A stretch of 64,000 bases of DNA from Candidatus Schekmanbacteria bacterium (GTDB lineage: Bacteria > CSSED10-310 > JACPHN01): positions 1-64,000 of the forward strand of contig JACPHN010000269.1 of assembly GCA_016188575.1 (NCBI GenBank), read 5' to 3'. The position numbers and the translations under genes are program-made. This document shows positions 1 to 64,000 of the stretch, one piece after another. Positions within the stretch are counted from its first letter, which is position 1; the number at the start of each line of letters is the position of its first letter. The notes below the pieces were generated by a model. The model saw nothing but the letters and a program-made list of their open reading frames with translations, did not search any database and was not told where the DNA came from.

Positions 1-2
1 GC

Positions 3-65
3 GCCCCCAAAGGCGAGAGCTTGCAGTTCTCCCACGGCGAGTTGCCCGCTCGGGACACCTTTTGA
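3..65 (+). CDS. 3' end of an unidentified gene (truncated by window edge)
   Basis: The third forward frame is open from the window edge to a TGA at 63-65 and encodes the last 20 residues of a protein ending in ELPARDTF. Nearly every codon ends in G or C, as in the real genes nearby, while the other two frames give arginine/proline-rich nonsense. The fragment is too short to name, so it is reported only as the probable tail of a gene lying mostly outside the window. Confidence 0.4.
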   Translation, partial: APKGESLQFSHGELPARDTF

Positions 66-201
66 CAGGGATTTCGCGCCTCCGCCACGGCCTCAGGTCG
101 CTCCACCAAGCGAATCTGCCGCTCGTTGCGCATCTCGTGGGTTCATCGCGCCCCCAATGCCGGGCCGGGGATCGCCGGACCGCGACTGATCCGCCCCGAT
201 T

Positions 202-227
202 GCCGGGCGCGACAAGTCGCGCCCGGC
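202..227. repeat. Perfect 12-bp inverted repeat with AA loop
   Basis: Positions 202-213 (GCCGGGCGCGAC) and 216-227 (GTCGCGCCCGGC) are exact reverse complements separated by AA. There is no T-tract, so this is not a standard intrinsic terminator. It lies between the gene tail ending at 65 and the 3' end of sodB at 304. It could act as a Rho-dependent or bidirectional end structure, or be a palindromic protein site. Nothing else is visible between 66 and 303. Confidence 0.6.
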
Positions 228-303
228 GGGGCGCCTCAGGTGTAATGCAGATGCGGCCGACGTCGGCGACCGTAGAGCCGCGACCCCTTGCCGCACCCGG
301 TGG

Positions 304-882
304 CTATCGCAGATTGGACGCGACGAAATCCCAGTTGACCAGGTGATCCATGAAGGTTTTTATGTAATTCGGGCGCGCGTTACGGTAGTCGATATAGTAC
401 GCGTGCTCCCATACATCGATGGTCAACAGCGGTTTCTTGCCATGTTTCTGTGGCAGATCGGCATTGCCGGTGTTCATGATGGACAGGTCCTGACCGTCTT
501 TGACCAGCCAGGCCCAGCCGGATCCGAACAGTGTAGTGGCTGCGGTGCTGAGCTCCTCACGAAACTTGGCGAACGAACCGAAGTAGCGATCGATGGCTTC
601 CGCAAGATCGCCTGAAGGAAGGCCGCCGCCACCTGGCCTCATGCAGCTCCAGTAGAAGGTGTGGTTGAAAGTCTGGGCGGCGTTGTTGAAGATACCGCCC
701 TCTGTTTCGACGATGAGCTCATCGAGTTTCTTCTTCTCCAGGGCCGCCCCGGCGACGAGGTTGTTGAGGTTGTTCACGTATGCTTGGTGGTGCTTGCCGT
801 AGTGATACTCGAGCGTTTCGGCACTGAGATGCGGTTGGAGAGCGTCCTTGGCGTACGGCAGAACTGGAAGTTCGAATGCCAT
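304..882 (-). CDS. sodB: Iron superoxide dismutase
   Basis: This 192-residue protein has the usual length of a cytoplasmic Fe/Mn superoxide dismutase, which converts superoxide to peroxide and oxygen. The four metal ligands are visible as H27 (EYHYGKHH), H74 (NHTFYW), and D156 and H160 (DVWEHAYY). The glutamine at Q70 in NNAAQTFNHTFYW is the position typical of iron-type enzymes. A strong AAAGGAG ribosome site precedes the ATG at 882. The gene stands alone with its own candidate promoter. The leader holds a GC inverted repeat (901-917, GCGGCGC/GCGCCGC). Function is secure; iron specificity is inferred from the glutamine position. Confidence 0.97.
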   Translation of the reverse strand: MAFELPVLPYAKDALQPHLSAETLEYHYGKHHQAYVNNLNNLVAGAALEKKKLDELIVETEGGIFNNAAQTFNHTFYWSCMRPGGGGLPSGDLAEAIDRYFGSFAKFREELSTAATTLFGSGWAWLVKDGQDLSIMNTGNADLPQKHGKKPLLTIDVWEHAYYIDYRNARPNYIKTFMDHLVNWDFVASNLR

Positions 883-948
883 GATCGAGCTCCTTTCTGG
901 GCGGCGCTACGCGCCGCTCGAAGTGAAAAAAGGCCGAAGCTGCCGGCG

Positions 949-977
949 ATTCTAGCCTTGTGCGGGGGCAGGCGCAA
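949..977 (-). promoter_or_regulatory. Candidate sigma-70 promoter of sodB
   Basis: On the minus strand TTGCGC (977-972) is followed after exactly 17 bases by TAGAAT (954-949), five of six matches to the -10 consensus. It lies about 65 bases upstream of the sodB start and nothing else could use it. A short hairpin followed by six T lies just downstream in the leader, which might attenuate the transcript. Confidence 0.45.
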
Positions 978-1169
978 CAAGTCCCCAGTAGCTGAATCCA
1001 CCGTTGATCGAGGCAGAGCTCCGAAACGCCGCCCACGCCATCGCCGATGTCGTGGGCGAGAGCGGGTCGATGGGAACGATCCGCGTCCGCAGCACGGTCT
1101 GTGGCGGCGAGGTGGGGGAGCCGAAGATGAACGGCAGGAAAATCCAACCTTCCATAGAGCGGGCTCGTG

Positions 1170-1550
1170 TCAGTCCCACATGGCAGCGGGGAGGTGTTCG
1201 CGAATCAACCGATCCTTCGTGAGCAGGGACGCGCCCTGCAGTAGCGCTTGGGCCACGATCAGGCGGTCGAAGGGGTCGCGGGTCCAGCCGAGGCAACAGG
1301 CCTGCTCCACCAGCGGACCGAGTAGAGTCTCTACCACCCGCAGGCCGAGCCGGGTGCCCAGGTCGGCCAAGATAGCGGCAGGCGGCACGGTCACGCGACC
1401 GATCTCATGCAGATACTGAAGCTCCAACACGACCGCCGGAGAAACGCCGAGTACCTCCGCCTCCTCGAGCCGTCGCTGCGCTCCAGCCGGGAAGCGCTCC
1501 AAATCCCCAGCGTAGAGCCAGACCACTGCGTGGGTGTCCAGAAAAATCAT
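1170..1550 (-). CDS. vapC: PIN-domain toxin (VapC type)
   Basis: This is a 126-residue PIN-domain ribonuclease. The conserved acidic residues are visible in MIFLDTHAVVW near the N-terminus, in TRDPFDRLIVAQA and in LLTKDRL near the C-terminus, the pattern that binds magnesium in VapC toxins. The ATG at 1550 overlaps the antitoxin stop codon (ATGA), so the pair is translationally coupled. This favours it over the alternative start three codons upstream. VapC toxins cut tRNA or rRNA when the labile antitoxin is lost. The target here cannot be read from the sequence. Confidence 0.88.
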   Translation of the reverse strand: MIFLDTHAVVWLYAGDLERFPAGAQRRLEEAEVLGVSPAVVLELQYLHEIGRVTVPPAAILADLGTRLGLRVVETLLGPLVEQACCLGWTRDPFDRLIVAQALLQGASLLTKDRLIREHLPAAMWD

Positions 1551-1771
1551 GGCCGCCATTCGGATGTCCAGTCGAGGTGGACCAGTTCCTCCGGGTCGCC
1601 GCGCACGACTCCGTCCCGTCGTACGAGGGCCCCAAGACGGTCGCCGGGCGGAGGCTCTGCCCGGACAATGCGCAGGATTTTGCCGTGACGCTCGATCTCC
1701 ACTGGCATCCCGGTTGCCAGCACCTCGTCGAGGATGTGGTAGATGTCGGCACGCAGTTGGGTCGGTGTCAT
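1547..1771 (-). CDS. vapB: Antitoxin of the VapBC-type pair
   Basis: This 74-residue protein begins MTPTQLRADIYHILDEV and continues with MPVEIERHGKILRIV. That layout, a short helix pair then a strand with a basic patch, is typical of Phd/YefM-like antitoxins, which bind DNA through the N-terminus and the toxin through the C-terminus. The frame is open further upstream but that part is arginine/proline-rich and lacks a convincing ribosome site, so the ATG at 1771 is chosen. It overlaps the toxin start by four bases. Such pairs usually repress their own promoter. Confidence 0.8.
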   Translation of the reverse strand: MTPTQLRADIYHILDEVLATGMPVEIERHGKILRIVRAEPPPGDRLGALVRRDGVVRGDPEELVHLDWTSEWRP

Positions 1772-2169
1772 GCGATTTCCGGCGCGGAAACCACCGGGTT
1801 CGGGAACCCTCCCATCGCCTTCGGCGACGGGCGCCGCTCTGGACCTCGCTGCGCTCGGTTCAGCCGGCGGAGGAAGCGCCTCTCCATGTCGTAGGGTTGC
1901 CGTCTGCTTGCTGGAGCAGGCGGCAGTGTTTGGACGAGTTTTCTTGCAGCGTACCGACCGCAGCCTGGACGTTGAACGAGCCACTGGCCCGCACCACCGC
2001 CCGCTCCAAGTCCCCGGGTGGCAAGGCTGTCTTCTATAGCGCTTGCGCCGCATTCGCTAGCCGTGCGGAAACCCGAAGCGATCCACGCACATGGGCAAGT
2101 TCTCCTGAGTCGCAGGTTATCCCCTGGACGTACGTACGTCAAGATGCTAGCGTACGCAGTGCTAACTGC
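1772..2169. other. Intergenic stretch without a supportable gene
   Basis: About 400 bases lie between the 3' end of the Ser/Thr kinase gene and the toxin-antitoxin pair. No frame shows convincing codon use or a recognisable product. A short palindromic tract of repeated ACGTACGT at about 2129-2140 lies near the kinase end, and the antitoxin promoter should lie in the part next to 1772, but no clear -35/-10 pair was found. Confidence 0.5.
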
Positions 2170-5100
2170 CTACTGTGCGCCACCTCGCCCGGCGGCGCGC
2201 AACAAGTAGGCGATCTCCGGACGCCTGGCGAAGCTCTCGCGATAGGACTCAGGACAGGCGGCCAACCACTCGGCGGCATCGTGAGCTGCCCGCTGGCGAA
2301 GCCGGAACCTGGTTTCGTGGGCGCCAAGCAGGTCCATGGCGCGGTCCATGATGAAATAGGCGGCGGGCGCGGAGACGCGAAGCCCGGACGCGGCGCCGAG
2401 TTTGAGCACGTTGCGCGCGGCGGCCAGCGCAGTAGCCGGGTCGCGGCCCAGCATCGATTCTCCGCGCACCGTCCAGGCGAGCGGAAGCGATTCGCAAAGA
2501 TCCCAGCCCGCGGTTGGGGCCATCGGCAGCATCACCTCGGCGGGACGCCCAGTGGTCAGGTCAACCGCGACGCGTGCAACCGCATCCCAGCCCGGGGCTG
2601 TCGCCGCCGCCGCCCGGAGGTTTGCAAGCGTCGCGGCCAGCTCCTCGCTGCTGGCGCCTTCCGCATGCGCGCAGCGCCACAGGCCGAAGGCTGCGACTAC
2701 CGTGCCGCGATCGCTTGTCTTGGTCGCCGCATACAGCTCGACCACCCGCCGCCATAGCGCCGCTGCTCCGCCGCTGTCGCCGAGGTCGTACAGAAGCCTT
2801 GCCAGAAACGCTCCGACGCCCGCCTGGAGCTGTGGGTTCTGTGTCGGCTCCGCCTGGGATTCGGCGGCGCGAAGATGTTCGAGTGCCGCAGTCAGGTCGC
2901 CACGCAAGTGCCTGATTCGACCGACCTCGAGCTCCGACTCGGCAATCATCGGCGCGGTTCGGCTGCGCTGCGCGCACGTCAGGGCTTCCCGAGCCATCTG
3001 CTCCGCGGCGGCGAGGTCCCCACGTGCGGAATGCGCAACTGAGAAGTTGATCAGCGTAACGATCTCGGCCGGCACGTGAAAGGTCTCACGGGCCAATTCC
3101 AACGACTCTGCGAGCATCGGAAGTGCCTGGTCCGTGTCCGCTCTGCTCGTGTGGATGTGAGCCAGGTTGCCCACGGCAATTCCCAGGTCGTAACGATTAC
3201 CGGTTGCGCGGAAGATCTCGATCGCGTCCCGAAAGCGCTCGATCCCCTCTGCGGATTCCCCCTGGCATTGCGCTAGCGTCCCCAGGTTGGTCAGCGACCC
3301 GCCGGTTCCGTCGCGATCGCCTACCGCTCGCCTCGTCTCCAGACCGCGCAGCAAGTAGGCTTTGGCCGTCGCCATGTCGCCGGTCGTAAGGTGCAAGAGC
3401 CCGACGTTGGTGATCAGATAGCCCGCGGCTTTGGACACCGCGTTTGCCCCGGGCATGCCCTGCGCTCGTTGGGCCTCCGCTGCTGCCCCGGCGTCTCCGA
3501 GACCGACAAGGATGCCGAGGCGCATCCCCACGGCATGAAGCGCATCCTCCGGGCTCCCGGCAAGGTGCGCGGCGTGCTCCGATTCCAGCAGGAGCTCGGC
3601 CGCGCGCTTGGCCTGTCCCAGGCGGAATAGCAATGCCGCCCGGCGCAGAATGAGGCTCGCTCTTTGCCGCTGCGCCGCTGCCGAGCTCTCACCGGTCCAC
3701 AGCTCTGCGGCGCGCTTCAGCAGCTCTGCTGCTTCCTGGGGCGCCTGCCGGCCCTGTGGGGACTCCGCGGCGACCTCGTACCAGGTGCGCGCCTCGTCTG
3801 CTTTCCCGGCCAGGTCGAAGTGGCGTGCCAGGGCGCCGAGCTCGACGTTTTCGCCTTGCCGGAGGTGCAGCAGCGCCTCCGCAATGGCGCCATGCAAGGC
3901 GGCGCGCGCCTGCGCATCCAGCTCCAAATAGGCCGTTTCGAGCAGCTTGGCGTGAGCAAAGCGCAACAGCCCATCCGCTCCGGCCTCGAGAATCTGGCGA
4001 CGTTCGAGCTCGCGAAGAGCGCCGTTCACGCTCGCCTCGGCGATGCCTTCGAGGGCGCCGCCACGCGCCGCGGCGACCACTGCCTGGAGCAGTGACTCGT
4101 CAATGGTGGCGCCGGCCGCGGATGCAAGCTGTAGAACACTTCGCGCCTCGTGGGACAGGGTCGCGAAGCGCTTTAGAATCAGGTCACGAATCGCGCGAGG
4201 CAGGGGCAGAGCCTCGCAGCGATCGCCATCGACCACGCCGGCAAGCGCCTCGGACATCTGCCACCGGCCCCACTCATCTCGCCACAAGTACCCGTGATCA
4301 ACCGCTCCGCGCAAATACTCCGCGACAAAGAACGGATTCCCGTCCGCCCACGTGGCAACGTGGCTGCTGAAGTGCTCGGGAGGCGGATCGAGCGCGAGCA
4401 TGTCCCCGACCATGGTGATCACTGCCGGCATTGGCAGGCGGCCGAGCGGAATGGCTTGGTTGCTGGGGATCGCGAGCAGTTGCTGCATTCTCTCGTTCAC
4501 GGCTTCGCGTCGCACGGTTGCCAGGACAAGCATGGGAAGGCCGCCCGCGCGGATCTCGGCGAGCGCGTGCTCCAGAACCGCAAGACTGAGCTCATCCGCC
4601 CACTGCAGATCGTCCAAGACCAGAAGCAGGGCGCGGCCGCTCGCGAACGCGCGCAAGGTCTCCGTCATAAACTGCTGCACTCTGCGGACGGCGGCCAGCC
4701 CCGGAAGCTCGGCGGGCGGCGGCCAATCGGCAATTCCTGGGAGCGGGGCGATTGCTGGCTGAAAGGCGCTGAGGACGCGACCGCGCTCCCCGAAAATGCG
4801 CTCAACGGCCGGCGCACCCAACTCCAAGCACTGGTCGCCAAGTTGCCGGAGCGGCCGCTTGAACGCTTCCAGCGCGTCGCGGCGATGCTCGCTGCACTCG
4901 CCGGTAAGCACGGGCACGTCGAGCTCCTCGGCAATGCGCACGGCCTCCAGGGCAACTCTGGTCTTCCCGATGCCGCTCTCGCCGACCAGAAAGAGAACGC
5001 CGCCCGTCCCCGCGCCCAGGGAGGCCACAGCCGACCGGATGGTCGCCAGCACGTCGTCGCGACCGATCACGCCAGGGCGATAGAGATACGTGCGCGGGGC

Positions 5101-5973
5101 TGGAGCTGCGTGGTAGGCGCTGTCGCCCGCCCCTACGCCCGTGAGGACCGACGCGACCGTGTCGGCGTACCCGATCCGCTCCCGCGGCTCTTTTCGCAGT
5201 AGCCCTAGCACCAGACGGTCCAGCCGCGGATCGAGGTCCGCGACGAGCTGTGAGGGTGTGGGAGCCGGCTCGCGCAGGTGGGAGACCAGGACTGCGTAAG
5301 GGGAGTCTGCCACAAAAGGAGGTCGCCCCGTCAGCAGCTCGAAAAGCAAACAACCGATGGCATACAAGTCCGTGCGCGCGTCTGCCACGAGGCCGGCGAT
5401 CTGCTCAGGTGACATGTAGCTGATCGTGCCGCCCGCGGAAGCGTGCGCCGCCAACACTTCACGGCCCCCGAGCGGGCTGAACTTCGCCGCGAGGCCAAAA
5501 TCCACGAGCACGGGTTGACCGGTCGCGGTCACCAGGATGTTCTGCGGTTTCAGATCGCGGTGCACAATCCCCTCGCCATGCACGTAGGCAAGCACGTCGC
5601 ATACTCGTCGGAGCGCGGTCAGCGACCGCGCGCGCTGTTCGTCGGGGCATGCCGGCGCAAACGGTGGGGAGCAATATCGCGTGAGGGTGTCGCCTTCGAT
5701 GATCTCCATCGCATACCAGGGCAGGCCACCCTGGTCGCCCCAGGCGACGATGCGCACGACTCCTGGATGGCAGATGTCCTGGAGTGCCTGGGCCTCGCGC
5801 CTCAGATTTCGAATAGCGGCGGAATCCGCGCGCGCCAGCGCCTTGACGGCCACTGGCTCACCGGACCTGACGTCGGTGCAGCGATAAACCGCACCTTGTC
5901 CACCTCTACCGAGGACGCGATCAACGCGATACGGGCCGATAGTCTTGGGGAGCTCGGAATCGACGCTTTCCAG
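2170..5973 (-). CDS. Large Ser/Thr protein kinase with ATPase and TPR modules
   Basis: This cytoplasmic multidomain regulator of about 1267 residues starts with a Hanks-type kinase: glycine loop LGRGGQGAVY, ATP lysine in VAVK (K44), catalytic loop HRDLKPQN (D140), DFG (D158) and the MSPEQ segment. An AAA-type ATPase follows (Walker A GESGIGKT, Walker B-like LLLVLDDLQWAD), then a long TPR-rich C-terminal half. This architecture is known from myxobacterial and other large regulatory kinases with a COG3899-type predicted ATPase. The first in-frame ATG/GTG/TTG is GTG 5853, but starting there deletes the glycine loop. The frame stays open upstream, and CTG 5973 has GGAG nine bases before it, so that start is proposed. 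The gene lies just downstream of the tRNA-Phe terminator. Substrates are unknown. Confidence 0.85.
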   Translation of the reverse strand: MESVDSELPKTIGPYRVDRVLGRGGQGAVYRCTDVRSGEPVAVKALARADSAAIRNLRREAQALQDICHPGVVRIVAWGDQGGLPWYAMEIIEGDTLTRYCSPPFAPACPDEQRARSLTALRRVCDVLAYVHGEGIVHRDLKPQNILVTATGQPVLVDFGLAAKFSPLGGREVLAAHASAGGTISYMSPEQIAGLVADARTDLYAIGCLLFELLTGRPPFVADSPYAVLVSHLREPAPTPSQLVADLDPRLDRLVLGLLRKEPRERIGYADTVASVLTGVGAGDSAYHAAPAPRTYLYRPGVIGRDDVLATIRSAVASLGAGTGGVLFLVGESGIGKTRVALEAVRIAEELDVPVLTGECSEHRRDALEAFKRPLRQLGDQCLELGAPAVERIFGERGRVLSAFQPAIAPLPGIADWPPPAELPGLAAVRRVQQFMTETLRAFASGRALLLVLDDLQWADELSLAVLEHALAEIRAGGLPMLVLATVRREAVNERMQQLLAIPSNQAIPLGRLPMPAVITMVGDMLALDPPPEHFSSHVATWADGNPFFVAEYLRGAVDHGYLWRDEWGRWQMSEALAGVVDGDRCEALPLPRAIRDLILKRFATLSHEARSVLQLASAAGATIDESLLQAVVAAARGGALEGIAEASVNGALRELERRQILEAGADGLLRFAHAKLLETAYLELDAQARAALHGAIAEALLHLRQGENVELGALARHFDLAGKADEARTWYEVAAESPQGRQAPQEAAELLKRAAELWTGESSAAAQRQRASLILRRAALLFRLGQAKRAAELLLESEHAAHLAGSPEDALHAVGMRLGILVGLGDAGAAAEAQRAQGMPGANAVSKAAGYLITNVGLLHLTTGDMATAKAYLLRGLETRRAVGDRDGTGGSLTNLGTLAQCQGESAEGIERFRDAIEIFRATGNRYDLGIAVGNLAHIHTSRADTDQALPMLAESLELARETFHVPAEIVTLINFSVAHSARGDLAAAEQMAREALTCAQRSRTAPMIAESELEVGRIRHLRGDLTAALEHLRAAESQAEPTQNPQLQAGVGAFLARLLYDLGDSGGAAALWRRVVELYAATKTSDRGTVVAAFGLWRCAHAEGASSEELAATLANLRAAAATAPGWDAVARVAVDLTTGRPAEVMLPMAPTAGWDLCESLPLAWTVRGESMLGRDPATALAAARNVLKLGAASGLRVSAPAAYFIMDRAMDLLGAHETRFRLRQRAAHDAAEWLAACPESYRESFARRPEIAYLLRAAGRGGAQ

Positions 5974-6043
5974 CGGCGCAGTCTCCGGTGCGGCTAGCGT
6001 GACGCGCGGACTTCTTGCTGGCTCGGCGAGCAGCCCTCTATGG

Positions 6044-6075
6044 CGAAAAGCCCGGAGGCCGAAACGGCCTCCGGG
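6044..6075 (-). terminator. Intrinsic terminator of tRNA-Phe
   Basis: A perfect 10-bp stem (CCCGGAGGCC/GGCCTCCGGG, 6051-6075) with a five-base loop is followed on the minus strand by CTTTTCGCC. It lies 13 bases past the 3' end of the tRNA gene, as expected for its terminator, and separates the tRNA transcript from the kinase gene. Confidence 0.85.
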
Positions 6076-6088
6076 CGCGTTGCTGACG

Positions 6089-6161
6089 TGCCGAGGGTCG
6101 GAATTGAACCAACGACACGGGGATTTTCAGTCCCCTGCTCTGCCGACTGAGCTACCTCGGC
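6089..6161 (-). tRNA. tRNA-Phe (GAA)
   Basis: The 73-base gene folds as a standard cloverleaf. The acceptor stem is GCCGAGG/CCTCGGC, the D arm carries GCTC/GAGC, the anticodon stem is GGGGA/TCCCC with loop CTGAAAA (anticodon GAA), and the T arm is GTTGG-TTCAATT-CCGAC. The discriminator base is A. The 3' CCA is not encoded (the acceptor is followed by CGT), so it must be added after transcription. A strong promoter and a terminator flank it, so it is a single-gene unit. Confidence 0.97.
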
Positions 6162-6171
6162 AACGCGAACC

Positions 6172-6200
6172 ACTATACGACAATGCGTGTTTCTCGTCAA
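6172..6200 (-). promoter_or_regulatory. Sigma-70 promoter of tRNA-Phe
   Basis: On the minus strand TTGACG (6200-6195) and TATAGT (6177-6172) are separated by exactly 17 bases. Each matches the consensus at five of six positions. The -10 box ends 11 bases before the mature tRNA 5' end, the usual layout of a tRNA promoter. Confidence 0.85.
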
Positions 6201-6291
6201 GCCTGCCGCGCCGCCCTGAATGCGCCGTCGAAGCGACCTGCATGCGCGCCGGACGGCGATGCCGGAGCCCATGCGCGGCGAGACGTTCCTG

Positions 6292-6924
6292 CTACTCAAG
6301 CACGCGGACCACGACCCGGCGATTCTTCGCCCGGCCGTCGCGCGTGTCGTTTTCCGCAACGGGTCGGCTCTCGCCGTAGGAGATCACGTTCATCTTGTGC
6401 AGGGGAAAAGCGTGAGCCGCGGCCAGATAGTCGTGGACAGCGGCAGCCCGGCCGAGTCCTAGCCGCTGGTTGTATTCTTCGTCGCCGCTGCTGTCGGTGT
6501 GGCCTTCGATTTCGATCCAGATCCCCTTGTTCTGCTCCTTGAGCTTGCTTGCCAGCTCGTCCAGGAGCAGCTTGCCTTCCGCGCCGAGCACGGAGCTATC
6601 CGTGGCAAACCGCAGTGCGTCTGTCGACAAGGTTACTTCGAACAGGAGCTTGCCTTGCGCAATGCGACGGGTCTCCGTTTGCAGCTCGCCGATCGCGGTC
6701 TCCGCCTGTCCGGTGCGTTGCTCGGAGGAGTCGGCGCGCTCTTCCAAGGTGCCGATGCGCGTCTGGCTGTCCTCCACCTGAGCTTCAACCGTGTCGATGC
6801 GCTTCCCGGTCTCGCCCAGCCCACGGTTGACGTAGCTCTTGGTGGCACACCCCGCACCGAGCACGAGCAGTGCGGCCACGGCGCAAGCCATCGCGACACA
6901 GGGATGAGTTTTTCTGGTAAACAT
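6292..6924 (-). CDS. OmpA-family lipoprotein
   Basis: The 210-residue product has a lipoprotein signal peptide with lipobox VLGAGC (lipidated Cys about residue 26). A predicted coiled coil of about 60 residues follows (repeated E/R-rich heptads such as SQTRIGTLEERADSSEQR), then a C-terminal OmpA-like peptidoglycan-binding domain containing IEGHTDSSGDEEYNQRLGLGRA. Such proteins anchor the outer membrane to the cell wall. There is no Asp after the lipidated Cys (Ala +2), which is compatible with outer-membrane sorting. It is transcribed away from the xanthine-dehydrogenase-type operon and is probably monocistronic. The coiled coil makes it longer than a plain Pal; no Tol genes are adjacent. Confidence 0.9.
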   Translation of the reverse strand: MFTRKTHPCVAMACAVAALLVLGAGCATKSYVNRGLGETGKRIDTVEAQVEDSQTRIGTLEERADSSEQRTGQAETAIGELQTETRRIAQGKLLFEVTLSTDALRFATDSSVLGAEGKLLLDELASKLKEQNKGIWIEIEGHTDSSGDEEYNQRLGLGRAAAVHDYLAAAHAFPLHKMNVISYGESRPVAENDTRDGRAKNRRVVVRVLE

Positions 6925-7042
6925 GCGTCTGGTCCTCCGGGCGTCATCCGCTACTCATGGCCTATTCCTTCATGTTAGCGCGGCCGTCAGATTCGTTCAA
7001 ATCGGTTGCGACATCAGGCGCGTGCGACCGCGCTATCGCTCG

Positions 7043-7072
7043 TTGACAGCTCGTTGGAACGGGTAGTACTCT
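7043..7072 (+). promoter_or_regulatory. Candidate promoter of the molybdenum hydroxylase operon
   Basis: A perfect TTGACA (7043-7048) is followed after 18 bases by TACTCT (7067-7072), a poor -10 element. It lies 45 bases upstream of the first ATG (7118) of the operon and is the best promoter-like pair in the gap 6925-7117. The weak -10 suggests either activator dependence or a wrong call. Confidence 0.35.
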
Positions 7073-7117
7073 GACAACATCCGTTCCGCCGCCACGGCGA
7101 ATCCCGGCGCCGCTCGC

Positions 7118-8587
7118 ATGACCTCTCTGCGCTTCTACATTAACGATGAGCTGATCGAAGAAAGCGAAGCATCGCCCAACACGACCTTGCTGCGCTATCT
7201 GCGCGACCGGCGCGGCCTGACCGGGGCGAAAGAAGGCTGTGCCGAGGGGGATTGCGGGGCCTGCACAGTCGTGATCAGTGGTGAGTCTCCAGCGGGAGAG
7301 CCGCTCCTGCGCGCGGTCAACTCGTGCCTGTTCCTGTTGCCGATGGCTCATGGCCGGCGCGTTTACACCGTGGAAGGTCTGGCGCGCAACGGCACCATGC
7401 ACGCCGTGCAGCAAGCGGCCGTGGACACTCTGTCCTCGCAATGCGGATTTTGTACGCCCGGCGTCGTGATGTCTCTGCTCGAAGCGCACTATCGAGATGA
7501 CCTGGAGTCGAACCCCGCGGCGCTCGATGATCAGCTCTGCGGTAACCTGTGCCGATGCACCGGGTATCGGCCGATACGCGAGGCGCTGGTGCGGATCGCC
7601 GGTAAGGGGCAGCGAGATGATGATATCGCGGGCCCCATACGCGCGTCGCCACCGGTGGGCCGGCAGGCGCTGACGTATGAGGCCGATGGAGAGCTCTATC
7701 AGGCACCAGGAACGCTCGACGAGGCGTTGTCCGTGCTCGCGGCCGAGCCGCGCTGCCGCATCGTCTCCGGCGGCACCGATCTCTCACTCGAGGTCACCAA
7801 GGCACATCGGCGCTTCCCACGCCTGCTGTCCCTGGAGAACGTTCCGGAGCTGCGAGCGATTGGACGTGACGCGGATTCATGGCACTTCGGCGCGGCGGTG
7901 CCCCTCGCGGACATCGAGCAAGCGACCGCTGATACCTTTCCCCCGCTCGCGCGGATGCTGCGCTACTTCGGATCTCGTCAGATCAAGCACCGGGCGACGC
8001 TCGGAGGCAACTTGTGCACGGCCTCGCCGATTGGCGACTGCGCTCCGGTACTGCTGTCCCTCGGCGCGCGCCTACGCCTACGGAGTCGCGAGGGCGCACG
8101 CGAGCTACCGCTCGACGAGCTCTACACGGGCTATCGCGCCACTGCTTTGCTTCCGGGAGAGATCCTGACCGATGTCACGATTCCGCTGCTGCCCGCTGAC
8201 GCGCGAGCGTCTGCGTACAAGGTGTCAAAGCGGCGAGAGCTCGATATCAGCGCGGTCTCCGCTGGCATGCTGGTGCGCATCGGACCCGCGAGCACGATAA
8301 CGGAAGCGCGGATCGCGTTTGGAGGGATGGCCGCGATACCGAAACGCGCGCTCGCTGTCGAACGCGAGCTGGTGGGCCGGCCGTGGACCGGAGAGGTCGT
8401 CGCCAGAGCGGTAGCGGCACTCGAGCAGGACTTTACCCCGATCGACGATCACCGCGCCAGCGCCTGGTACCGCATGTCCGTGGCGTGCAACCTGCTATGC
8501 GGCTTCTTCGAAGAGACGCGCGCCCGACATCTCCCCGCGCTGCCGCCGCTGCCGAGCTCGACGCTGAACCTGGAGAGCGCGCCATGA
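7118..8587 (+). CDS. xdhA: Xanthine dehydrogenase-type small subunit (2Fe-2S + FAD)
   Basis: The 489-residue protein carries two [2Fe-2S] clusters at its N-terminus: C41/C46/C49/C70 (GCAEGDCGAC) and C109/C112/C145/C147 (CGFCTPG, CRCTGY). An FAD-binding CO-dehydrogenase-flavoprotein domain follows (about residues 190-460, with RIVSGGTDLSLEV and TLGGNLCTASPIGD). It shuttles electrons from the molybdenum site of its partner to FAD and NAD-type acceptors. It is the first gene of a seven-gene operon and its stop overlaps the start of the large subunit (ATGA). The fused Fe-S/FAD layout matches bacterial XdhA. The substrate could be xanthine, hypoxanthine or another N-heterocycle. Confidence 0.93.
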   Translation: MTSLRFYINDELIEESEASPNTTLLRYLRDRRGLTGAKEGCAEGDCGACTVVISGESPAGEPLLRAVNSCLFLLPMAHGRRVYTVEGLARNGTMHAVQQAAVDTLSSQCGFCTPGVVMSLLEAHYRDDLESNPAALDDQLCGNLCRCTGYRPIREALVRIAGKGQRDDDIAGPIRASPPVGRQALTYEADGELYQAPGTLDEALSVLAAEPRCRIVSGGTDLSLEVTKAHRRFPRLLSLENVPELRAIGRDADSWHFGAAVPLADIEQATADTFPPLARMLRYFGSRQIKHRATLGGNLCTASPIGDCAPVLLSLGARLRLRSREGARELPLDELYTGYRATALLPGEILTDVTIPLLPADARASAYKVSKRRELDISAVSAGMLVRIGPASTITEARIAFGGMAAIPKRALAVERELVGRPWTGEVVARAVAALEQDFTPIDDHRASAWYRMSVACNLLCGFFEETRARHLPALPPLPSSTLNLESAP

Positions 8588-10902
8588 AGCTCCCGTCACC
8601 GGATGACGGCGCCCTGCTCCATCGTCCCTCGCCGCACGAAAGCGGTCGCCGGCACGTCACCGGCGAGGCCCTCTACGTCGACGATTTTCCCTTGCCCCCC
8701 GGCACGCTCGTGGCCGCAGTGGGCCTCTCCCCGCATGCCCACGCACGGATTCGTCACCGCGACGGCGCCGCTGCGCTCTCCGTGCCCGGCATCCGCGCCG
8801 TCTTCTTCGCCGCCGACGTGCGGGGAGACAACTGCATCGGCCCGATTGTCCACGACGAGCCACTTCTCGCCGAAGAAACCGTCAACTGCGTCGGGCAGGT
8901 CGTCGCTCTGGTCGCCGGCGAGTCGAGCACGGCGTGCCGGGCCGGCATCGCGGCGCTTCAGATCGCCTACGACCCGCTCGCTCCTCGGCTGTCGATAGAA
9001 GACGCGCATGCCGCCAGCGACTTTATCGGCCCATACCATCTCATCAATCGTGGCGACTTTGCTGAGGGATACCGCCGCGCTACTCACCGCATCGAGGGCA
9101 CGCTCCACACCCCCCCGCAAGAGCACTTCTACCTGGAAACGCAGGTGGCGCTCGCGATTCCGCTGGAAGACGGGGCGATGCACATCCACAGCTCCACGCA
9201 GCATCCCACGGAAGTTCAGCACATGGTTGCCCGGGTTCTCGGCATCGGCTACCACCGTGTGGTCTGTGAAGTGAATCGCATCGGTGGCGGCTTCGGCGGC
9301 AAGGAATCCCAGGCGACACAGGTCGCGGCGCTGGCGGCCCTGGCGGCGCGCGCCACCAATCGCCCCGTCAAGCTGTGGCTCGACCGCGACACCGACATGG
9401 CCATCACCGGAAAGCGCCACCCCTTTCGCGCCGACTACCGCGCCGGATTCGACGCTGACGGGCACCTGCTCGCGCTTGATGTGGTCCTGTACGCCGACGC
9501 CGGCTGGACGACCGACCTTTCGCCCGCCATCCTGGACCGCGCGCTGTTTCATCTCGACGGCGCCTATTTTGTCCCGGCAGCGCGCTTTACCGGAAGACTG
9601 TGCCGCACCAACCTCCCCTCGAACACGGCCTTCCGTGGCTTCGGCGGACCCCAAGGAATGTTGGTGATCGACACGATCCTCAACCGCGCCGCGGAACGGC
9701 TCCAGATGGATCCCGCCGAGGTGCGGCGCCGTAACGCCTATGCGGATGCGCCTCGTAACCGCACGCCCTACGACCAGGAGGTCCGGTACAATCGCTTGCC
9801 GAGACTCTTCGACGAGCTGCTGCCGGCGGCACGCTATGCCGGTAGGCGCCAGGCCATCGAAGCGTTCAACGCGGGTTCCACCTATGTCAAGCGGGGAATC
9901 GGGTTTCAACCGGTCAAGTTCGGGATTTCCTTCACCAAGAGCATGCTAAACCAGGCGGGGGCCTATGTCCTCGTGTTCACCGATGGTACGGTTCAGGTCA
10001 ATCATGCGGGAACCGAGATGGGACAGGGGCTGCATACCAAGATTCTGGCGATCTGCTCCGCGGAGCTCGGAGTCGCGACCGGCGCCATCCGGATCATGAG
10101 CACGTCCACCGAGAAAGTGCCGAATACGTCACCAACCGCGGCCTCGAGTGGCTCCGACCTCAATGGTCAGGCGGTTCAGTCGGCCTGCACGACCCTGCGC
10201 CACCGCCTGATTCCCATCGCCGCCGCGATGCTCGGTGTCGAGGAAACTGACGAGCTCACCTTCGCGTCCGGGCTCGTGTCCTTGGCGGCCGACCCCGCTC
10301 GCTCGCGGACCTTCGCGGAAGTCGCAAACGCCGCCTGGATGGCGCGCATTCCGCTTGCGGCAACTGGCTACTATGCGACTCCCGGTATCCACTTCGACCC
10401 CGCTACCGGCACCGGCGAACCTTTCTACTACTTTGCCTTCGGCGGCGCAGTTGCTGAAGTAGAGGTCTGCAGTCTCACCGGCCAGTACCGGGTGACGCGC
10501 GTCGACATTCTGCACGATGCCGGCAACAGTCTGGTGCCCAGCATCGATCGCGGGCAGATCGAAGGGGGATTCATTCAGGGCCTCGGCTGGCTCACGACCG
10601 AAGATCTCCGCCGCGACCCCGCCGGTCGGCTGATCACCCGCGGGCCGTCCACCTACAAGATCCCCTCCTTCGGGGATGCGCCGACCGAATTCTTCGTCAG
10701 GCTCCTTGACCGCGCGGCCCAGCCCGGGGTCATTCACGGCAGCAAGGCAGTGGGAGAACCGCCCTTTATGCTCGCCATCTCGGTCATCACCGCGCTCCGG
10801 CACTCCATGCGCGCTTGTGGCGACAGCGGGAGCGGGGTCGAGCTCAGCCTCCCCGCCACTCCAGAATCCGTCCTGCGAGCGATCACCCGCCAACGATCCT
10901 GA
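8584..10902 (+). CDS. xdhB: Xanthine dehydrogenase-type large molybdopterin subunit
   Basis: At 772 residues this has the usual length of XdhB, the catalytic subunit that hydroxylates the purine ring at the molybdenum site. Family signatures include GRRHVTGEALYVDDF at the N-terminus, the cofactor loop GGGFGGKESQ, the AFRGFGGPQGM segment, and the catalytic-glutamate region GSKAVGEPPF near the C-terminus. The ATG at 8584 overlaps the xdhA stop by four bases, which decides the start; the open frame further upstream lies inside xdhA. The stop is 11 bases before the next hydroxylase gene. It probably needs an XdhC-like maturation factor, not found in this window. Confidence 0.93.
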   Translation: MKLPSPDDGALLHRPSPHESGRRHVTGEALYVDDFPLPPGTLVAAVGLSPHAHARIRHRDGAAALSVPGIRAVFFAADVRGDNCIGPIVHDEPLLAEETVNCVGQVVALVAGESSTACRAGIAALQIAYDPLAPRLSIEDAHAASDFIGPYHLINRGDFAEGYRRATHRIEGTLHTPPQEHFYLETQVALAIPLEDGAMHIHSSTQHPTEVQHMVARVLGIGYHRVVCEVNRIGGGFGGKESQATQVAALAALAARATNRPVKLWLDRDTDMAITGKRHPFRADYRAGFDADGHLLALDVVLYADAGWTTDLSPAILDRALFHLDGAYFVPAARFTGRLCRTNLPSNTAFRGFGGPQGMLVIDTILNRAAERLQMDPAEVRRRNAYADAPRNRTPYDQEVRYNRLPRLFDELLPAARYAGRRQAIEAFNAGSTYVKRGIGFQPVKFGISFTKSMLNQAGAYVLVFTDGTVQVNHAGTEMGQGLHTKILAICSAELGVATGAIRIMSTSTEKVPNTSPTAASSGSDLNGQAVQSACTTLRHRLIPIAAAMLGVEETDELTFASGLVSLAADPARSRTFAEVANAAWMARIPLAATGYYATPGIHFDPATGTGEPFYYFAFGGAVAEVEVCSLTGQYRVTRVDILHDAGNSLVPSIDRGQIEGGFIQGLGWLTTEDLRRDPAGRLITRGPSTYKIPSFGDAPTEFFVRLLDRAAQPGVIHGSKAVGEPPFMLAISVITALRHSMRACGDSGSGVELSLPATPESVLRAITRQRS

Positions 10903-10913
10903 AGGAGGCTCCG

Positions 10914-13574
10914 ATGGCAACCCTGGACTTTGTCCTCAACGGGCGCGGCACGAGCGTCGAATACGAACCCGGCATGACGTTGCTCGAGGTCCTGCGCGCC
11001 TGCTGCGGGGTGACGTCGGCGAAGGACGGCTGCTCCGGGCAGGGCGTCTGTGGCTGTTGCCTGGTGCTGATCGATGGAAATCCCGCGCTTTCGTGTTTGC
11101 GCAGGCCCGAGAAAACGGCCGGAAAGGAGGTCGTCACGCTCGAGGGACTCCCGGAGGAACAGCGCCGCGTGCTTGCTGCAGCCTTTACGCAGGAGGGTGC
11201 CTTGCAGTGCGGATTTTGCACGCCGGGCATTGCCGTGCGCGCCAAGGGGTTACTGGACCGCGGCAAGGGCAAGGACGCGGATGCCGTGCGCAAGGCACTG
11301 GCGGGGAATCTGTGTCGATGCACCGGGTATCAGAGCATCGTTGATGCCATCGCGGCGGCACAGGACGCGTGGTCGGGGGCACCCTTGGCGGGCACGGCGA
11401 CGCGGGCGCCGTTTTTCGGGGAATCCCTGGGGCTCGTCCGGGCAGAAGCCCCGCGCTGCGAGAAGGGTGTCGGTGCGTCCGTTCGAAACTACCAGGGGCC
11501 GGACAAGGTGCTCGGTTGCAAGCCCTACGTCGCCGATCTTGCCGTCGCCGGCATGGCCCATGGCGCCGTCGTGCTCGGCGCCTACCCGCGGGCGCTGGTG
11601 CGTGCAATCGATACGTCGGCGGCGCTTGCGAGCGCCGGGGTAGTGGCGGTGCTGACCGCGTCTGACGTCCCAGGAGATCGCGTCGTGGGGCTGATCAAGA
11701 AAGATTGGCCGGTCTTCGTCGCGGTTGGCGAGGAGACGCGGTGCATCGGCGACGTCCTGGCGTTGGTCGTGGCGGAAAGCCAGTTTTCCGCGCGCGCGGC
11801 GGCGGCAAAGGTGGTGGTGGATTGTGAGCCGCGCTCCCCCGTCACCGATCCCTTCGCGGCGCTGGAGGTGGGTGCGCATGCCGTCCACCCGACTGGAAAC
11901 CTGCTCGAGACGTGCGCGTACACCCGCGGTGACGTCGATCAGGGTCTCGCGAGCGCCGCCCACATCTTGACCGAGCGATTCCAAACCCAACGCATCGAGC
12001 ACGCCTACCTGGAGCCGGAAGCCTGCCTGGCCCTTGCGGCCTCGGATGGTGCCACGATCAAGGTCTTTACCCAAGGGCAAGGAGTGCACGAGGATCAGGC
12101 ACAGATCGCCGCGGTGCTCGGGCTGCCACTCGTGAGCGTGGATGTCGAGCTCGTATCCAACGGGGGCGCGTTTGGCGGCAAGGAGGATCTGTGCGTCCAG
12201 GCGCAGACGGCACTGGCGGCGTGGAAGTTGGGGCGACCGGTGCAGACCGTCTTGACGCGCGAGCAATCGTTGCTCATGCACCCCAAGCGACACCCGTTGA
12301 GCATGGACTACACGATCGGCGCCGACGCCGAGGGGCGGCTGCTCGCGGCACGCGTCCGCATCACGGGGGATACGGGCGCTTACGCATCCGTTGGGACCAA
12401 GGTCCTCGAGCGCGCCGCGGGTCACGCCACGGGGCCCTATCGCGTCCCCGCTGTGGATGTGGAAGCCCGAACGGTCTACACCAATAACCCCCCATGCGGG
12501 GCCATGCGCGGGTTCGGGGTCAACCAGACCTCCTTTGCCATCGAGGGCTTGCTCGATCGCCTCGCCGCGATCATCGGCGTCGACGGCTACGAGATTCGTG
12601 CCCGCAACATTCTGCGTCCCGGAGACGCCTTCGCGACGGGGCAAATCCTCGACAGTGGCGTCCGCGGGCTCGCTCGCAGCCTCGAAGCCGTTCGCGACGT
12701 CTATCGCGCACATCGCTATGCGGGCATCGCCTGCGGCATCAAGAACACCGGGATCGGCAACGGCATGGCCGACATCGGTCGCGTGCGGTTGCGCGTACTG
12801 ACTGGTGGGAGACTGGAGATCCTGACTGGCTACACGGAGATGGGGCAGGGACTGTTCACCATTCTGCGGCAGGTCGTGGCGGAAGAGACGGGGCTCGACC
12901 CGGATGTCATGTCGGTTCGCGCCGTGAGCGACCTTGCGGTGGTTTGCGGCATGACGACGGCATCCCGGGCCACGGCGCTCGCGACGAAGGCGGCACAAGA
13001 AGCGGCGCTACAACTTGCCGCGTCCCTGCGCGAACGCCCGATTTGCGAGCTGGTGGGAGAATGCTTCGACGGCGAATACATCTGCGACTTTACCGTAAAG
13101 CCGGGCAAGGGGGGCGCCAATCCCATAACCCACCTCACGTTTTCATACGCCGCGCAGGTTGTCGTGTTGGACGAGCGGGGCGCACTGGAACGGGTGGTTG
13201 CGGCGCATGACGTGGGGAGGGCGATCAACCCGCTGCAGTGTGCGGGCCAGATCGAAGGCGGCGTCCACATGGGCCTCGGATACGCGTTGAGCGAGGACTT
13301 CCCGTGCACGGGTGGGGTACCTGACTCGCTGCAGCTCCTCGACCTCGGCATCATCAAGGCGCAGCACACGCCGCGCATCGATGTGGTGCTGATCGAGGAG
13401 CCTGATGCCGTTGGCGGCTACGGCGCGAAGGGGGTCGGCGAGATCGGGCTGGTGCCAACGGCAGGCGCCGTTGCGGGGGCGCTGCACGCCTTCGACGGCA
13501 AGTGGCGCACGCGCTTGCCGATGGCCGACGCGGCCGCGGCCGCAGCGCTCGTACCGAAGTCGCGGAGAAGGTGA
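10914..13574 (+). CDS. xdhD: XdhD-type fused 2Fe-2S/molybdopterin hydroxylase
   Basis: This 886-residue protein joins a ferredoxin-type N-terminus (C40/C46/C49/C61, then C99/C102/C134/C136 in QCGFCTPG and CRCTGY) to a full molybdopterin-binding domain (GGAFGGKED, AMRGFGVNQ, catalytic region GAKGVGEIGL). There is no FAD domain, as in E. coli XdhD and the families described as selenium-dependent molybdenum hydroxylases. The first cysteine loop is one residue longer than in the XdhA subunit here. A strong GAAGGAGG site precedes ATG 10914. The ssnA-type gene next door is the hallmark neighbour of this group. Substrate and any selenium dependence are inferred from family context only. Confidence 0.88.
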   Translation: MATLDFVLNGRGTSVEYEPGMTLLEVLRACCGVTSAKDGCSGQGVCGCCLVLIDGNPALSCLRRPEKTAGKEVVTLEGLPEEQRRVLAAAFTQEGALQCGFCTPGIAVRAKGLLDRGKGKDADAVRKALAGNLCRCTGYQSIVDAIAAAQDAWSGAPLAGTATRAPFFGESLGLVRAEAPRCEKGVGASVRNYQGPDKVLGCKPYVADLAVAGMAHGAVVLGAYPRALVRAIDTSAALASAGVVAVLTASDVPGDRVVGLIKKDWPVFVAVGEETRCIGDVLALVVAESQFSARAAAAKVVVDCEPRSPVTDPFAALEVGAHAVHPTGNLLETCAYTRGDVDQGLASAAHILTERFQTQRIEHAYLEPEACLALAASDGATIKVFTQGQGVHEDQAQIAAVLGLPLVSVDVELVSNGGAFGGKEDLCVQAQTALAAWKLGRPVQTVLTREQSLLMHPKRHPLSMDYTIGADAEGRLLAARVRITGDTGAYASVGTKVLERAAGHATGPYRVPAVDVEARTVYTNNPPCGAMRGFGVNQTSFAIEGLLDRLAAIIGVDGYEIRARNILRPGDAFATGQILDSGVRGLARSLEAVRDVYRAHRYAGIACGIKNTGIGNGMADIGRVRLRVLTGGRLEILTGYTEMGQGLFTILRQVVAEETGLDPDVMSVRAVSDLAVVCGMTTASRATALATKAAQEAALQLAASLRERPICELVGECFDGEYICDFTVKPGKGGANPITHLTFSYAAQVVVLDERGALERVVAAHDVGRAINPLQCAGQIEGGVHMGLGYALSEDFPCTGGVPDSLQLLDLGIIKAQHTPRIDVVLIEEPDAVGGYGAKGVGEIGLVPTAGAVAGALHAFDGKWRTRLPMADAAAAAALVPKSRRR

Positions 13575-13575
13575 C

Positions 13576-14958
13576 GTGGACCCTGGGGAGGTCACGCTAC
13601 TGGTTCACGGCGGCACCGTGGTTACGAGCTGGCGGTGCCCGGAGGTCATTGCCGGCGGCGCCGTGGGCATCGCCGGTGCTCGCGTCGCGGTGGTCGGCAG
13701 CAGCGCTGAGCTGCGCGCCGCGCACCCCGGCGCCCGGCATCTGGACGCGCACGGTGGCTTGATCGTTCCAGGGCTCATCAACGCTCACCATCACTTCTAC
13801 TCGGCGTTGGCCCGCGGCCTGAACCCGGGTTATCGAACCGCTACCTTCGTTGACATTCTCGACAAGCTGTGGTGGCGGCTCGATCGAGCTCTGGACCTGG
13901 ATGCGGTGCGGGTGTCAGCGGAGCTGAGCTTGCTGGCATGTATCAAGGCAGGGTGCACCGCCTTTTTCGACCACCACGCGTCACCCGGCTGTATTTCCGG
14001 CAGTCTGGAGGTGATTGGCGAGGCGGCCCTGCGCGCGGGGCTGCGCGGGGTGCTTGCGTATGAGGTCACCGACCGCAATGGCCGCGCCGGCGCGCGACTC
14101 GGAATCGCCGAGAATCAGCGCTTTATCCAGGCTTGTCGCGGCCAGCAACGCCTGCGCGGAGTCATGGGGCTGCACGCGAGCTTTACGCTCTCAGACGAGA
14201 CGCTCGCCGAGGTCGCCGCCGCCCTGGCTGCGCTCGATCCGGCAGATGGCGGCTGCCACGTCCACGTCGCCGAGGATCGTGCCGACGTGAGCGAGTCGCG
14301 AGCGGCGCTCGGAGGAGATCCGGTCGCGCGTCTGGATCGCTTCGGCATGCTCGGGCCGCGCGCACTTCTCGCCCATGGCGTGCACCTCGACGCCGTGGCG
14401 TTGTCGCGAGTTGCCGAAAGCGGTGCGGTGCTCGTGCACAATCCAGAATCCAATGCCAACAACGCAGTCGGTTGGCTCGACCTGAAGCGGGCCCGCGCCG
14501 CGGGAGCAACGATCTGCCTCGGTACAGACGGCATGAGCTCCGCCCCACTGAGATCGCTGCGGTTTAGCTTCCTTGCCGATCGTCTCCAACGCGCGGATGC
14601 CACCGCGGGTTTCGAGGTGCACCCCGAATTGCTCGCCAACAACGCCGCTGTGGCGCGCCGCTTCTTTGACGACGACCGGCTTGGCGAGCTGACTGTGGGT
14701 GCGCCTGCCGACGTGGCGGTTATCGACGCTCCACCGCCGACACCGATGGCGCCCGATAACTTCTTCGGGCATCTCATCTACGGTGCCGCCGATGCGGCCA
14801 TGCGCCACACCATCGCGAGCGGCAAGGTTCTCATGGAAAACGGAGACGTCCTCTCGCTCGACGCGCGAGCGATTGTGGAGAACGCTCGCCGGCTGGCGCC
14901 CGGCCTTTGGGCGCGCTTCGCGGACACGGCACCGGGCACGCCGTTCCGCGTCTTGTGA
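13576..14958 (+). CDS. ssnA: SsnA-type amidohydrolase
   Basis: This 460-residue metal-dependent amidohydrolase belongs to the chlorohydrolase/guanine-deaminase group. Metal motifs are visible: NAHHHFYSAL (HxH), HVHVAED, and GTDGMSSAP near residue 320. In E. coli and clostridia SsnA genes sit beside XdhD-type hydroxylases and have been linked to selenium-dependent molybdenum hydroxylases, though their reaction is not settled. The GTG at 13576 follows the xdhD stop by one base and has GGAGAAGG upstream, so the two are coupled. A role in deaminating or opening a heterocyclic product of the hydroxylases is a reasonable inference. Confidence 0.87.
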   Translation: MDPGEVTLLVHGGTVVTSWRCPEVIAGGAVGIAGARVAVVGSSAELRAAHPGARHLDAHGGLIVPGLINAHHHFYSALARGLNPGYRTATFVDILDKLWWRLDRALDLDAVRVSAELSLLACIKAGCTAFFDHHASPGCISGSLEVIGEAALRAGLRGVLAYEVTDRNGRAGARLGIAENQRFIQACRGQQRLRGVMGLHASFTLSDETLAEVAAALAALDPADGGCHVHVAEDRADVSESRAALGGDPVARLDRFGMLGPRALLAHGVHLDAVALSRVAESGAVLVHNPESNANNAVGWLDLKRARAAGATICLGTDGMSSAPLRSLRFSFLADRLQRADATAGFEVHPELLANNAAVARRFFDDDRLGELTVGAPADVAVIDAPPPTPMAPDNFFGHLIYGAADAAMRHTIASGKVLMENGDVLSLDARAIVENARRLAPGLWARFADTAPGTPFRVL

Positions 14959-14969
14959 AAGAGGTAGGC

Positions 14970-16460
14970 ATGACCCTCGCCATGGCATCCGAACGCGATC
15001 ACAATCGCGCCCAGGCGCTTTGCCGCTGTCGCGAGCGCGGCATCGTCATTCCCACGTTTGCACAGATGCGCGACCCCGCCAGCATGCCCCAGGAAGTCGC
15101 GGCGCGGCTTCTCCACGTTGACATGCAGACTACCGATCCCCTCAACCTGTTTCGGATCACCTGGAAGAACGATGTGCAGACAGGCGGTTTCGGCGCCGTG
15201 AACGCGCTCGCGCTGCCACCAGCGCTGACGGGCGTGCCGGCGCGCATTGTCGGCCTCGTCGGCCGACACTTTCCGACCGGCGCGCACAAGGTCGGCGCCG
15301 CGTTCGGCTGCCTCGTGCCCCACCTCGTTACCGGCGGTTTCGATCCGACTCGGCACCGCGCCGTGTGGCCCTCGACCGGAAATTACTGTCGAGGGGGCGT
15401 ATTCGATTGCGCGCTTCTCGGTTGCCAGGCGGTCGCCATCCTTCCGGAAGGCATGAGCCATGAACGCTTCGCCTGGCTGCGATCGCTCGGCGCTGAGATC
15501 ATCGCCACGCCCGGCTGCGAAAGCAACGTCAAGGAGATTTTCGACGCGTGCTGGCGCTTGCGCGCGAGCGCTCCCGATGCAGTCATCTTCAACCAGTTCG
15601 AGGAGCTTGGCAACTACCTGTGGCACTTCGCCGTCACCGGCGCGGCGGCGGAGGAGGCGGTCAGCGACCTGCTCCAGCGCGGCGCCCGGCTGGCAGGCTG
15701 GGTCAGTGCCACCGGCTCCGCGGGCACGCTCGCGGCCGGCGACTACCTGAAACAGCGCCATCCGGGGAGCTTCATCGCCGCCTCCGAGGCGCTTCAGTGC
15801 CCGACGCTGCTGCGCACGGGATTCGGTGCACATCGCATTGAGGGCATTGGCGACAAGCACGTGCCATGGATTCACAACGCGCGCAATACCGATGCCGTCG
15901 TGGCGATCGACGACGAGGCCGCGATGCGGGTCTTTCGCCTGTTCAACGACGACGCCGGCAGAGAAACGCTGGTGCGGCGCGGCGTCGCCATCGAGACCGT
16001 CGATCGTCTCGGCCTGATGGGCATATCGAGCGTCTGCAACGCGCTTTCCGCCATCAAGCTGGCAAAGTACTTCGAGTTGGACGACCGTGACGTGGTGCTG
16101 ACCGTGTTCACGGACTCTGCCGAAATGTATCGCAGCCGGCTCTCCGAGCTCACGGCGGAGCGCGGAAAGTATGCGTCTTCCCAGGCGGAGATCGACTTCG
16201 AGCGACGTGTCCTCGGTGCTGCAACCGACTCCATGCGCGAGCTGACCTATCCCGAGCGCAAGGCGCTGCACAATCTCAAGTACTTTACGTGGGTCGAGCA
16301 GCAAGGCAAGACGGTCGCGGAGCTCGACGCCCTGTGGTCTCCAGCGTTTTGGCAGGAGGTCGCCGCGAGGCTGCCGGAATGGGATGCGGCAATCGCCACC
16401 TTCAACGCTGAGAGCGGGGCATTGGACACCGTGCGGTCGCGAATAGGTTTCGAGAAATGA
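14970..16460 (+). CDS. Fold-type II PLP-dependent enzyme of unknown substrate
   Basis: The 496-residue enzyme has the tryptophan-synthase-beta/cysteine-synthase fold. The likely PLP lysine is K107 in FPTGAHKVGAAFGC, and a phosphate-binding glycine-rich segment appears as SATGSAGTLAAGDY. It is longer than cysteine synthase (about 300-320 residues). ATG 14970 has GAGGTAGG before it and lies 11 bases after ssnA. Related PLP enzymes, such as 2,3-diaminopropionate ammonia-lyase YgeX/DpaL, occur in the E. coli xdh-ssnA region, so a lyase acting on an amino acid released from a heterocycle is a plausible but unproven role. It could equally be a beta-replacement enzyme. Confidence 0.82.
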   Translation: MTLAMASERDHNRAQALCRCRERGIVIPTFAQMRDPASMPQEVAARLLHVDMQTTDPLNLFRITWKNDVQTGGFGAVNALALPPALTGVPARIVGLVGRHFPTGAHKVGAAFGCLVPHLVTGGFDPTRHRAVWPSTGNYCRGGVFDCALLGCQAVAILPEGMSHERFAWLRSLGAEIIATPGCESNVKEIFDACWRLRASAPDAVIFNQFEELGNYLWHFAVTGAAAEEAVSDLLQRGARLAGWVSATGSAGTLAAGDYLKQRHPGSFIAASEALQCPTLLRTGFGAHRIEGIGDKHVPWIHNARNTDAVVAIDDEAAMRVFRLFNDDAGRETLVRRGVAIETVDRLGLMGISSVCNALSAIKLAKYFELDDRDVVLTVFTDSAEMYRSRLSELTAERGKYASSQAEIDFERRVLGAATDSMRELTYPERKALHNLKYFTWVEQQGKTVAELDALWSPAFWQEVAARLPEWDAAIATFNAESGALDTVRSRIGFEK

Positions 16461-17710
16461 CAGCGACAATGGCATATTGCCTGCGCTGCATCGAGTGCGG
16501 GAAGAGCTGGGAGCCGGATGCCAGCCGCTACGTGTGCCCTGCGTGTGCGGCAGCGCAGGAGCCGGGCGGGTTGACGCGCGGCGTTCTGGCGGTCGAGCTG
16601 GAGAGCTTGCCGCCCCGTCTACCAGACGGACTGGCCGCCACATGCCGTTTCTTGCCTCTCGCCGATGCCTCACTGTTGCCGCCTCTGGCCATCGGCTGGA
16701 CGCCGCTTCTCGAGGTTCCTGCGCTGCGCACGGCCCTGGGCATGCCCCATCTGTACGTGAAGGACGACACTCGCAATCCGTCAGCATCGACCAAGGACCG
16801 CGCCGCGGCGCTTGTGGTCGCCAAGGCCAGAGAGTACGGCCTCTCCACCATTGCCGCGGCGTCGACCGGAAACGCGGCAACGGCCCTGGCCGCCGCATGC
16901 GCCGCCAGCGGGATGAAGGCGATTGTCTTCGTCCCGGCGTCGGCGCCAGAAGCGAAGCTCGTGCAGATACTCTCATACGGCGCGCAGCTCGTGCCCGTCG
17001 ATGGACCCTATGACGCGGCGTTCGAGCTGTGCCTGGCGGCCTGCCAGCGCTACGGCTGGTACAACCGCAACACCGCCTACAACCCCTATACTATCGAGGG
17101 AAAGAAAACGGCGTCGCTGGAAATTGCGGCGCAACTGGCACCTTCGTGGCCCGACGCGGTGGTCGTACCCGTCGGCGATGGGGTCATTCTGAGCGGTGTC
17201 GCCAAAGGGTTTCGCGATCTGGTGCGCGCCGGGCTGGGTCCGCGGCTGCCGCGTCTCATCGCCGCCCAGGCGGCGGGGTCGCCTGCCATCTACGACGCCG
17301 TGCGCGACCCGGCGCGGGTTATCCGCCTCCATTCGAAGGCCGCCAGCGTCGCTGACAGTCTCACGGTCTCCATGCCAAGAAACGGGATCGGTTGTCTGAT
17401 GGACCTCGCGGAGAGTGGCGGTGACGCGGTGCTCGTCCCCGAAGACGAAGTGGTCGCGGCGATCGGGGCGCTGGCGCGCGGTAGCGGCGTGTTTGCCGAA
17501 CCGGCGGCGGCGACCGCGTACGCCGGTTTGCTCGTCGCGCGGCGGCAAGGACTCATCGATGCCGGTGAGCGGGTTGTCGTCTTGATTACGGGCTCGGGTC
17601 TCAAGGACGTCCGCGCCGCCGCCCGCGGCGTTGTCCGCCCGCCGGCAGTCGCACCCCTGATCGAGGCGGTGGACGCGATCTTCGGGCCGCCCGCGGGCCG
17701 GGGCGCATGA
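16457..17710 (+). CDS. Threonine synthase-like PLP enzyme with zinc ribbon
   Basis: This 417-residue fold-II PLP enzyme resembles threonine synthase. A short N-terminal zinc ribbon is visible (C11-x2-C14 and C27-x2-C30). The PLP lysine is K113 in NPSASTKDRAAA, followed by AASTGNAATALAAACAASGMKAIVFVP, quoted here only for its first half AASTGNAATALAAACAA as the phosphate-loop region. It overlaps the previous gene by four bases and the next gene by four bases, so all three are coupled. Its place in a molybdenum hydroxylase/ssnA operon, away from hom or thrB, argues that it is not the biosynthetic ThrC and has been recruited to the catabolic pathway. The substrate is unknown. Confidence 0.85.
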   Translation: MTATMAYCLRCIECGKSWEPDASRYVCPACAAAQEPGGLTRGVLAVELESLPPRLPDGLAATCRFLPLADASLLPPLAIGWTPLLEVPALRTALGMPHLYVKDDTRNPSASTKDRAAALVVAKAREYGLSTIAAASTGNAATALAAACAASGMKAIVFVPASAPEAKLVQILSYGAQLVPVDGPYDAAFELCLAACQRYGWYNRNTAYNPYTIEGKKTASLEIAAQLAPSWPDAVVVPVGDGVILSGVAKGFRDLVRAGLGPRLPRLIAAQAAGSPAIYDAVRDPARVIRLHSKAASVADSLTVSMPRNGIGCLMDLAESGGDAVLVPEDEVVAAIGALARGSGVFAEPAAATAYAGLLVARRQGLIDAGERVVVLITGSGLKDVRAAARGVVRPPAVAPLIEAVDAIFGPPAGRGA

Positions 17711-19527
17711 GCCGTCCCCCTGGCGCGCCGGATTCGCCCGGCGCCGAACCGATCGAAATTCTCGGCAAGACCTTTTTCGTCCCGTGTGCCGAGCGGGCAT
17801 TCGCTGATTGCTCGGAATCTATCCTGCGCCGCGCCGCGGCGGTGCAGGGCCGAGAGATATCGCGTCCGCCCGCACTCGGATTCTTGCCCCGCGCTCCTCG
17901 CAAGCTCGACGCCACCGAGCTGTACGAAGAGGTCGCCCGGGTTCTCGATGACTGTGAGGAACTGCTCCGCGAGCTGAGGCGGCGAACCGATGCTCGCCTC
18001 GGCCTGGTCGAGAAAATCGCGCGGACCGTGCAGGAGGAGCTCCAGGCGAAGACAACCCACCTCGTAGCGCTCGAAAACGAGCGGCGTGCGCTCGGCGAGG
18101 AGGCACGGCGCCACGATGACCGGGCCTTGTCGGATCGGGTGGCGGCCCAAGGAGACCGCCTTCTGGCTGCGGTGCGCGGGCTCGCCTGGGCAGCGCTGCT
18201 GGCACTACGGAAACTCGAGCTCGCCACGGCCGCCATGACGGCGCTTATGAAAGATCTTCGCAGCCGGTCGGATCCCTTGGCGGAGCTCCGCGGGAGGTTC
18301 GATCGCGACAGGCGGGCCTTTGCGCTCGAACGACGCATCGGCGGTCTCGAGCGCGCGGCTCCCGACCTCGAGCGGGCCGCGCCACCCCTTGAGGCGGTCG
18401 TGCGCGAAGCAATCGCTCCGCTGGATTCACTTCAGGACGAGGCAAAGCACGCGGATGGCGTCTTTCATGGGCTGCTGCGGCAGGTGCGCGAAGCGACGGA
18501 GCGTCTGCGCGCCGCATCGGCCGCCTCGCTGTTGCCGGGCGGCGAAGTCCACCCCGTCGCGCTGCCGGTGGGCCTCAAGCTCGATCGGGGGGCGCCCTGC
18601 GTGACCCCGGCGCCGACCGACGACGACGAGGAAGATGTCGCCTTCGATGTGGCGCTCGCCGTCTCCGATGGCGAGCTCGTCGACGTGGCCGTTGGCAGGA
18701 TTCTGGCGCTTACGCGCGAGCGTGTGGCCGCCCTGGACGACAGGCTTCCCGCTGCGCCCACCGGCATCCGCCCGGCGAGCTCCTCGGTGGTCGCACGTGC
18801 TCTGGCCCACGGGTTCGTTCGGCTTCCGGCGGGAGCGTTCCTCATGGGTTCCAACGACGGCGGCTTCGATGAGCGGCCGGCTCACACGGTGACCCTGACC
18901 CGCCCTTTCGACGTGCTCGGTGCGCCGGTGACGCAAGAACTCTACGAGGCCCTCGCCGGAGAAAACCCGAGCCGGTTTCGAGGCCGCGATCTCCCCGTCG
19001 AGAACGTGTCCTGGTTTGCGGCTGTCGCGTTCTGTAATCGCCTGTCGATGGCCGCGGGCCTGACTCCCGCGTACGAGATCCGGGGCGACATCGTGCGGTG
19101 GGCGGGCGCCGAGGCCGCGGGCTTTCGTCTGCTTTCGGAGGCCGAATGGGAATACGCCTGCCGGGCGGGGACTGGGCCCGAACGCAGCGGAGAGCTCGAC
19201 AGGATTGCGTGGAGCGCCGCCAACAGCGGCGGGCGGACGCAGCCCGTCGCGACACGGGAAGCGAATGCGTGGGGCCTGTACGACATGCTCGGCAACGTCT
19301 GGGAATGGTGCGCCGACTGGTACGGTGACTATCAGGGCGTGGCGCAGATCAATCCAGCGGGGCCGTCGGCGGGAGCGCGGCGCGTGGCCCGGGGCGGCTC
19401 CTGGGCCACGGGAGCCGGCGGCATCGGTGCGGCGATCCGCGCCTGCGCCGCTCCCGGTGATTGCTGCCATGACCGCGGCTTTCGAGTTGGCCGGGACGCT
19501 TCCGGTGAGGCGCTCGAGTGCGCCTGA
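17707..19527 (+). CDS. Coiled-coil protein with C-terminal FGE/SUMF1-like domain
   Basis: The 606-residue product starts with about 340 residues rich in charged helices (for example RTVQEELQAKTTHLVALENE), predicted coiled coil. A formylglycine-generating-enzyme-like domain follows: LPAGAFLMGSNDGGFDERPAH, quoted only as LPAGAFLMGS, then VTQELYEAL, FRLLSEAEWEYACRAG, GNVWEWCADWY and ARGGSW. The two copper-binding cysteines of true FGE, expected soon after RGGSW, are not in their usual place (the segment reads WATGAGGIGAAIRAC). It is therefore probably a structural or regulatory FGE-like module. It is the last gene of the operon, joined to the PLP enzyme by an ATGA overlap. There is no signal peptide. 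Confidence 0.8.
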   Translation: MSRPPGAPDSPGAEPIEILGKTFFVPCAERAFADCSESILRRAAAVQGREISRPPALGFLPRAPRKLDATELYEEVARVLDDCEELLRELRRRTDARLGLVEKIARTVQEELQAKTTHLVALENERRALGEEARRHDDRALSDRVAAQGDRLLAAVRGLAWAALLALRKLELATAAMTALMKDLRSRSDPLAELRGRFDRDRRAFALERRIGGLERAAPDLERAAPPLEAVVREAIAPLDSLQDEAKHADGVFHGLLRQVREATERLRAASAASLLPGGEVHPVALPVGLKLDRGAPCVTPAPTDDDEEDVAFDVALAVSDGELVDVAVGRILALTRERVAALDDRLPAAPTGIRPASSSVVARALAHGFVRLPAGAFLMGSNDGGFDERPAHTVTLTRPFDVLGAPVTQELYEALAGENPSRFRGRDLPVENVSWFAAVAFCNRLSMAAGLTPAYEIRGDIVRWAGAEAAGFRLLSEAEWEYACRAGTGPERSGELDRIAWSAANSGGRTQPVATREANAWGLYDMLGNVWEWCADWYGDYQGVAQINPAGPSAGARRVARGGSWATGAGGIGAAIRACAAPGDCCHDRGFRVGRDASGEALECA

Positions 19528-19563
19528 TCGGCTACCGCAGCCCCGGAGCACCCTCACGACCTC

Positions 19564-19667
19564 GAATCCACCACCAGCTCGACCGCGGGCTGAGCGGAAA
19601 GCGCATCGCGAATACCCCCACCTCACCTCCCCGCAAGCGGAGGGAGGGACCGAGAGGGCGCTGTCGC
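19564..19667 (+). repeat. Dispersed repeat, copy 1
   Basis: Positions 19594-19667 share a long imperfect match with 26069-26145, starting with GCGGAAAGCGCATCGCGAA. The match continues through a C-rich CTCACCTCCCC-GC-AGCGG hairpin arm and ends with GCTGTCGC. A weaker match (ATCCACC-CC) extends the repeat upstream. The core CTCCCCGC-AA-GCGGAGGG can form a hairpin, resembling the REP-like intergenic repeats of many proteobacteria. It lies in the non-coding gap between the hydroxylase operon and the DUF3592 gene. Confidence 0.75.
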
Positions 19668-19745
19668 GTCGACAGCGAGCTGGCGGTGGATTCAGAACGG
19701 CGCGGATGGCTTGCGGCGAGCGCATCTCGCCGCTAGCTTATCGAC

Positions 19746-20273
19746 ATGGCAATTACCGCGAGCTCCGACGAGACCTCCCGTATACGTCCCAGGTTCGGTC
19801 TTCTCTCCGTCACCTGTGCGGCCGCCGCTGTCGCCTTGGTTCTTGGCGGCGTCTCAGGATTGTCGCTCTGGTGCCGGATCGCCGACTTTCAGGAAACCGA
19901 TGCCGAGATCACGACCGCCGAGCTAAAGGTGATTGGCCAGGGGGAGTCCGGTATGCCACGGCGCGGGCACTACGGGCTCTACATTGTCGCCCTGGCGTAC
20001 GCGTACTCTGCGGGTGGCTTTCGGCACGAAGGGCACGCGGATCTGACGCGCGAAGTCTCGCGCACTCAGGCGGAGGCCCAGGAGCGGCTACGCGCCTATA
20101 CTCCGGGCGGTGAGCTCACCGTCTACGTCGATCCCGACGACCCGGCGGTTTCCCGGCTCGACCGCGATGTCCCCCTGGTGTTGCCGCTAGCTAGCGCCAT
20201 CGCAGGTCTTGTCGCTCTCGGCGCGGCCTTGCGCCTCGCCGCTCGCACCCAACCGGACGGCCGTACGCCCTAG
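19746..20273 (+). CDS. DUF3592-like membrane protein
   Basis: The 175-residue protein has an N-terminal transmembrane segment (about residues 22-45) and a second one near residues 145-165. A beta-rich domain between them contains the GELTVYVDPDDPAVSRL pattern, characteristic of DUF3592 proteins. The function of this family is not established. The ATG at 19746 follows the dispersed repeat without an obvious ribosome site. It ends 75 bases before the convergent secreted-protein gene, and a hairpin in that gap probably ends both transcripts. Confidence 0.72.
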   Translation: MAITASSDETSRIRPRFGLLSVTCAAAAVALVLGGVSGLSLWCRIADFQETDAEITTAELKVIGQGESGMPRRGHYGLYIVALAYAYSAGGFRHEGHADLTREVSRTQAEAQERLRAYTPGGELTVYVDPDDPAVSRLDRDVPLVLPLASAIAGLVALGAALRLAARTQPDGRTP

Positions 20274-20301
20274 TTTCTGTCGGGCCGGCCGCCGGAATGA
20301 G

Positions 20302-20330
20302 GCGCCTTCGGGTTGAGCACAACCCGGCGC
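20302..20330. terminator. Hairpin between convergent genes
   Basis: GCGCC-TTC-GGGTT-GAGCAC-AACCC-GGCGC forms a ten-base-pair interrupted stem with a three-base bulge, centred between the convergent genes ending at 20273 and 20349. The T-tract on either side is weak. Its position suggests a bidirectional transcription end. Confidence 0.4.
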
Positions 20331-20348
20331 GTAGGGCGTTCTGATCTA

Positions 20349-20711
20349 TTATTCGAACTCCGCCCAGCAGCCTTTGCTTTCGCTACATAGCAGACGTACC
20401 TTGGAGGTTTCGCACAAGTCTATTTCGTTCCAATAAACGCCTTCCCCTTCCTCATCTTTGACCATGATGTCCCACAAGCAGGCCTTCTTTCCAGAGAATG
20501 TAATCTTTATACTTTCTCCTTGAGGAAGCGTATCCTCTCCCAAGACGTCCTCTTCCCAGTTGTCCTTCTTGGACTCCGAGATGAATAGGTTGTGAATATC
20601 AGTACCAGTTGCATTGATCAGAGTGAAATCTTGGGTGCCGGCGGTTGCCGTGCCGGCCAGCGCCAGGCCGCACGCAAGCGCGGCGAGACCCGTGACGACG
20701 ATCCTGTACAT
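20349..20711 (-). CDS. Small secreted protein of unknown function
   Basis: The 120-residue product starts at ATG 20711, which has a near-perfect AAGGAGGG site. It has a clear Sec signal peptide (MYRIVVTGLAALACGLALAG, cleavage after TATA). The mature part contains INATGTDIHNLFIS, DNWEEDVLG and LPQGESIKITF. That pattern occurs in a family of small periplasmic proteins often mislabelled by automatic annotation. Four cysteines in the C-terminal half may form disulphides. The mature region is clearly more AT-rich than its neighbours. A TTGACA promoter lies upstream. No biochemical role is known to me. Confidence 0.82.
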   Translation of the reverse strand: MYRIVVTGLAALACGLALAGTATAGTQDFTLINATGTDIHNLFISESKKDNWEEDVLGEDTLPQGESIKITFSGKKACLWDIMVKDEEGEGVYWNEIDLCETSKVRLLCSESKGCWAEFE

Positions 20712-20781
20712 GAGCCCTCCTTCGTAGTTCCGGGCGTTCAGCACGCCCTGCCCGTCGAAACCGTTTCGGCGTTTCGCGTGG

Positions 20782-20810
20782 AGGTTACCGACTCGAAGCG
20801 ACCGTGTCAA
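20782..20810 (-). promoter_or_regulatory. Candidate promoter of the small secreted protein gene
   Basis: A perfect TTGACA (20810-20805) and TAACCT (20787-20782) are spaced by 17 bases on the minus strand, about 70 bases before the ATG at 20711 and past the end of the histidine-phosphatase gene. The -10 matches at three positions only. Confidence 0.5.
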
Positions 20811-20854
20811 CCGCAGCACGGTTGCCTGGATCCACCGCCCCGTGCGCCCCGCCG

Positions 20855-21619
20855 CTACCGCGCCAGACCGCGACGCGATCGCGACAAGCGGCCATCGCGA
20901 CTGGCGAGATGCTGACTCGCGCCATAGCTCACCAGGGACCATTGCCCCGCCGTCCGGCGCAGATGCGTCACGCTGCCATTGCGCAGGTACGGCCGGGTAA
21001 GGACATTCCGCACGCGAAGCTCCGGAAAGAGCAGCTCGTTGACCGTGTAGTAGATAAAGTACCCGTGCGTGAAACAGGCGACACTGTCGCCGTCATTGTG
21101 AGCAGCAGCGAGGGATTCGAGAACCCGCGTCACGCGCTCGCGAACCGCGGCAACCGTTTCGCCATCGGATGTCTCCTCGGACTTCCACGCGTTGTAGTAC
21201 AGGCGGATCAGACTCCCCCCGGCGGCGACGCTGGCCGCACCTGAGCTGACGAGCGAAAGCGCTGCATGTACGAGGCGGGTGAGCGCCAGAGAAGCGGCAA
21301 TCCGCGGCGAGGTTTCCGGGAGGAGACGACCGCAACGTATTTCTGCCAAGTCCGCGGTGACACGCACCTCCAGTCCGAGGAGCGCGGCGGTAGCCGCGGC
21401 CGTTTGACGGGCCCGGATCAAGTCGCTCGAGTAGAGGTTCGTGATCCCGATACCACTGAGATAGCGCGCCACGGCGTCCGCTTCGCCTCTACCGCGAGCG
21501 GTCAACGGACCCTGTTTGGCCGCTGTGGCGTAGTCGTTGACGAGGCTCAAATCAAACCCCGCCGCGAGCTCATACTCCTGCTGTCCGTGGCGAACGAGAT
21601 AGACGTTCAAGGGTGGCAT
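20855..21619 (-). CDS. Histidine phosphatase family protein
   Basis: The 254-residue protein belongs to the phosphoglycerate-mutase-like histidine phosphatases. It begins with the catalytic motif YLVRHGQQE (His 11 phosphorylated in the family). YSSDLIRARQTAAA, the acidic ETSDGETVAAVRERV and the second catalytic histidine in VACFTHGYFI follow. Its length and insertions do not match a single named enzyme, so the substrate (sugar phosphate, nucleotide or protein) cannot be chosen. A consensus TATAAT promoter precedes it. The arginine-rich C-terminal tail is unusual. Confidence 0.88.
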   Translation of the reverse strand: MPPLNVYLVRHGQQEYELAAGFDLSLVNDYATAAKQGPLTARGRGEADAVARYLSGIGITNLYSSDLIRARQTAAATAALLGLEVRVTADLAEIRCGRLLPETSPRIAASLALTRLVHAALSLVSSGAASVAAGGSLIRLYYNAWKSEETSDGETVAAVRERVTRVLESLAAAHNDGDSVACFTHGYFIYYTVNELLFPELRVRNVLTRPYLRNGSVTHLRRTAGQWSLVSYGASQHLASRDGRLSRSRRGLAR

Positions 21620-21652
21620 CTCTGGGGGGTCTTGGCGGCGTTGTCATGGCTC

Positions 21653-21680
21653 ATTATAGGCCACAAACGCGCCAAGGCAA
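21653..21680 (-). promoter_or_regulatory. Candidate promoter of the histidine phosphatase gene
   Basis: A perfect TATAAT (21658-21653) with TTGCCT (21680-21675) 16 bases upstream lies on the minus strand, about 35 bases before the ATG at 21619. Confidence 0.55.
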
Positions 21681-21791
21681 TTCCGTCACCTCGCGGCCAC
21701 ACGGCGCTGCTACCTCGATTCGCTCATGCTACAGTGGGGCCACTTGCCGCCAGGGCGGTGTGAGCTGAGGTAGACAACCGGGAGATGCAAG

Positions 21792-24107
21792 ATGGACTTT
21801 GCAGTGCCGGAAGAAGCACAGACGATGGTGCGGATGATCGACGCGCTTGTCGATCGCGAGCTGATTCCACTGGAGCCGGCATTCCTCGCTGGCACGGGCG
21901 CCGACCTTCAGGCCCGGTTGGACAAGGTGCGCCGTCGCGTCCGCCAGATGGGTCTGTGGGCGCCAGCCGGCCCCGGCGAGTATGGCGGAATGGGGTTGGA
22001 CGTGCTGACTTTTGCGCATGTATCAGAAGCCCTCGGCCGCAGTCCTCTCGGGCACTATGCGTTCAACTGCCAGGCCCCCGACGCCGGCAATGTGGAAATC
22101 CTGTGCAAATACGGCACGGACGAGCAGAAGGAGACGTTTCTTCGGCCGCTCGTCGAGGGAAGCATACGCTCCTGCTTCGCGATGACCGAAATCGAAATGC
22201 CCGGCTCCAACCCCGTCATGATGGAGACGACGGCCATCGAGCAGGGGGACGAGTACGTTTTGACCGGGCACAAGTGGTATACTACAGGTGCCGACGGCGC
22301 CGCCTTCGCGATCGTCATGGCGGTGACCGATCCCGGAGCAGCTCCGCACTTTCGCGCCAGCATGCTCATCGTCCCCACGGACACCCCGGGCTTTGATCTT
22401 GTGCGCAATATCTCCGTCATGGGCCACACGGGGAGTGGCTGGCACAGTCATGGCGAGGTCATCTTGCGCGGCTGTCGCGTACCCCGATCCCATCTTCTCG
22501 GCCCGCGCGGGCAAGGATTCCTGATCGCCCAGGAGCGTCTCGGGCCCGGACGCATTCACCACTGCATGCGCTGGCTCGGCGCCTGCAACCGGGCCTTCTC
22601 GCTGATGTGCGACCGCGCCGCCAAGCGCGTGATCAGCCCGGGGCGCACCTTGGCAACCCGGCAGATCATCCAGACGTGGATCGCCGAGAGCGCCGCCGAG
22701 ATTCACGCCGCCCGCCTCATGGTGCTGCACGCCGCCTGGAAAATGACCCGCTTCGGCGCTCGCGAAGCGCGAGCGGAGATCTCCGCGATCAAGTTCTTCA
22801 CGGCGAACGTGCTACAGCGCGTGGTCGACCGCGCGCTGCAGGTGCACGGCGGGCTCGGCATGACCGATGACACGATCCTCGCGTTCCTGTTTCGCTTCGA
22901 GCGTGCCGCCCGCATCTATGATGGCGTCGACGAGGTCCACAAGATCTCCGTCGCCAGGCTGATTCTCGAGGAACCCGAGCGCCTTGGGCACGGCCGCCAT
23001 TTCGACCCGCCAGGCGCCGCCGAACCCGCGGCCGCTGCCGGAGAGCTCATCGACCAGCCCGGTCTCGCGAGACCGGACGAGGTGCTCGATGAAAACCGCT
23101 TGTTGAGCTACCTCCGCAGCGAGCTTGGCATCGCCGCGGATGCGGTTCATGCTCGGCAGTTCCCGTCCGGATACTCCAACCTGACCTACCTGATCACCGC
23201 CGGTGATCGGGAGCTCGTCTTGCGACGTCCGCCGTTCGGCACAAAGGCGGCCACCGCGCACGACGTCACCAGGGAGTTTCGCCTGCTTCAGGCCCTGCAC
23301 CCGCACTTTGCGTACTGCCCGCAGCCAGTCGCGCACTGTGACGACGAAACTGTGCTCGGCGCACCGTTTTTCCTCATGGAGCGGATCGCCGGCCTCATCC
23401 TGCGCAAGGACCTTCCGGGCGCGCTCCGACTGTTGACCGGAGACGCCCGACGCCTTTCGGAACGTCTGATCGATACTCTCGTGGAGCTGCACTCGCTTGA
23501 CGTCGACGCTACGGGTCTTGGCGTCCTGGGGAAACCGCAAGGTTACGCACAGCGACAGGTGCAAGGATGGAGCGAGCGATACCGCACGGCGCGCACCCCG
23601 GATGCTCCGGCCTGCGAGCGGGTGATGTCGTGGCTGGCCGAGCACATTCCGCCGGACCCGCGGCAGCCGTGCCTGGTGCACAACGACTTTCGCTTCGACA
23701 ACATCGTGCTCGATCCGGCGGCGCCAACCAGCGTTATCGGCGTGCTCGATTGGGAGCTCGCGGCAGTTGGCGACCCGCTCATGGACCTCGGCAACTCACT
23801 CGCCTACTGGGTTCAGGCTGACGATCCCGCCGAGATGCAGGCTATCCGCCTTGCGCCGACCCATGTCGGAGGCATGTTGACGCGTGCGGAAGTTTTGGAC
23901 CGGTATTGCCGCGGCAGAGGAATCGGGGAAGTGGACTTCCGCTTCTATCGCTGCTTCGGCCTGTTTCGCCTCGCGGTCATCGCGCAGCAGATCTACTATC
24001 GCTTTTTCCACAGCCAGACCACCGATGTGCGCTTCAAGGCGCTGGTCCACGCCGTGGCGATCCTGGATCGAGCGGCCGAGCAGGTGCTTGCGCCGGGGCA
24101 CTGCTAG
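21792..24107 (+). CDS. Acyl-CoA dehydrogenase fused to aminoglycoside-phosphotransferase-like kinase
   Basis: This 771-residue two-domain protein has residues 1 to about 405 as an FAD acyl-CoA dehydrogenase (FAMTEIEMPGSNP, TGHKWYTTGADG, QVHGGLGMTDDTILAFLFR, the last typical of the ACAD10/11 subgroup). Residues about 430-770 form an APH/choline-kinase fold with QFPSGYSNLTYLI, ELVLRRPPFG, the catalytic VHNDFRFDN and the metal motif GVLDWELAAVGDPLMDLG. Mammalian ACAD10/11 have the same partners in the opposite order and degrade 4-hydroxy acids through a phosphorylated intermediate. A similar pathway is inferred here. The gene stands alone, convergent with motB. Confidence 0.9.
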   Translation: MDFAVPEEAQTMVRMIDALVDRELIPLEPAFLAGTGADLQARLDKVRRRVRQMGLWAPAGPGEYGGMGLDVLTFAHVSEALGRSPLGHYAFNCQAPDAGNVEILCKYGTDEQKETFLRPLVEGSIRSCFAMTEIEMPGSNPVMMETTAIEQGDEYVLTGHKWYTTGADGAAFAIVMAVTDPGAAPHFRASMLIVPTDTPGFDLVRNISVMGHTGSGWHSHGEVILRGCRVPRSHLLGPRGQGFLIAQERLGPGRIHHCMRWLGACNRAFSLMCDRAAKRVISPGRTLATRQIIQTWIAESAAEIHAARLMVLHAAWKMTRFGAREARAEISAIKFFTANVLQRVVDRALQVHGGLGMTDDTILAFLFRFERAARIYDGVDEVHKISVARLILEEPERLGHGRHFDPPGAAEPAAAAGELIDQPGLARPDEVLDENRLLSYLRSELGIAADAVHARQFPSGYSNLTYLITAGDRELVLRRPPFGTKAATAHDVTREFRLLQALHPHFAYCPQPVAHCDDETVLGAPFFLMERIAGLILRKDLPGALRLLTGDARRLSERLIDTLVELHSLDVDATGLGVLGKPQGYAQRQVQGWSERYRTARTPDAPACERVMSWLAEHIPPDPRQPCLVHNDFRFDNIVLDPAAPTSVIGVLDWELAAVGDPLMDLGNSLAYWVQADDPAEMQAIRLAPTHVGGMLTRAEVLDRYCRGRGIGEVDFRFYRCFGLFRLAVIAQQIYYRFFHSQTTDVRFKALVHAVAILDRAAEQVLAPGHC

Positions 24108-24138
24108 GCAGGTTGGCGGCAGGCACCGACGGCGCCTC

Positions 24139-25149
24139 TCACGGCGTCGTGTCCGATGCCGCTGGGGGTTTTTCGCCGGCGCCGGAGTCAGCCTCGGCGC
24201 CGGCCTTCTCGCTGCCACCGGCAGCGTCGTCGCTCCAGAATTCATCATCTGCCAAAGTCGATGGGAAGCTGTCGCCGGCCTTGCCTTCGCCAGCGGCCGC
24301 CGTCGGTGTAGGCTTGACGGGAGCCCCGCCGAGCACAGGGCCTTCGCGCAAGAGGAAGACGATCTCGACTCTCCGATTCGCCGCGCGGTTTTCTTCCGAG
24401 GTATTGGGGACGACAGGTCTGGTGTCCGCAAGCCCAACCGCCATGAACCGATCGGCGCTAACCCCCGCTTGTTCGGCGAGAAAGCGCACAATGCTGCCGG
24501 CCCGCGCCGCCGATAGCTCCCAGTTCGAGGCGTATGCGCTGGTGCTGATCGTTGCGCTGTCCGTGTGCCCCTCGACCATCACCCGGCAAGGGCTACTCTT
24601 GATGGTGCCGATGAGACTTTGCAAGAAGGTCTTTGCGCCCGGGAGAATATCGGCGCTTCCCGCGGCGAACATCGCCTGCCCCGCGACCCGGACGAGAATG
24701 CCGCGCGCATCGGTCTCGAGCTCTGCGCCAATCCCAAAATCCTCGGTGGACAGCACATCCTCCAGCGCCATTTCGAGCTTCACCTGCTCCTCGGTAGTCG
24801 TGGCACCTTCGGCCCCACTCTTGCACTCTTCCTGTTGCGGCGCGGTAATGATCGGAGCCCCACCTGTCTCCGCACCATCCTCGACGAACCCCGTTGCGTC
24901 CTTGGAACCAAAGGCATAGCGAAGCGATCCAATCAGAATGCGATACTTCGCTACATCGATCTGCGAATACGTCAGCAGCAAGATGAAAAACACCAGAAGC
25001 AGCGACATCAGGTCCGCGAAGGTGCACATCCATTCCGGTGCGCCGGCCGGAGCGTCATCCGCGGGGGGACTCGGGAGCGGCGGTGGGGAAGACGCCTGTT
25101 GCGCCGCTTTCCCCTTGTCTGTTTTTTCGCTGTTCTCTTCTGCGCTCAT
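24139..25149 (-). CDS. motB: MotB-like stator protein with OmpA domain
   Basis: The 336-residue protein has a proline-rich cytoplasmic tail. One transmembrane helix follows the motif PEWMCTFADLMSLLLVFF, whose D46 is at the position of the proton/ion-carrying aspartate of MotB. A linker of about 110 residues and a C-terminal OmpA-like peptidoglycan-binding domain (MVEGHTDSATISTSAYASNWELSAARA, quoted here for GHTDSATISTSAYASN) complete it. It pairs with the MotA homologue that ends where this gene starts (ATGA overlap 25146-25149). No other flagellar genes are adjacent, so it could power a flagellar motor encoded elsewhere or another ion-driven envelope machine. Confidence 0.88.
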   Translation of the reverse strand: MSAEENSEKTDKGKAAQQASSPPPLPSPPADDAPAGAPEWMCTFADLMSLLLVFFILLLTYSQIDVAKYRILIGSLRYAFGSKDATGFVEDGAETGGAPIITAPQQEECKSGAEGATTTEEQVKLEMALEDVLSTEDFGIGAELETDARGILVRVAGQAMFAAGSADILPGAKTFLQSLIGTIKSSPCRVMVEGHTDSATISTSAYASNWELSAARAGSIVRFLAEQAGVSADRFMAVGLADTRPVVPNTSEENRAANRRVEIVFLLREGPVLGGAPVKPTPTAAAGEGKAGDSFPSTLADDEFWSDDAAGGSEKAGAEADSGAGEKPPAASDTTP

Positions 25150-25907
25150 CGCTTACCCAGCTTCGCTTGCATGGATTGCGACAGGTAGGCGACGAGTTGC
25201 TCTCTTACGAGCTGGGGCGCAGCCCCCTGAGAGATCGCCGCCACTCCGTTGATGGATAGCTCCATCATGAGCGCCTCTTCCTCGCTCCGGTTTGCGAGCT
25301 TCTCAGCCAAAGGGATCGCGATCAGGTTGGCGAGGAGCGCGCCGTACAGCGTCGTAATCAGCGCCAGCGCCATGGCTGGTCCTACGCCTGAGGGATCTTG
25401 CATGTTAGAGAGCAGTTGCACAAGACCAACAAGCGTTCCGATCATGCCGAATGCCGGACCCATCGATCCAATAGATCTGAATATTCGCTGCCCGCGCTTG
25501 TGGCGTTGCAGCCGGGCCGTCATATCCAGCGACAAGATGTGGCGAATCGTGTCTGCGTTGTGACCGTCCGCGCACAAGGTGAGGCCTTTTTGCAAGAACG
25601 GATCCTCGGTCTTCGCCTTTTCGAGCGCGACCAGGCTCTCTCTCTTCGCGAGCTCTGCAAACTTGGTGATATCCTCCGCGCGCTTGGACGGATCCGGATC
25701 GCGTCCGAAGAAGGCGTTTTTGACCACACTCACCGTCGAGAGCACTGCCGAAAGTGGATACTGGATCATGACCGCCCCCAGTGTGCCGCCGACCACGATC
25801 AAGAAGGAGGGGAAGTCCAGGAAGATCATGATACTTCCGCCAGAGAGCATGGCCCACAACACGAGGCCTCCGCCCAACACGAGCCCAATGACGGTCGAGA
25901 GGTCCAT
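25146..25907 (-). CDS. motA: MotA/PomA-type stator protein
   Basis: The 253-residue protein has the four-helix MotA/PomA layout: helices near residues 5-25 and 30-50, a large cytoplasmic loop (KRESLVALEKAKTEDPFLQKG), and helices near 150-170 and 182-205 containing FGMIGTLVGLV and ALITTLYGALLAN. It forms the ion channel with MotB, whose gene overlaps its stop by four bases. Length and sequence style resemble PomA (sodium type), but ion choice cannot be settled. The leader contains a perfect 9-bp inverted repeat 27 bases before the ATG. Confidence 0.9.
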   Translation of the reverse strand: MDLSTVIGLVLGGGLVLWAMLSGGSIMIFLDFPSFLIVVGGTLGAVMIQYPLSAVLSTVSVVKNAFFGRDPDPSKRAEDITKFAELAKRESLVALEKAKTEDPFLQKGLTLCADGHNADTIRHILSLDMTARLQRHKRGQRIFRSIGSMGPAFGMIGTLVGLVQLLSNMQDPSGVGPAMALALITTLYGALLANLIAIPLAEKLANRSEEEALMMELSINGVAAISQGAAPQLVREQLVAYLSQSMQAKLGKR

Positions 25908-25933
25908 TCACTGTCTCCGAAATCGACGCTTTG

Positions 25934-25956
25934 GCCTGCGATCTCGCATCGCAGGC
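25934..25956 (-). repeat. Inverted repeat in the motA leader
   Basis: GCCTGCGAT (25934-25942) and ATCGCAGGC (25948-25956) are exact reverse complements with a five-base loop, 27 bases upstream of the motA ATG. It could be an operator or a leader hairpin acting on motAB translation. A second six-bp palindrome (CCGTGC/GCACGG) lies at 25973-25988. Confidence 0.5.
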
Positions 25957-26038
25957 AGAGGGTGAGGGGGAACCGTGCGAGCGCACGGACGTTCATTTTA
26001 CCGCAAGGTTACCTGGGGAGCAAGGCGGTGAGACGCCC

Positions 26039-26145
26039 TGGATCCACCGCCTGTATAGCGCGAGCTTTGCGGAAAGCGCATCGCGAAAACCCCCCAACTC
26101 ACCTCCCCCGCCAGCGGCGGAAGAGACGGAGACGGGGGCTGTCGC
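26039..26145 (+). repeat. Dispersed repeat, copy 2
   Basis: This is the second copy of the element at 19564-19667, lying between motA and the sensor-kinase gene. Identity is highest at GCGGAAAGCGCATCGCGAA and at the ends (GCTGTCGC), with small insertions in the central C-rich hairpin. Apart from the two repeats and the motA leader palindromes, the gap 25908-26366 shows no gene; the open frame running through it has poor codon use. Confidence 0.75.
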
Positions 26146-26366
26146 ACCCACATCGTACGGGCAGTGGATCCAGATCACAAGCGCTACTGGATGTTTCCGG
26201 TGTTCCCACTTACAATGACAATGGCCGTCGCGTCCTTGCGCCGAGGACCGAGACGTGCCTCGTATGGTGCGGCGCGACGCCGCCGGAAACGCCCTGTTTC
26301 CGCGTGTCAGACTGCAAACGCCGGTCCACGGAATCGCCGCCATCGCGCCGATTTCTCATCGCCGAA

Positions 26367-28376
26367 GTGCAAGACGTCGCCTCCAATCTGTCGTGCCGTG
26401 CCGAACCGGGTTGCGGACTTCCTCCCGGTGACAGCCTCCGCGAAGAGCTAGCAAGCGAGAATGCTCGCCTCAAAGACGAGCTGGCGCGCCTCAGGGCAGG
26501 CACCTCCGCGTACTTCTGGAGCGCGGACGTCAGCCCGGACGGCGGTTTGTGCTACCGCTACTGGTCCCCTTCCGTGGAAGCCATGACCGGAAGGAACCCG
26601 GATTTCTATATGCCCGGAGTGGAGCGATGGCTGAGCACCGTGCATCCCGATGACGTCGCGCTGACTCGCGAAAAGCTCACCACCCTGGCGAGAGGCCGCC
26701 TCGAGCACGCCACGCTCGAATACCGCATCGTCCGTACCGACGGCACAGTCCGCTGGCTGCGCAACTGCGTAAGCGGCTCGCGCACCAGCAGCGGAGTCGG
26801 TCGTCTGGACGGCGTGGTTACGGATATCTCCGATCAAAAGCGCGCCGAGGAGCTCCTCAGGACTAGCGAAGAGCGATATCGAGCGAGTTTTGAGCGCGCC
26901 GGCGTGGGAATCGCCCATCTGACCGTAAACGGTCGCTACATTTGGGTCAACGAGAAGTTTTGCGAAATTCTCGGCTACTCCCGCGACGAGATCCTCGGTC
27001 GCACATTTCAACATATTACCCATCCCGACGACCTCGTCTCCAATCTCGACAATCATCGCCGCCTGGTGGCCGGACAGTGCGCAACGTTCTCGATGGAGAA
27101 GCGCTACCTCAACAAGAATGGAGAGTGCGTGTGGGTCGATGTCGCCGTGTCCATGATCCGCGGTCAACGCGGGCATCCAGACATTCTCGTAAGTGTCGTC
27201 CGCGATATTTCCCTCCGGAAACGCATGGAAGCTCTCCTCGCGCGCAAGCACGCGCTTCTCGAAGCCATCATTGAATCCACTACGGACGGCATTCTCGTAG
27301 TGGACGAGCAGGGGACGATTCTTCACTGTAATCGTCTCTTTGGAGAGATGTGGGACGTCCCACCCGAGCTCATCGAACGTCGGAGCGCCACTCTGCTGAC
27401 GGAGTACATCAAGGACCACGTTACGGATCCAGATTCCTTCGTGGCGCGCATCAACTTCCTTCTACACTCCTCTGAAGGACACTTCGACATTCTCGAGTTC
27501 AGCGACGATCGCGTTTTCGAGCGATTCTCACGCCGGCTGGTGGGTTCGGCCGAGCCGCACTGTAGAATCTTTTCCTACCGCGATGTTACTGGCCAAAAGC
27601 ACGCAGAACGGGCGCTCCGGGAGGCCAAGGAAAAGGCCGAGCGGGCAATTGCGGAGCTGCGCAGTGCGGAAATGCAACTCCTGCACGCGGAAAAGCTCGC
27701 GAGCCTGGGCGAAATCGGTGCCGGTATTGCCCACGAGCTGAACCAGCCACTGACGGTGTTGCAAATCTCTCTGGAGCTCCTGCAGGAAGATCCAGACCGG
27801 CTTATTTCTGAACGCCTTCCGCATTTGCGCCGCATGACCACTTGTGTCGAACGCATGGCGCGCATCGTCGACAACGTGCGTGGCTTCGCCCGCCAGGCGG
27901 ATTTTGCTCCAGCGCTGATCATGGCGGCTAAACCTGTTGAAGACGCGCTCGGTCTGGTCTCTCAACAGTTTCGCCTTCACGATGTGGAAGTCGTGACGAG
28001 CTTTGGGGATCGACCAATTGAAGTCCGCGCTGACCGCTTCATGTTGCAGCAGGTATTCCTGAATCTGTTTGCAAACGCGCTGCACGCTCTGGACGCTCTC
28101 GAGCCCGGGCGACAGCGGCGCCTGGACGTGGCCCTGTGGCAAGCCCGGGACCACGTCGTGTATGCCGTATCCGACACCGGCGCCGGGGTGCCTGAGGAAG
28201 ACCGCGCCAAGATCTTTGACCCGTTTTTCACGACCAAGGGAGTCGGTGAGGGCACGGGTCTCGGCCTCTCCCTATCCTACGGCATTGTTCGCCAACACGG
28301 CGGCACCATTTCGTACAAGCCCGCCGCCGAAGGTGGCGCCTGTTTCGTTATCGAGCTGCCCATCGCCGGTCCGTAG
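26367..28376 (+). CDS. PAS-domain sensor histidine kinase
   Basis: The soluble kinase of about 669 residues has three PAS/PAC units: about 60-165 ([31 protein letters not shown]), 175-290 ([31 protein letters not shown]) and 295-405. A coiled linker follows, then HisKA with the phospho-acceptor H456 in [13 protein letters not shown], and an HATPase domain ([40 protein letters not shown]). There are no membrane spans and no receiver. The start is uncertain: GTG 26367 is chosen, GTG 26304 is the alternative, and neither has a good ribosome site; no in-frame ATG precedes the first PAS. No response regulator is adjacent, so it is an orphan. Confidence 0.85.
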
Positions 28377-28457
28377 GGAGCCGCCTGGAAACCGCGCGGC
28401 ACTGCTCTCCAGCACGGCCCTGTGCACCGTGCGGCAGTCGGGAACGGCCTACCTCGC

Positions 28458-29822
28458 TCAGGCGGGCACCACCGGGAGCTGTTGAAGCGAGGACTCGAGC
28501 AACGCCGGATCGTAATCGCGGTCCTCCAGTTTGCCCGCAAGGTATTCGTCATAGGCCGTCATGTCGAAATGCCCGTGACCACACAGGTTGAACAGAATGG
28601 CTCTGGAGACGCCTTCCTCACGGCAGCGGATCGCCTCGTCGATGGCGCCGCGCACGGCGTGATTGGCCTCCGGGGCGGGAAGAATGCCTTCGCAACGCGC
28701 AAACGTCACCCCAGCTTCGAAACACGCCGTCTGGTGATAGGCGCGCGGGTTGACGACGCCGAGCTCCACGAGATGGCTCACGAGTGGCGCCATGCCGTGA
28801 TAGCGAAGACCCCCTGCATGAAAGCCCGGGGGAACGAAGGCGCTTCCCAACGTATGCATCTTCACCAACGGCGTCAAATGACCGGTGTCGCCAAAGTCGT
28901 ACGCGTATCGCCCGCGCGTCAGACTGGGGCAGGCCGCGGGTTCGCACGCGATCACGTGCACCTTCCGGCCCAAGCGCATCATGTCACCGATGAACGGAAA
29001 GGCGATGCCCGCGAAGTTGGAGCCGCCGCCGGTGCACCCAATCACGATGTCTGGATAATCCTCGGCTACCGCCATCTGCTCGAGCGCCTCTTTACCGATC
29101 ACGGTTTGGTGCAGCAGCACGTGGTTGAGGACGCTACCCAGAGCGTACTTGGTGTCGTCGCGGCTTGCCGCCATCTCCACGGCCTCGCTGATCGCTATCC
29201 CGAGACTGCCCGCCGTATCTGGAAGCTCCGCCCGGATTCTCCTTCCGGTCTCGGTCTCCTCACTCGGGCTCGCGATGCAGCGCGCGCCATAGGCTTGCAT
29301 GAACGCCTTTCGGTATGGCTTTTGCTCGAAGCTCACCCGCACCATGAATACCGTGACGTCGACTCCGAAGAAGGATCCTGCCAGGGCCAGCGCCGAACCC
29401 CATTGGCCCGCTCCGGTCTCGGTCGCGATGCGTCGAATCCCGGCATCGCGGTTGTAGAAAGCTTGCGGCACGGCCGTATTCGGCTTGTGGCTCCCTGCCG
29501 GGCTGACGCCTTCGTACTTGTAGTAGATTCGCGCCGGCGTATCGAGCACACGCTCCAGCCGCCGCGCGCGGTATAGCGGCGTGGGGCGCCAGAGCTTGTA
29601 GATGTCGCGAACCGGCTTCGGAATCTCGATTTCACGTTCGGAAGACACTTCTTGAGCGATCAGAGCGGGTGGAAACAGTGGCGCCAGGTCATCGGGGCCG
29701 ATCGCCTGCCCTGTGCCCGGATGGAGCACGGGTGGCAGCGGTACGGGCAAGTCGGCGGCTACGTTGTACCAGCTTGTGGGGATTCGGCTCTCGTCCAGGA
29801 CAAACTTGTGCTGCTCGTTCAT
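28458..29822 (-). CDS. trpB: TrpB2-type tryptophan synthase beta chain
   Basis: The 454-residue protein belongs to the longer TrpB2 branch of tryptophan synthase beta chains, joining indole and serine by PLP chemistry. The PLP lysine is K113 in [13 protein letters not shown], and the phosphate loop is [11 protein letters not shown]. The gene is not beside trpA, typical for TrpB2, so it may salvage indole or use serine for another reaction. The second ATG (29822) is preferred because GAGGAG lies six bases before it; the ATG at 29828 directly abuts that site. It converges with the sensor kinase across an 81-base gap with no clear terminator. Confidence 0.92.
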
Positions 29823-30093
29823 TGACATCTCCTCGCACTGCTCCAGGTTCGGGGCTCGCGCCGCCGATGGCACTTTAGGTTAGCAGGGATTCCGGCGCAA
29901 GCTCCGTTCGTGGGCAGCGCCTTTACGCGGGCAACCAGGCCAGTCTTGCCCGCGCCGGCGCGAGAGTCGGATCTGTTCGCGGCCACGCAACGGTTTGCGC
30001 ATGCCGCGCGATAATGTTCCGCAAGCGGCATGCCGGCAGAGTTGGAAACGTGATTCATTTGGTGGACATGACCCCCCAAAGGAGAGGAACCGC

Positions 30094-31374
30094 ATGAGCA
30101 TCATTAGAAACGACGCGGCACCGACATGGCGGCCTCCGGTCGCCAGTGAAGGAAGCGACGCAATCGCTACAGAGGGGCGCGGACGTGAGGCTCCGGATGG
30201 GGGCAAGCGCAGCGGCGAGGTCGGGGCACCGGCAGACACCTACGAATCGCTGAGTGGAGCGGCGCCGCTCGGTCTCGCGGCAACAGGCTCGGGGAGTCCC
30301 CTGGCAGCGGGGCCGTCCCTCGATGGCGCGAGGGCCGGGAGCGAGGCGGTCAGGAGGGGGAGCCGCGGCGAGTCCGTTGCGGAGCTCCAGCGACGGCTCA
30401 ATGCCGCCGGCTGCCAGCCACCGTTGGCGGCGGATGGCGCTTTTGGACCCAAGACCGAAAGTGCCGTGCGCCAGTTCCAGTCCGATCACGGCCTGCGCGC
30501 CGATGGAGTCGTTGGTCCGCGGACGATGGCAGTGCTTGATCAGCTCGGCAACAATGCCGCGGACGATGTAGCGCGGCGCACCGGTGCGCCGCGACCGAGC
30601 GCGCCGCCCGTCGATCCCAACGCTCCCGTGCCTGCTGGCGAAGTCGCCCCAACCGAGCGCAGCGGCGTCCCGCAAGGTGCGGACAACTTTGCGACTGAGC
30701 CGGGTCGAGCGTCAGGGCCATTTTCTCCCATGCGAGCCGAACGGGAGCAGCAGGCCGAAAGCGTGCTCCGGGCGAATGGCCTATGGCCGCCCGAAGAAGG
30801 CCATACGTACGCGATTCAAGTCGATCAGGATCCCCCTGCCGCCAGTGCGCCGAGGCAGAACCGGCTCGAGCACGTGCTCGACTATACCGGCCAGACCTCC
30901 GTATTCCGCTGCGAGAATGGACGCCTCGTCGAGCAGATTGACGGCGCCCCCCTGCAGTCAGCTTCGCACCCGGGGCAGCTCACGACGAGCTTCTCCGGCA
31001 CCCCGGACGTGAATAATGACGGCGGCAAGGATATTGCCCACCTCCGCCCCGGCGTCTACGAGTATCGCTCACGCCCCACCGGGAACGGCCGCTACAACCC
31101 CGCGGACAATCGGCGTTTCGACGTAGCTCGAGACACCAACCACAACGGTGTCATTGACGGCAGCGAGGTTGATCGAGGCTATCGCGCCGGCGGGATTCAA
31201 ATCCACGCGGGCGGCGCCAACCGGCCGAGCAGCGTCGGTTGCCAGACACTACCGCCGAACGACTATTCCCGATTCCAGGATGCTTTACACCAGAGCACTG
31301 GCAATCGCGGTACGTTCACGTACGTCATGGTTCGGCGGGATAATGAAAGGTTTGGAGCGAATCCCCAGGGCTAA
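30094..31374 (+). CDS. Peptidoglycan-binding protein with transpeptidase-like C-terminus and EF-hand
   Basis: The 426-residue protein has no signal peptide. Residues about 89-150 form a PG_binding_1 domain (GSRGESVAELQRRLNAAG, DGAFGPKTESAVRQFQ). The rest contains an EF-hand loop D347-T-N-H-N-G-V-I-D-G-S-E358. Near the end is IQIHAGGANRPSSVGCQT, with H371 and C383 spaced like the His and Cys of L,D-transpeptidase (YkuD) active sites. The regions before and between are low-complexity and proline/glycine-rich. ATG 30094 has GGAGAGG upstream. A cell-wall-acting protein delivered without Sec, such as a toxin/effector, is an inference. No immunity or secretion gene is adjacent. Confidence 0.72.
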   Translation: MSIIRNDAAPTWRPPVASEGSDAIATEGRGREAPDGGKRSGEVGAPADTYESLSGAAPLGLAATGSGSPLAAGPSLDGARAGSEAVRRGSRGESVAELQRRLNAAGCQPPLAADGAFGPKTESAVRQFQSDHGLRADGVVGPRTMAVLDQLGNNAADDVARRTGAPRPSAPPVDPNAPVPAGEVAPTERSGVPQGADNFATEPGRASGPFSPMRAEREQQAESVLRANGLWPPEEGHTYAIQVDQDPPAASAPRQNRLEHVLDYTGQTSVFRCENGRLVEQIDGAPLQSASHPGQLTTSFSGTPDVNNDGGKDIAHLRPGVYEYRSRPTGNGRYNPADNRRFDVARDTNHNGVIDGSEVDRGYRAGGIQIHAGGANRPSSVGCQTLPPNDYSRFQDALHQSTGNRGTFTYVMVRRDNERFGANPQG

Positions 31375-31618
31375 GCTTGGCGGTCCCGTCCTTGCCCACG
31401 GGCTGGTTTCGGATCTTCTTACACAGCGCTTCCCGACGGGCTGATCCGGGTACTCGTGCCCTGCAGCGACGGGTCTTTTGCGTTGATCAAGTGACGGCTC
31501 TACAATGCGTGCCCGTTGTCCGGAGCCGCCTTCGGAGCGCCGCCCACGGCCGTGGCTCGTGGCGTCGGCGGGCACTTCGGACCTTGACTCACTCAGTCAC
31601 CGAGAGCTTGCGCCGTCC

Positions 31619-31810
31619 ATGCGAATACAACACGAACCTACAGTCCAGTCTGGAGCCTACGTGTGCAATGATTGCGGTCGCGAGTTTACCGCAGCCAGCA
31701 TGGTTGCAGTAGCGTACAGTGGCGATGGCACTCGCGTAGGCGTCGTGTGCCCGGCCTGCGCCGAGCGAAATCGCGACGACACCGGACGCCTTCGCCGACC
31801 CAACCGCTGA
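31619..31810 (+). CDS. Small zinc-ribbon protein
   Basis: This short gene encodes 63 residues with two CxxC pairs, YVCNDCGREF and VCPACAERN, separated by about 25 residues, which suggests a single zinc ribbon. The frame stays open upstream, but that part has poor codon use and no better start. No ribosome site is evident, so both start and existence are uncertain. The rest of the gap 31375-31882 shows nothing else. Confidence 0.45.
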   Translation: MRIQHEPTVQSGAYVCNDCGREFTAASMVAVAYSGDGTRVGVVCPACAERNRDDTGRLRRPNR

Positions 31811-31882
31811 TGGCCGCGAAGGTCACAGTAACCGCGCCAGTCTCCGCATATAGCTCTACCTGAGCCTGATTTTGACGCGATC

Positions 31883-33571
31883 GTGAGCGCAGAACACCGG
31901 CAGCTACCGTTTCGGATTGTCACCCACGGCGGCTTTCCGATCGTCATGGGGGGACCGCTGGAGCTTGAGCACCACCCGATAACTCTGTTTCGCAACCGCC
32001 CCCAGGCGCACCCGCTCTACTATGTCGACGAAGGAAGGTTCCGCAGACACAACCGCATGGCAGCGGATGCGGAGGCTGTCATCGTCGTCGCCGGCTCTTC
32101 GTCCGCCTTCGGCCTGCCTTGCGGCGATGAGCGAACCTGGCCAGCGCTCGTTGAGCGTATTCTGCTGCGCGTCCAGCAGCGACCCGTCCGCGTGCTCAAT
32201 GCCGGTGTCGTGGGCGCGACCACCCCGCTCATTCGGCATCAGCTTCTCGACCTCTTTGCCGACCTCAAGCCGTCTCATCTTGTGGTTCTGGGCGGGTGGA
32301 GCGACTGGTTCAATCCGGTCTATCACCAACGACCCGCAGAGCTGCTCGGGCATCACTCGACGTTTTTCCGGATCGAAGAAAAGCTCGGCGCGCCGGAGCT
32401 CCCGGCCAATGTTTTCCCCGCCCCGGCCAAGATGCTCGACGACATCGTGCGCTTCATGGTCTTGGAGTGGCGCCGCCTGCATCAACTGGCCACCCGCTTC
32501 GGCGTGCCTCTGACCTATTTCGTGCAGCCGATGTGGTCTCCACACCCCGGAGCTTCAGCCTCCGAGAAGGCGCTCGAAGGGTATATTGGCCGCGAGATCA
32601 CGTCATACTTTGAGCATCTTCGCGGCGTGCAGGAGCGACTCCCGTCGCTGGTGGATCGCCTCTCGGAGGAGACGGGATGGACGCCGCATTTCGTGCCGGC
32701 CAGCACAATTCGCGCAAAGGGCGTGAAGTTCGTCGACTACATTCACTTCACCGAAGCCGTGCACCGCTGGTTTGCGGTCCATGTGTGCGAGCATCTGGCG
32801 GCATCAGCGGAGGGGCGTCGCGTCATGGAGCATAAGCTCAGCAGGCCGGCCCATGCCCCGCCGTGGCGCACACTCTCGCTCCCGCACGGTTACCCCGGTG
32901 CCTTCTCCGCGCTCACTCCAGGCTGGCGGGATCTCCAGCTCAGATTGGCTACCGAGAACGGCATTCATGTCGTTTCCCACCGCTCTTCCGCGATCGACGG
33001 CAGGCCTGTGGCCGTAGATCTGGTGCTCCCTCAGGTTAGCCCGAGGTGGAAGCTGGCGCAGTGGCGGATCGTCGATCCTCTGATGGTAGACCATCCCAAT
33101 CCCGTTCCGAGCGGGTTCGGCGACGCTTCACATTCCCAGACCGCCATCCACACGCTGCCTCTGGACACGGAGGTCTTCGACAAGTGGGCCGGATGGGGCC
33201 CGGTCGAGCGCTTCGGCCATACCACGGGGCCGCCATTCCGCTGGATCGAACGCGGACGAGCCTGGGTACAGTTCCCACCGCAGCAGCCGCCGACGTTCTT
33301 GAGGCTTGAAGCGCGTCCTTTGGACGCCCGTGCAGACACCTGGATGCACGTCAGCCTCGACAACATCGAGATCGGGTCGGTCCCGATGGAAGCGGTCTGG
33401 GCCACCTACTGGATTCGTGTCCCGGAGTGGCTCGGCCACGTTCAGGGTCGCATTCTGCTTTCGTTCGAACCGCTCTATTCTCCAAGCGATCTGGGCATCG
33501 GGGACGATCCCCGGATGCTGTCCTGCTCGCTACTCGATATTTCGTGGGTCTCCGTGTCCGCAACCGGCTGA
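31883..33571 (+). CDS. SGNH/GDSL-fold hydrolase with long C-terminal domain
   Basis: The 562-residue protein has an SGNH hydrolase core: the nucleophile region VVAGSSSAFGLP (about residue 72), GGWSDWFNP and the Asp/His pair of VDYIHFTEAVH (about residues 284-287). Residues about 310-562 form a second, tryptophan-rich, probably beta-sandwich domain of unknown type. There is no signal peptide. The GTG start at 31883 is the first in the frame. The last 97 bases overlap the 3' end of malQ on the other strand. SGNH enzymes cleave esters; the substrate is unknown, but nearness to malQ makes an acylated glycan conceivable. Confidence 0.75.
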   Translation: MSAEHRQLPFRIVTHGGFPIVMGGPLELEHHPITLFRNRPQAHPLYYVDEGRFRRHNRMAADAEAVIVVAGSSSAFGLPCGDERTWPALVERILLRVQQRPVRVLNAGVVGATTPLIRHQLLDLFADLKPSHLVVLGGWSDWFNPVYHQRPAELLGHHSTFFRIEEKLGAPELPANVFPAPAKMLDDIVRFMVLEWRRLHQLATRFGVPLTYFVQPMWSPHPGASASEKALEGYIGREITSYFEHLRGVQERLPSLVDRLSEETGWTPHFVPASTIRAKGVKFVDYIHFTEAVHRWFAVHVCEHLAASAEGRRVMEHKLSRPAHAPPWRTLSLPHGYPGAFSALTPGWRDLQLRLATENGIHVVSHRSSAIDGRPVAVDLVLPQVSPRWKLAQWRIVDPLMVDHPNPVPSGFGDASHSQTAIHTLPLDTEVFDKWAGWGPVERFGHTTGPPFRWIERGRAWVQFPPQQPPTFLRLEARPLDARADTWMHVSLDNIEIGSVPMEAVWATYWIRVPEWLGHVQGRILLSFEPLYSPSDLGIGDDPRMLSCSLLDISWVSVSATG

Positions 33572-35076
33572 GGCAGCTCGGGCGGCAGTGTTCGCCCATA
33601 AAGATCGGCGAGGTACGCGAGTCTTCCGGCGAGCTCACGCGAGAGACCACGAGCACCGAGGCGCCAGGCCCAGTTCCCTGCTGTTTCTCCGGGCATGTTC
33701 ATGCGCGCCGGACCGCCAAGGCCGAGCACGTCTTGCATCGGGAATATCGCCTGGTTCGCGACCGAGCTCATCGCCAAACGGATCAAGCTCCAGCTCACCG
33801 AGTCGTGCGTTGACATGCCGGCGTAGGCACTGACGTACCGGCGTTCCTTCGGTCCCAGACCAGCCCACCACCCCTGCGTTGTGTCGTTGTCGTGGGTCCC
33901 TGTATAGACCACCGCATTCGCTTCGTACCAATGGGGAAGGTACGGATTTCTGGAATTGCCGTCAAAGGCGAACTGCAACACCTTCATGCCGGGAAACCCG
34001 AGCGCGGCGCGCAAGGCGTTTACCTCCGGGGTGATGATCCCGAGATCCTCGGCGATGATGGGAAGCTCTCCAAGCGCCGCTCTCAGCGCCGAGAAGAGCT
34101 CCCGGCCCGGTGACTTGACCCACTCGCCCGTTTCGGCCGTCGGTGCTCCCATGGGGACCTGCCAGAACGCTTCAAAGCCGCGGAAATGGTCAACCCGCAC
34201 GATATCGACGAGCTGCAGAAGCTGGCGAAGTCGCCTGATCCACCAGGTGAACCCGGTATGCTGATGATGTGACCATGAATACACGGGATTGCCCCAGAGC
34301 TGGCCGGTCGCCGAGAAATAGTCGGGCGGAACTCCTGCCATCTGAGCAGCGCGACCCGTTTCCGGATCGAGACAAAACGCCTCGGGCTCCGACCATACAT
34401 CGACGCTGTCGTGCGCCGTATAGAAGGCTACATCGCCCAGGAGCCGCACGCCCGCCGCATCGAGATGGGAGCGCAGCTCGTTCCACTGCGCCGTGAAAAG
34501 ATATTGCGTGAAGCGATGGTAGTCGACCTGGCGTCCGAGCTTTCGGTGCGCGGCGCGCAGCGCCGTCGTGTCGCGCCGGGCCAGGGCACCTGGCCAATCG
34601 CACCAGGGCTTTCCCTGATGAGCTTCCTTGATCGCCATGAACAGGCCGTAGTCATCGAGCCAATCCTTGTGCTCGTGGCAAAAGGTCGCAAAGGAGGCCT
34701 TGTGCGCCGGATGGCTCTGTAGGCGTTGGCAGGCCGCTTCCAGGAGGACTCGCTTCAGCTCCGAGACACGTGTAAAGTCCACGCGTTCTTCGGGAAATGC
34801 AGGGACTTGAGCCAGGTCCATGTTCTGGAGTAGCCCGTCGCGCAATAGGAGATCGGGGCTGATCAGCATGGGGTTTCCGGCGAGCGCGGAATATGTCAGG
34901 TAGGGGGAGTTTCCATACCCTGTCGGTCCCAGGGGCAGCACTTGCCAAAGGCGCTGGCCACCGGCCCGCAGAAAGTCTGCGAACCCGTGCGCCGCCGGAC
35001 CCAAGTCGCCGATGCCATAGCGGCCTGGCAATGACGTGGGATGAAGCAAGATACCGCTTGACCGTAGGAAAGGCAT
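33475..35076 (-). CDS. malQ: 4-alpha-glucanotransferase (amylomaltase)
   Basis: The 533-residue GH77 enzyme moves maltodextrin segments between glucans and releases glucose in the cytoplasm. Motifs include GIGDLGPAAHGFADFL, PYLTYSALAGNP, VDHFRGFEAFWQVP (nucleophile Asp), IIAEDLGIITPEV and GTHDNDTTQGWW. ATG 35076 is preceded by GGAG at seven bases and matches the usual MalQ N-terminus (MPFLRSSGILLHP). It is divergent from malK. Its C-terminus runs about 28 residues past the usual family end and overlaps the SGNH gene by 97 bases. It supplies the cytoplasmic step for the maltodextrins imported by MalKEFG. Confidence 0.95.
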   Translation of the reverse strand: MPFLRSSGILLHPTSLPGRYGIGDLGPAAHGFADFLRAGGQRLWQVLPLGPTGYGNSPYLTYSALAGNPMLISPDLLLRDGLLQNMDLAQVPAFPEERVDFTRVSELKRVLLEAACQRLQSHPAHKASFATFCHEHKDWLDDYGLFMAIKEAHQGKPWCDWPGALARRDTTALRAAHRKLGRQVDYHRFTQYLFTAQWNELRSHLDAAGVRLLGDVAFYTAHDSVDVWSEPEAFCLDPETGRAAQMAGVPPDYFSATGQLWGNPVYSWSHHQHTGFTWWIRRLRQLLQLVDIVRVDHFRGFEAFWQVPMGAPTAETGEWVKSPGRELFSALRAALGELPIIAEDLGIITPEVNALRAALGFPGMKVLQFAFDGNSRNPYLPHWYEANAVVYTGTHDNDTTQGWWAGLGPKERRYVSAYAGMSTHDSVSWSLIRLAMSSVANQAIFPMQDVLGLGGPARMNMPGETAGNWAWRLGARGLSRELAGRLAYLADLYGRTLPPELPQPVADTETHEISSSEQDSIRGSSPMPRSLGE

Positions 35077-35379
35077 GGCCCGACTCCGCTGAGATGTCCC
35101 TTGAACATTCATGTCGGTCGACATAGTACGCCGAGCATCTCGGAGCGCAATGGTGCCGAAAAACTGGCACGGGGGTCAAGATTTCGGCAGTCCCGGACAG
35201 GCATGCCTGAGCGAAAAAGAGCAAATGGCGCAAGAACTGAGACGACTACGTCTCCATCGCCGCTGGAGCAACTCGAAAAGAAGCGCCGGGGCTGGCGCTC
35301 CGCCGGCTTGTCCATTATGGAACGAAATTTGCATAACGTCGGCCGGTCCAACCGCCGCCACCACTAGAAAGCACCGACA
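35077..35379. other. Divergent malQ/malK control region
   Basis: This 303-base gap separates the divergent malQ and malK starts and should hold both promoters and any sugar-responsive operator. It contains several short palindromic GC stretches around 35282-35312 and a moderately AT-rich block at about 35310-35340 (CATTATGGAACGAAATTTGCATAAC), quoted in part as ATTATGGAACGAAATTTGC. No convincing -35/-10 pair or known operator could be assigned. Confidence 0.4.
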
Positions 35380-36507
35380 ATGGCAGGTCTCTCCCTCAGA
35401 AACGTGTACAAACGCTATGGCAATACCGTTGCGGTGCGCGATTTTACGCTTGAGATCGCCGACGAGGAGCTCATCGTTCTCGTCGGTCCGTCGGGCTGCG
35501 GAAAATCGACGACCCTGCGCATGGTGGCGGGCCTCGAGGACATCAGCGAGGGCGAGATTTGTATTGGAGAGCGCGTCGTCAACGCTGTCGAGCCGAAAGA
35601 TCGGGATATTGCCATGGTTTTCCAGAGCTATGCTCTGTATCCTCACATGACTGTTTTCGAGAACATGGCGTTCGGCCTGCGGCTCCGCAAGGTCTCCAAA
35701 CAGGCGATTGAAGCTCGGGTGCGCAAGGCTTCGGAAACTCTGCGCATCGAAGACTTGCTGCAGCGCAAGCCGCGGCAACTGTCCGGCGGACAGCGGCAGC
35801 GCGTGGCGATGGGCAGGGCAATCGTCCGCGAACCCGCGGTCTTTCTGTTCGACGAACCCCTGTCGAATCTCGACGCGAAGCTGCGCGTGCAAATGCGCTC
35901 CGAGATCGCCAAGCTGCATAATCGGCTGCGCACTACGATCCTGTACGTTACGCACGACCAGATGGAGGCGATGACGCTCGCTGATCGCATCGTGGTCATG
36001 AAGGACGGCGAGGTGCGGCAGGTCGGCTCGCCGCTGGAAGTGTACGATCGGCCGGCGGACAAGTTCGTCGGCAGTTTCATCGGCAGCCCGGCGATGAACT
36101 TCGTGAGCTGCACGATTACCGCGACCCCAGGTGCTGAGACGCTCGCGCTGGAGGCGCCGGGAGTGCACCTTTCTGTCCCCACCAGTCGCCTGCGCGGAGC
36201 GTCCGTGAGCGACGGTCGCGAGGTTACGGTGGGGATGAGGCCGGAGCACTTCGTGGACGGCTCGAGCCCGCGAGGTCCCGAGTCGCCGGAAATGCCACAC
36301 GTGGAGGGCACGGTAGAGGTCGTTGAACCCGTCGGCGCCGAAGTCTATGTCGAGCTCAGCGTCGGCGGGCACCCGCTTGTCGCCAGAGTGCGACGCGAAT
36401 TACCCATGCGGATCGGTGACCGCTTGAGCCTTGGCGTTGACGGAAATAAGGTGCACCTGTTCGATGTGGCGACCGAACAAGCGATTACCGCGTGGCCAGC
36501 GCGATGA
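35380..36507 (+). CDS. malK: Maltodextrin ABC transporter ATPase
   Basis: The 375-residue MalK/UgpC-type ATPase has Walker A GPSGCGKST, Q-loop MVFQSYALYPHM, signature LSGGQRQRVAMGRA, Walker B FLFDEPLSNLDAKLR and switch histidine VTHDQMEA. A C-terminal TOBE/OB regulatory domain (about residues 240-370, VGMRPEHF) follows. It energises the MalFG permease. It starts the malKEFG operon; malE follows after 20 bases. In the wider MsmK group such ATPases can serve several sugar importers, but the location ties this one to maltodextrin. Confidence 0.95.
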   Translation: MAGLSLRNVYKRYGNTVAVRDFTLEIADEELIVLVGPSGCGKSTTLRMVAGLEDISEGEICIGERVVNAVEPKDRDIAMVFQSYALYPHMTVFENMAFGLRLRKVSKQAIEARVRKASETLRIEDLLQRKPRQLSGGQRQRVAMGRAIVREPAVFLFDEPLSNLDAKLRVQMRSEIAKLHNRLRTTILYVTHDQMEAMTLADRIVVMKDGEVRQVGSPLEVYDRPADKFVGSFIGSPAMNFVSCTITATPGAETLALEAPGVHLSVPTSRLRGASVSDGREVTVGMRPEHFVDGSSPRGPESPEMPHVEGTVEVVEPVGAEVYVELSVGGHPLVARVRRELPMRIGDRLSLGVDGNKVHLFDVATEQAITAWPAR

Positions 36508-36527
36508 GCAGAACAAGGAGGGCGGCT

Positions 36528-37757
36528 ATGACGATGACGCAGCGGCGCTGGGTATGGCGAGGAGCAATCGCAGCTCTGGCTATCTTCGGGGGTACCTACC
36601 TTACAGGTGACGCGGCTGCCAAGGACACCCTGGTGCTGTGGCACGCATATCGAGGTGAAGAACGCGCAGCGCTTGAGAGTGTCATCGCCACGTTCAACGC
36701 GGGGAGTGCCAGTGCACACGTGGATCTGCTGGCCATTCCCTATGATGCCTTCGCGGACAAGATCACCGCGGCCGTGCCTCGAGGCAAGGGGCCAGACCTG
36801 TTCATTTTCGCGCACGATCGCATCGGCGGCTGGGCCGAATCCAAGCTGATCGAACCGATCGAGTTCTGGGTCAATGACGAGCGTCGTTCCCAGTACTTCC
36901 CGATCACGCTGCAAGCGTTGACATACCGCGATTCGCTATATGGGCTGCCAATGGCGTTCAAGAGCACTGCACTGTACTATAACAAGGCGCTCGTGTCTAC
37001 ACCTCCAAAAACTACGGACGAGCTCGTTGAACAGGCAAAAAAGCTTACCGATGTCAAGGCGGGTCGCTTTGGGCTAGTATACGAGAACGCCAATTTTTAC
37101 TACCATTCCTGCTGGTTCCAGGGCTTCGGCGGAACGGTCTTCGACAATGCCGGTCGGCCAGCTCTCGACAGCGCGGAACAGGTACGCGCCCTGGCCTTCG
37201 CGCGCGATCTTGACCGCAAGCACGGCATCATCCCACAGGAAGTCACCAACGTGCTGGTCACGACCCTCTTCAACCAGGGCAACGGCGCCATGGTGATCAG
37301 TGGGCCCTGGTTCCGGGGCGAAATCGCAGGCAAGGTCGACTATGGCGTGGCGCCACTGCCCGAGATCTCCGGCTTGGGGCGCCGCGCCACGCCGTTCATG
37401 AGCTCCGAAGCTGTGATCATGTCGGCGCACTCTACCCACAAGGAAGCGGCTTACGCAGTGATGGAATACCTCACGTCCGCCGACGCCGCCCGGGTCATGG
37501 CGACAAAGGGAAGGCAAACGGCCGCCAACGTCAAGGTTTGGGAGCAGCCTGATGTCGCCAAGGACCCCACCCTCAGCGTGTTCCGCGCGCAGCTCGATGA
37601 CTCGAGGCCAATGCCCAATACTCCGGAAATGACGATGGTCTGGACCCCGGCATCCACCGCGATGGCCAAGGTCATCGTGGGGACCACCGAACCAGGGGCC
37701 GCGCTCAAGGAAGCTCAGCAAGAGGTCGAGAAGCTCATTGAGGGCGCGAAGCGCTAG
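36528..37757 (+). CDS. malE: Maltodextrin-binding periplasmic protein
   Basis: The 409-residue extracellular solute-binding protein (family 1) has a Sec signal peptide ending GDAAA-KD. The mature fold shows LVLWHAYRGEERAALES, GPDLFIFAHDRIGGWAE and AFKSTALYYNKALV, all typical of maltose/maltodextrin receptors. ATG 36528 has AAGGAGG at a good distance, so the overlap with malK suggested by a longer frame is rejected. It delivers maltodextrins, perhaps produced by the secreted amylase downstream, to MalFG. Confidence 0.94.
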   Translation: MTMTQRRWVWRGAIAALAIFGGTYLTGDAAAKDTLVLWHAYRGEERAALESVIATFNAGSASAHVDLLAIPYDAFADKITAAVPRGKGPDLFIFAHDRIGGWAESKLIEPIEFWVNDERRSQYFPITLQALTYRDSLYGLPMAFKSTALYYNKALVSTPPKTTDELVEQAKKLTDVKAGRFGLVYENANFYYHSCWFQGFGGTVFDNAGRPALDSAEQVRALAFARDLDRKHGIIPQEVTNVLVTTLFNQGNGAMVISGPWFRGEIAGKVDYGVAPLPEISGLGRRATPFMSSEAVIMSAHSTHKEAAYAVMEYLTSADAARVMATKGRQTAANVKVWEQPDVAKDPTLSVFRAQLDDSRPMPNTPEMTMVWTPASTAMAKVIVGTTEPGAALKEAQQEVEKLIEGAKR

Positions 37758-37793
37758 TCAGAGTCGATAGCGTTAACCGAAAAGGAAGCTCCT

Positions 37794-39650
37794 TTGGACT
37801 CCCGCGCAACAAAGCTAGCCGAACCTGGTCTGGGGTCGATCACGGGACTGATTGTCTCGGTCGTAGCGCTCTGCGGCGCGACCGTTGGCTTCGCGGCCCA
37901 CTGGCACGCGGAGGCGGCGCGACGGTTCGAGGCGGCGCATGCGGTCGTCCTGGCGAGGGCGGCGGCGGAGCAGACCACCAGACTCATGGCGCGTGAGGAC
38001 GCAGACGGTGGTCTGGGGCTGTTACCTTCGACCATCGCGGATCTCCGCGGCCGCGTCCCCGAGCTCCTTCGCGTCGATGTGCTCAAGGGGACAGAGCTGC
38101 TGGCTTCGACCGAACCCGGACGCGCCGGAACCAGGCTGCGACGTGATTCCGCTGATGACAAGGCGATGTACGACGTGGCGAAGGAGCTCCGCGAAAGCGT
38201 GGCGGCAGACCCCCAGGCCCAGCAAGCCGGCAGCATCTACGCCGCGTACCAGGTCTCACGACTGCTGCAAGCCGAAGGCGCCGGGGTTGTCCGCGCCGCA
38301 GCGCCAGCGCTACGTTCTGCTCAGGCGGAGGCGACGGTCTTCGTTTGGCTGCAGTCTTCACCACGGTCACAGCAATCCACCTGGTTTCTTGCGCTGATCG
38401 CGCTCCTGACCGCCGCGGTCGGGGCGCTGCTGGCATGGCGAGCCGGTCGCCAGCAAGCGCCAGGAACAACCTGGCGGTTGCTCTTGGTGGGTGGACTCGC
38501 GGCGGCCATCGCCAGTGCCACGTTCGTGCAACAAATTGCGACGGCGAGGGGAGAGGCGAACCAGAGAGCGCAGACAGAAGCGGCTATCGAGACTGCATTT
38601 GGGCAGCCCAGGGGCACCATGTCCGCGGCTGGGTGGGATCTTGCCGTAGCCCGCATCGCCGGCGTCGATACCCGGCTCGTCATCCTGTTTGCCGCCGTCT
38701 TCATCCTGACGTTCACGGCGCAAGCAAGAGTCTGCCGCCGCGCCTTGAGCTCGTTTGCCGACACCATCTACCGGCATCGCGCCGCCTACGCGTATACCGC
38801 GCCGGCGATGGTCGGCATGCTGGTTCTGGTTTTTTCTCCGTTTGCATTTGGAATTGCTCTGTCTTTCTTCAAGAAGACATTTGCGACCTTTGAATTTATC
38901 TGGTTTGATAATTTCCTTGAAATCCTGACGAATTTCCACGTAACAGATCCAAGAAACTTTTATTTTACTCTTTTCGTAACAGTGGCATGGACTATACTTA
39001 ACGTGGCCTTCCATGTTACAATAGGCCTAATTCTTGCTCTTATTCTGTCTGACCCGACCTTGCGAATGAAGAAGGTGTACAGAGTACTTCTCATCGTTCC
39101 GTGGGCTGTTCCGAATTATATTACGGCACTGATCTGGAAGGGGATGTTTCACAAGCAGTTCGGGGCTGTAAATGACGCCCTGTCCGTATTCGGTGTGGAG
39201 CCCGTCGGCTGGTTTCAGTCTTTTACGACGGCATTCTCGGCAAACGTTGCTACTAATACTTGGCTGGGGTTCCCATTCATGATGGTCGTATGTCTTGGAG
39301 CTCTTCAAAGTATTCCGAAAGATTTATATGAGGCTGCCAGCGTTGACGGAGCGGGGAAATGGCTCAGATTTCGACATATTACTGCTCCGCTTCTAAAGCC
39401 GGCCCTCTTTCCAGCAATAATCCTTGGCACTATTTGGACATTCAACCAATTCAACATTATCTACCTGGTTAGCGGCGGCGCGCCCGCAGGCGCTACGGAT
39501 ATCCTGATAACCGATGCGTATCGCTGGGCGTTCGAGCGCAACCGGTATGGATACGCAGCAGCCTATGCCACAATAATCTTCTGCATTCTGTTTATCTATT
39601 CAGCCGTAACCAACAGAATGACCGGTGCGACCAAAGGCGCTTTCGAGTAG
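37794..39650 (+). CDS. malF: MalF permease with large N-terminal sensor-like region
   Basis: The protein has 618 residues. Residues about 330-618 are a normal MalF-type permease, including the EAA loop DLYEAASVDGAGKWLRF that contacts MalK. Residues 1-320 are extra. They comprise a transmembrane helix near 16-36, an extracytoplasmic region near 38-190 resembling chemoreceptor-type input domains (ELLRVDVLKGTELLASTEP), two helices near 195-250, another outside loop and a helix near 293-313. The TTG start at 37794 follows AAAGGAAG. Base composition changes sharply near 38835: strongly GC-rich upstream, about 40 % GC for several hundred bases after. The gene therefore looks like a fusion of parts of different origin. 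Confidence 0.88.
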   Translation: MDSRATKLAEPGLGSITGLIVSVVALCGATVGFAAHWHAEAARRFEAAHAVVLARAAAEQTTRLMAREDADGGLGLLPSTIADLRGRVPELLRVDVLKGTELLASTEPGRAGTRLRRDSADDKAMYDVAKELRESVAADPQAQQAGSIYAAYQVSRLLQAEGAGVVRAAAPALRSAQAEATVFVWLQSSPRSQQSTWFLALIALLTAAVGALLAWRAGRQQAPGTTWRLLLVGGLAAAIASATFVQQIATARGEANQRAQTEAAIETAFGQPRGTMSAAGWDLAVARIAGVDTRLVILFAAVFILTFTAQARVCRRALSSFADTIYRHRAAYAYTAPAMVGMLVLVFSPFAFGIALSFFKKTFATFEFIWFDNFLEILTNFHVTDPRNFYFTLFVTVAWTILNVAFHVTIGLILALILSDPTLRMKKVYRVLLIVPWAVPNYITALIWKGMFHKQFGAVNDALSVFGVEPVGWFQSFTTAFSANVATNTWLGFPFMMVVCLGALQSIPKDLYEAASVDGAGKWLRFRHITAPLLKPALFPAIILGTIWTFNQFNIIYLVSGGAPAGATDILITDAYRWAFERNRYGYAAAYATIIFCILFIYSAVTNRMTGATKGAFE

Positions 39651-39664
39651 GATCAGAGACGAAG

Positions 39665-40489
39665 ATGAACCGCGGGAGCATAAGACAAAACATATTGGCA
39701 CATGTCGGCCTGACATTGACAACAGCCGCTACTCTATACCCGGTTCTGTGGGTTGCCAAGATCGCGTTCGGCTCGACGGAGGATTTCTCGGGAGGACTTC
39801 TACCCACTCACCTGAACCTTGGAAACTTCCGACACGTCCTGGCCGAGCTTCCATTCGCTACCTGGTTGTACAATAGTGCCATAATCTCTGCTGCCACAAC
39901 CTTCCTCAGCGTTTTTCTGGCGACCACCGCAGCCTACGCGTTCTCGCGCTTTCGATTTCCGGGGCGGCAAGCCGGTATGATGGCGTTCCTGGTTACGCAG
40001 ATGTTTCCCGGCGTTCTCACCATGATTCCAATTTACATTATCATGGATACGCTAGGGCTTTTGAATCGCCTCCTGGGTCTCGTGCTCGTCTACTCAACAA
40101 CAGCGATACCGTTCTGCGTATGGATGCTGAAGGGGTATTTCGATACGATTCCAATAGAGCTTGAAGAATCCGCAAGAATAGATGGAGCGTCCAGATTCAT
40201 GATTTTCCGCCGAATCATGTTACCGCTTGCGATGCCTGCGGTTGCGGTTACTGCATTGTTCTGCTTCATGACTGCCTGGAATGAGTTCATCCTGGCGGCC
40301 ACCTTCATGAACCAGGAATCGTCCTATACCTTGCCCGTGGGGCTCCAGATGATGGTGGGGCAGTTTTCTTCCGAGTGGGGAAACTTCGCCGCGGGTGCGT
40401 TGCTCGTGTCTTTCCCGGTCGTGGCGCTGTTTTTTGCGCTGCAAAAGTACCTCGTGTCCGGATTGACTGCAGGGGCGGTCAAGGGCTAG
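39665..40489 (+). CDS. malG: Maltodextrin ABC transporter permease MalG
   Basis: The 274-residue inner-membrane permease has six predicted helices. The EAA motif ELEESARIDGASRFMIFRRI near residue 175 engages MalK. Length and the sequence LPVGLQMMVGQF are typical of MalG. It follows malF by 14 bases. Like the second half of malF it is more AT-rich than the rest of the window. It completes the importer MalK2-MalF-MalG with MalE. Confidence 0.94.
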   Translation: MNRGSIRQNILAHVGLTLTTAATLYPVLWVAKIAFGSTEDFSGGLLPTHLNLGNFRHVLAELPFATWLYNSAIISAATTFLSVFLATTAAYAFSRFRFPGRQAGMMAFLVTQMFPGVLTMIPIYIIMDTLGLLNRLLGLVLVYSTTAIPFCVWMLKGYFDTIPIELEESARIDGASRFMIFRRIMLPLAMPAVAVTALFCFMTAWNEFILAATFMNQESSYTLPVGLQMMVGQFSSEWGNFAAGALLVSFPVVALFFALQKYLVSGLTAGAVKG

Positions 40490-40547
40490 GGCGGGGCCGG
40501 GTTGTTCGTGGTGCATTTGCGATCACTTCATGCATTGGAGGAAGAAG

Positions 40548-41402
40548 ATGAGAAGGCTATTGGGCTGCGGTAGCGCGCTCTTTCTGCTGGCGTTGATGGC
40601 TGCCCCGACTCTCTGTGGTACCCCGGTGTGGGCCGCTGAAAAGCTAACCCTGAAAGATCCCGCCAGCGACGACGACGGTCCCGGTCGGTACGTGTACCCC
40701 ACTGACAAGAACTACATTCCGGGCTCCTTTGATGTCCTGTCCGTGGATGTTGAGGAGCGGGGCGAGGACGTGGTGTTCACCGTGCAGGTTCGGGCGCGCC
40801 TGGAGGATCCGTGGGATTCGAAAGGTTGGGGCGGAAATGGGTTCAGCCTTCAGCACGTTCAGATCTACATCGACAAGGACCACAAGGAAGGCTCGGGTCT
40901 CACGGATGCTCTGCCCGGTATCCACGCCAACTTCAAGAGCGACGAAGCCTGGGATGCCGTCGTCATTCTGCATGCCCAAGGCAATTCGCGCGTGAAGACA
41001 GAAGTTGAGGCAAAGTCACCGGCGAACATGGCGAAGGCGGTCGTGCTGCCAACGCGCACCTACAACACTGGCAAGAACATTGTCGGAGTTGTGTCCAAGG
41101 CAGAGCTTGGAGCACCCGAAGCGGGCTGGGGCTATCAAGTTCTCATGCAAAGCAACGAAGGCTTCCCTGACGCCAAGGACATGCTTTCCCGCAAGGTCAA
41201 CGAGTACGAGGGCCAGCATCGATTCGGTGGCGGTGACGACTACGAAGGTGACCCGCACTTTATCGACATGCTCGTGGCGCCGGCGCAGGGCACCAGCGAG
41301 GAGAAAGACAAGCAACACGAGATCATGGGGAACTTCGAGAGCGGCGCCGATGAGAAGAAGAATCGCTGGGTTGTCGTCCCAATGGTCTATCCAGGCAAGT
41401 AG
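40548..41402 (+). CDS. Secreted DOMON-like (glucodextranase C-terminal type) protein 1
   Basis: The 284-residue secreted protein (signal peptide ending PVWAA) matches the beta-sandwich found at the C-terminus of glucodextranases and pullulanases. Key pieces are LKDPASDDDGPGRYVYPTD, GSFDVLSVDVEE, HVQIYIDKD and PGIHANFKSDEAWD, with an Asp-rich stretch that may bind calcium. It has no catalytic domain, so carbohydrate binding at the surface or in the periplasm is inferred. ATG 40548 has GGAGG six bases upstream, favouring it over the ATG at 40530. It lies in the malG-amylase run and is related to the product at 43375. Confidence 0.8.
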   Translation: MRRLLGCGSALFLLALMAAPTLCGTPVWAAEKLTLKDPASDDDGPGRYVYPTDKNYIPGSFDVLSVDVEERGEDVVFTVQVRARLEDPWDSKGWGGNGFSLQHVQIYIDKDHKEGSGLTDALPGIHANFKSDEAWDAVVILHAQGNSRVKTEVEAKSPANMAKAVVLPTRTYNTGKNIVGVVSKAELGAPEAGWGYQVLMQSNEGFPDAKDMLSRKVNEYEGQHRFGGGDDYEGDPHFIDMLVAPAQGTSEEKDKQHEIMGNFESGADEKKNRWVVVPMVYPGK

Positions 41403-41431
41403 AAGCCCGTTAAACGGACAAAGGTGAAGAA

Positions 41432-43267
41432 ATGCTGAAAAAGGGAACCGGTCTAGTCATCTGCCTTCTGCTCGCTGCCGCCCTGACCGCCTCGGTTGCT
41501 TCAGCAGCGCAGCCGACGGCCGAAAAATCCTTCGTGGTTGAAACTTCGATCTTCACTAAATGGCTGACTGATACCAATCGGCAGCAGCCCGGTGAGGGAT
41601 TCCAGGGAAACGTAAACGGCACCGGAACCGAGCTGGAGCTCAACATCCGCGGCTACGTCTCCAAGTATGTCGAGGCGTTTGCGCGCGTCCAAAGCCGACT
41701 GGGCGGCGTATGGTCTGACTACTGGAACAACAAGGACCTCGACGATGCCGACTACATGAAGTTCCGGGGCGCTTTCGTGAAACTGAAAAGCTTGCCGCTG
41801 CCGACTCGGCCAACCTTTACGGTTGGATCCTCGGACGTTGACATGTTCAGCCCGTTCACTCTGGGCCGAATCCGCTATACGGAACGCGATAACCTGAAGG
41901 GTATCTTCGTTCGCGGAGACCTCGGTGGAGGCATTTACAACTTTACGCGAATCAGCCTTCCCAAGCTGTGGGGAGGTCCAGGCTGGAGCACGGGTAGCTT
42001 CACTACCAAGGATTACGCGTGGGGTCTGGGCTACGATCGCTACGTCATGAGTGGAAAGCTCCGGATTGAAACGAATCTCGGATACGTCCAGGACAAGGAA
42101 GTCGACACCGACGCAGACGGCAATCAGGTTGTCGACGACGGCATCATTCAGCTTACGGATCGCTTTGCGAATCTCTCGAGCAGCCTCGAGCTCACTCTGG
42201 ACGTGTCGGACAGCTCGTACCTGAATACCTTTTTCGGCTACAGTGACCTGCGCAACCGCAGCGGTGTCGCTGGCGACTACAGCCCAATTCTGCACAAGGA
42301 TGCCAATGACTTCTTCGTGATCGGTCGGTGGGAATCCTACGATCTTGGTGGCAGCGGGCTCAATCTCAAAGCGGAGATCTTTCACTTCGGTGAGGACTGG
42401 TCCTCGATCCTCGCCGCGCGCCGCGAAAGCGACGTGCTGCTGACCGAGGGCTTCACTCACGAGATCGGGTTCTCGAACGATAGCCAGATGTCTAATCCGA
42501 GCGGAGACTCCCACCAGGTGGCCACGCTGAATGCAGACAACGATTTTGTTGATTGGGATGAGTCGATCGCGGAAACCGTCATCGGCTGGCAAGGGGTGAC
42601 AATTGCTCCGGAGCTCGAGCGTGGCCTGCTGAAACTGCGCGCGGAAGTCACCTACCTGGATTACGCGACGAACAAGCAGAATCGCGACATGACCAAGTAC
42701 CCCACCTTCGAGTGGGCCGGCGGTGGCTCGATCGGGGTCGTCGACACGACCGGGACCATGCGCGGCGTCCGGGACATCTATAACCGGAACCAGGACCGCA
42801 ACAGCATGATCGTGTCCGCCGGCGGGCAATACCGGTTTTCCGTCTTCCAGTACGGCGAGGTGGGTGCCAAGGTCAAGTACGTCAAGGACACCGACGATGT
42901 CGACACTTCGATATCGTCAGACGACTACACGGGCGATCTCTTGGATGTATCCGCGCGCCTTGGTTTCCAGTTCAATTCCGAGCTATTCGCGGGGATCGGG
43001 CTTCAGACAAATCGCTACCAAGAGGAAAACGCCCTGTATCGGCGCGACTGGGCTCCGAGCGACCGCTCGGCCCTGATTGCCGAAAAACTCGACACCACGC
43101 GCGACAAGGTTTTCGGGCAACTGAGCTATAACTTCGGTCGAGCGGCATTCAACTATCGCATCGAGTACATCAACACCGATCGCGACATTACCGCAGGTGG
43201 GCTGTCCTCGACGAGTACCGTCAAAGGCGAGATTCGTTCGAAGGCGACGTTGTCTGTCGGCTTCTAG
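41432..43267 (+). CDS. Outer-membrane beta-barrel, probable maltodextrin porin
   Basis: The 611-residue product has a Sec signal (ending SVASA-AQ). Many alternating-hydrophobic strands follow, rich in aromatic ends such as LELNIRGYVSKYVEAFARV and AAFNYRIEYINTDRD, and it ends in phenylalanine (TLSVGF), the signal for barrel insertion. It resembles long substrate-specific porins of proteobacterial sugar loci. Aspartate-rich turns (DTDADGNQVVDDG) may bind calcium. Lying between two sugar-binding-type secreted proteins, it is likely the outer-membrane entry route for maltodextrins. It is not homologous enough to LamB to use that name. Confidence 0.8.
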   Translation: MLKKGTGLVICLLLAAALTASVASAAQPTAEKSFVVETSIFTKWLTDTNRQQPGEGFQGNVNGTGTELELNIRGYVSKYVEAFARVQSRLGGVWSDYWNNKDLDDADYMKFRGAFVKLKSLPLPTRPTFTVGSSDVDMFSPFTLGRIRYTERDNLKGIFVRGDLGGGIYNFTRISLPKLWGGPGWSTGSFTTKDYAWGLGYDRYVMSGKLRIETNLGYVQDKEVDTDADGNQVVDDGIIQLTDRFANLSSSLELTLDVSDSSYLNTFFGYSDLRNRSGVAGDYSPILHKDANDFFVIGRWESYDLGGSGLNLKAEIFHFGEDWSSILAARRESDVLLTEGFTHEIGFSNDSQMSNPSGDSHQVATLNADNDFVDWDESIAETVIGWQGVTIAPELERGLLKLRAEVTYLDYATNKQNRDMTKYPTFEWAGGGSIGVVDTTGTMRGVRDIYNRNQDRNSMIVSAGGQYRFSVFQYGEVGAKVKYVKDTDDVDTSISSDDYTGDLLDVSARLGFQFNSELFAGIGLQTNRYQEENALYRRDWAPSDRSALIAEKLDTTRDKVFGQLSYNFGRAAFNYRIEYINTDRDITAGGLSSTSTVKGEIRSKATLSVGF

Positions 43268-43279
43268 CGAGCGCGCGGC

Positions 43280-43302
43280 GCGGCGCCCGGGCGGGGCGCC
43301 GC
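43280..43302 (+). terminator. GC-rich hairpin after the porin gene
   Basis: GCGGCGCCC (43280-43288) and GGGCGCCGC (43294-43302) form a perfect 9-bp stem with a five-base loop, 13 bases past the porin stop, in the only gap over 100 bases inside the DOMON-porin-DOMON-amylase run. The following T-tract is poor (GTTGTGCTT), so it probably gives partial termination or protects the upstream mRNA. Confidence 0.5.
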
Positions 43303-43374
43303 GTTGTGCTTCCCCGCCGCGATTCGCCTGCGGTCTGGCGAGAGTGGTACCGAGCGTATCGGAGGTTTCCCCTG

Positions 43375-44553
43375 ATGAGGACGATCCTGCTTGCAGTGGC
43401 CAGTCTCGCGCTTGCCTTCGCTCTCGGGCTGTTGACTCCCCTGGCTCGGGCAGCGGAGGCTGTCCTCTCCATAACTGATCCGCTCGGTGACGATCATGGC
43501 GACGGAAGCCTTCAGTATCCGACTTCCGCACTATACGCCCCAGGGGTGTTTGATCTGGCGGCGTTCGAGGTCGCGAAAGACGGTGCTGAGTTGGTTCTGG
43601 CAGCAACCTTCAAGCTGCCATTCCGGCGGCCGCCGGAGGACCAGGTAGTTGCAACCGATCTGAAACTGCGCGACGTGAGCAACAATGGTCTTTACCTGCA
43701 GAACGTCGACATCTATGTGGACATCGACGGCGTCCCGGGGTCAGGCTACGAGCAGATGGTACCGGGCAGGGTGGCGACAATATCGCCGGACTCCGCCTGG
43801 GAGCTGGCGGTTGTTCTCACCCCGCAGCCATACGCGGCGACATCCTTGCTGCGGCAGGCGGAGTTAGAGCTCTCGGATGCGGTGCGCATTCCCGATGACA
43901 TTGTAGTCCGAGGCCGGACGGTGACCGCACGGACGCCCCTGCCACTCGCTTCCTCGGATCCTGGAGAGTGGGGGTACCTGGTCGTCGTCACCGCCGCCGC
44001 CTTCCGGCCGGCGCTCGCACTCGGCAGTGACATGCTGCGGGCCTCGATCGCCATTCTCAATATGCCCGTTCTCGCTGGAGCATCACCTACCGCCCTGGGC
44101 ACCAGCGTCCGCTCCGCATTCGTTCCGCCAATTCTCGATCTTCTGCACCCGACTGCCCGCGCACAAGAGTCGGCACTCGGTATTACCGAGCGATCCGTGG
44201 CGCCGCCGGAGCTTCGCGCCTGGCGCGCTGCCGCGGCCAGCGAGAAGCCAACCGGCACAGGTTCCGCTCAGGCCTCCCCGCCAGAGGAGTCTGTCCCCGC
44301 CTCGGATAAAGTCGCACCGGACGGTGCCGGCAAGGTACTCGCCGCCAAGGAGGATCTCATCGTCTTCTCCTTGCCTGCCGGGGCGACCGTTTTCGTTGGC
44401 GCAATCGGCCAGGTGCTCGGCGATTCGGCAGGCGGCGAGGTCATTGCTACAATCGTGGTGACGAAGCTAATGCCGGATGGCATCTTCACCGCTCAGGTTG
44501 CCAAAGGTGACGCCGCACGTATTGCACCCGGACAACGGGTCGTGTTTCGATAA
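43375..44553 (+). CDS. Secreted DOMON-like (glucodextranase C-terminal type) protein 2
   Basis: The 392-residue secreted protein (signal ending LARA-AE) has an N-terminal domain of the same type as the protein at 40548: SITDPLGDDHGDGSLQYPTS, FDLAAFEVAKDG and NVDIYVDIDG. A poorly conserved middle follows, then an alanine/proline linker (residues about 300-325) and a small C-terminal beta domain ending KGDAARIAPGQRVVF that resembles the FlgT C-terminal/SH3-like fold. ATG 43375 has GGAGG ten bases upstream. The two copies flanking the porin suggest a surface complex that presents maltodextrins; this is inference. Confidence 0.78.
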   Translation: MRTILLAVASLALAFALGLLTPLARAAEAVLSITDPLGDDHGDGSLQYPTSALYAPGVFDLAAFEVAKDGAELVLAATFKLPFRRPPEDQVVATDLKLRDVSNNGLYLQNVDIYVDIDGVPGSGYEQMVPGRVATISPDSAWELAVVLTPQPYAATSLLRQAELELSDAVRIPDDIVVRGRTVTARTPLPLASSDPGEWGYLVVVTAAAFRPALALGSDMLRASIAILNMPVLAGASPTALGTSVRSAFVPPILDLLHPTARAQESALGITERSVAPPELRAWRAAAASEKPTGTGSAQASPPEESVPASDKVAPDGAGKVLAAKEDLIVFSLPAGATVFVGAIGQVLGDSAGGEVIATIVVTKLMPDGIFTAQVAKGDAARIAPGQRVVFR

Positions 44554-44591
44554 CGAAAGGCGTGCAACCGGCAGGTATCGCGAGGTAATTC

Positions 44592-46061
44592 ATGGTCAAG
44601 ATCTCACGCCCATATCTTGCGGCGGTCACGATTACCGCCATCTTCGGCTTCCTCCCGGCACCCGCGGTCACCTGGTCAGCGCCGCCTGCGTCCGGGGACA
44701 AGGCTTTCGACTACCGCGATGGTGTGCTGTACTTTGCGCTCACGGATCGCTTTTTCGACGGCGACGAGAGCAACAATGCAAAGGTGCAAACAGACGCCAA
44801 GGGTGCCTACCACGGCGGTGATTTTCGTGGGCTGACCGCAAAGTTGCCGTACCTCCAAGAGCTTGGCATCAATGTCCTGTGGATTTCGCCCGTTGTGGAC
44901 AACATCGACTTTCCTGTCACGGGAGCGGGTTTCCCCGACTGGGGGTATCACGGCTACTGGGCCGAGCGCTTCGATCGGACGGATGAGCACTTTGGGTCGC
45001 AAGAGGAGCTGCGCGACCTGGTGGCCAAGGCGCATGGTCTGGGAATCAAGGTCTTGATTGACATCGTTGTCAACCACGTCGGCTACGACGCCGGCTTCTA
45101 CAAGGATCACCCCGACTGGTTTCACTCTCGTTCCGCCGAAGGCGATCTCGAGAGCTGGTTGATGGGCCTTCCCGACCTCAGAACCGAAGACAAGCCAGTT
45201 GCGGACTTTCTCATCGACACGTACCTGAGCTGGATAGAGAAGACAGGGTGTGACGGTTTTCGCCTTGACACCGTAAAGCACGTCGACCATCCCTTTTGGC
45301 AGGATTTTTCTCGGCGGATCAAGGCGAAATATCCCCATTTTTTTCTGCTCGGCGAAGTTTGGGGAGGCGACGCCGCCGGGTTACGCCCCTATTTTGACGC
45401 TCATGAGCTCGACGGTGCGTTTGACTTCAGCTTTCCCGGAAGCGTCCGTGCGTTTCTTGAGGGAAATGGACGGACCGTTGCGTTCGACGCCTATCTGCGA
45501 AAGCGCCACCTTGTCCCCGATGGCATCGTCATGAGCCATTATCTCGATAGCCATGACGAAAAGGGGTTTCTGTTCGAGTCGGGCGGTGACAAGGCCTTGT
45601 TTCGCCAGGCCGCGGCGCTCCAGATGACGACGACAGGTCTCCCCATGGTCTACTACGGAGACGAGGTCGCTCGAACCGGCGGAGACTGGCCGGCCAATCG
45701 CGGCGACATGCCCTGGGAGGGCGCGCAGGACAAGACCATGCTCGCTCTGTACCGCGAGCTGATCGCCGCACGTCAGCAGCATCCGGCTCTCCGGCACGGC
45801 CTCCACGAGGCGCTGTTGCTGGAAAAAGACGTCTATGGGTTTCGCCGGACCTTGGACGGAGACAACGTCGTCGTGGTAGTTAACAGGAGCACCGAGCCCG
45901 CCAGAGCCGTGCTGAAACTGCCCGAGGCTGTCGCCAAGGCGCGCAAGCTGCGCAGCCTCATCACGGGAACGGACCCGCTGCCGGTGCGGGAAGGTGGAGA
46001 AGTGGAGCTAGCGCTGGCAGGGAGAGCGTTCCTGGTTTTGATCCCGATGTATGACCAGTAG
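44592..46061 (+). CDS. Secreted GH13 alpha-amylase-family hydrolase
   Basis: The 489-residue glycoside hydrolase has a signal peptide (cleavage near residue 30). All four GH13 regions are visible: DIVVNHVGYDA, GFRLDTVKHVD with nucleophile D226, LLGEVWGGD with acid/base E255, and YLDSHDEKGF with D322. It should cut alpha-1,4 glucans outside the inner membrane, giving maltodextrins for MalEFGK and then MalQ. The HHE-type NHD motif is changed to SHD. Subfamily (amylase, neopullulanase-like) cannot be fixed. It ends the carbohydrate run; MoxR follows after 110 bases. Confidence 0.92.
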   Translation: MVKISRPYLAAVTITAIFGFLPAPAVTWSAPPASGDKAFDYRDGVLYFALTDRFFDGDESNNAKVQTDAKGAYHGGDFRGLTAKLPYLQELGINVLWISPVVDNIDFPVTGAGFPDWGYHGYWAERFDRTDEHFGSQEELRDLVAKAHGLGIKVLIDIVVNHVGYDAGFYKDHPDWFHSRSAEGDLESWLMGLPDLRTEDKPVADFLIDTYLSWIEKTGCDGFRLDTVKHVDHPFWQDFSRRIKAKYPHFFLLGEVWGGDAAGLRPYFDAHELDGAFDFSFPGSVRAFLEGNGRTVAFDAYLRKRHLVPDGIVMSHYLDSHDEKGFLFESGGDKALFRQAAALQMTTTGLPMVYYGDEVARTGGDWPANRGDMPWEGAQDKTMLALYRELIAARQQHPALRHGLHEALLLEKDVYGFRRTLDGDNVVVVVNRSTEPARAVLKLPEAVAKARKLRSLITGTDPLPVREGGEVELALAGRAFLVLIPMYDQ

Positions 46062-46171
46062 GCGTCAGTCACTCCTTGGGCATCGCCCCGCCCGCCGGCG
46101 AGGAAACGGGCCTATGCCAGGCGGCGTGAGCACCATCATGCCTACCAAGGCTAGAATGTGGCGCGCCTGAC

Positions 46172-47056
46172 ATGAGCTCCACCTGGACGCTGAGCGAGCT
46201 ACAGACTGGACTGCGCACCGCGGGATATGTGTCGGCCCCGCACATCGACATGGCGCTGTTCCTGGCACTGGCGCTGCAAAAACCGATCCTCGTAGAGGGC
46301 CCCGTAGGCGTCGGCAAGACCGAATTGGCCAAGGCCGCTGCCAAGCTGCTCGGCAGTCGGCTGATCCGACTGCAGTGCTACGAGGGACTGGACGAAAGCC
46401 ATGCCCTCTATGAATGGAACTACCAGAAACAGCTCTTGCGCCTGCAGTCCGACTCGCTGCGCGGGGCCACGTGGAGCGAAACAGAGCGCGACATCTTTTC
46501 CCGCGAATACCTTCTGCCTCGCCCTCTGTTGTCCGCAATCACCTCACCGACCAGAGTAGTTCTACTTATCGATGAGGTGGATCGAGCGGATGAGGAGTTC
46601 GAGGCCTTCCTGCTCGAGCTCCTCGGCGAGCTGCAAGTGACGATACCCGAGCTGGGCACGTTGCGGGCGGAGCATTCGCCGCTGGTGCTGCTTACTTCCA
46701 ATCGGGCGCGCGAGCTCTCCGAGGCCTTGCGAAGACGCTGCCTGCACCTGCCCATGGAGCTTCCGGATTCCTCTCGTGAGCTGGAAATCCTGCGACTGAG
46801 GGTCCCGGAGCTTGATGAGCAGCTCCGCCTGCAGGCGGCGAAGTTTGTCGCCAACCTTCGGGCAATGGCGCTTCAGCGATCACCAAGCCTGGCTGAGTCG
46901 GTCGACTGGTGCAGAGCGCTTGCCGCACTGGGCGCTCGCGAGCTAGATCGCGCCATCGCCAAGGATACTCTCGGGTTGCTTGTCAAGCTTCGTGAGGACC
47001 GCGAGAAGGCAGCCCGCGCCGTCGAAAAGTTGCCGCGCAAGGCCGACACCCCATGA
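46172..47056 (+). CDS. MoxR-type AAA ATPase
   Basis: The 294-residue AAA+ ATPase belongs to the MoxR/CoxD-like chaperones. Walker A is GPVGVGKTEL (residues 43-52), Walker B is VLLIDEVDRADEEFEAF, the sensor region is VLLTSNRARELSEALRRRCL. It overlaps the VWA gene that follows (ATGA), the standard MoxR-VWA pair that remodels or inserts cofactors into target proteins. The target could be the outer-membrane barrel next in line or a metalloenzyme elsewhere (CoxDE-type partners mature molybdenum hydroxylases), but no direct evidence links it to the xdh operon in this window. Confidence 0.92.
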   Translation: MSSTWTLSELQTGLRTAGYVSAPHIDMALFLALALQKPILVEGPVGVGKTELAKAAAKLLGSRLIRLQCYEGLDESHALYEWNYQKQLLRLQSDSLRGATWSETERDIFSREYLLPRPLLSAITSPTRVVLLIDEVDRADEEFEAFLLELLGELQVTIPELGTLRAEHSPLVLLTSNRARELSEALRRRCLHLPMELPDSSRELEILRLRVPELDEQLRLQAAKFVANLRAMALQRSPSLAESVDWCRALAALGARELDRAIAKDTLGLLVKLREDREKAARAVEKLPRKADTP

Positions 47057-48339
47057 CAGATGGGTCCGTGAACATGCTTCGGGACTTTGCCGAGGTATTG
47101 AGACGCAGTGGCATTGGCCCGTCACCGGCCGAGCTGATTGACGCTGTGCATGCGCTGACGGTGGTCGGATTCCGCCGTGACGACCTCAAGGCGGCACTCG
47201 CCGCCACGCTGGTAAAACAGATCGCGCATCGAAAACAGTTTTTCGAGCTGTTCGACGACTACTTCAAGCTGGAGGATGGGGAGGCTGCAGGCAAGGGGCG
47301 CCGCCAGCGGCGGCGGGGAGGAGGGGGGGGAGAGCCGCGGGTGTCTGAGGAACTGGGGCTTGGCGGTCGCGGCAGGCGCCGCGAAGAGCCTCCCGAGCGG
47401 CGAAACTCGACGCCATCGCGGGAGGTTGCGCCGCGCCGCACAGATGCCCGAGGGCGGCTCGTAGCGACTTTGGGCAAGCACCTGCCGCCGGAGAGGAGCG
47501 GCGGCACATACCACTCCTCGCCACTGGATCGGCCGCGAGTGGAATCGCTCTCGCACCGTCGCCTTCTGCACGCCCAGCTCTCGGACCTGACCGCGGACGA
47601 CAGTGAGGAGGCAAGAGCTCTGGCAGCGTTCCTTGCACGTCGACTCGCGCATCGGTTGCGCCGGAGAACGGCTGCCTACAGGCGGGGCGTCGTCGATATT
47701 CGCGGAACCGTGCGCCGCTCGCTGTCGCGCGGCGGTGCGCTCATCGAGCCGAGATTCCGGCGGCGGCGGCGGCGGCCGGCATGCCTGCTGGCGCTGTGTG
47801 ACGTGTCGTTTTCGGTGCGCACCGCGGCAGACCTCTTCATGACGTTGCTGGCACCGGCGCGAATGTTCTTTCGCAGCGTTCAGACGCTGGCCTTCGTGGA
47901 CAAGGCGGTGCCGTTCGAGATCGAAAACGGGCGTCTCGTATTCGACGGCACCATCGACCTGGACGCACGTTCCGATTATGGCCGCGCCCTGAAGTGTTTC
48001 TGGGAAGGGGCTAACAGGCAGCTCGTCAATCGCGATACTGTGGTCCTTTTCCTCGGTGACGCGCGGGCAAATCGCCTGCCTCCCCGTCCCGATCTGTTGG
48101 CACAGATTGCCACAACGGCGCGGTGCTTGCTTTGGCTGAACCCCGAGCGGGTTGACCGGTGGAACATGGGCGACTCCATGATGGCGGCTTATGCCCGATA
48201 TTGCGATGCAGTTATCTGCTGCGATACGTTAGAGGGCCTCGTCGAGGCGACCCGCACAGCGCTCCTGTCGCCGGCACGCGGCAGGAGCCACGAATGGACC
48301 GCTGTGCTCGCAAGCGATTCCTTCCGGAGAGATCCATGA
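47053..48339 (+). CDS. CoxE-like von Willebrand A domain protein
   Basis: The 428-residue protein has the CoxE-like layout. A helical N-terminus (FAEVLRRSGIGPSPAELIDAV) and an arginine/glycine-rich low-complexity linker near residues 76-140 precede the C-terminal VWA domain, whose metal-ion-dependent adhesion site begins DVSFS (D250). It is coupled to the MoxR ATPase by a four-base overlap and to the following barrel gene by another. In known systems the pair acts together on a client protein in the cytoplasm. Confidence 0.9.
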   Translation: MTDGSVNMLRDFAEVLRRSGIGPSPAELIDAVHALTVVGFRRDDLKAALAATLVKQIAHRKQFFELFDDYFKLEDGEAAGKGRRQRRRGGGGGEPRVSEELGLGGRGRRREEPPERRNSTPSREVAPRRTDARGRLVATLGKHLPPERSGGTYHSSPLDRPRVESLSHRRLLHAQLSDLTADDSEEARALAAFLARRLAHRLRRRTAAYRRGVVDIRGTVRRSLSRGGALIEPRFRRRRRRPACLLALCDVSFSVRTAADLFMTLLAPARMFFRSVQTLAFVDKAVPFEIENGRLVFDGTIDLDARSDYGRALKCFWEGANRQLVNRDTVVLFLGDARANRLPPRPDLLAQIATTARCLLWLNPERVDRWNMGDSMMAAYARYCDAVICCDTLEGLVEATRTALLSPARGRSHEWTAVLASDSFRRDP

Positions 48340-49616
48340 CCGTTCGCCAGCTCATGGTGCGCCTTCTTGCCCTCCTCTCGCTGGCTTATGTTGCGTCCGC
48401 AGCGCCGCTGCGCGCGGAACAGGAAAGCGACGGCCCCTTTGAGCTGAAGGGCTTTGCCTCGCTACGCGCCGGCATCACATGGGGCCAGAGATCATGGTTG
48501 AGCGACGGCTTTGGTCGCTTGACCACGAGCGGCAACGGCGCCGGAGCCGCGCGAGCAGTCGCCGAGGCACACAGCCAGGCGGCATTCGCCTGGCGCCCCT
48601 CCGACCTCTTTGGCGCGTACTTGCATGTCGTGGCGCGTTACGAGCCCGACAGTGAAGGCGATCCCCTTGCCGTTCCCGAGGCCTACGTTGAGACCGCACC
48701 GTCGCTTGGCCCGCGTCTGTGGGGCCGTATTCGGCTGGGAACGATGTATCTGCCCACATCACGCGAGAACTCGGACCCACTGTGGGCATCCCCATACACG
48801 CTCACTTTTTCCGCATGGAACTCGTGGATCGCCGAGGAATTCCGCCCCACGGGTCTGGATGTGTCGCTGATGGTTCCATTGGGGCAGACCTTCGAGAGCC
48901 AGCTCGGGGTAACCGCGTTTATCGGTGCCGACACCTCGGGGACATTGCTGGCCTGGCGCGGATGGTCTTTTTCGGATCGGTCGAGCGGCATCGGTGAAAC
49001 GCTGCCAGTGCCGCCAATCCGTTCTCTCCAGCCGGGAGGCCCGTTCTACGGCCGCCAGGAGGAGTACTCGGGACCTCTGGATGAGCTCGACGATCACGCC
49101 GGCGGCGCGATTCGATGGCGCCTTGAAAGTCCGGGACATGCGCTGGCGCAGGCGACCTACGTGGACAACGGCGGCGATCGCGGCTGGTACGATGGCCAGT
49201 ATTCCTGGGAAACGACCTTTACGCACGTGGCGGCCCAGGCGTGGTGGGGAAGAGGCTGGACCATGATGGCGGAGGCCGCATCCGGGCGCACCGCCATGGG
49301 CCGCTACGCGCGGGCGAAGGTAGAATCACGCTTTTGGACGAGTTACCTACTGGCATCGTGGCGGCGCGGCAAGTGGCGGGTTTCGGTGCGCCATGACCGA
49401 TTCGGGCTCGAGGACCGCGACCAGAGCTACGCAGAGCCGAACGGCGAAAACGGTTACGCCTGGACGGTGGCCGCGATGTGGCGGTTTCGCCAACATGTCC
49501 GCCTGGGGATCGAGCTTCTCGACGTACAAGGGGACCGTGCTGCCGTAGCTGATGCTGGTGGCGACCCGGACCTCTCCGCATGGCGAGCCCTCTGTGAGGT
49601 GCGCGCGATCTTCTGA
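48336..49616 (+). CDS. Outer-membrane beta-barrel protein
   Basis: The 426-residue secreted protein has a signal peptide ending APLRA-EQ. Alternating beta strands rich in W, Y and R follow (FRQHVRLGIELLDVQGD), and it ends with phenylalanine (EVRAIF), as outer-membrane barrels do. No named porin family is recognised with certainty. It starts inside the VWA stop codon (ATGA), an unusual coupling of a MoxR/VWA pair to a barrel gene. A role in glycan uptake, given the neighbouring mal genes, is possible but not shown. Confidence 0.75.
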   Translation: MTVRQLMVRLLALLSLAYVASAAPLRAEQESDGPFELKGFASLRAGITWGQRSWLSDGFGRLTTSGNGAGAARAVAEAHSQAAFAWRPSDLFGAYLHVVARYEPDSEGDPLAVPEAYVETAPSLGPRLWGRIRLGTMYLPTSRENSDPLWASPYTLTFSAWNSWIAEEFRPTGLDVSLMVPLGQTFESQLGVTAFIGADTSGTLLAWRGWSFSDRSSGIGETLPVPPIRSLQPGGPFYGRQEEYSGPLDELDDHAGGAIRWRLESPGHALAQATYVDNGGDRGWYDGQYSWETTFTHVAAQAWWGRGWTMMAEAASGRTAMGRYARAKVESRFWTSYLLASWRRGKWRVSVRHDRFGLEDRDQSYAEPNGENGYAWTVAAMWRFRQHVRLGIELLDVQGDRAAVADAGGDPDLSAWRALCEVRAIF

Positions 49617-49836
49617 CGGACGCCTGGCGCGCCCGGGTTGCGTGGCCTCCGCGCCCCGTGTTCGACCGAAAAAAGGGGAGTGGCCTTGCGGGCGTCTAGA
49701 CTGGCGATTCGCGCCGGTCATGGTCGCTTGTCATCTGGCTGGTCAGGCAAGTATGATGCTCTTATTCGCCGGCGCGGTGGGGGACGCCCAACGCCGCGGG
49801 AAGACGGAACAAAGCGCACGGAAATCCGTATCGGGC

Positions 49837-51303
49837 ATGGAAATCACCGCTGTAGGGACCTTCGAGGACGGAGAGTGGCAGCGCCTCGGAAGACTCGCCG
49901 CCTGGGCCGGCCTCCGTCTGATTCGTCCGGGAGCGCGGAGCGAGGAGGTTTTTCCGTTCTCGGCCGACACGCCAAGCGAAGAATGTCCACCGCAGGTTCC
50001 CCTCTTTCTTGTTAGTGCCTCTGCCGCAGCCGAGCACCGGGCATTGCTCGCGCGCCAGGACAGTGGGCCAAGCGAAGCTGAAACAGGAGCGCCAGGCTGC
50101 TGGGTTGTCCTGCAGTGGGGACAAGAAAGCCCTCAGCAGCCGTCCGAAACAACTCATTGTTTCTGCGTTCTTCGACAGGACGCGCCGGATGAGCGGCTAC
50201 AAGTCGATTTTGCCCGAGCCAGGCAGCGCGCGGAGCTCCTTTACCAGCGCCACGTCCTCGTGCGACAACTGGCGGCGAATGAGGCACATCGCGGGCTCTA
50301 TCGACGTCTGGAGGAAATCGTCCTCTCCGATCTGGAGCCGCGCGCTGCCATGCGGCAGGTGGTGGATTTGGCGAACAACTTGCTGGAATCGGAAGCCTCT
50401 TCTGTCTTCTTCGTGGACACGGAATCGCGCGAGCTGACCTTTGGCATCGTCTCGGGACCGATCGCCCACACGTTGGAGGGTGTGAAGCTGTCTCCCGGGC
50501 AGGGAATCGTCGGCTGGGTAGCCATGCAAGGTGTCCCCCTGCTGGTGCCGGACGTACGAAAGGACCCTCGCTTTTTCCCCCAGATTGACCGCTTCGCTCG
50601 CTACCGGACGCGATCCGTTTTGTGCGTGCCCATCTTGTCAGGGGATCGAACCGTCGGCGTGTTTGAGGCGGTTAATTGCCGAGCTGGAGCGGCAGCTTTC
50701 GGAGAGTCGCATCTCGCGGCTGCTCGCGCTGTCTCCGATCGCCTGGCTATCATCATGGACAATGACGCTTCGCGATCGCGTGCCGAGGCGCTGGCGGCGC
50801 GCGACCCGCTCACCGATCTGTACAACGCCCGCCACATACTCCGGTCGCTGGATGCGGAAATATCTCGGTCTGGGCGATCCGGCACGGCCCTGTCGGTAAT
50901 CTTCGCGGACCTCGATAACTTCAAGAGCGTTAATGACAAGCACGGGCACCTGATTGGCCGCGGGATGCTGCGTGAAGTTGGACATGTGCTCAAGGAGGCG
51001 TTGACGGAAATCGACTACCCGGGTCGATATGGAGGAGACGAGTTCGTCGCGGTGCTGCCTCACACTGGTGTCAGGGAAGCGCTGGAGCGTGCAGAGCGCG
51101 TCCGCAAGCACATCGCCGGCGCACACTTTCTGCGCGCCCAGGACCTGGACTTGCGCATCACGGCATCGATTGGCGTGGCCACCTATCCGGACCACGCACA
51201 GACCGTAGACGCATTGCTGGCGGCGGCTGATAGAGCCATGCAGCGCGCCAAGAAGCTCTCGCGCAATCGCGTCGTCGCTGCCGAGGAAGCGGAGAGCACC
51301 TAA
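49837..51303 (+). CDS. GAF-GGDEF diguanylate cyclase
   Basis: The protein of about 488 residues has an N-terminal variable region, a GAF domain near residues 165-305 (EASSVFFVDTESRELTFGIV, LCVPILSGDRTVGVFEAVN) and a GGDEF domain with the intact RYGGDEF motif (G399-F403). It should make cyclic di-GMP from GTP in response to a ligand of the GAF domain. The usual inhibitory RxxD site before GGDEF reads TEID, so feedback inhibition is probably lost. Start uncertain: ATG 49837 is used; ATG 49753/49756 are alternatives, no strong ribosome site is seen. No membrane spans. Confidence 0.88.
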   Translation: MEITAVGTFEDGEWQRLGRLAAWAGLRLIRPGARSEEVFPFSADTPSEECPPQVPLFLVSASAAAEHRALLARQDSGPSEAETGAPGCWVVLQWGQESPQQPSETTHCFCVLRQDAPDERLQVDFARARQRAELLYQRHVLVRQLAANEAHRGLYRRLEEIVLSDLEPRAAMRQVVDLANNLLESEASSVFFVDTESRELTFGIVSGPIAHTLEGVKLSPGQGIVGWVAMQGVPLLVPDVRKDPRFFPQIDRFARYRTRSVLCVPILSGDRTVGVFEAVNCRAGAAAFGESHLAAARAVSDRLAIIMDNDASRSRAEALAARDPLTDLYNARHILRSLDAEISRSGRSGTALSVIFADLDNFKSVNDKHGHLIGRGMLREVGHVLKEALTEIDYPGRYGGDEFVAVLPHTGVREALERAERVRKHIAGAHFLRAQDLDLRITASIGVATYPDHAQTVDALLAAADRAMQRAKKLSRNRVVAAEEAEST

Positions 51304-51416
51304 CTTTCCGGTGCCCCCAAGCGCGATTCGCCTGCTGGATTCGCGGCGGGACGCGCTCATCGGGGATGCGGTTGTGCTCGCCGCAGCCAGCGCGATTTCC
51401 CGTAGCCCGCAGGCGG

Positions 51417-51445
51417 TTGCACCCCCCCACTGGTTACACTAGAGT
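51417..51445 (+). promoter_or_regulatory. Candidate promoter of the GDSL/TPR gene
   Basis: TTGCAC (51417-51422) and TAGAGT (51440-51445) are 17 bases apart, about 75 bases before the ATG at 51521. The gap 51304-51520 holds nothing else recognisable. Confidence 0.35.
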
Positions 51446-51520
51446 GCTCGACTTGGCCAGATTGCCGGCCACTGCCCCTGCCGGCAAAGCCGTGGCAGGT
51501 ATTTCAGCAGGTTCACACGA

Positions 51521-53107
51521 ATGAAAAAGAACGTTCTCTTCTCAGCACTGACCTGTACGCTGCTCCTTGGGATGATGGAGGGAGGCGCAAGGCTGGTTGA
51601 GGGATCCTTCAATCGACCCGGCGATGTGGCAAAGCGAGACGCGGGCTGGCAGGCAGCGCTCTTCAGCGCCTTCGGCGGGTACCAAGAAAGTGATGCCGAG
51701 CTTCTGTGGCGGTTCCGAGCGAATCTCGACGACCCGCTCATTCGCACCAATGCCGCCCACCTCTTGGGTCCCTTGCCCAGTACGCCGAAGGAGCCGAAGA
51801 CCTTTCGCATCTTGCTGCTCGGTGATTCGTCACCGGTCGGCATCGGCCTGGCAAAGCGCGAAGAAGGCTTCGGAGAAGTACTCGCGAGCCTGCTATCGGC
51901 GCGCGAGCTCGGCTCCCTTGCTCGTGTCGAGCTGGTCAATGCGGCCGTCTCCGGGTACAGCAGCGAACAAGTGCGCGCGCTGCTTGCTTCCAAGGGCTGG
52001 GGCTTCGAGCCCGATTTGATCCTGGTCTATTGTGGAAACAACGATGCGTCGATTTCGGGCGCCGTCACTGACCGAGAGCTCATCGGCGCCCAGCGGCTCC
52101 AAAAGCTGCGGTCCGCGCTGGACAATCTCGCTCTGTACCGCCAGCTCAGCAACCTGTTGCGGGGACAGAGATCCGGGCGCGATGCGGCAACGGACCGCCT
52201 GGTCGCGCGAGTCACGGCCGCGCAATACGGCGAAAACCTCGCCGACATCGCGGCGCAGGCGGAGCATCGCGGCGTACCGATCATCATTCTCAAGCCTCCG
52301 GTGCCATTGCTGTGGCCGGCTGGCATCCAGTTCAAGGCGCATCAACACATCGCGGGACAGGTAGGGGAGCCGGTGTTTCCGGCGAGGATGCTCGCCATTC
52401 TCGGCAGAAACATCAAGTATTGCGTCGATACCCGGCGGCTCATCAGCCTGTACGGTAAGCAGTGGGGCTACTATACCAAGTGGGTATACCGCTTCATGCA
52501 CGAGGATAATCTATCTCCTCAAGACGCAATTGCACATTATACGAAAGAGCTAGACCTTCACCCAGAGGATCCCGTGCTGCTCAATGATCTTGGTGTCTCC
52601 TACTGGGAAGCGTCGAATAATGTCGAGGCCGACCGGTGGCTGCGCCGCGCCTACGCACAGTTCGTCTCACAGCACAGGGAGATGCGGGATGATGGCGTAC
52701 TGGCGGCGAGCTCACCGTTTCTGTACAACATCGGGATCAATCACCTAAAAATCGAGAACGATCGGCAGGGGCTCGTCTACAGACCGGAAAGTGACGGATG
52801 GCGTATGCTTGACGAGGCACTGCAGGCCGATTATTTTTCGCTTCGTATCAAACGATCATACTTGGCCGAAGTGGATAAGATAAAGCAATCGAAGCTCGTT
52901 AGCATCGTCGATCTTCCGTCCGTGTTTCGCGCTAGCGGCGGCGAGACACTCTTCATCGACCACTGCCATCCCACGGTGCGCGGGCACAAGATCATCGCCG
53001 AGCAGATCATGATGGTAATAGACGCCAAGGGCTACATGAACAGAGCGGGCATTCGGAGTGCCCTGTTGCCGCGCGCCGCAGGTAGCGTCGGCGAGGGCCG
53101 AATCTGA
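51521..53107 (+). CDS. SGNH/GDSL hydrolase-fold protein with TPR-like insert
   Basis: The 528-residue protein has an N-terminal hydrophobic segment (signal peptide or anchor). The SGNH blocks are GDSSPVGIG (Ser 103), VNAAVSGYSSEQV, VYCGNNDAS and, near the C-terminus, IDHCHPTVRGH (D480/H483). Between about residues 330 and 430 lies a helical, TPR-like stretch (DLHPEDPVLLNDLGVSYWEA). It should act as an esterase or acyltransferase at the cell envelope. gpsA and a glycosyltransferase follow on the same strand, which hints at envelope lipid or glycan work. The middle part (52490-52560) is locally AT-rich. Confidence 0.8.
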   Translation: MKKNVLFSALTCTLLLGMMEGGARLVEGSFNRPGDVAKRDAGWQAALFSAFGGYQESDAELLWRFRANLDDPLIRTNAAHLLGPLPSTPKEPKTFRILLLGDSSPVGIGLAKREEGFGEVLASLLSARELGSLARVELVNAAVSGYSSEQVRALLASKGWGFEPDLILVYCGNNDASISGAVTDRELIGAQRLQKLRSALDNLALYRQLSNLLRGQRSGRDAATDRLVARVTAAQYGENLADIAAQAEHRGVPIIILKPPVPLLWPAGIQFKAHQHIAGQVGEPVFPARMLAILGRNIKYCVDTRRLISLYGKQWGYYTKWVYRFMHEDNLSPQDAIAHYTKELDLHPEDPVLLNDLGVSYWEASNNVEADRWLRRAYAQFVSQHREMRDDGVLAASSPFLYNIGINHLKIENDRQGLVYRPESDGWRMLDEALQADYFSLRIKRSYLAEVDKIKQSKLVSIVDLPSVFRASGGETLFIDHCHPTVRGHKIIAEQIMMVIDAKGYMNRAGIRSALLPRAAGSVGEGRI

Positions 53108-53134
53108 GCGCGGAGCGGAGCAAGGAGAGCTTGG

Positions 53135-54145
53135 ATGTCTCGGGTAGCGATCCTGGGAGCGGGTGCCTTTGGCACGGCCCTCGCGTTGTTCTGTCATCGC
53201 GAAGGCCACGAGGTTCGCGTCTGGTGTTTTGAGGAGGAGCTCCCTGCCACGATTGCCGCCGCCGGGCAAAACACCGTCTACCTGCCCGGCTTTCCCCTCC
53301 CCCCGCAGGTCCTCTTCACCGCCGATGGTGCCGCCGTATTGGCAGCCGCTGATCTTGTGTTGATCGTTATTCCGGCGCAGTTTGTTCGGTCTGCGTTGCG
53401 GCGGTTTCGCGACCTTTTCCCGGAAACGGCCGTCATCGGCTTCTGCGCCAAGGGAATCGAGCACGACTCTCTGAAGCTCATGAGCGAAATCGCCGCGGAA
53501 GAGCTTGCCGGCCCGACGTCGCGGCACGTGTTTCTGTCCGGGCCGACCTTCGCCAAGGAGCTTGCGTTGGGTCTGCCCATGGACATTACCGCGGCGAGCC
53601 GGCCTGGTGGGGCGGCGCGCGCCGCGCAGGCCATTCTTCATAGGTCGAGGTTCCGCGTGTATACGAGCGAAGATCCAACTGGCGTCGAGGTCGCGGGCGC
53701 CCTCAAGAATGTTATCGCCATCGCTTGCGGCACTGCCGATGAGCTGGGAATGGGACTTTCGGCGCGGGCTTCCTTGCTGTCGCGGGGGCTCGCCGAGCTT
53801 ACGCGCTTTGGTGTCGCCCTTGGAGCCGATCCCGTGACCTTTCTGGGGCTGTCGGGAGTTGGCGACTTGTTGCTGACCTGCACCGCGCCTCTTTCCCGAA
53901 ACTACTCACTGGGACGGGCGATTGGTCGAGGTGGAAACGCCAAGGAGCTTCTGGCGTCGCAAAAGGCGATTGCTGAAGGCTACTACACGGCCAAACCCGC
54001 CTGGCTGCTTGCGCGCAGGGTCGGCATCGACGCCCCGATCACGGAACAAATCTACCATGTCCTATATGAGGGCCGGCCTCTGAGCGAGGCCATTCGGCAG
54101 CTCATGGCCCGCGAACCCAAGGACGAGCTGGCGGGTATTCGCTGA
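53135..54145 (+). CDS. gpsA: Glycerol-3-phosphate dehydrogenase [NAD(P)+]
   Basis: The 336-residue enzyme reduces dihydroxyacetone phosphate to sn-glycerol-3-phosphate for phospholipid synthesis. It begins with the NAD-binding fold ILGAGAFGTALA. The GpsA signatures CAKGIEHDSLKLMSEI, SGPTFAKELALGLP, the catalytic-lysine segment GALKNVIAIACG and GLSGVGDLLLTCTAPLSRNY follow. Length is the family norm. A good AAGGAG site precedes the ATG. It sits 28 bases after the GDSL gene and 113 bases before a GT9 gene. Confidence 0.97.
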   Translation: MSRVAILGAGAFGTALALFCHREGHEVRVWCFEEELPATIAAAGQNTVYLPGFPLPPQVLFTADGAAVLAAADLVLIVIPAQFVRSALRRFRDLFPETAVIGFCAKGIEHDSLKLMSEIAAEELAGPTSRHVFLSGPTFAKELALGLPMDITAASRPGGAARAAQAILHRSRFRVYTSEDPTGVEVAGALKNVIAIACGTADELGMGLSARASLLSRGLAELTRFGVALGADPVTFLGLSGVGDLLLTCTAPLSRNYSLGRAIGRGGNAKELLASQKAIAEGYYTAKPAWLLARRVGIDAPITEQIYHVLYEGRPLSEAIRQLMAREPKDELAGIR

Positions 54146-54257
54146 GAACATGACGATGGGTACTCGGGTACAGAAGCCTGAGAGAACTTGTATGAGCCCG
54201 GCCGCCCGCCCCTCACGAGCTCTGCTCACCTCCTCGCCGGGTGAATGAGGACTGGCG

Positions 54258-55289
54258 TTGGACAAGAGGATTCGCGCTGTCATTGTGGTTCAACTGGGAC
54301 GCCTCGGCGACGTCATCGCTACTCGGGTGGCGTTTGCCTCCCTCAAGGCCCACGATCCGATGATTCGGGTTGCCGCCGTCGTTCAGGAGGCCTACGGTGA
54401 GCTTCTCCACTTTGATCCGTGCGTGGACAGCGTATACCTGTATCGGCGAGTGCGCGGTCTGGCGGCGTTTGCCGCCGTAGCTGGCCTCATCGGGGAGCTG
54501 CGACGCTTCGGCGCAGATATCTTGCTGGATGTAACCGGCACTCCGCGGTCACGATACATCTGCCTGGGTTACGGTCGCCGCAGATGTGCAGGGTGGGGCC
54601 GACCCTGGCTCTACGCGACGAGAACTCGCGAGCGGCGACGTCGCGAGGAAAATTACGGCCGCGAGGTCGCTCGCTTGCTCGGCTTGCTCGGCTTGGACGC
54701 GATCGTGACTCCACCTCCTCTGGCGGCACCCGCGGGAAGCGCGGCGTTGATTCGTGCGGCCGCGTCCTGGGGACCGGCGCCACGCGTCGTGATCCACCCC
54801 GGCGCCTCGAATACCCTGCGACAGTGGCCGATTGAGCGATTTGCCGCGCTCGCCGATCACTTTTGCTCCTCCGGGGTATCCGTGGTGCTGCTCGGAGGGC
54901 CGGACGATCAAGCAACGGTGCGGCGCATCGCCGCAACGTGCCGGCAGCCGCCGCCGACCTACCTTACCGACTCCGTAGTCGACCTGATGGCTGCTCTTGC
55001 CGCGGGCAATGCCTTTGTAGGTCTGGATTCCGGCCCATTGCACGTCGCGACTGCTCTCGGCCTGCCGGCGGTGGCGCTGTACGGGCCAAGCACCGCCTAT
55101 CGCTCCGCGCCTCTGCACGGTTCAGTAAGCGAGGTCAGTGTTGATCTCCCGTGCCGCCCCTGCGCGCAGGTGCCCGGTGCCTGCGAGCGCCCCACGGATA
55201 GTTGCATGCGGAGGATTCAGGTTTCTGATGTTCTGGAAGCGACATTGCGTCTCCTCGAGCGCGAGCGCTCAACGTGCCGGAAGCTCTGA
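54258..55289 (+). CDS. GT9-family glycosyltransferase (heptosyltransferase type)
   Basis: The 343-residue GT9 enzyme of the ADP-heptose:LPS heptosyltransferase family has N-terminal VVQLGRLGDVIATRVA, the donor-site segment VIHPGASNTLRQWPIERFAAL and GLDSGPLHVATALGLPAVALYGPST, all typical. It probably adds a heptose (or related sugar) to lipopolysaccharide core. A cysteine-rich end (LPCRPCAQVPGACE) is also common in the family. The TTG start at 54258 is chosen; it has GAGG upstream. A lone copy outside a waa cluster leaves the exact acceptor open. Confidence 0.88.
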   Translation: MDKRIRAVIVVQLGRLGDVIATRVAFASLKAHDPMIRVAAVVQEAYGELLHFDPCVDSVYLYRRVRGLAAFAAVAGLIGELRRFGADILLDVTGTPRSRYICLGYGRRRCAGWGRPWLYATRTRERRRREENYGREVARLLGLLGLDAIVTPPPLAAPAGSAALIRAAASWGPAPRVVIHPGASNTLRQWPIERFAALADHFCSSGVSVVLLGGPDDQATVRRIAATCRQPPPTYLTDSVVDLMAALAAGNAFVGLDSGPLHVATALGLPAVALYGPSTAYRSAPLHGSVSEVSVDLPCRPCAQVPGACERPTDSCMRRIQVSDVLEATLRLLERERSTCRKL

Positions 55290-55411
55290 CCGTGTGAGGA
55301 CCTCTTCATGTCTGTAGAATCGGAGCCTGGGATCAATCGACGAGAGGCGCGAAGCACGCGCGCTCGAAGCCAGAGGCGGTTCGCCCACTGTCACTCGTAT
55401 AGGAGATCGCG

Positions 55412-56281
55412 ATGAAACAGAAGCTGCTCACCACGTGTCTGGCGATACTGGCCATCGGAACCGCCGCACATGCCGGCACCACCGTGATTCAGAACAAGGG
55501 ATCGGACACGCTGGTCAACGTCGCGCAATCATGGGCTGAGGCGTACCGCGCCAAGAACGGCAGCGTCGTGGTGGCGATTAGTGGCGGCGGCTCCGGAACG
55601 GGGCTGGCGGCGCTGATCAACGGTACGGTCGACATCGCCAATTCAAGTCGAACCATTTCGCGCAAGGAAGTGGAGGAGGCGACTCGCAAGGGGATCAAAC
55701 CCAAAGAGCACATCGTGGGCTTCGATGCACTGGCCGTCTTTGTGCACAAGAACAACCCACTGGAGAAAGTGGCATTGACGGACCTGGCTGAAGTATACGG
55801 CGAGGACGGCGCGATAGAAAGCTGGAAGCAACTTGGCGTAGACGTCCCCGGTTGCAAGAACCAGACCATGGTGCTGGTGAGCCGGCAGAACAATTCGGGG
55901 ACGTACGCATACTTTCGTGAGGCCGTGCTGGGAGAGAGGCGCGACTACAAGCTCGGTACGCACGACATGCATGGATCGAAGGACGTGGTGGACCTCGTGG
56001 AGAAAACCCCTTGCGCGGTAGGCTACAGTGGCTTGGCGTATGCGACGGACCGCGTCAAGATGCTGTGTATTGCCAAAAAAGGCGAAGAGTCCTGCGTGCG
56101 GCCCGGGGTGGAAACGGCGCTCGACGGCTCCTATCCCATCGCGCGACCGCTTTTCATGTATACAAATGGCGAGCCTGTTGGAGCAACCAAGGCGTATCTC
56201 GACTGGATCCTGAGTGACGAGGGTCAGTGCATTCTGTCGAGAAGGGGCTACGCCCCGATCCGCCACGTCACCTGCAAGTAG
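55412..56281 (+). CDS. pstS: Phosphate-binding periplasmic protein
   Basis: The 289-residue PstS-family protein has a signal peptide (ending AAHAG). The phosphate-site motifs are KGSDTLVNVAQSWAEAY, ISGGGSGTGLAALINGTVDIANSSRTI and SRQNNSGTYAYF. It captures phosphate for the PstCAB importer and opens the pst operon. A clear TAGGAG site precedes the ATG. In the gap 55290-55411 one CTGTCAC half-site lies near 55389-55395, but a full Pho box is not present. Confidence 0.95.
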   Translation: MKQKLLTTCLAILAIGTAAHAGTTVIQNKGSDTLVNVAQSWAEAYRAKNGSVVVAISGGGSGTGLAALINGTVDIANSSRTISRKEVEEATRKGIKPKEHIVGFDALAVFVHKNNPLEKVALTDLAEVYGEDGAIESWKQLGVDVPGCKNQTMVLVSRQNNSGTYAYFREAVLGERRDYKLGTHDMHGSKDVVDLVEKTPCAVGYSGLAYATDRVKMLCIAKKGEESCVRPGVETALDGSYPIARPLFMYTNGEPVGATKAYLDWILSDEGQCILSRRGYAPIRHVTCK

Positions 56282-56335
56282 ACGCGCCACCGGCCTCCTA
56301 CCTGTCCCAGGCGGGCGGCCCAAAAAGGGAGGACG

Positions 56336-57433
56336 ATGCCACTGTACGAAGAAAGATTGCAAAGGGACAGCGCGCGCTTGCGGGAGTCCGCGGCCCGTCT
56401 GGCGGAGGTCGTCGAAGCGAATCTCGCCAGCGCGATGCACGCCTTGCTCAAGGGTGACGACGCCCTCGCCAACGTTACGGCGCTTCGCGACAAGCGGGCA
56501 AACCGCATGCTGCGCGAGATTACCCAGGACTGCCACGCGTTCATCGCAAGACATTTGCCCTCAGGTGGGCACTTGCGCCTGGTTTCGTCCATTCTCCGGC
56601 TGGCCACGGAGCTCGAACGCATCGGCGACTATAGCGTAACGATCTCCCGCGAAGCTGTGCACCTGAGCCATCCTCCGCAGGGTATTATCCGCCGCGAGCT
56701 GGAGGCGATGGCTGCGGACGCGCTGCAAATGCTGCGGCAGGCGATGCAGTCCTTCAATCAGGGAAACGCAGAGCTGGCGCGCGGCACCAAAGCAATGGCC
56801 GATCAGGTGGGGCGGCGCCTCGCTGTTGCGGTCGCGGATCTCGTGAGCCAGGCGGATACGGGGAAGGAGACCGTCAAGGACCTTCTCGACTTGTTCGTCA
56901 TTTTTCAAATGCTCGAGCGGGTCAGCGACCGCGCCAAGAACCTTTGTGAGGAGACGCTGTTCGCTACCGTGGGCGAGACGAAGCCGCTGAAGATTTATCA
57001 GGTGCTCTTTGTTGATACGGAAAACAGACTTGCGAGTCAGATGGCGGAATTCATCGGGATGAAGACGTATGGCGACACCGCAAGATTTTCGAGTGGTGGA
57101 AGCCATCCCGCCGCGGCGATCGATCCCCGCCTCGCGCAGTTCATGCAGCGCCACGGCCATGATCTCGGCGATGCGGCGCCCAAGCGCATCGAGCTGAACG
57201 ACGACATCGAAGAGGTTACCGACGTCATCATCAGCCTGGAAGGGCCCGTCCGACAGCATGTCTCCTCCATCCCCTTTCACGCGGCGTTTCTGGCGTGGGA
57301 TCTCGAACCGCTGCCGGAGCTGCCCGGCGAAGCGGACAAGTGGCGGCCGTACGAGCATCTGTACCGCTGCATTTCGGTGCGGATACGGGATCTCATGGAT
57401 CTCCTGCGCGGCGAAGGAGACGGCTCCCCATGA
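56336..57433 (+). CDS. phoU: PhoU fused to an inactive LMW-phosphatase-like domain
   Basis: The protein has 365 residues against about 220-240 for ordinary PhoU. Residues 1-215 carry both PhoU three-helix halves with metal motifs ERIGD (94-98) and ERVSD (194-198). Residues about 218-330 resemble a low-molecular-weight protein tyrosine phosphatase/ArsC-type domain (YQVLFVDTENRLASQMAEFIG). The catalytic P-loop cysteine is Asp 227 and the arginine six residues later is Ala 233, so it cannot work as a phosphatase. The domain might sense phosphate or bind a phosphoprotein. It overlaps the pstC start by four bases, inside the pst operon. PhoU restrains Pst and the PhoR-type kinase. Confidence 0.87.
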   Translation: MPLYEERLQRDSARLRESAARLAEVVEANLASAMHALLKGDDALANVTALRDKRANRMLREITQDCHAFIARHLPSGGHLRLVSSILRLATELERIGDYSVTISREAVHLSHPPQGIIRRELEAMAADALQMLRQAMQSFNQGNAELARGTKAMADQVGRRLAVAVADLVSQADTGKETVKDLLDLFVIFQMLERVSDRAKNLCEETLFATVGETKPLKIYQVLFVDTENRLASQMAEFIGMKTYGDTARFSSGGSHPAAAIDPRLAQFMQRHGHDLGDAAPKRIELNDDIEEVTDVIISLEGPVRQHVSSIPFHAAFLAWDLEPLPELPGEADKWRPYEHLYRCISVRIRDLMDLLRGEGDGSP

Positions 57434-58362
57434 GTCGCCGCCACGCTCCCCCGCGGGCGGAGCGCAAGCCGGACCGCCGTGATTTGGGCTGGTACGTCGA
57501 CAAGGCCGTTGAGGTCGCCGTGTTCGTCGGCGGCGTCTCCGCCATCGTCTTCGTCGTCGGGATATTTGTGTTCATTACGCGGGAGGGGCTTGGATTCGTT
57601 ACGGGACCGTTCGACTTTCGGCAGTTCTTCCTTTCTCCGCGCTGGCGCCCAACTTCGGAATGGAATCCGACCTACGGCATTCTCGCGCTCTTCGCGGGGA
57701 CAGCAAGCGTGACAGGGCTCGCCATGCTGGTCGCCGTGCCATTCTCGATCTGCGCCGCCGTGTTCATTGGCGAGCTCACCGCAGGAAGAACGCGCGAAGT
57801 TCTCAAAGTCCTGGTCGAGTTCCTCGCGGCCATTCCCTCCGTCGTTTGGGGCTTCATTGGTCTGAGCATCATCAACCCTCTGATCATCAACGTTTTCGAC
57901 GTCGCAGTCGGATTGAACGTTCTCAACTCCGGGGTGATTCTGGGGCTCATGGCTGCGCCGATCATGACCTCGATCGCGGAGGACGCTTTTCGCGCCGTTC
58001 CGGAGACGTATCGCGAGGCCGCGGAGGCAATGGGCGCAACGCGCTGGCAGGTTACCTACAAGGTCGTGATTCCTGCCGCGAAAAACGGTCTTCTTGCCGC
58101 CGTCTTGCTCGGCATCGGCCGCGCGTTCGGCGAAACAATGGCGGTGCTCATGGCCAGTGGGCATTCGATCAACTTGCCAACATCGGTATTCGATTCGGTT
58201 CGCGCGCTGACCGCGACGATCGCGGCCGAGCTCGGCGAAACCGCAGTCGGCTCCGATCACTACCGCGCCCTGTTTACCATTGGCATCGTGCTCTTCCTGA
58301 TCACCTTTGCGATCAATCTCACTGCCGACCTCGTGATTCGCGGCACGCGCAGGAAGGAGTAG
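57430..58362 (+). CDS. pstC: Phosphate ABC transporter permease PstC
   Basis: The 310-residue inner-membrane permease has six predicted helices. The conserved PstC segments are FLAAIPSVVWGFIGL, the EAA-like loop TYREAAEAMGATRWQVTYKV and GRAFGETMAVLMASG. The ATG at 57430 overlaps the phoU stop, which sets the start; the longer frame begins inside phoU. It pairs with PstA to form the phosphate channel. Confidence 0.95.
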   Translation: MSRRHAPPRAERKPDRRDLGWYVDKAVEVAVFVGGVSAIVFVVGIFVFITREGLGFVTGPFDFRQFFLSPRWRPTSEWNPTYGILALFAGTASVTGLAMLVAVPFSICAAVFIGELTAGRTREVLKVLVEFLAAIPSVVWGFIGLSIINPLIINVFDVAVGLNVLNSGVILGLMAAPIMTSIAEDAFRAVPETYREAAEAMGATRWQVTYKVVIPAAKNGLLAAVLLGIGRAFGETMAVLMASGHSINLPTSVFDSVRALTATIAAELGETAVGSDHYRALFTIGIVLFLITFAINLTADLVIRGTRRKE

Positions 58363-58370
58363 CCCGATCC

Positions 58371-59240
58371 ATGTTTTCGCCAACCGCGCTCAATCTGCGC
58401 AACCGGCGCCGCGAACGGTGGTTCAGATCCTTGTTCTTGCTGACAACCGTCATTCTGGTTTTTCCGGTAGTCGCCATCCTCGGCACCTTGATTGCCAAAG
58501 GTGGGCCGATTCTCTCGCTTGAATTCTTGTTTACTGAACCCCGCGAAGGCATGACCGCGGGCGGCATTTTCCCGGCGCTGCTCGGCACCGTGTTGCTCGT
58601 CACGGTCTCGCTACTGGCCGCGGTTCCGCTTGGCGTGGCCGCGGCGATTTACCTGAGCGAGTACGCTGCGGAAAGCCGGTTCACCCGGGTCATAAACTTG
58701 GCGATCGTTAACCTCGCAGGGGTACCGTCCATCATCCACGCGCTTTTCGGTCTGGGAGCCTTCGTGCTCTTTCTTGATCTCGGCACGAGCATTCTAGCCG
58801 CCGGCCTCACGCTGGCGATCATGAACCTACCCATACTGATCGTAGCCACGGTCGAGTCCCTTCAGGCGGTGCCAAAGGCGTTTCGCGAGGCGTGTTGGAC
58901 CATGGGCGCGACGCGTTGGCAGACCATCCGCATGGTGGTGTTGCCCAATTCGCTCACCGGGATTCTCACGGGCATCATCCTGGCGGTTTCGCGGGCGGCG
59001 GGAGAGACCGCCCCGATCATGTTTACGGGCGCGGCGTTCTTCATACCGGTCCTGCCGGAAAGCGTATTCGATCAGACCATGGCGCTGTCCCTGCACCTAT
59101 TCGTGGTTACTACCCAGGTTCCTGGTGTGCCGGAAGCTCTCCCCTACGGTGTGGCGCTCACCTTGGTCGGGGTCGTCCTCGCCTTCAATGCCCTGGCAAT
59201 TGGATTTCGGACCCACCTCAGGAGGCGAAAGAAGTGGTGA
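58371..59240 (+). CDS. pstA: Phosphate ABC transporter permease PstA
   Basis: The 289-residue permease has six helices. The PstA signatures are VPSIIHALFGLGAFVLFLDL, the EAA loop AFREACWTMGATRWQTIRMV and SRAAGETAPIMFTGAAFF. The ATG at 58371 lies eight bases past the pstC stop; a much longer frame upstream is antisense-style shadow and is rejected. Its stop overlaps the GTG start of the first pstB gene. Confidence 0.95.
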   Translation: MFSPTALNLRNRRRERWFRSLFLLTTVILVFPVVAILGTLIAKGGPILSLEFLFTEPREGMTAGGIFPALLGTVLLVTVSLLAAVPLGVAAAIYLSEYAAESRFTRVINLAIVNLAGVPSIIHALFGLGAFVLFLDLGTSILAAGLTLAIMNLPILIVATVESLQAVPKAFREACWTMGATRWQTIRMVVLPNSLTGILTGIILAVSRAAGETAPIMFTGAAFFIPVLPESVFDQTMALSLHLFVVTTQVPGVPEALPYGVALTLVGVVLAFNALAIGFRTHLRRRKKW

Positions 59241-60061
59241 CGCCGGGGAGCGACCAGGGGAACACAACGCCGGCGCCCGCCATCGCGGAGACAGGCCGCC
59301 CGGCCACCCGTATCGTGCTCGAGGTGAAAGACCTCGGCGTCTCCTATGGGGAGCATGTCGCACTGTCGGGCGTCAACCTCACGGTCAGGGAGAACGAGAT
59401 ATTCGGAATTATTGGACCCGCGAACAGCGGCAAGACGTCCTTTCTGAAATCGCTCAACCGCATGAACATGTTCAATCGCTCCATGCGTGTGACCGGTGAG
59501 GTTTTGTTTGCCGGCCGCGACGTGCGCCGGTGGCGCAATGTCTACGCGCTGCGCCGGCGCATCGGTGTCGTCTTTCCCTTGCCTGTTGGCCTGCCGCTCT
59601 CCATCTACGACAACGTGGCGCTCGCTCCAAAACTGGCCGGGGTGCGCAAGCGGCAGGAGCTCGACGCCATCGTGGAACGTTGCTTGCGGCGGGCTGCGCT
59701 GTGGGACGAGGTCAAAGACCGTTTGCATTCCCTCGGTAGTCTCCTTTCCGGGGGACAGCAGCAGCGACTCACCATCGCCAGATCGCTCTCGCAAGATCCC
59801 GACCTCCTCCTGCTGGATGAATTCTCGATCGCCGTCGATCCGGTCACGACGATGCGCATCGAGGATGTGCTCAAGGAGCTGCGCAACGAGATGACGATCA
59901 TCCTCGTCACCAATCTCGTTCAGCAAGCCCGGCGGCTGGCGGAGCGGACCGCGTTTTTCCTGTCCGGACGGTGCATCGAGGTCGGCGACACGGAAGCGCT
60001 CTTCGCTGGAGACGTCCAGGATCAGCGGACGCATGATTACATCACCGGGCGCTTTGGATAG
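59237..60061 (+). CDS. pstB: PstB-type ATPase 1 (Q-, D- and H-loop degenerate)
   Basis: The 274-residue PstB homologue has intact Walker A GPANSGKT (60-67), signature LSGGQQQRL (170-178) and Walker B LLLDE (191-195). The Q-loop glutamine, normally in VFQ, is P114 (VVFPLPVGLPLSIYDNV). The D-loop reads FSIAVDP instead of PTSALDP, and the switch histidine is N226 (VTNLVQQA). It can bind ATP and lend a signature motif but should not hydrolyse well alone. The GTG at 59237 overlaps the pstA stop and has AGGAGG 11 bases upstream. A second, complementary PstB follows after 61 bases, suggesting a heterodimer. Confidence 0.92.
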   Translation: MTPGSDQGNTTPAPAIAETGRPATRIVLEVKDLGVSYGEHVALSGVNLTVRENEIFGIIGPANSGKTSFLKSLNRMNMFNRSMRVTGEVLFAGRDVRRWRNVYALRRRIGVVFPLPVGLPLSIYDNVALAPKLAGVRKRQELDAIVERCLRRAALWDEVKDRLHSLGSLLSGGQQQRLTIARSLSQDPDLLLLDEFSIAVDPVTTMRIEDVLKELRNEMTIILVTNLVQQARRLAERTAFFLSGRCIEVGDTEALFAGDVQDQRTHDYITGRFG

Positions 60062-60122
60062 GCTCGCCCGGCCGCAGGAAGGCCGTGGGCCGGACCGATT
60101 GACAAACATGAGGCGCGAAGCG

Positions 60123-60923
60123 ATGACACCCCCAAGCGAAGCAACCGAGCAAACGCCGCCGGCGGCAGCGATCCGTACCCGCAAGCTAAACTTTTGGTAC
60201 GGCAGTTTTCAGGCGCTCTTCGAGGTTGACCTCGAGATCACCGCCGGCATCATTACCTCGCTTATCGGCCCGTCAGGGTGCGGAAAGTCTACTCTGCTCC
60301 GCAGTGTCAACCGGATCAACGAGCGCAGCGGCGATGTGCGCACGACGGGAACCATTGAGGTCCTCGGTCACGACATTCATGGCGAGCGAGTCGAGCTCGC
60401 CAGACTCCGACAGAAGGTAGGAATGGTGTTCCAGCGGCCCAATCCGTTGCCGATCTCCATTCGCGACAATGTGATGTTCGGGTATCGCCTGCAGAACCCG
60501 GCAAACAGCCGTAACAAGAGCGAGCAGGAAGAAATCCTGGAAGGCTCATTGCGCAAAGTGCTGCTGTGGGACGGTGTCAAGGACTGCCTCGGGCGCAAAG
60601 CCACCAGTCTGTCGTTGGAAGAGCAGCAGAAGTTGTGCATTGCCCGCCTACTGCCGGTCAAACCGGCTATACTTTTGATGGACGAGCCTTGCTCGGCGCT
60701 TGATCCGCAAGGCACGGAAGCTGTCGAGGAGCTGATTTGGGAGCTGCGCGGGGATTTCAACATTCTCCTGGTCACGCACAACATGGCGCAAGCGCGCAGG
60801 GCCAGTGAGGAGTGTGTGTTCATGCTCATGGGGAGAGTGATCGAGCATGCGCCGACTGTCGAGATGTTCGTCACGCCCAGGAACCCGCAGACCTCCGACT
60901 ACATTGAGGGCCGGTACGGGTAG
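60123..60923 (+). CDS. pstB: PstB-type ATPase 2 (signature-motif degenerate)
   Basis: The 266-residue PstB homologue has consensus Walker A GPSGCGKST (49-57), Q-loop MVFQRPNP with Q104, Walker B LLMDEP (184-189), D-loop SALDP and switch histidine H219 (VTHNMAQA). The ABC signature is lost: LSGGQ reads LSLEE (163-167). Its own signature cannot complete the partner's site, but its hydrolytic residues can pair with the intact LSGGQ of PstB1. The two would form one working and one dead site in an asymmetric dimer. ATG 60123 is used; ATG 60108 in the same frame is an alternative. It ends the pst operon. Confidence 0.92.
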   Translation: MTPPSEATEQTPPAAAIRTRKLNFWYGSFQALFEVDLEITAGIITSLIGPSGCGKSTLLRSVNRINERSGDVRTTGTIEVLGHDIHGERVELARLRQKVGMVFQRPNPLPISIRDNVMFGYRLQNPANSRNKSEQEEILEGSLRKVLLWDGVKDCLGRKATSLSLEEQQKLCIARLLPVKPAILLMDEPCSALDPQGTEAVEELIWELRGDFNILLVTHNMAQARRASEECVFMLMGRVIEHAPTVEMFVTPRNPQTSDYIEGRYG

Positions 60924-60949
60924 GCTCAGGCGCCGTCCGGGCCGCCGGG

Positions 60950-62263
60950 CTACCTGCCCAGGTGCTTGTCCAGGCGCGCCAGGTCGCGCTGCAGGTCTCG
61001 CCATCGCGCCTGGCGCTGCGCGTCCGAGGTGAAGGCGAGCCCATGAAACTCCTGCACCGCTGACTGGGCAATCCGTAGCGCTCCGTTCTTGCTGATGAGG
61101 CTGCGAGCGAGCGCGTCGGCTGCGGCCCCGACATAGGTATCGAAAAACCATATCCCCTCGCTTCGAAAGTGCTCGCGGTCCGCGTCCGGCGTGTTGACGA
61201 CGTCGTGAATGAATACCATCCGCACCTTGCCTGGCGGGGAGTCTTGCAACATTCGCTGCCCAAAGGCGACGTCGCCCTGGCCACTGTCTCCGACGAAAAC
61301 GAAGGCATACTCCGGGTATAGTGCCCTGAGCGCACGGAAGCTCTCGAATTTCCCGGCCGCAATCGCGCTGTCGGTGGTGAGATGGGTGACGTCCCCGGCA
61401 AGAACTGTGGCGCCGACAATGCCGCGCTCTCGAAGCGCGTTCTGGGTGGCGTTTTCGACGACCCCAAAGCGCTCGCCGGGCCGCGCGGTTACAAAAGCGA
61501 GGTCGCCCTGCCGGCCGCCGCTCGCTGCCGGACCGCAGTCGAGCTCCTCGTAAAACTGGCGGACCCCCGGGTAAACAGTGCCTTTCGGATAGCGCTCATC
61601 CTTCCAGTTGGCGTAGAGCGTGTCGTCGATATCACTGAGCACCTTCAGATCTACATTCTTCGAGGCCGGCGCCTCGGAGCGGATGTGGTCGAGGATCTCC
61701 TGGCGCAATGTGAGGTCGTCGAGATCGTGAAACAGAAGCTGCGTCAGATCGTGATAGTCGTCGCCGCCATCAATGCGGTTTTTCAGCTCCGTGAGCTCGG
61801 CCCCTCGCGTGCCCAGGAACACGTCGCGCACGGCCTGTTCCCGCTGGCGATCCGTCCGCGCCCGCTGCAGCGCTGTTACCAGAAGGGCGCGGCTTGCGGT
61901 GGAAAGATCGGCAAGTCGTCTGCGGGCGAGCAGGTCGACGAGCGCTACGCGGTTGTCCGGGCCGAAAGCGCGGTCGTCGACATCGGCAAACAGCGCGCCC
62001 AGATTCAGGGCGGCGAGGACGTAGTTGAGCACTTCAGCGGAGCTCTCCTCCAGAATCTGCAGGATTTCTGTTTCGGCTGCGCGGTGTGTGTGACCGGCCT
62101 GGAGCGCCTGAATTCGCCTTATCCTCTCGTCGCCGCGCGGCAGTGTCGAAGGTAGCGGCGCGGCGGCTTTCTCCGTAGGCGGCGCACCGGCCACCGCGGC
62201 ACCGACCAGGACGGCGACCGGCTGGCGCGGTGGGCAACTAGGAGGGCTGTCAGCGATCGGCAT
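60950..62263 (-). CDS. App1-type (DUF2183) phosphatase-domain protein
   Basis: The 437-residue protein's C-terminal half (about residues 205-390) matches the App1/DUF2183 phosphatidate-phosphatase domain of the HAD superfamily. It has LSDIDDTLYAN (D211/D213 catalytic), the serine/threonine loop FVTARP, lysine-bearing segments and FVGDSGQGDVAFG. The N-terminal half is helical and unassigned, with a hydrophobic stretch near residues 14-28 that may be an anchor. ATG 62263 has GGAGG eight bases upstream, so the longer frame is trimmed. It converges with pstB2 and is divergent from the DUF5916 gene. A lipid-phosphate role is inferred from family. Confidence 0.82.
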   Translation of the reverse strand: MPIADSPPSCPPRQPVAVLVGAAVAGAPPTEKAAAPLPSTLPRGDERIRRIQALQAGHTHRAAETEILQILEESSAEVLNYVLAALNLGALFADVDDRAFGPDNRVALVDLLARRRLADLSTASRALLVTALQRARTDRQREQAVRDVFLGTRGAELTELKNRIDGGDDYHDLTQLLFHDLDDLTLRQEILDHIRSEAPASKNVDLKVLSDIDDTLYANWKDERYPKGTVYPGVRQFYEELDCGPAASGGRQGDLAFVTARPGERFGVVENATQNALRERGIVGATVLAGDVTHLTTDSAIAAGKFESFRALRALYPEYAFVFVGDSGQGDVAFGQRMLQDSPPGKVRMVFIHDVVNTPDADREHFRSEGIWFFDTYVGAAADALARSLISKNGALRIAQSAVQEFHGLAFTSDAQRQARWRDLQRDLARLDKHLGR

Positions 62264-62410
62264 GGGGGGTTCCTCCACGACCATCATATCCGCTATCGCG
62301 CACGCCAGCAATTGCCCGGCCAGTCCTGAATGCCCTTGCGCGGGATCGCGAAGGCCGATAGAAATGGGGACATTCACGCTGATGGGGATTCTCGATAATT
62401 GAGGTTTTGC
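62264..62410. other. Divergent control region of App1 and DUF5916 genes
   Basis: The 147-base gap should contain promoters of both divergent genes. It has a slightly AT-rich part around 62388-62412 (TCTCGATAATTGAGG), but no clear -35/-10 pair was found. Confidence 0.35.
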
Positions 62411-64000
62411 TTGAAGTACGGCAGATGGAGAAGGCGCGCTACCACGGCTTGCCGCCGGGTCGCTCAATGCACTGCGGCCGCCGCCGCGATGGCGGCAGCA
62501 TTGGCGGCCTGGTGGCCGGGCGACGCCGACGCGGGCTCGCTCCCGGCAGTTGAGCGCCGGCAGCACAAGGTCACCCTTGCCACCTCAAACGTCGCGGTCG
62601 ACGGGGTCCTCGACGAGGCGGCTTGGCGGGACGCGGCGCGCGTTTCGCTTGACTGGGAGTGGTTTCCCGGCGACAACGTGCCGGCGCTGGTCTCAACGTA
62701 CTGCCTCTTGACATTTGATAGCAAGAACTTCTACGTCGGATTTCGCGCCGCTGACCCCGCCCCTGCCACGATCCGTTCCTACTACGCTGATCGGGACACG
62801 CCGTTTCAGGACGACACGGTGGGTTTTGTAGTCGATCCGTTCAACGATCGCCGCCGCGCCTTCCAATTCCGCGTGAACGCCGTTGGCGTGCAGATGGAGG
62901 CGGTCAACAGCGACATCACCGGCAGCGAGGATTGGTCCTGGGACATCATCTGGGATGCCGCCGCGCGGATCACGAACACGGGCTACGAGGTCGAGATCGC
63001 CGTGCCGTTCAGCCAGCTTCGCTTTCCGATCGAACCGCGCGCGCAAACTTGGGGCTTCCTGGCGATGCGCGACTATCCGCGCGACGTTCGGCACCGGTTG
63101 CGGTCGACCCTGTACGATCGGAGTCTCGACTGCTTCGTGTGCCAGTTCGAGTCCGTGACGGGTTTTGCGGACTTGAGCCCGGGGCGCAATATCGAGGTTG
63201 ATCCCACGCTGACCGCCAAGCGCACCGACGAACGAAACGAATGGCCGCAGGGTTCCATGGAGCAAGGTAGGGCCGAAGTCGAGCCCGGCCTGACGGGCAG
63301 GTGGAGCATCACGCCCAATGTGACCGGAAACATTGCACTGAATCCCGACTTCTCACACGTCGAGGCCGATGCCGCCCAACTTGCCGTCAATGAGCGCTTT
63401 GCGCTCTATTTTCCCGAGAAGCGGCCTTTCTTTCTGGAGGGGGCTGACCTGTTCGAAACACTAATTACCGCCGTGTTCACGCGCACGGTTGCGGACCCGG
63501 AGGCGGGTGTCAAGCTTACGGGTAAGTCCGGTCGCAGCGCATTTGGGGTGATCTTCGCTCGCGACCGCATCAACAATCTGGTGCTTCCGGACTATTTCGG
63601 GTCGGGTCTCGTGTCCGTCGACGCGCCTGTCAATAGCGCGGTGCTGCGCTATCGCGGCGACGTGGGGAAGACCTCGAGCGCCGGATTTCTCTATGCGGGC
63701 CGCGAGGGCGAGGATTACTACAATCACGCGGCGGGCTTTGACGCCCTCTTGCGGCCTGCCGAGTCGGATACCGTGCGCGCGAATCTCTTCTTTTCCCGAA
63801 CGCGGTACGCCGCGATAGTCGCCGCGGCCCAGGGCCAGCCGGCCGATCGGTTTGACGGCGCGGCAGGCCGGCTCAGCTACGATCACGCCGGTCGGGTCTG
63901 GTCATGGTGGGGGCGGTTCGCGGCCTACAGCGACGACTTTCGAGCGGATTCGGGGTTCATTCCGCAGACCGGCTTCCGCCTCGCTCGCGCCGGGGTCTCG
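62411..64000 (+). CDS. DUF5916 protein with CBM9-like N-terminus (3' end outside window)
   Basis: The frame is open from TTG 62411 to the window edge (530 codons). A basic N-terminus and alanine-rich hydrophobic stretch (AAAAMAAALAAWW, cleavage near DADA-GS) form a signal peptide. Next comes a CBM9-like sandwich (VAVDGVLDEAAWRDA, FYVGFRAADP, DDTVGFVVDPFNDRR) and then a DUF5916 outer-membrane-type region (NPDFSHVEADAAQLAVNERF, FPEKRPFFLEGADLF). The TTG follows GAGG at six bases; ATG 62489 would start inside the hydrophobic core. It is probably an outer-membrane protein; its substrate is unknown. Confidence 0.85.
   Translation, partial: MKYGRWRRRATTACRRVAQCTAAAAAMAAALAAWWPGDADAGSLPAVERRQHKVTLATSNVAVDGVLDEAAWRDAARVSLDWEWFPGDNVPALVSTYCLLTFDSKNFYVGFRAADPAPATIRSYYADRDTPFQDDTVGFVVDPFNDRRRAFQFRVNAVGVQMEAVNSDITGSEDWSWDIIWDAAARITNTGYEVEIAVPFSQLRFPIEPRAQTWGFLAMRDYPRDVRHRLRSTLYDRSLDCFVCQFESVTGFADLSPGRNIEVDPTLTAKRTDERNEWPQGSMEQGRAEVEPGLTGRWSITPNVTGNIALNPDFSHVEADAAQLAVNERFALYFPEKRPFFLEGADLFETLITAVFTRTVADPEAGVKLTGKSGRSAFGVIFARDRINNLVLPDYFGSGLVSVDAPVNSAVLRYRGDVGKTSSAGFLYAGREGEDYYNHAAGFDALLRPAESDTVRANLFFSRTRYAAIVAAAQGQPADRFDGAAGRLSYDHAGRVWSWWGRFAAYSDDFRADSGFIPQTGFRLARAGVS

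Follow-up and report, generated by a model that had tools for sequence, protein, structure and literature searches.

A Candidatus Schekmanbacteria operon that probably serves reductive uric acid degradation, with two PLP enzymes putatively replacing YgeX

The DNA analysed here (the window) makes up the initial 64 kb of contig C136 in a Candidatus Schekmanbacteria assembly of 9.2 Mb that is 94% complete. Between positions 7118 and 19527, reading of the open reading frames with refined starts gave seven tightly packed genes on the same strand:

7118..8587, + strand: gene 1, xanthine dehydrogenase (XDH) small subunit, xdhA-type (2x[2Fe-2S] + FAD); TIGR02963 514.9 bits, cut-off 467
8584..10902, + strand: gene 2, XDH large Mo subunit, xdhB-type; TIGR02965 964.4 bits, cut-off 849.5; ATGA overlap with gene 1
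10914..13574, + strand: gene 3, fused FeS and Mo hydroxylase of the TIGR03311/XdhAC type; TIGR03311 890.1 bits, cut-off 830.45
13576..14958, + strand: gene 4, SsnA-like amidohydrolase with a GTG start; NF005540 442.7 bits, cut-off 444; TIGR03314 427.5 bits, cut-off 455.5
14970..16460, + strand: gene 5 (PLP-1), CysK/CBS-like fold-II PLP enzyme of an uncharacterised family; PF00291
16457..17710, + strand: gene 6 (PLP-2), fold-II PLP enzyme resembling threonine synthase, in a clade of its own; PF00291; ATGA overlap with PLP-1
17707..19527, + strand: gene 7, protein with an FGE-sulfatase domain and a long N-terminal part; PF03781 142 bits; ATGA overlap with PLP-2

The junctions are, in order, -4 (ATGA), +11, +1, +11, -4 (ATGA) and -4 (ATGA). 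No gap exceeds 11 bases, as stated in the original prediction, and the refined starts leave three ATGA overlaps instead of the four it counted. The same-strand reading frames and the family scans agree with the predicted seven-gene operon and its families. A sigma-70 promoter scan gave nothing above chance level. Genes 1, 2 and 3 pass their curated NCBIfam cut-offs in the family scan; the model that gene 3 matches, TIGR03311, bears the name 'selenium-dependent xanthine dehydrogenase'. The Pfam domains of gene 1 are Fer2, Fer2_2, FAD_binding_5 and CO_deh_flav_C, and in the alignment columns gene 2 retains the Glu/Arg/Glu of the xanthine dehydrogenase active site (GGFGGKE, AFRGFGG, KAVGEPP). Judged by TIGR02963, TIGR02965 and these residues, genes 1 and 2 are a canonical xanthine dehydrogenase, XdhAB. 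The SsnA-like protein lies 1.3 bits under the NF005540 cut-off, and SsnA is its best family by far.

A route for anaerobic urate breakdown was published in 2025. In it, uric acid is converted to yanthine by XdhD (XdhAC in clostridia) and then to dihydroyanthine by YgfK, SsnA forms ureidomethylhydantoin, HyuA forms 2,3-diureidopropionate, YgeW and YgeY lead to 2,3-diaminopropionate, and YgeX gives pyruvate (PMC12507026, PMC12990295). The operon had been predicted to follow an undescribed route. It fits this published one instead, and the genes that seemed to be missing are found on a second cluster. The absence of YgfK, carbamoyltransferase and hydantoinase genes, as originally noted, is true of the operon but not of the genome, where a search located the first two on contig C189 and the third on C150. 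On C189 a YgeW-like carbamoyltransferase (392 bits vs cut-off 453), a YgeY-like M20 hydrolase (192 bits vs cut-off 321) and a short YgfK (424.7 bits vs cut-off 835.3), which is missing the FAD/NAD(P)H part, lie side by side. The curated cut-offs are missed by the SsnA, YgeW, YgeY and YgfK of this genome alike. The cluster also bears a divergent YgeV-like sigma-54 regulator, the same arrangement as in E. coli, where ygeV is divergent from ygeW. The tetranucleotide composition of C189 fits the window about as well as the parts of the window fit one another. The D-hydantoinase on C150 scores over its cut-off and is unlinked; a carbamate kinase on C102, two bits under its cut-off, is also unlinked, and its stretch matches the composition of the window more poorly. 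In neither cluster was a urate permease identified.

We fetched the flanking stretches of PLP-1 relatives, 55-71% identical, in 80 bacterial genomes from Acidobacteriota, Gemmatimonadota, Elusimicrobiota, Chloroflexota, Planctomycetota, Ignavibacteriota, Bacteroidota, Spirochaetota, Bacillota and several candidate phyla. The neighbour genes were named by reference-based labels, and Louvain clustering was dropped, as it split the PLP-1 family. Counting SsnA, YgfK, YgeY, YgeW, XdhD/A, YqeA and HyuA on the fetched stretch, at least one uricolytic gene was found at 55 of the 80 PLP-1 loci and at least two at 42. Some proteins labelled YgeW in Acidobacteria and Chloroflexi are ornithine-carbamoyltransferase-like and fall under every cut-off, so these counts of YgeW mean carbamoyltransferase. 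The most complete arrangement was seen in Acidobacteria, where the locus L035 has the contiguous order XdhD-YgfK-SsnA-PLP1-YgeY-carbamoyltransferase-PLP2-carbamate kinase and two other loci (L036, L039) have nearly the same gene set. The YgfK of the closest PLP-1 relatives is the short form. Two Ignavibacteria loci (L075, L093) have the order XdhA-XdhB-PLP1-SsnA-XdhD, so the recurring set extends to genes 1 and 2. PLP-1 borders XdhD, SsnA or YgeY in many loci, and it stands isolated in many genomes (Elusimicrobia; L153, L154). PLP-2 is on the same stretch at 38 of the 80 loci, and YgeX was the best match at none of them. Among 20 PLP-2 loci with PLP-1 elsewhere or distant, uricolytic genes, with YgeY, YgeW, SsnA and YqeA among them, were nearby in 14, for instance in an Elusimicrobium where YgeW-YqeA-PLP2 are together and PLP-1 is alone elsewhere; of the other six, four lie on a short contig or at the end of a contig, and the neighbours of one are solely of the mocA/yqeB type. 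Homologues of the hydroxylases, of SsnA and of the two PLP enzymes recur with YgfK, YgeY, YgeW, YqeA and HyuA in many phyla, which supports the original prediction of coupled genes serving one pathway, its purine theme, the likeness it drew to ygfK-ssnA-xdhD of E. coli and the attention drawn to two different fold-II PLP enzymes in one operon.

The seventh gene behaves differently. An FGE gene was near PLP-1 in one of the 80 relatives and adjacent in none, and the genome has about 22 FGE-domain matches. It was therefore treated as a passenger, and it probably belongs to the operon by position only; the original prediction had placed it in the pathway, and in the relatives it is not a neighbour, the kind of finding which that prediction had itself named as refuting it. 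It is conceivable that it is a functional seventh member, such as an activating or metal-dependent pathway enzyme, and its ATGA overlap with PLP-2 speaks for this, but against that neighbourhood record and the many matches in the genome we regard such a role as very unlikely.

In the alignment of gene 3 the standard XDH active-site residues are present, and the E606 insertion of E. coli XdhD is absent. As a marker of a yanthine-forming enzyme the E606 region is uninformative, as among the locus proteins only that of L152 aligns well there. No YgfM-type FAD partner adjoins gene 3 in the operon, and C. difficile XdhD has likewise been reported without YgfM beside its gene. These residues and the absent E606 region, together with the fact that the substrates of gene 3 and SsnA are not readable from sequence, would also suit an operon that degrades a different heterocycle, another purine or N-heterocycle, and ends in another amino acid. 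We consider this improbable, since the fused FeS and Mo architecture of gene 3 is like that described for C. difficile xdhA5, reduction of uric acid to yanthine has been reported for the C. sporogenes XdhAC (PMC12990295), the entire uricolytic set recurs with the operon, and nucleoside-type ABC transporters were seen by sequence inspection alongside the Chloroflexi loci.

PLP-2 has the fold of ThrC (best solved structures at Z about 40-44), and in the genome search it just passes TIGR00260 (169.7 bits vs cut-off 167.1). In a FastTree tree, however, all PLP-2 proteins form one clade (98), apart from the canonical ThrC rows and from the ThrC that this genome has on C72. The Arg of the ThrC motif NPxRxEGQKT, which we take to be the substrate phosphate site, is replaced in every row of the PLP-2 clade, mostly by T, L or M, and an NRNT/NRSA-type motif precedes the replaced position. 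On the separate clade, the replaced Arg and the other ThrC on C72, PLP-2 is not the housekeeping threonine synthase. With YgeX it shares fold type II and the expected position in the pathway, and the E. coli YgeX structure 4d9m is among its matches (Z 34), but it scores 25.8 bits against the TIGR03528 cut-off of 532 and the TDGN motif of YgeX is absent. PLP-1 stays under the cut-off for CysK, with 96.6 bits for TIGR01139 vs 350.95. Its model (pLDDT 91.6) shows the CysK/CBS fold with Z about 35, the matches covering model residues 36-410 only. It differs from CysK/CBS in its low identity of about 20-30% (at best 71 bits, reached with the closest sequence of solved structure), in its extra N- and C-terminal segments, the latter helical, and in having GIGDKH where CysK has GIGAG. 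GIGDKH and the lysine motif TGAHK are invariant in PLP-1.

The distribution of the two enzymes was followed with a PLP-2 profile, on which PLP-2 scores from about 400 bits upward and the remaining threonine-synthase-like proteins reach at most 368. In a sample of 41 genomes not picked for PLP-2, it was present (at least 425 bits) in all 12 with a strong PLP-1 and in none of the 29 without PLP-1, where one borderline protein reached 399 bits. By Fisher's test the probability is about 1e-9 to 1e-10 with no correction for relatedness, and as seven of the 12 PLP-1 genomes come from one phylum the real weight of this value is lower. A further 39 PLP-1 genomes had PLP-2 in 36 cases. PLP-1 and PLP-2 belong to one trait. 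That they would instead be general cysteine and threonine biosynthesis enzymes, in the operon by chance position, is what the names of their best-named relatives, cysteine synthase and threonine synthase, would suggest. The genome has another ThrC and CysK-like genes, the PLP-2 clade is separate and lacks the ThrC arginine, and the two enzymes co-occur and lie in uricolytic neighbourhoods, all of which makes this explanation very unlikely.

YgeX itself is the missing part. With TIGR03528 (cut-off 532.25 bits) there was no match over the cut-off in this genome and eight others, while the E. coli protein was found; the best score in this genome was that of PLP-2, and PLP-1 was not listed. A full-length YgeX-type protein was present in four of 50 PLP-1 genomes (533, 497, 388 and 249 bits) and absent from 46. 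Three of these four also have PLP-2. The fourth, G056, has PLP-1 and the YgeX-like protein and no PLP-2, the pattern one would expect were PLP-2 and YgeX to stand in for each other.

Taken together, it is likely that the operon and the second cluster encode reductive uric acid degradation, and that PLP-1 and PLP-2 finish it in place of YgeX. We infer all substrates and reactions of the operon enzymes, as follows. Genes 1 and 2 would convert hypoxanthine and xanthine to uric acid, which gene 3 would reduce to yanthine (2,8-dioxopurine). Dearomatisation of yanthine would fall to the short YgfK encoded on C189, and ring opening of dihydroyanthine to SsnA. The hydantoinase, the YgeW-like carbamoyltransferase and the YgeY-like hydrolase would then lead to 2,3-diaminopropionate. 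Since homologues in the genome could account for all steps but the last, for which it has two PLP enzymes, PLP-2 is the probable lyase and PLP-1 a second enzyme. PLP-2 would most likely be a 2,3-diaminopropionate ammonia-lyase that forms pyruvate and ammonia. PLP-1 would most likely work at this last stage as another beta-eliminating or beta-replacing enzyme, acting on the other stereoisomer, as a racemase, or on the ureido amino acid albizziin with elimination of urea.

This division of roles between PLP-1 and PLP-2 is our guess from the linkage, and it could be the other way around within the same pathway, with PLP-1 as the diaminopropionate lyase and PLP-2 as an accessory enzyme, either serine/threonine dehydratase-like or a racemase. 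CysK-like enzymes (VioB/SbnA families) handle 2,3-diaminopropionate chemistry through aminoacrylate, and this general knowledge would favour PLP-1. It is also the more conserved protein, its GIGDKH is invariant and charged as compared to the GIGAG of CysK, and it is PLP-1 that XdhD, SsnA and YgeY border in many loci. On the other hand, PLP-2 is linked to YgeW, YqeA and YgeY even when PLP-1 is elsewhere, and G056 has kept PLP-1 together with a YgeX-like protein and without PLP-2, as would be expected if PLP-2 replaces YgeX. We find the reversed assignment rather unlikely, and prefer PLP-2 as the lyase.

The front end is an ordinary operon of a known pathway, and the back end an apparently unreported variant of it. 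A full-text search of the open-access literature found no paper linking threonine-synthase-like or CysK-like enzymes to uricolysis, and all PF00291 genes close to SsnA carry the YgeX colour in a published survey (PMC12507026). In many environmental phyla the YgeX position is held by two other families, not by YgeX. It is possible, with the chances a little short of even, that a widely spread environmental form of the reductive route closes with a PLP step of two enzymes, in which two fold-II families of uncharacterised function stand in for YgeX and act on different stereoisomers or on successive intermediates. This may, for example, be racemisation, or elimination of urea from albizziin, followed by elimination of ammonia. 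If true, it would bear on the stereochemistry and the order of the last steps; a commentary names the stereochemistry and the order of ureido cleavage as open (PMC12990295). The replacement of a D/L-ambivalent lyase by two enzymes would make this question directly testable. PLP-1 and PLP-2 also provide two markers that help to identify the pathway in genomes without YgeX.

The anaerobic urate pathway was established on enzymes from E. coli and clostridia. Compared to the E. coli pathway (XdhD-YgfM, YgfK, SsnA, HyuA, YgeW, YgeY, YgeX; PMC12507026), this genome likewise has an XdhD-type enzyme and, all under the curated cut-offs, SsnA-, YgfK-, YgeW- and YgeY-like proteins, as well as a hydantoinase, a carbamate kinase, a xanthine dehydrogenase and a YgeV-like regulator. 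In contrast to E. coli, the set is divided between two loci, gene 3 resembles XdhAC and has neither YgfM nor the E606 region, YgfK is without the FAD/NAD(P)H part, and YgeX is absent with two other fold-II PLP enzymes present. The clostridial variant of C. sporogenes and C. difficile (XdhAC, UacX, UacY; PMC12507026, PMC12990295) is similar in having an XdhAC-type enzyme without FAD subunit and a dearomatising reductase without FAD domain, but it retains YgeX, and it has UacX and UacY where the genome studied here has the short YgfK and the carbamoyltransferase.

Besides the operon, the window holds the following features, together with an antisense frame across PLP-1, the CysK/CBS-like enzyme of the operon:

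28458-29873, minus strand: a third PF00291 fold-II PLP protein
21792-24107, plus strand: a single-ORF fusion of an acyl-CoA dehydrogenase (ACAD) and then an APH-type kinase domain
46172-48339, plus strand: a MoxR-CoxE pair, an AAA ATPase and then a CoxE-like VWA protein
14778-16976, minus strand: a 732-codon open frame, antisense across PLP-1

The third PLP protein is outside the operon, 9 kb downstream of it and on the opposite strand. MoxR-CoxE pairs are at times associated with the maturation of molybdenum hydroxylases, and the pair in the window is 27 kb away from the operon. Comparable antisense frames were seen repeatedly in relatives, and they, like the one in the window, most likely arise as a side effect of coding sequence rich in G+C.

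In Elusimicrobiota (loci L040, L042, L047, L053, and L058) PLP-1 is surrounded by unrelated genes in a conserved arrangement, its neighbours being, by inspection, a CpXC-type protein and a poly(A) polymerase-type protein. PLP-2, the threonine-synthase-like enzyme, was found away from PLP-1 and beside carbamate kinase in both Elusimicrobiota genomes checked (L040 and L047). Three Chloroflexi loci (L057, L069, and L106) have what are, judged from sequence, nucleoside-type ABC transporter-like genes, an ATPase and two permeases, placed between carbamate kinase and PLP-2; a role in purine uptake would be consistent with them.

Two enzymes of the uricolytic clusters also vary:

L035 (Acidobacteria), 12731-13705, and L095 (Chloroflexi), 2431-3609: carbamoyltransferase
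L144, 16146-18116, and L035, 6328-8523: short YgfK, retaining roughly profile positions 3-452

In these clusters of Acidobacteria and Chloroflexi the carbamoyltransferase is closer to ornithine carbamoyltransferase than to YgeW, falls under every curated cut-off, and may represent a second replacement within the pathway. The short YgfK lacks the FAD/NAD(P)H part, which implies that the electron donor would have to be a separate protein, as has likewise been proposed for the clostridial dearomatising reductase UacX.

Follow-up and report, generated by a model that had tools for sequence, protein, structure and literature searches.

Tandem PstB ATPases with reciprocal motif losses predict an asymmetric Pst-type phosphate importer

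The Pst system, the textbook high-affinity importer of phosphate, is described as containing a homodimer of the ATPase PstB. The pst operon of a Candidatus Schekmanbacteria genome encodes two adjacent PstB proteins, PstB1 and PstB2, that divide the ABC ATPase motifs between them. We conclude that PstB1 and PstB2 very probably belong to a Pst-type phosphate importer built on an obligate heterodimer in which one site hydrolyses ATP and the other holds it; assembly, ATPase activity and transport are inferred. We observe that the motif split is without exception in linked pairs, that it occurs in the context of a pst operon, that the two proteins form mirrored sister clades, and that in some genomes the pair belongs to the only Pst system found.

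The window, by which we mean the whole 64,000-nucleotide stretch of DNA that was analysed, lies on contig C136 of a 9.2 Mb source genome (94% complete). A plus-strand operon at 55412-60923 carries pstS, phoU(LMWPc), pstC, pstA, pstB1 and pstB2:

55412..56281, plus strand: pstS, periplasmic phosphate-binding protein (TIGR02136, 228.5 bits, cut-off 206.6; PF12849)
56336..57433, plus strand: phoU fused to a C-terminal LMW-phosphatase/ArsC-like domain without the catalytic Cys (TIGR02135, 134.6 bits, cut-off 130.25; PF01451, 24.5 bits, cut-off 23.2)
57427..58362, plus strand: pstC, permease, exact start not fixed (TIGR02138, 274.6 bits, cut-off 196.45)
58374..59240, plus strand: pstA, permease, exact start not fixed (TIGR00974, 256.1 bits, cut-off 193.45)
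59237..60061, plus strand: pstB1, ATPase subunit with LSGGQ intact, the Q-loop Gln replaced by Pro and the switch His by Asn
60123..60923, plus strand: pstB2, ATPase subunit with Q-loop, Walker B and switch His intact and a degenerate signature

PstS, PstC and PstA are encoded together and each scores above its family cut-off, which meets the criterion for a PstSCAB operon. The GTG start of pstB1 overlaps the stop of pstA, and a pstB2 start upstream of 60123, at 60108 or 60033, is not excluded. Most relatives have the same gene order. TIGR00972 (PstB) is the top-scoring family for both PstB1 (287.4 bits) and PstB2 (305.1 bits), but neither reaches its equivalog cut-off of 343.2 bits. The two proteins are therefore PstB-family paralogues and not canonical PstBs. 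Convergent with pstB2, a minus-strand gene at 60950-62566 encodes a phosphatidate phosphatase APP1 catalytic domain (PF09949).

The ATPase motifs of the two proteins are as follows:

Residues 60-68 of PstB1: Walker A, GPANSGKTS
59570..59584, plus strand: degenerate Q-loop of PstB1, VFPLP, with P114 at the Gln position
59744..59758, plus strand: intact ABC signature of PstB1, LSGGQ, residues 170-174
Residues 194-202 of PstB1: Walker B/D-loop stretch, DEFSIAVDP
59906..59917, plus strand: switch motif of PstB1, VTNL, with N226 for His
Residues 49-57 of PstB2: Walker A, GPSGCGKST
60426..60440, plus strand: intact Q-loop of PstB2, VFQRP, with Q104
60609..60623, plus strand: degenerate signature of PstB2, LSLEE, residues 163-167
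Residues 187-195 of PstB2: Walker B/D-loop stretch, DEPCSALDP
60771..60782, plus strand: intact switch motif of PstB2, VTHN, with H219

The original prediction had PstB1 keeping Walker A and LSGGQ with P114 and N226 as substitutions, and PstB2 keeping Walker A, Q104, the D-loop and H219 with LSLEE as its signature. Translation and residue numbering agree with both descriptions. The D-loop of PstB1 had also been called altered; its sequence is, but the D-loop Asp is retained. The SIA[VI]D form of this loop is specific to one PstB1 subgroup, and most other PstB1s have SGLD. PstB1 also retains the Walker B glutamate in 99/99 relatives. With the Walker A Lys, the Walker B Asp and Glu and the D-loop Asp all present, nucleotide binding by PstB1 should persist. 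The criterion for a PstB equivalog, that all ABC ATPase motifs lie within one protein, is not met because the motifs are divided between two proteins. The pair also fails the criterion for a Firmicutes-type tandem, which has the Q-loop Gln, the switch His and LSGGQ in both copies.

Each site of an ABC dimer combines the Walker A and B motifs and the Q- and H-loops of one subunit with the signature of the other (PMC7756269). By this rule, the catalytic residues of PstB2 would face the LSGGQ of PstB1, the Walker motifs of PstB1 would face the L-x-acidic signature of PstB2, and a homodimer of either protein would have no complete site. Site 1, made of PstB2 Walker A/B, Q-loop and His with PstB1 LSGGQ, would be complete and would hydrolyse ATP. 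Site 2, made of PstB1 Walker A/B, Pro or Ala and Asn at the Q and His positions, and the PstB2 signature, should bind nucleotide but hydrolyse it poorly or not at all. If site 2 is a holding or hinge site, then one hydrolysis would drive each transport cycle. An asymmetric ATPase pair is plausible here because PstC and PstA are already unlike each other. The composite sites, heterodimer assembly, hydrolysis at one site, ATP parked in site 2 and phosphate as the substrate are all inferred by analogy with other ABC transporters.

Structure modelling supports the fold of each subunit and leaves the dimer unresolved. At one relative locus (L105), B1 and B2 are in frame, and we modelled them as one chain with the single stop between them read through as serine. 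AlphaFold folded both domains well (mean pLDDT 85.6) and gave no confident dimer (pTM 0.58); the single-chain model differs from twin-domain chains by an rmsd of about 20 Å. Each half of the model folds like an ABC ATPase. The best match in both structure and sequence is E. coli PstB (9k3x, 9k3s), and the PstB1 half superimposes on 9k3x_C with a Z score of 34.6 and an rmsd of 1.2 Å over 245 residues.

The same pair is carried by G002, a genome from another family of the same phylum, with 74% and 71% identity. When 84,980 species genomes were scanned, PstB1 had at least 588 relatives, of which the best 80 were kept. The scan patterns included GGQQQRLT, which biases the set toward an intact LSGGQ in PstB1; the motifs of the partner were not selected. 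PstB1 adjoins a complementary PstB2 at every one of these loci that has a readable neighbour. When all loci are considered, 99/99 fully readable pairs are reciprocal, with both genes on one strand and PstB1 upstream. We found no lone PstB1 or PstB2 wherever the neighbour was readable, and no natural pstB1-pstB2 gene fusion among the loci examined. Sequences outside both classes are third paralogues, PstBs of separate operons and one unrelated gene, and none of them is in an adjacent pair. Because the B1 and B2 classes were assigned by motif, the weight of these data rests on the lack of exceptions and not on the counts themselves. Carriers span at least 13 named phyla and many unnamed families, and include Ca. 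Accumulibacter and Dechloromonas. Conservation of this split across phyla rules out chance.

We also surveyed tandem pstB genes independently of their motifs. The TIGR00972 profile was run against 389 genomes, 277 of which gave matches with E values of 1e-75 or lower, and every adjacent pair was taken from genomes with at least two PstB matches (n = 23). Twenty-one pairs were reciprocal, with the Q-loop Gln and His lost in one protein and the signature in the other. In the remaining two, both genes were canonical. None of the 23 had non-reciprocal losses, be it both on the same side or on a single side only. The asymmetric kind thus makes up most of the tandem pstB genes sampled. Scattered or non-reciprocal changes in linked homologues would have refuted the original prediction, and none were found: the criterion for an asymmetric ABC ATPase, reciprocal losses that leave one complete composite site, is met by all 99 linked pairs and by 21/23 pairs in the survey.

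Some genomes with the pair encode further PstB-like proteins. A third, divergent PstB-like ATPase lies 1-2 kb downstream of the pair at L091 (6690), L094 (6469), L105 (6548), L109 (6477) and L136 (1471). The hosts are Poribacteria and one other genome, and the motif losses are all within one protein (VFRKP, LSIGQ, DEPCGELDP and ATNKR in Poribacteria; VTNKR at L136). Longimicrobiales with the reciprocal pair also hold a separate pst operon (L141, 478-2235; L143, 595-2235), whose divergent PstB has LSAGQ and a switch His that is replaced by Tyr in L141 and kept in L143.

In a tree of 117 sequences, the true PstB1s form one clade and the true PstB2s another (SH-aLRT 97 each), and the subgroups of the two clades mirror each other. 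Canonical PstBs fall outside both clades, as do the two canonical survey pairs. L143, assigned to B2 by motif, is the separate PstB with LSAGQ and is placed elsewhere in the tree, and L107, an unrelated long-branched gene, is placed inside the B1 group. The B1 and B2 groups persist when the motif columns are masked, with two outgroup rows then beside B1. Distance matrices of PstB1 and PstB2 are correlated (r = 0.89), and 0/2000 permutations gave a value as high, although shared ancestry contributes to this correlation. Identity between PstB1 and PstB2 within a pair is 33-57%. These sequences are most simply explained by one ancient duplication, after which the two genes were inherited or transferred jointly. 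Since the founding pattern would come from one ancestral duplication, the 99 pairs do not represent 99 independent events.

We measured conservation of the degenerate site on 87 non-redundant pairs. The switch position of PstB1 is Asn in 87/87, position 4 of the PstB2 signature is Glu or Asp in 85/87, and PstB1 has the Walker B Glu in 87/87 and the Walker A Lys wherever it is readable. The Q-loop Gln position of PstB1s is Pro, Ala or Asp. Signature pentapeptides take 21 forms in PstB2, at site 2, versus 3 in PstB1, at site 1. The constant Asn and nearly constant acidic residue at position 4 argue for selection for a specific state of the site and not for decay, and we rejected PstB1 as a decaying copy on the basis of its conservation. 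Judged by these residues, the degenerate site looks like a selected state that may hold nucleotide without hydrolysing it.

The heterodimer could be real and yet have two functional sites, with the Asn and the acidic signature tolerated and two ATP hydrolysed per cycle. All PstB1s keep the Walker B Glu, and the active site of MRP1 keeps transport with Asn at the H-loop (PMC7756269), so site 2 may hydrolyse slowly. We nevertheless consider two working sites quite unlikely. Three features are missing from site 2 at once, the Q-loop Gln, the His and the signature glycine or glycines, and its signature varies while that of site 1 hardly does. The change from Gly to an acidic residue at signature position 4 is also that of Pdr5, which has one catalytic site and an inactive, deviant site with the signature LNVEQ (PMC8421411).

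The fusion of PhoU to an LMW-phosphatase/ArsC-like domain is present in the pst operon at 45/80 pair loci. The catalytic Cys of the fused domain is mostly replaced by Asp and is absent in many of the 45 fused loci. Given this frequency, the phosphatase-like PhoU seems to belong with the asymmetric importer. Such a fusion could also mean that a different oxyanion is imported by this Pst-like system, or that the system chiefly senses phosphate, with its asymmetric ATPases serving signalling and not bulk uptake. E. coli PhoU and PhoR have been proposed to read out the conformation of Pst (PMC5775613), and in the source genome a second pst locus, with phoR/phoB, survives as remnants, both of which fit a sensor. 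We find this reading improbable, because PstS, PstC and PstA score above the cut-offs of the phosphate families and many genomes lack any further match to PstA or PstB. Uptake and signalling are, moreover, not mutually exclusive.

The original prediction would also have been undone by a complete third pstB elsewhere in the genome that forms the real importer. A third, canonical pstB does exist in the source genome, on contig C5 (83364-84104, 386.8 bits), next to phoU, and to that extent the condition is literally fulfilled, but no PstA or PstC match above the cut-off was found in this genome outside the window operon. The C5 locus (L017, 5668-8988) is a second pst locus with the canonical pstB, phoU and phoR/phoB. 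As assembled, its pstS runs across several frames, a pstC-like stretch recognised by eye stops after about 200 residues, and neither pstA nor an intact pstC was found there. It is either a degraded locus or an assembly fault, and the latter cannot be excluded. In principle, the canonical third PstB of the source genome could join the complex.

Eleven genomes, one of them a complete Dechloromonas chromosome, have no strong PstB match apart from the pair, which lies beside the only PstC and PstA. On that chromosome, from Dechloromonas sp. SSD3, there is one further match to the PstB profile, at 200 bits, in the range of amino-acid-type ATPases. In the other ten genomes the PstB profile matches two proteins only, the members of the pair. 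These pair-only genomes, and the absence of any other PstA or PstC match above the cut-off in the source genome, led us to reject a third pstB as the real importer as a general explanation. That one subunit is decaying or purely regulatory, while the other subunit, or a canonical PstB encoded elsewhere, forms the importer as a homodimer, is very hard to credit: it can point to the canonical pstB beside phoU on C5 and to the tandem pstB genes of E. faecalis, where pstB1 is accessory and excess PstB2 can substitute (PMC12096839), but no complete site would come from PstB1 or PstB2 alone, both are conserved (median identity across phyla about 60% for each) and never alone where the neighbour is readable, in eleven genomes no further strong PstB match was found, and the C5 locus as assembled has no pstA and no intact pstC.

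If a large and ancient branch of Pst does rely on an obligate heterodimer in which one site is dead, this would apply across at least 13 phyla, with the polyphosphate-accumulating Ca. Accumulibacter and Dechloromonas among the carriers. The energetics of Pst, the way PhoU signals and how "duplicate" pstB genes are annotated would all have to be reconsidered. Symmetric and asymmetric versions of one importer would both exist in nature, so the purpose of a degenerate ATP site, a long-standing question, could be tested in a simple uptake system and not in drug exporters. We suggest only tentatively, as a possibility that may well not hold, that this is a second Pst class across phyla, in which a single hydrolytic site spends about 1 ATP per phosphate and a dedicated PhoU-pseudoenzyme fusion reads the permanently nucleotide-loaded degenerate site, so that cheaper uptake would be coupled to phosphate sensing.

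No description of reciprocal PstB degeneration was found in the open-access literature; the closest reports concern E. faecalis (PMC12096839) and B. subtilis (PMC11466899). The principle of a degenerate ATP site is known, but its occurrence as a large ancient Pst branch is not, as far as could be found. E. coli PstSCAB shares its operon parts and ATPase fold with the window system, but it has one PstB with all motifs where the window system has two with reciprocal losses. Firmicutes tandems likewise have two adjacent pstB genes within one pst operon. In B. subtilis, PstBA and PstBB have been placed in the same transporter model (PMC11466899). The adjacent pstB1 and pstB2 of E. faecalis have non-equivalent roles and complete motifs in both proteins (PMC12096839), and unlike the window pair they have no degenerate site. 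Fused ABC importers of the RbsA/NupO type have one degenerate ATP site (PMC11466899), but their two domains are in one chain and the Walker A Lys is lost, whereas PstB1 and PstB2 are separate chains with Walker A and B intact. TAP1/TAP2, TM287/288, BmrCD and Pdr5 resemble the pair in having reciprocal losses that give one consensus and one degenerate composite site. Restoring canonical residues at the deviant site of Pdr5 is reported to abolish transport or uncouple it (PMC7756269). In many asymmetric ABC exporters the Walker B Glu is lost at the degenerate site (PMC7756269). The system described here differs from them in being an importer, in which this Glu is never lost and the losses fall on the Q-loop Gln and switch His instead.
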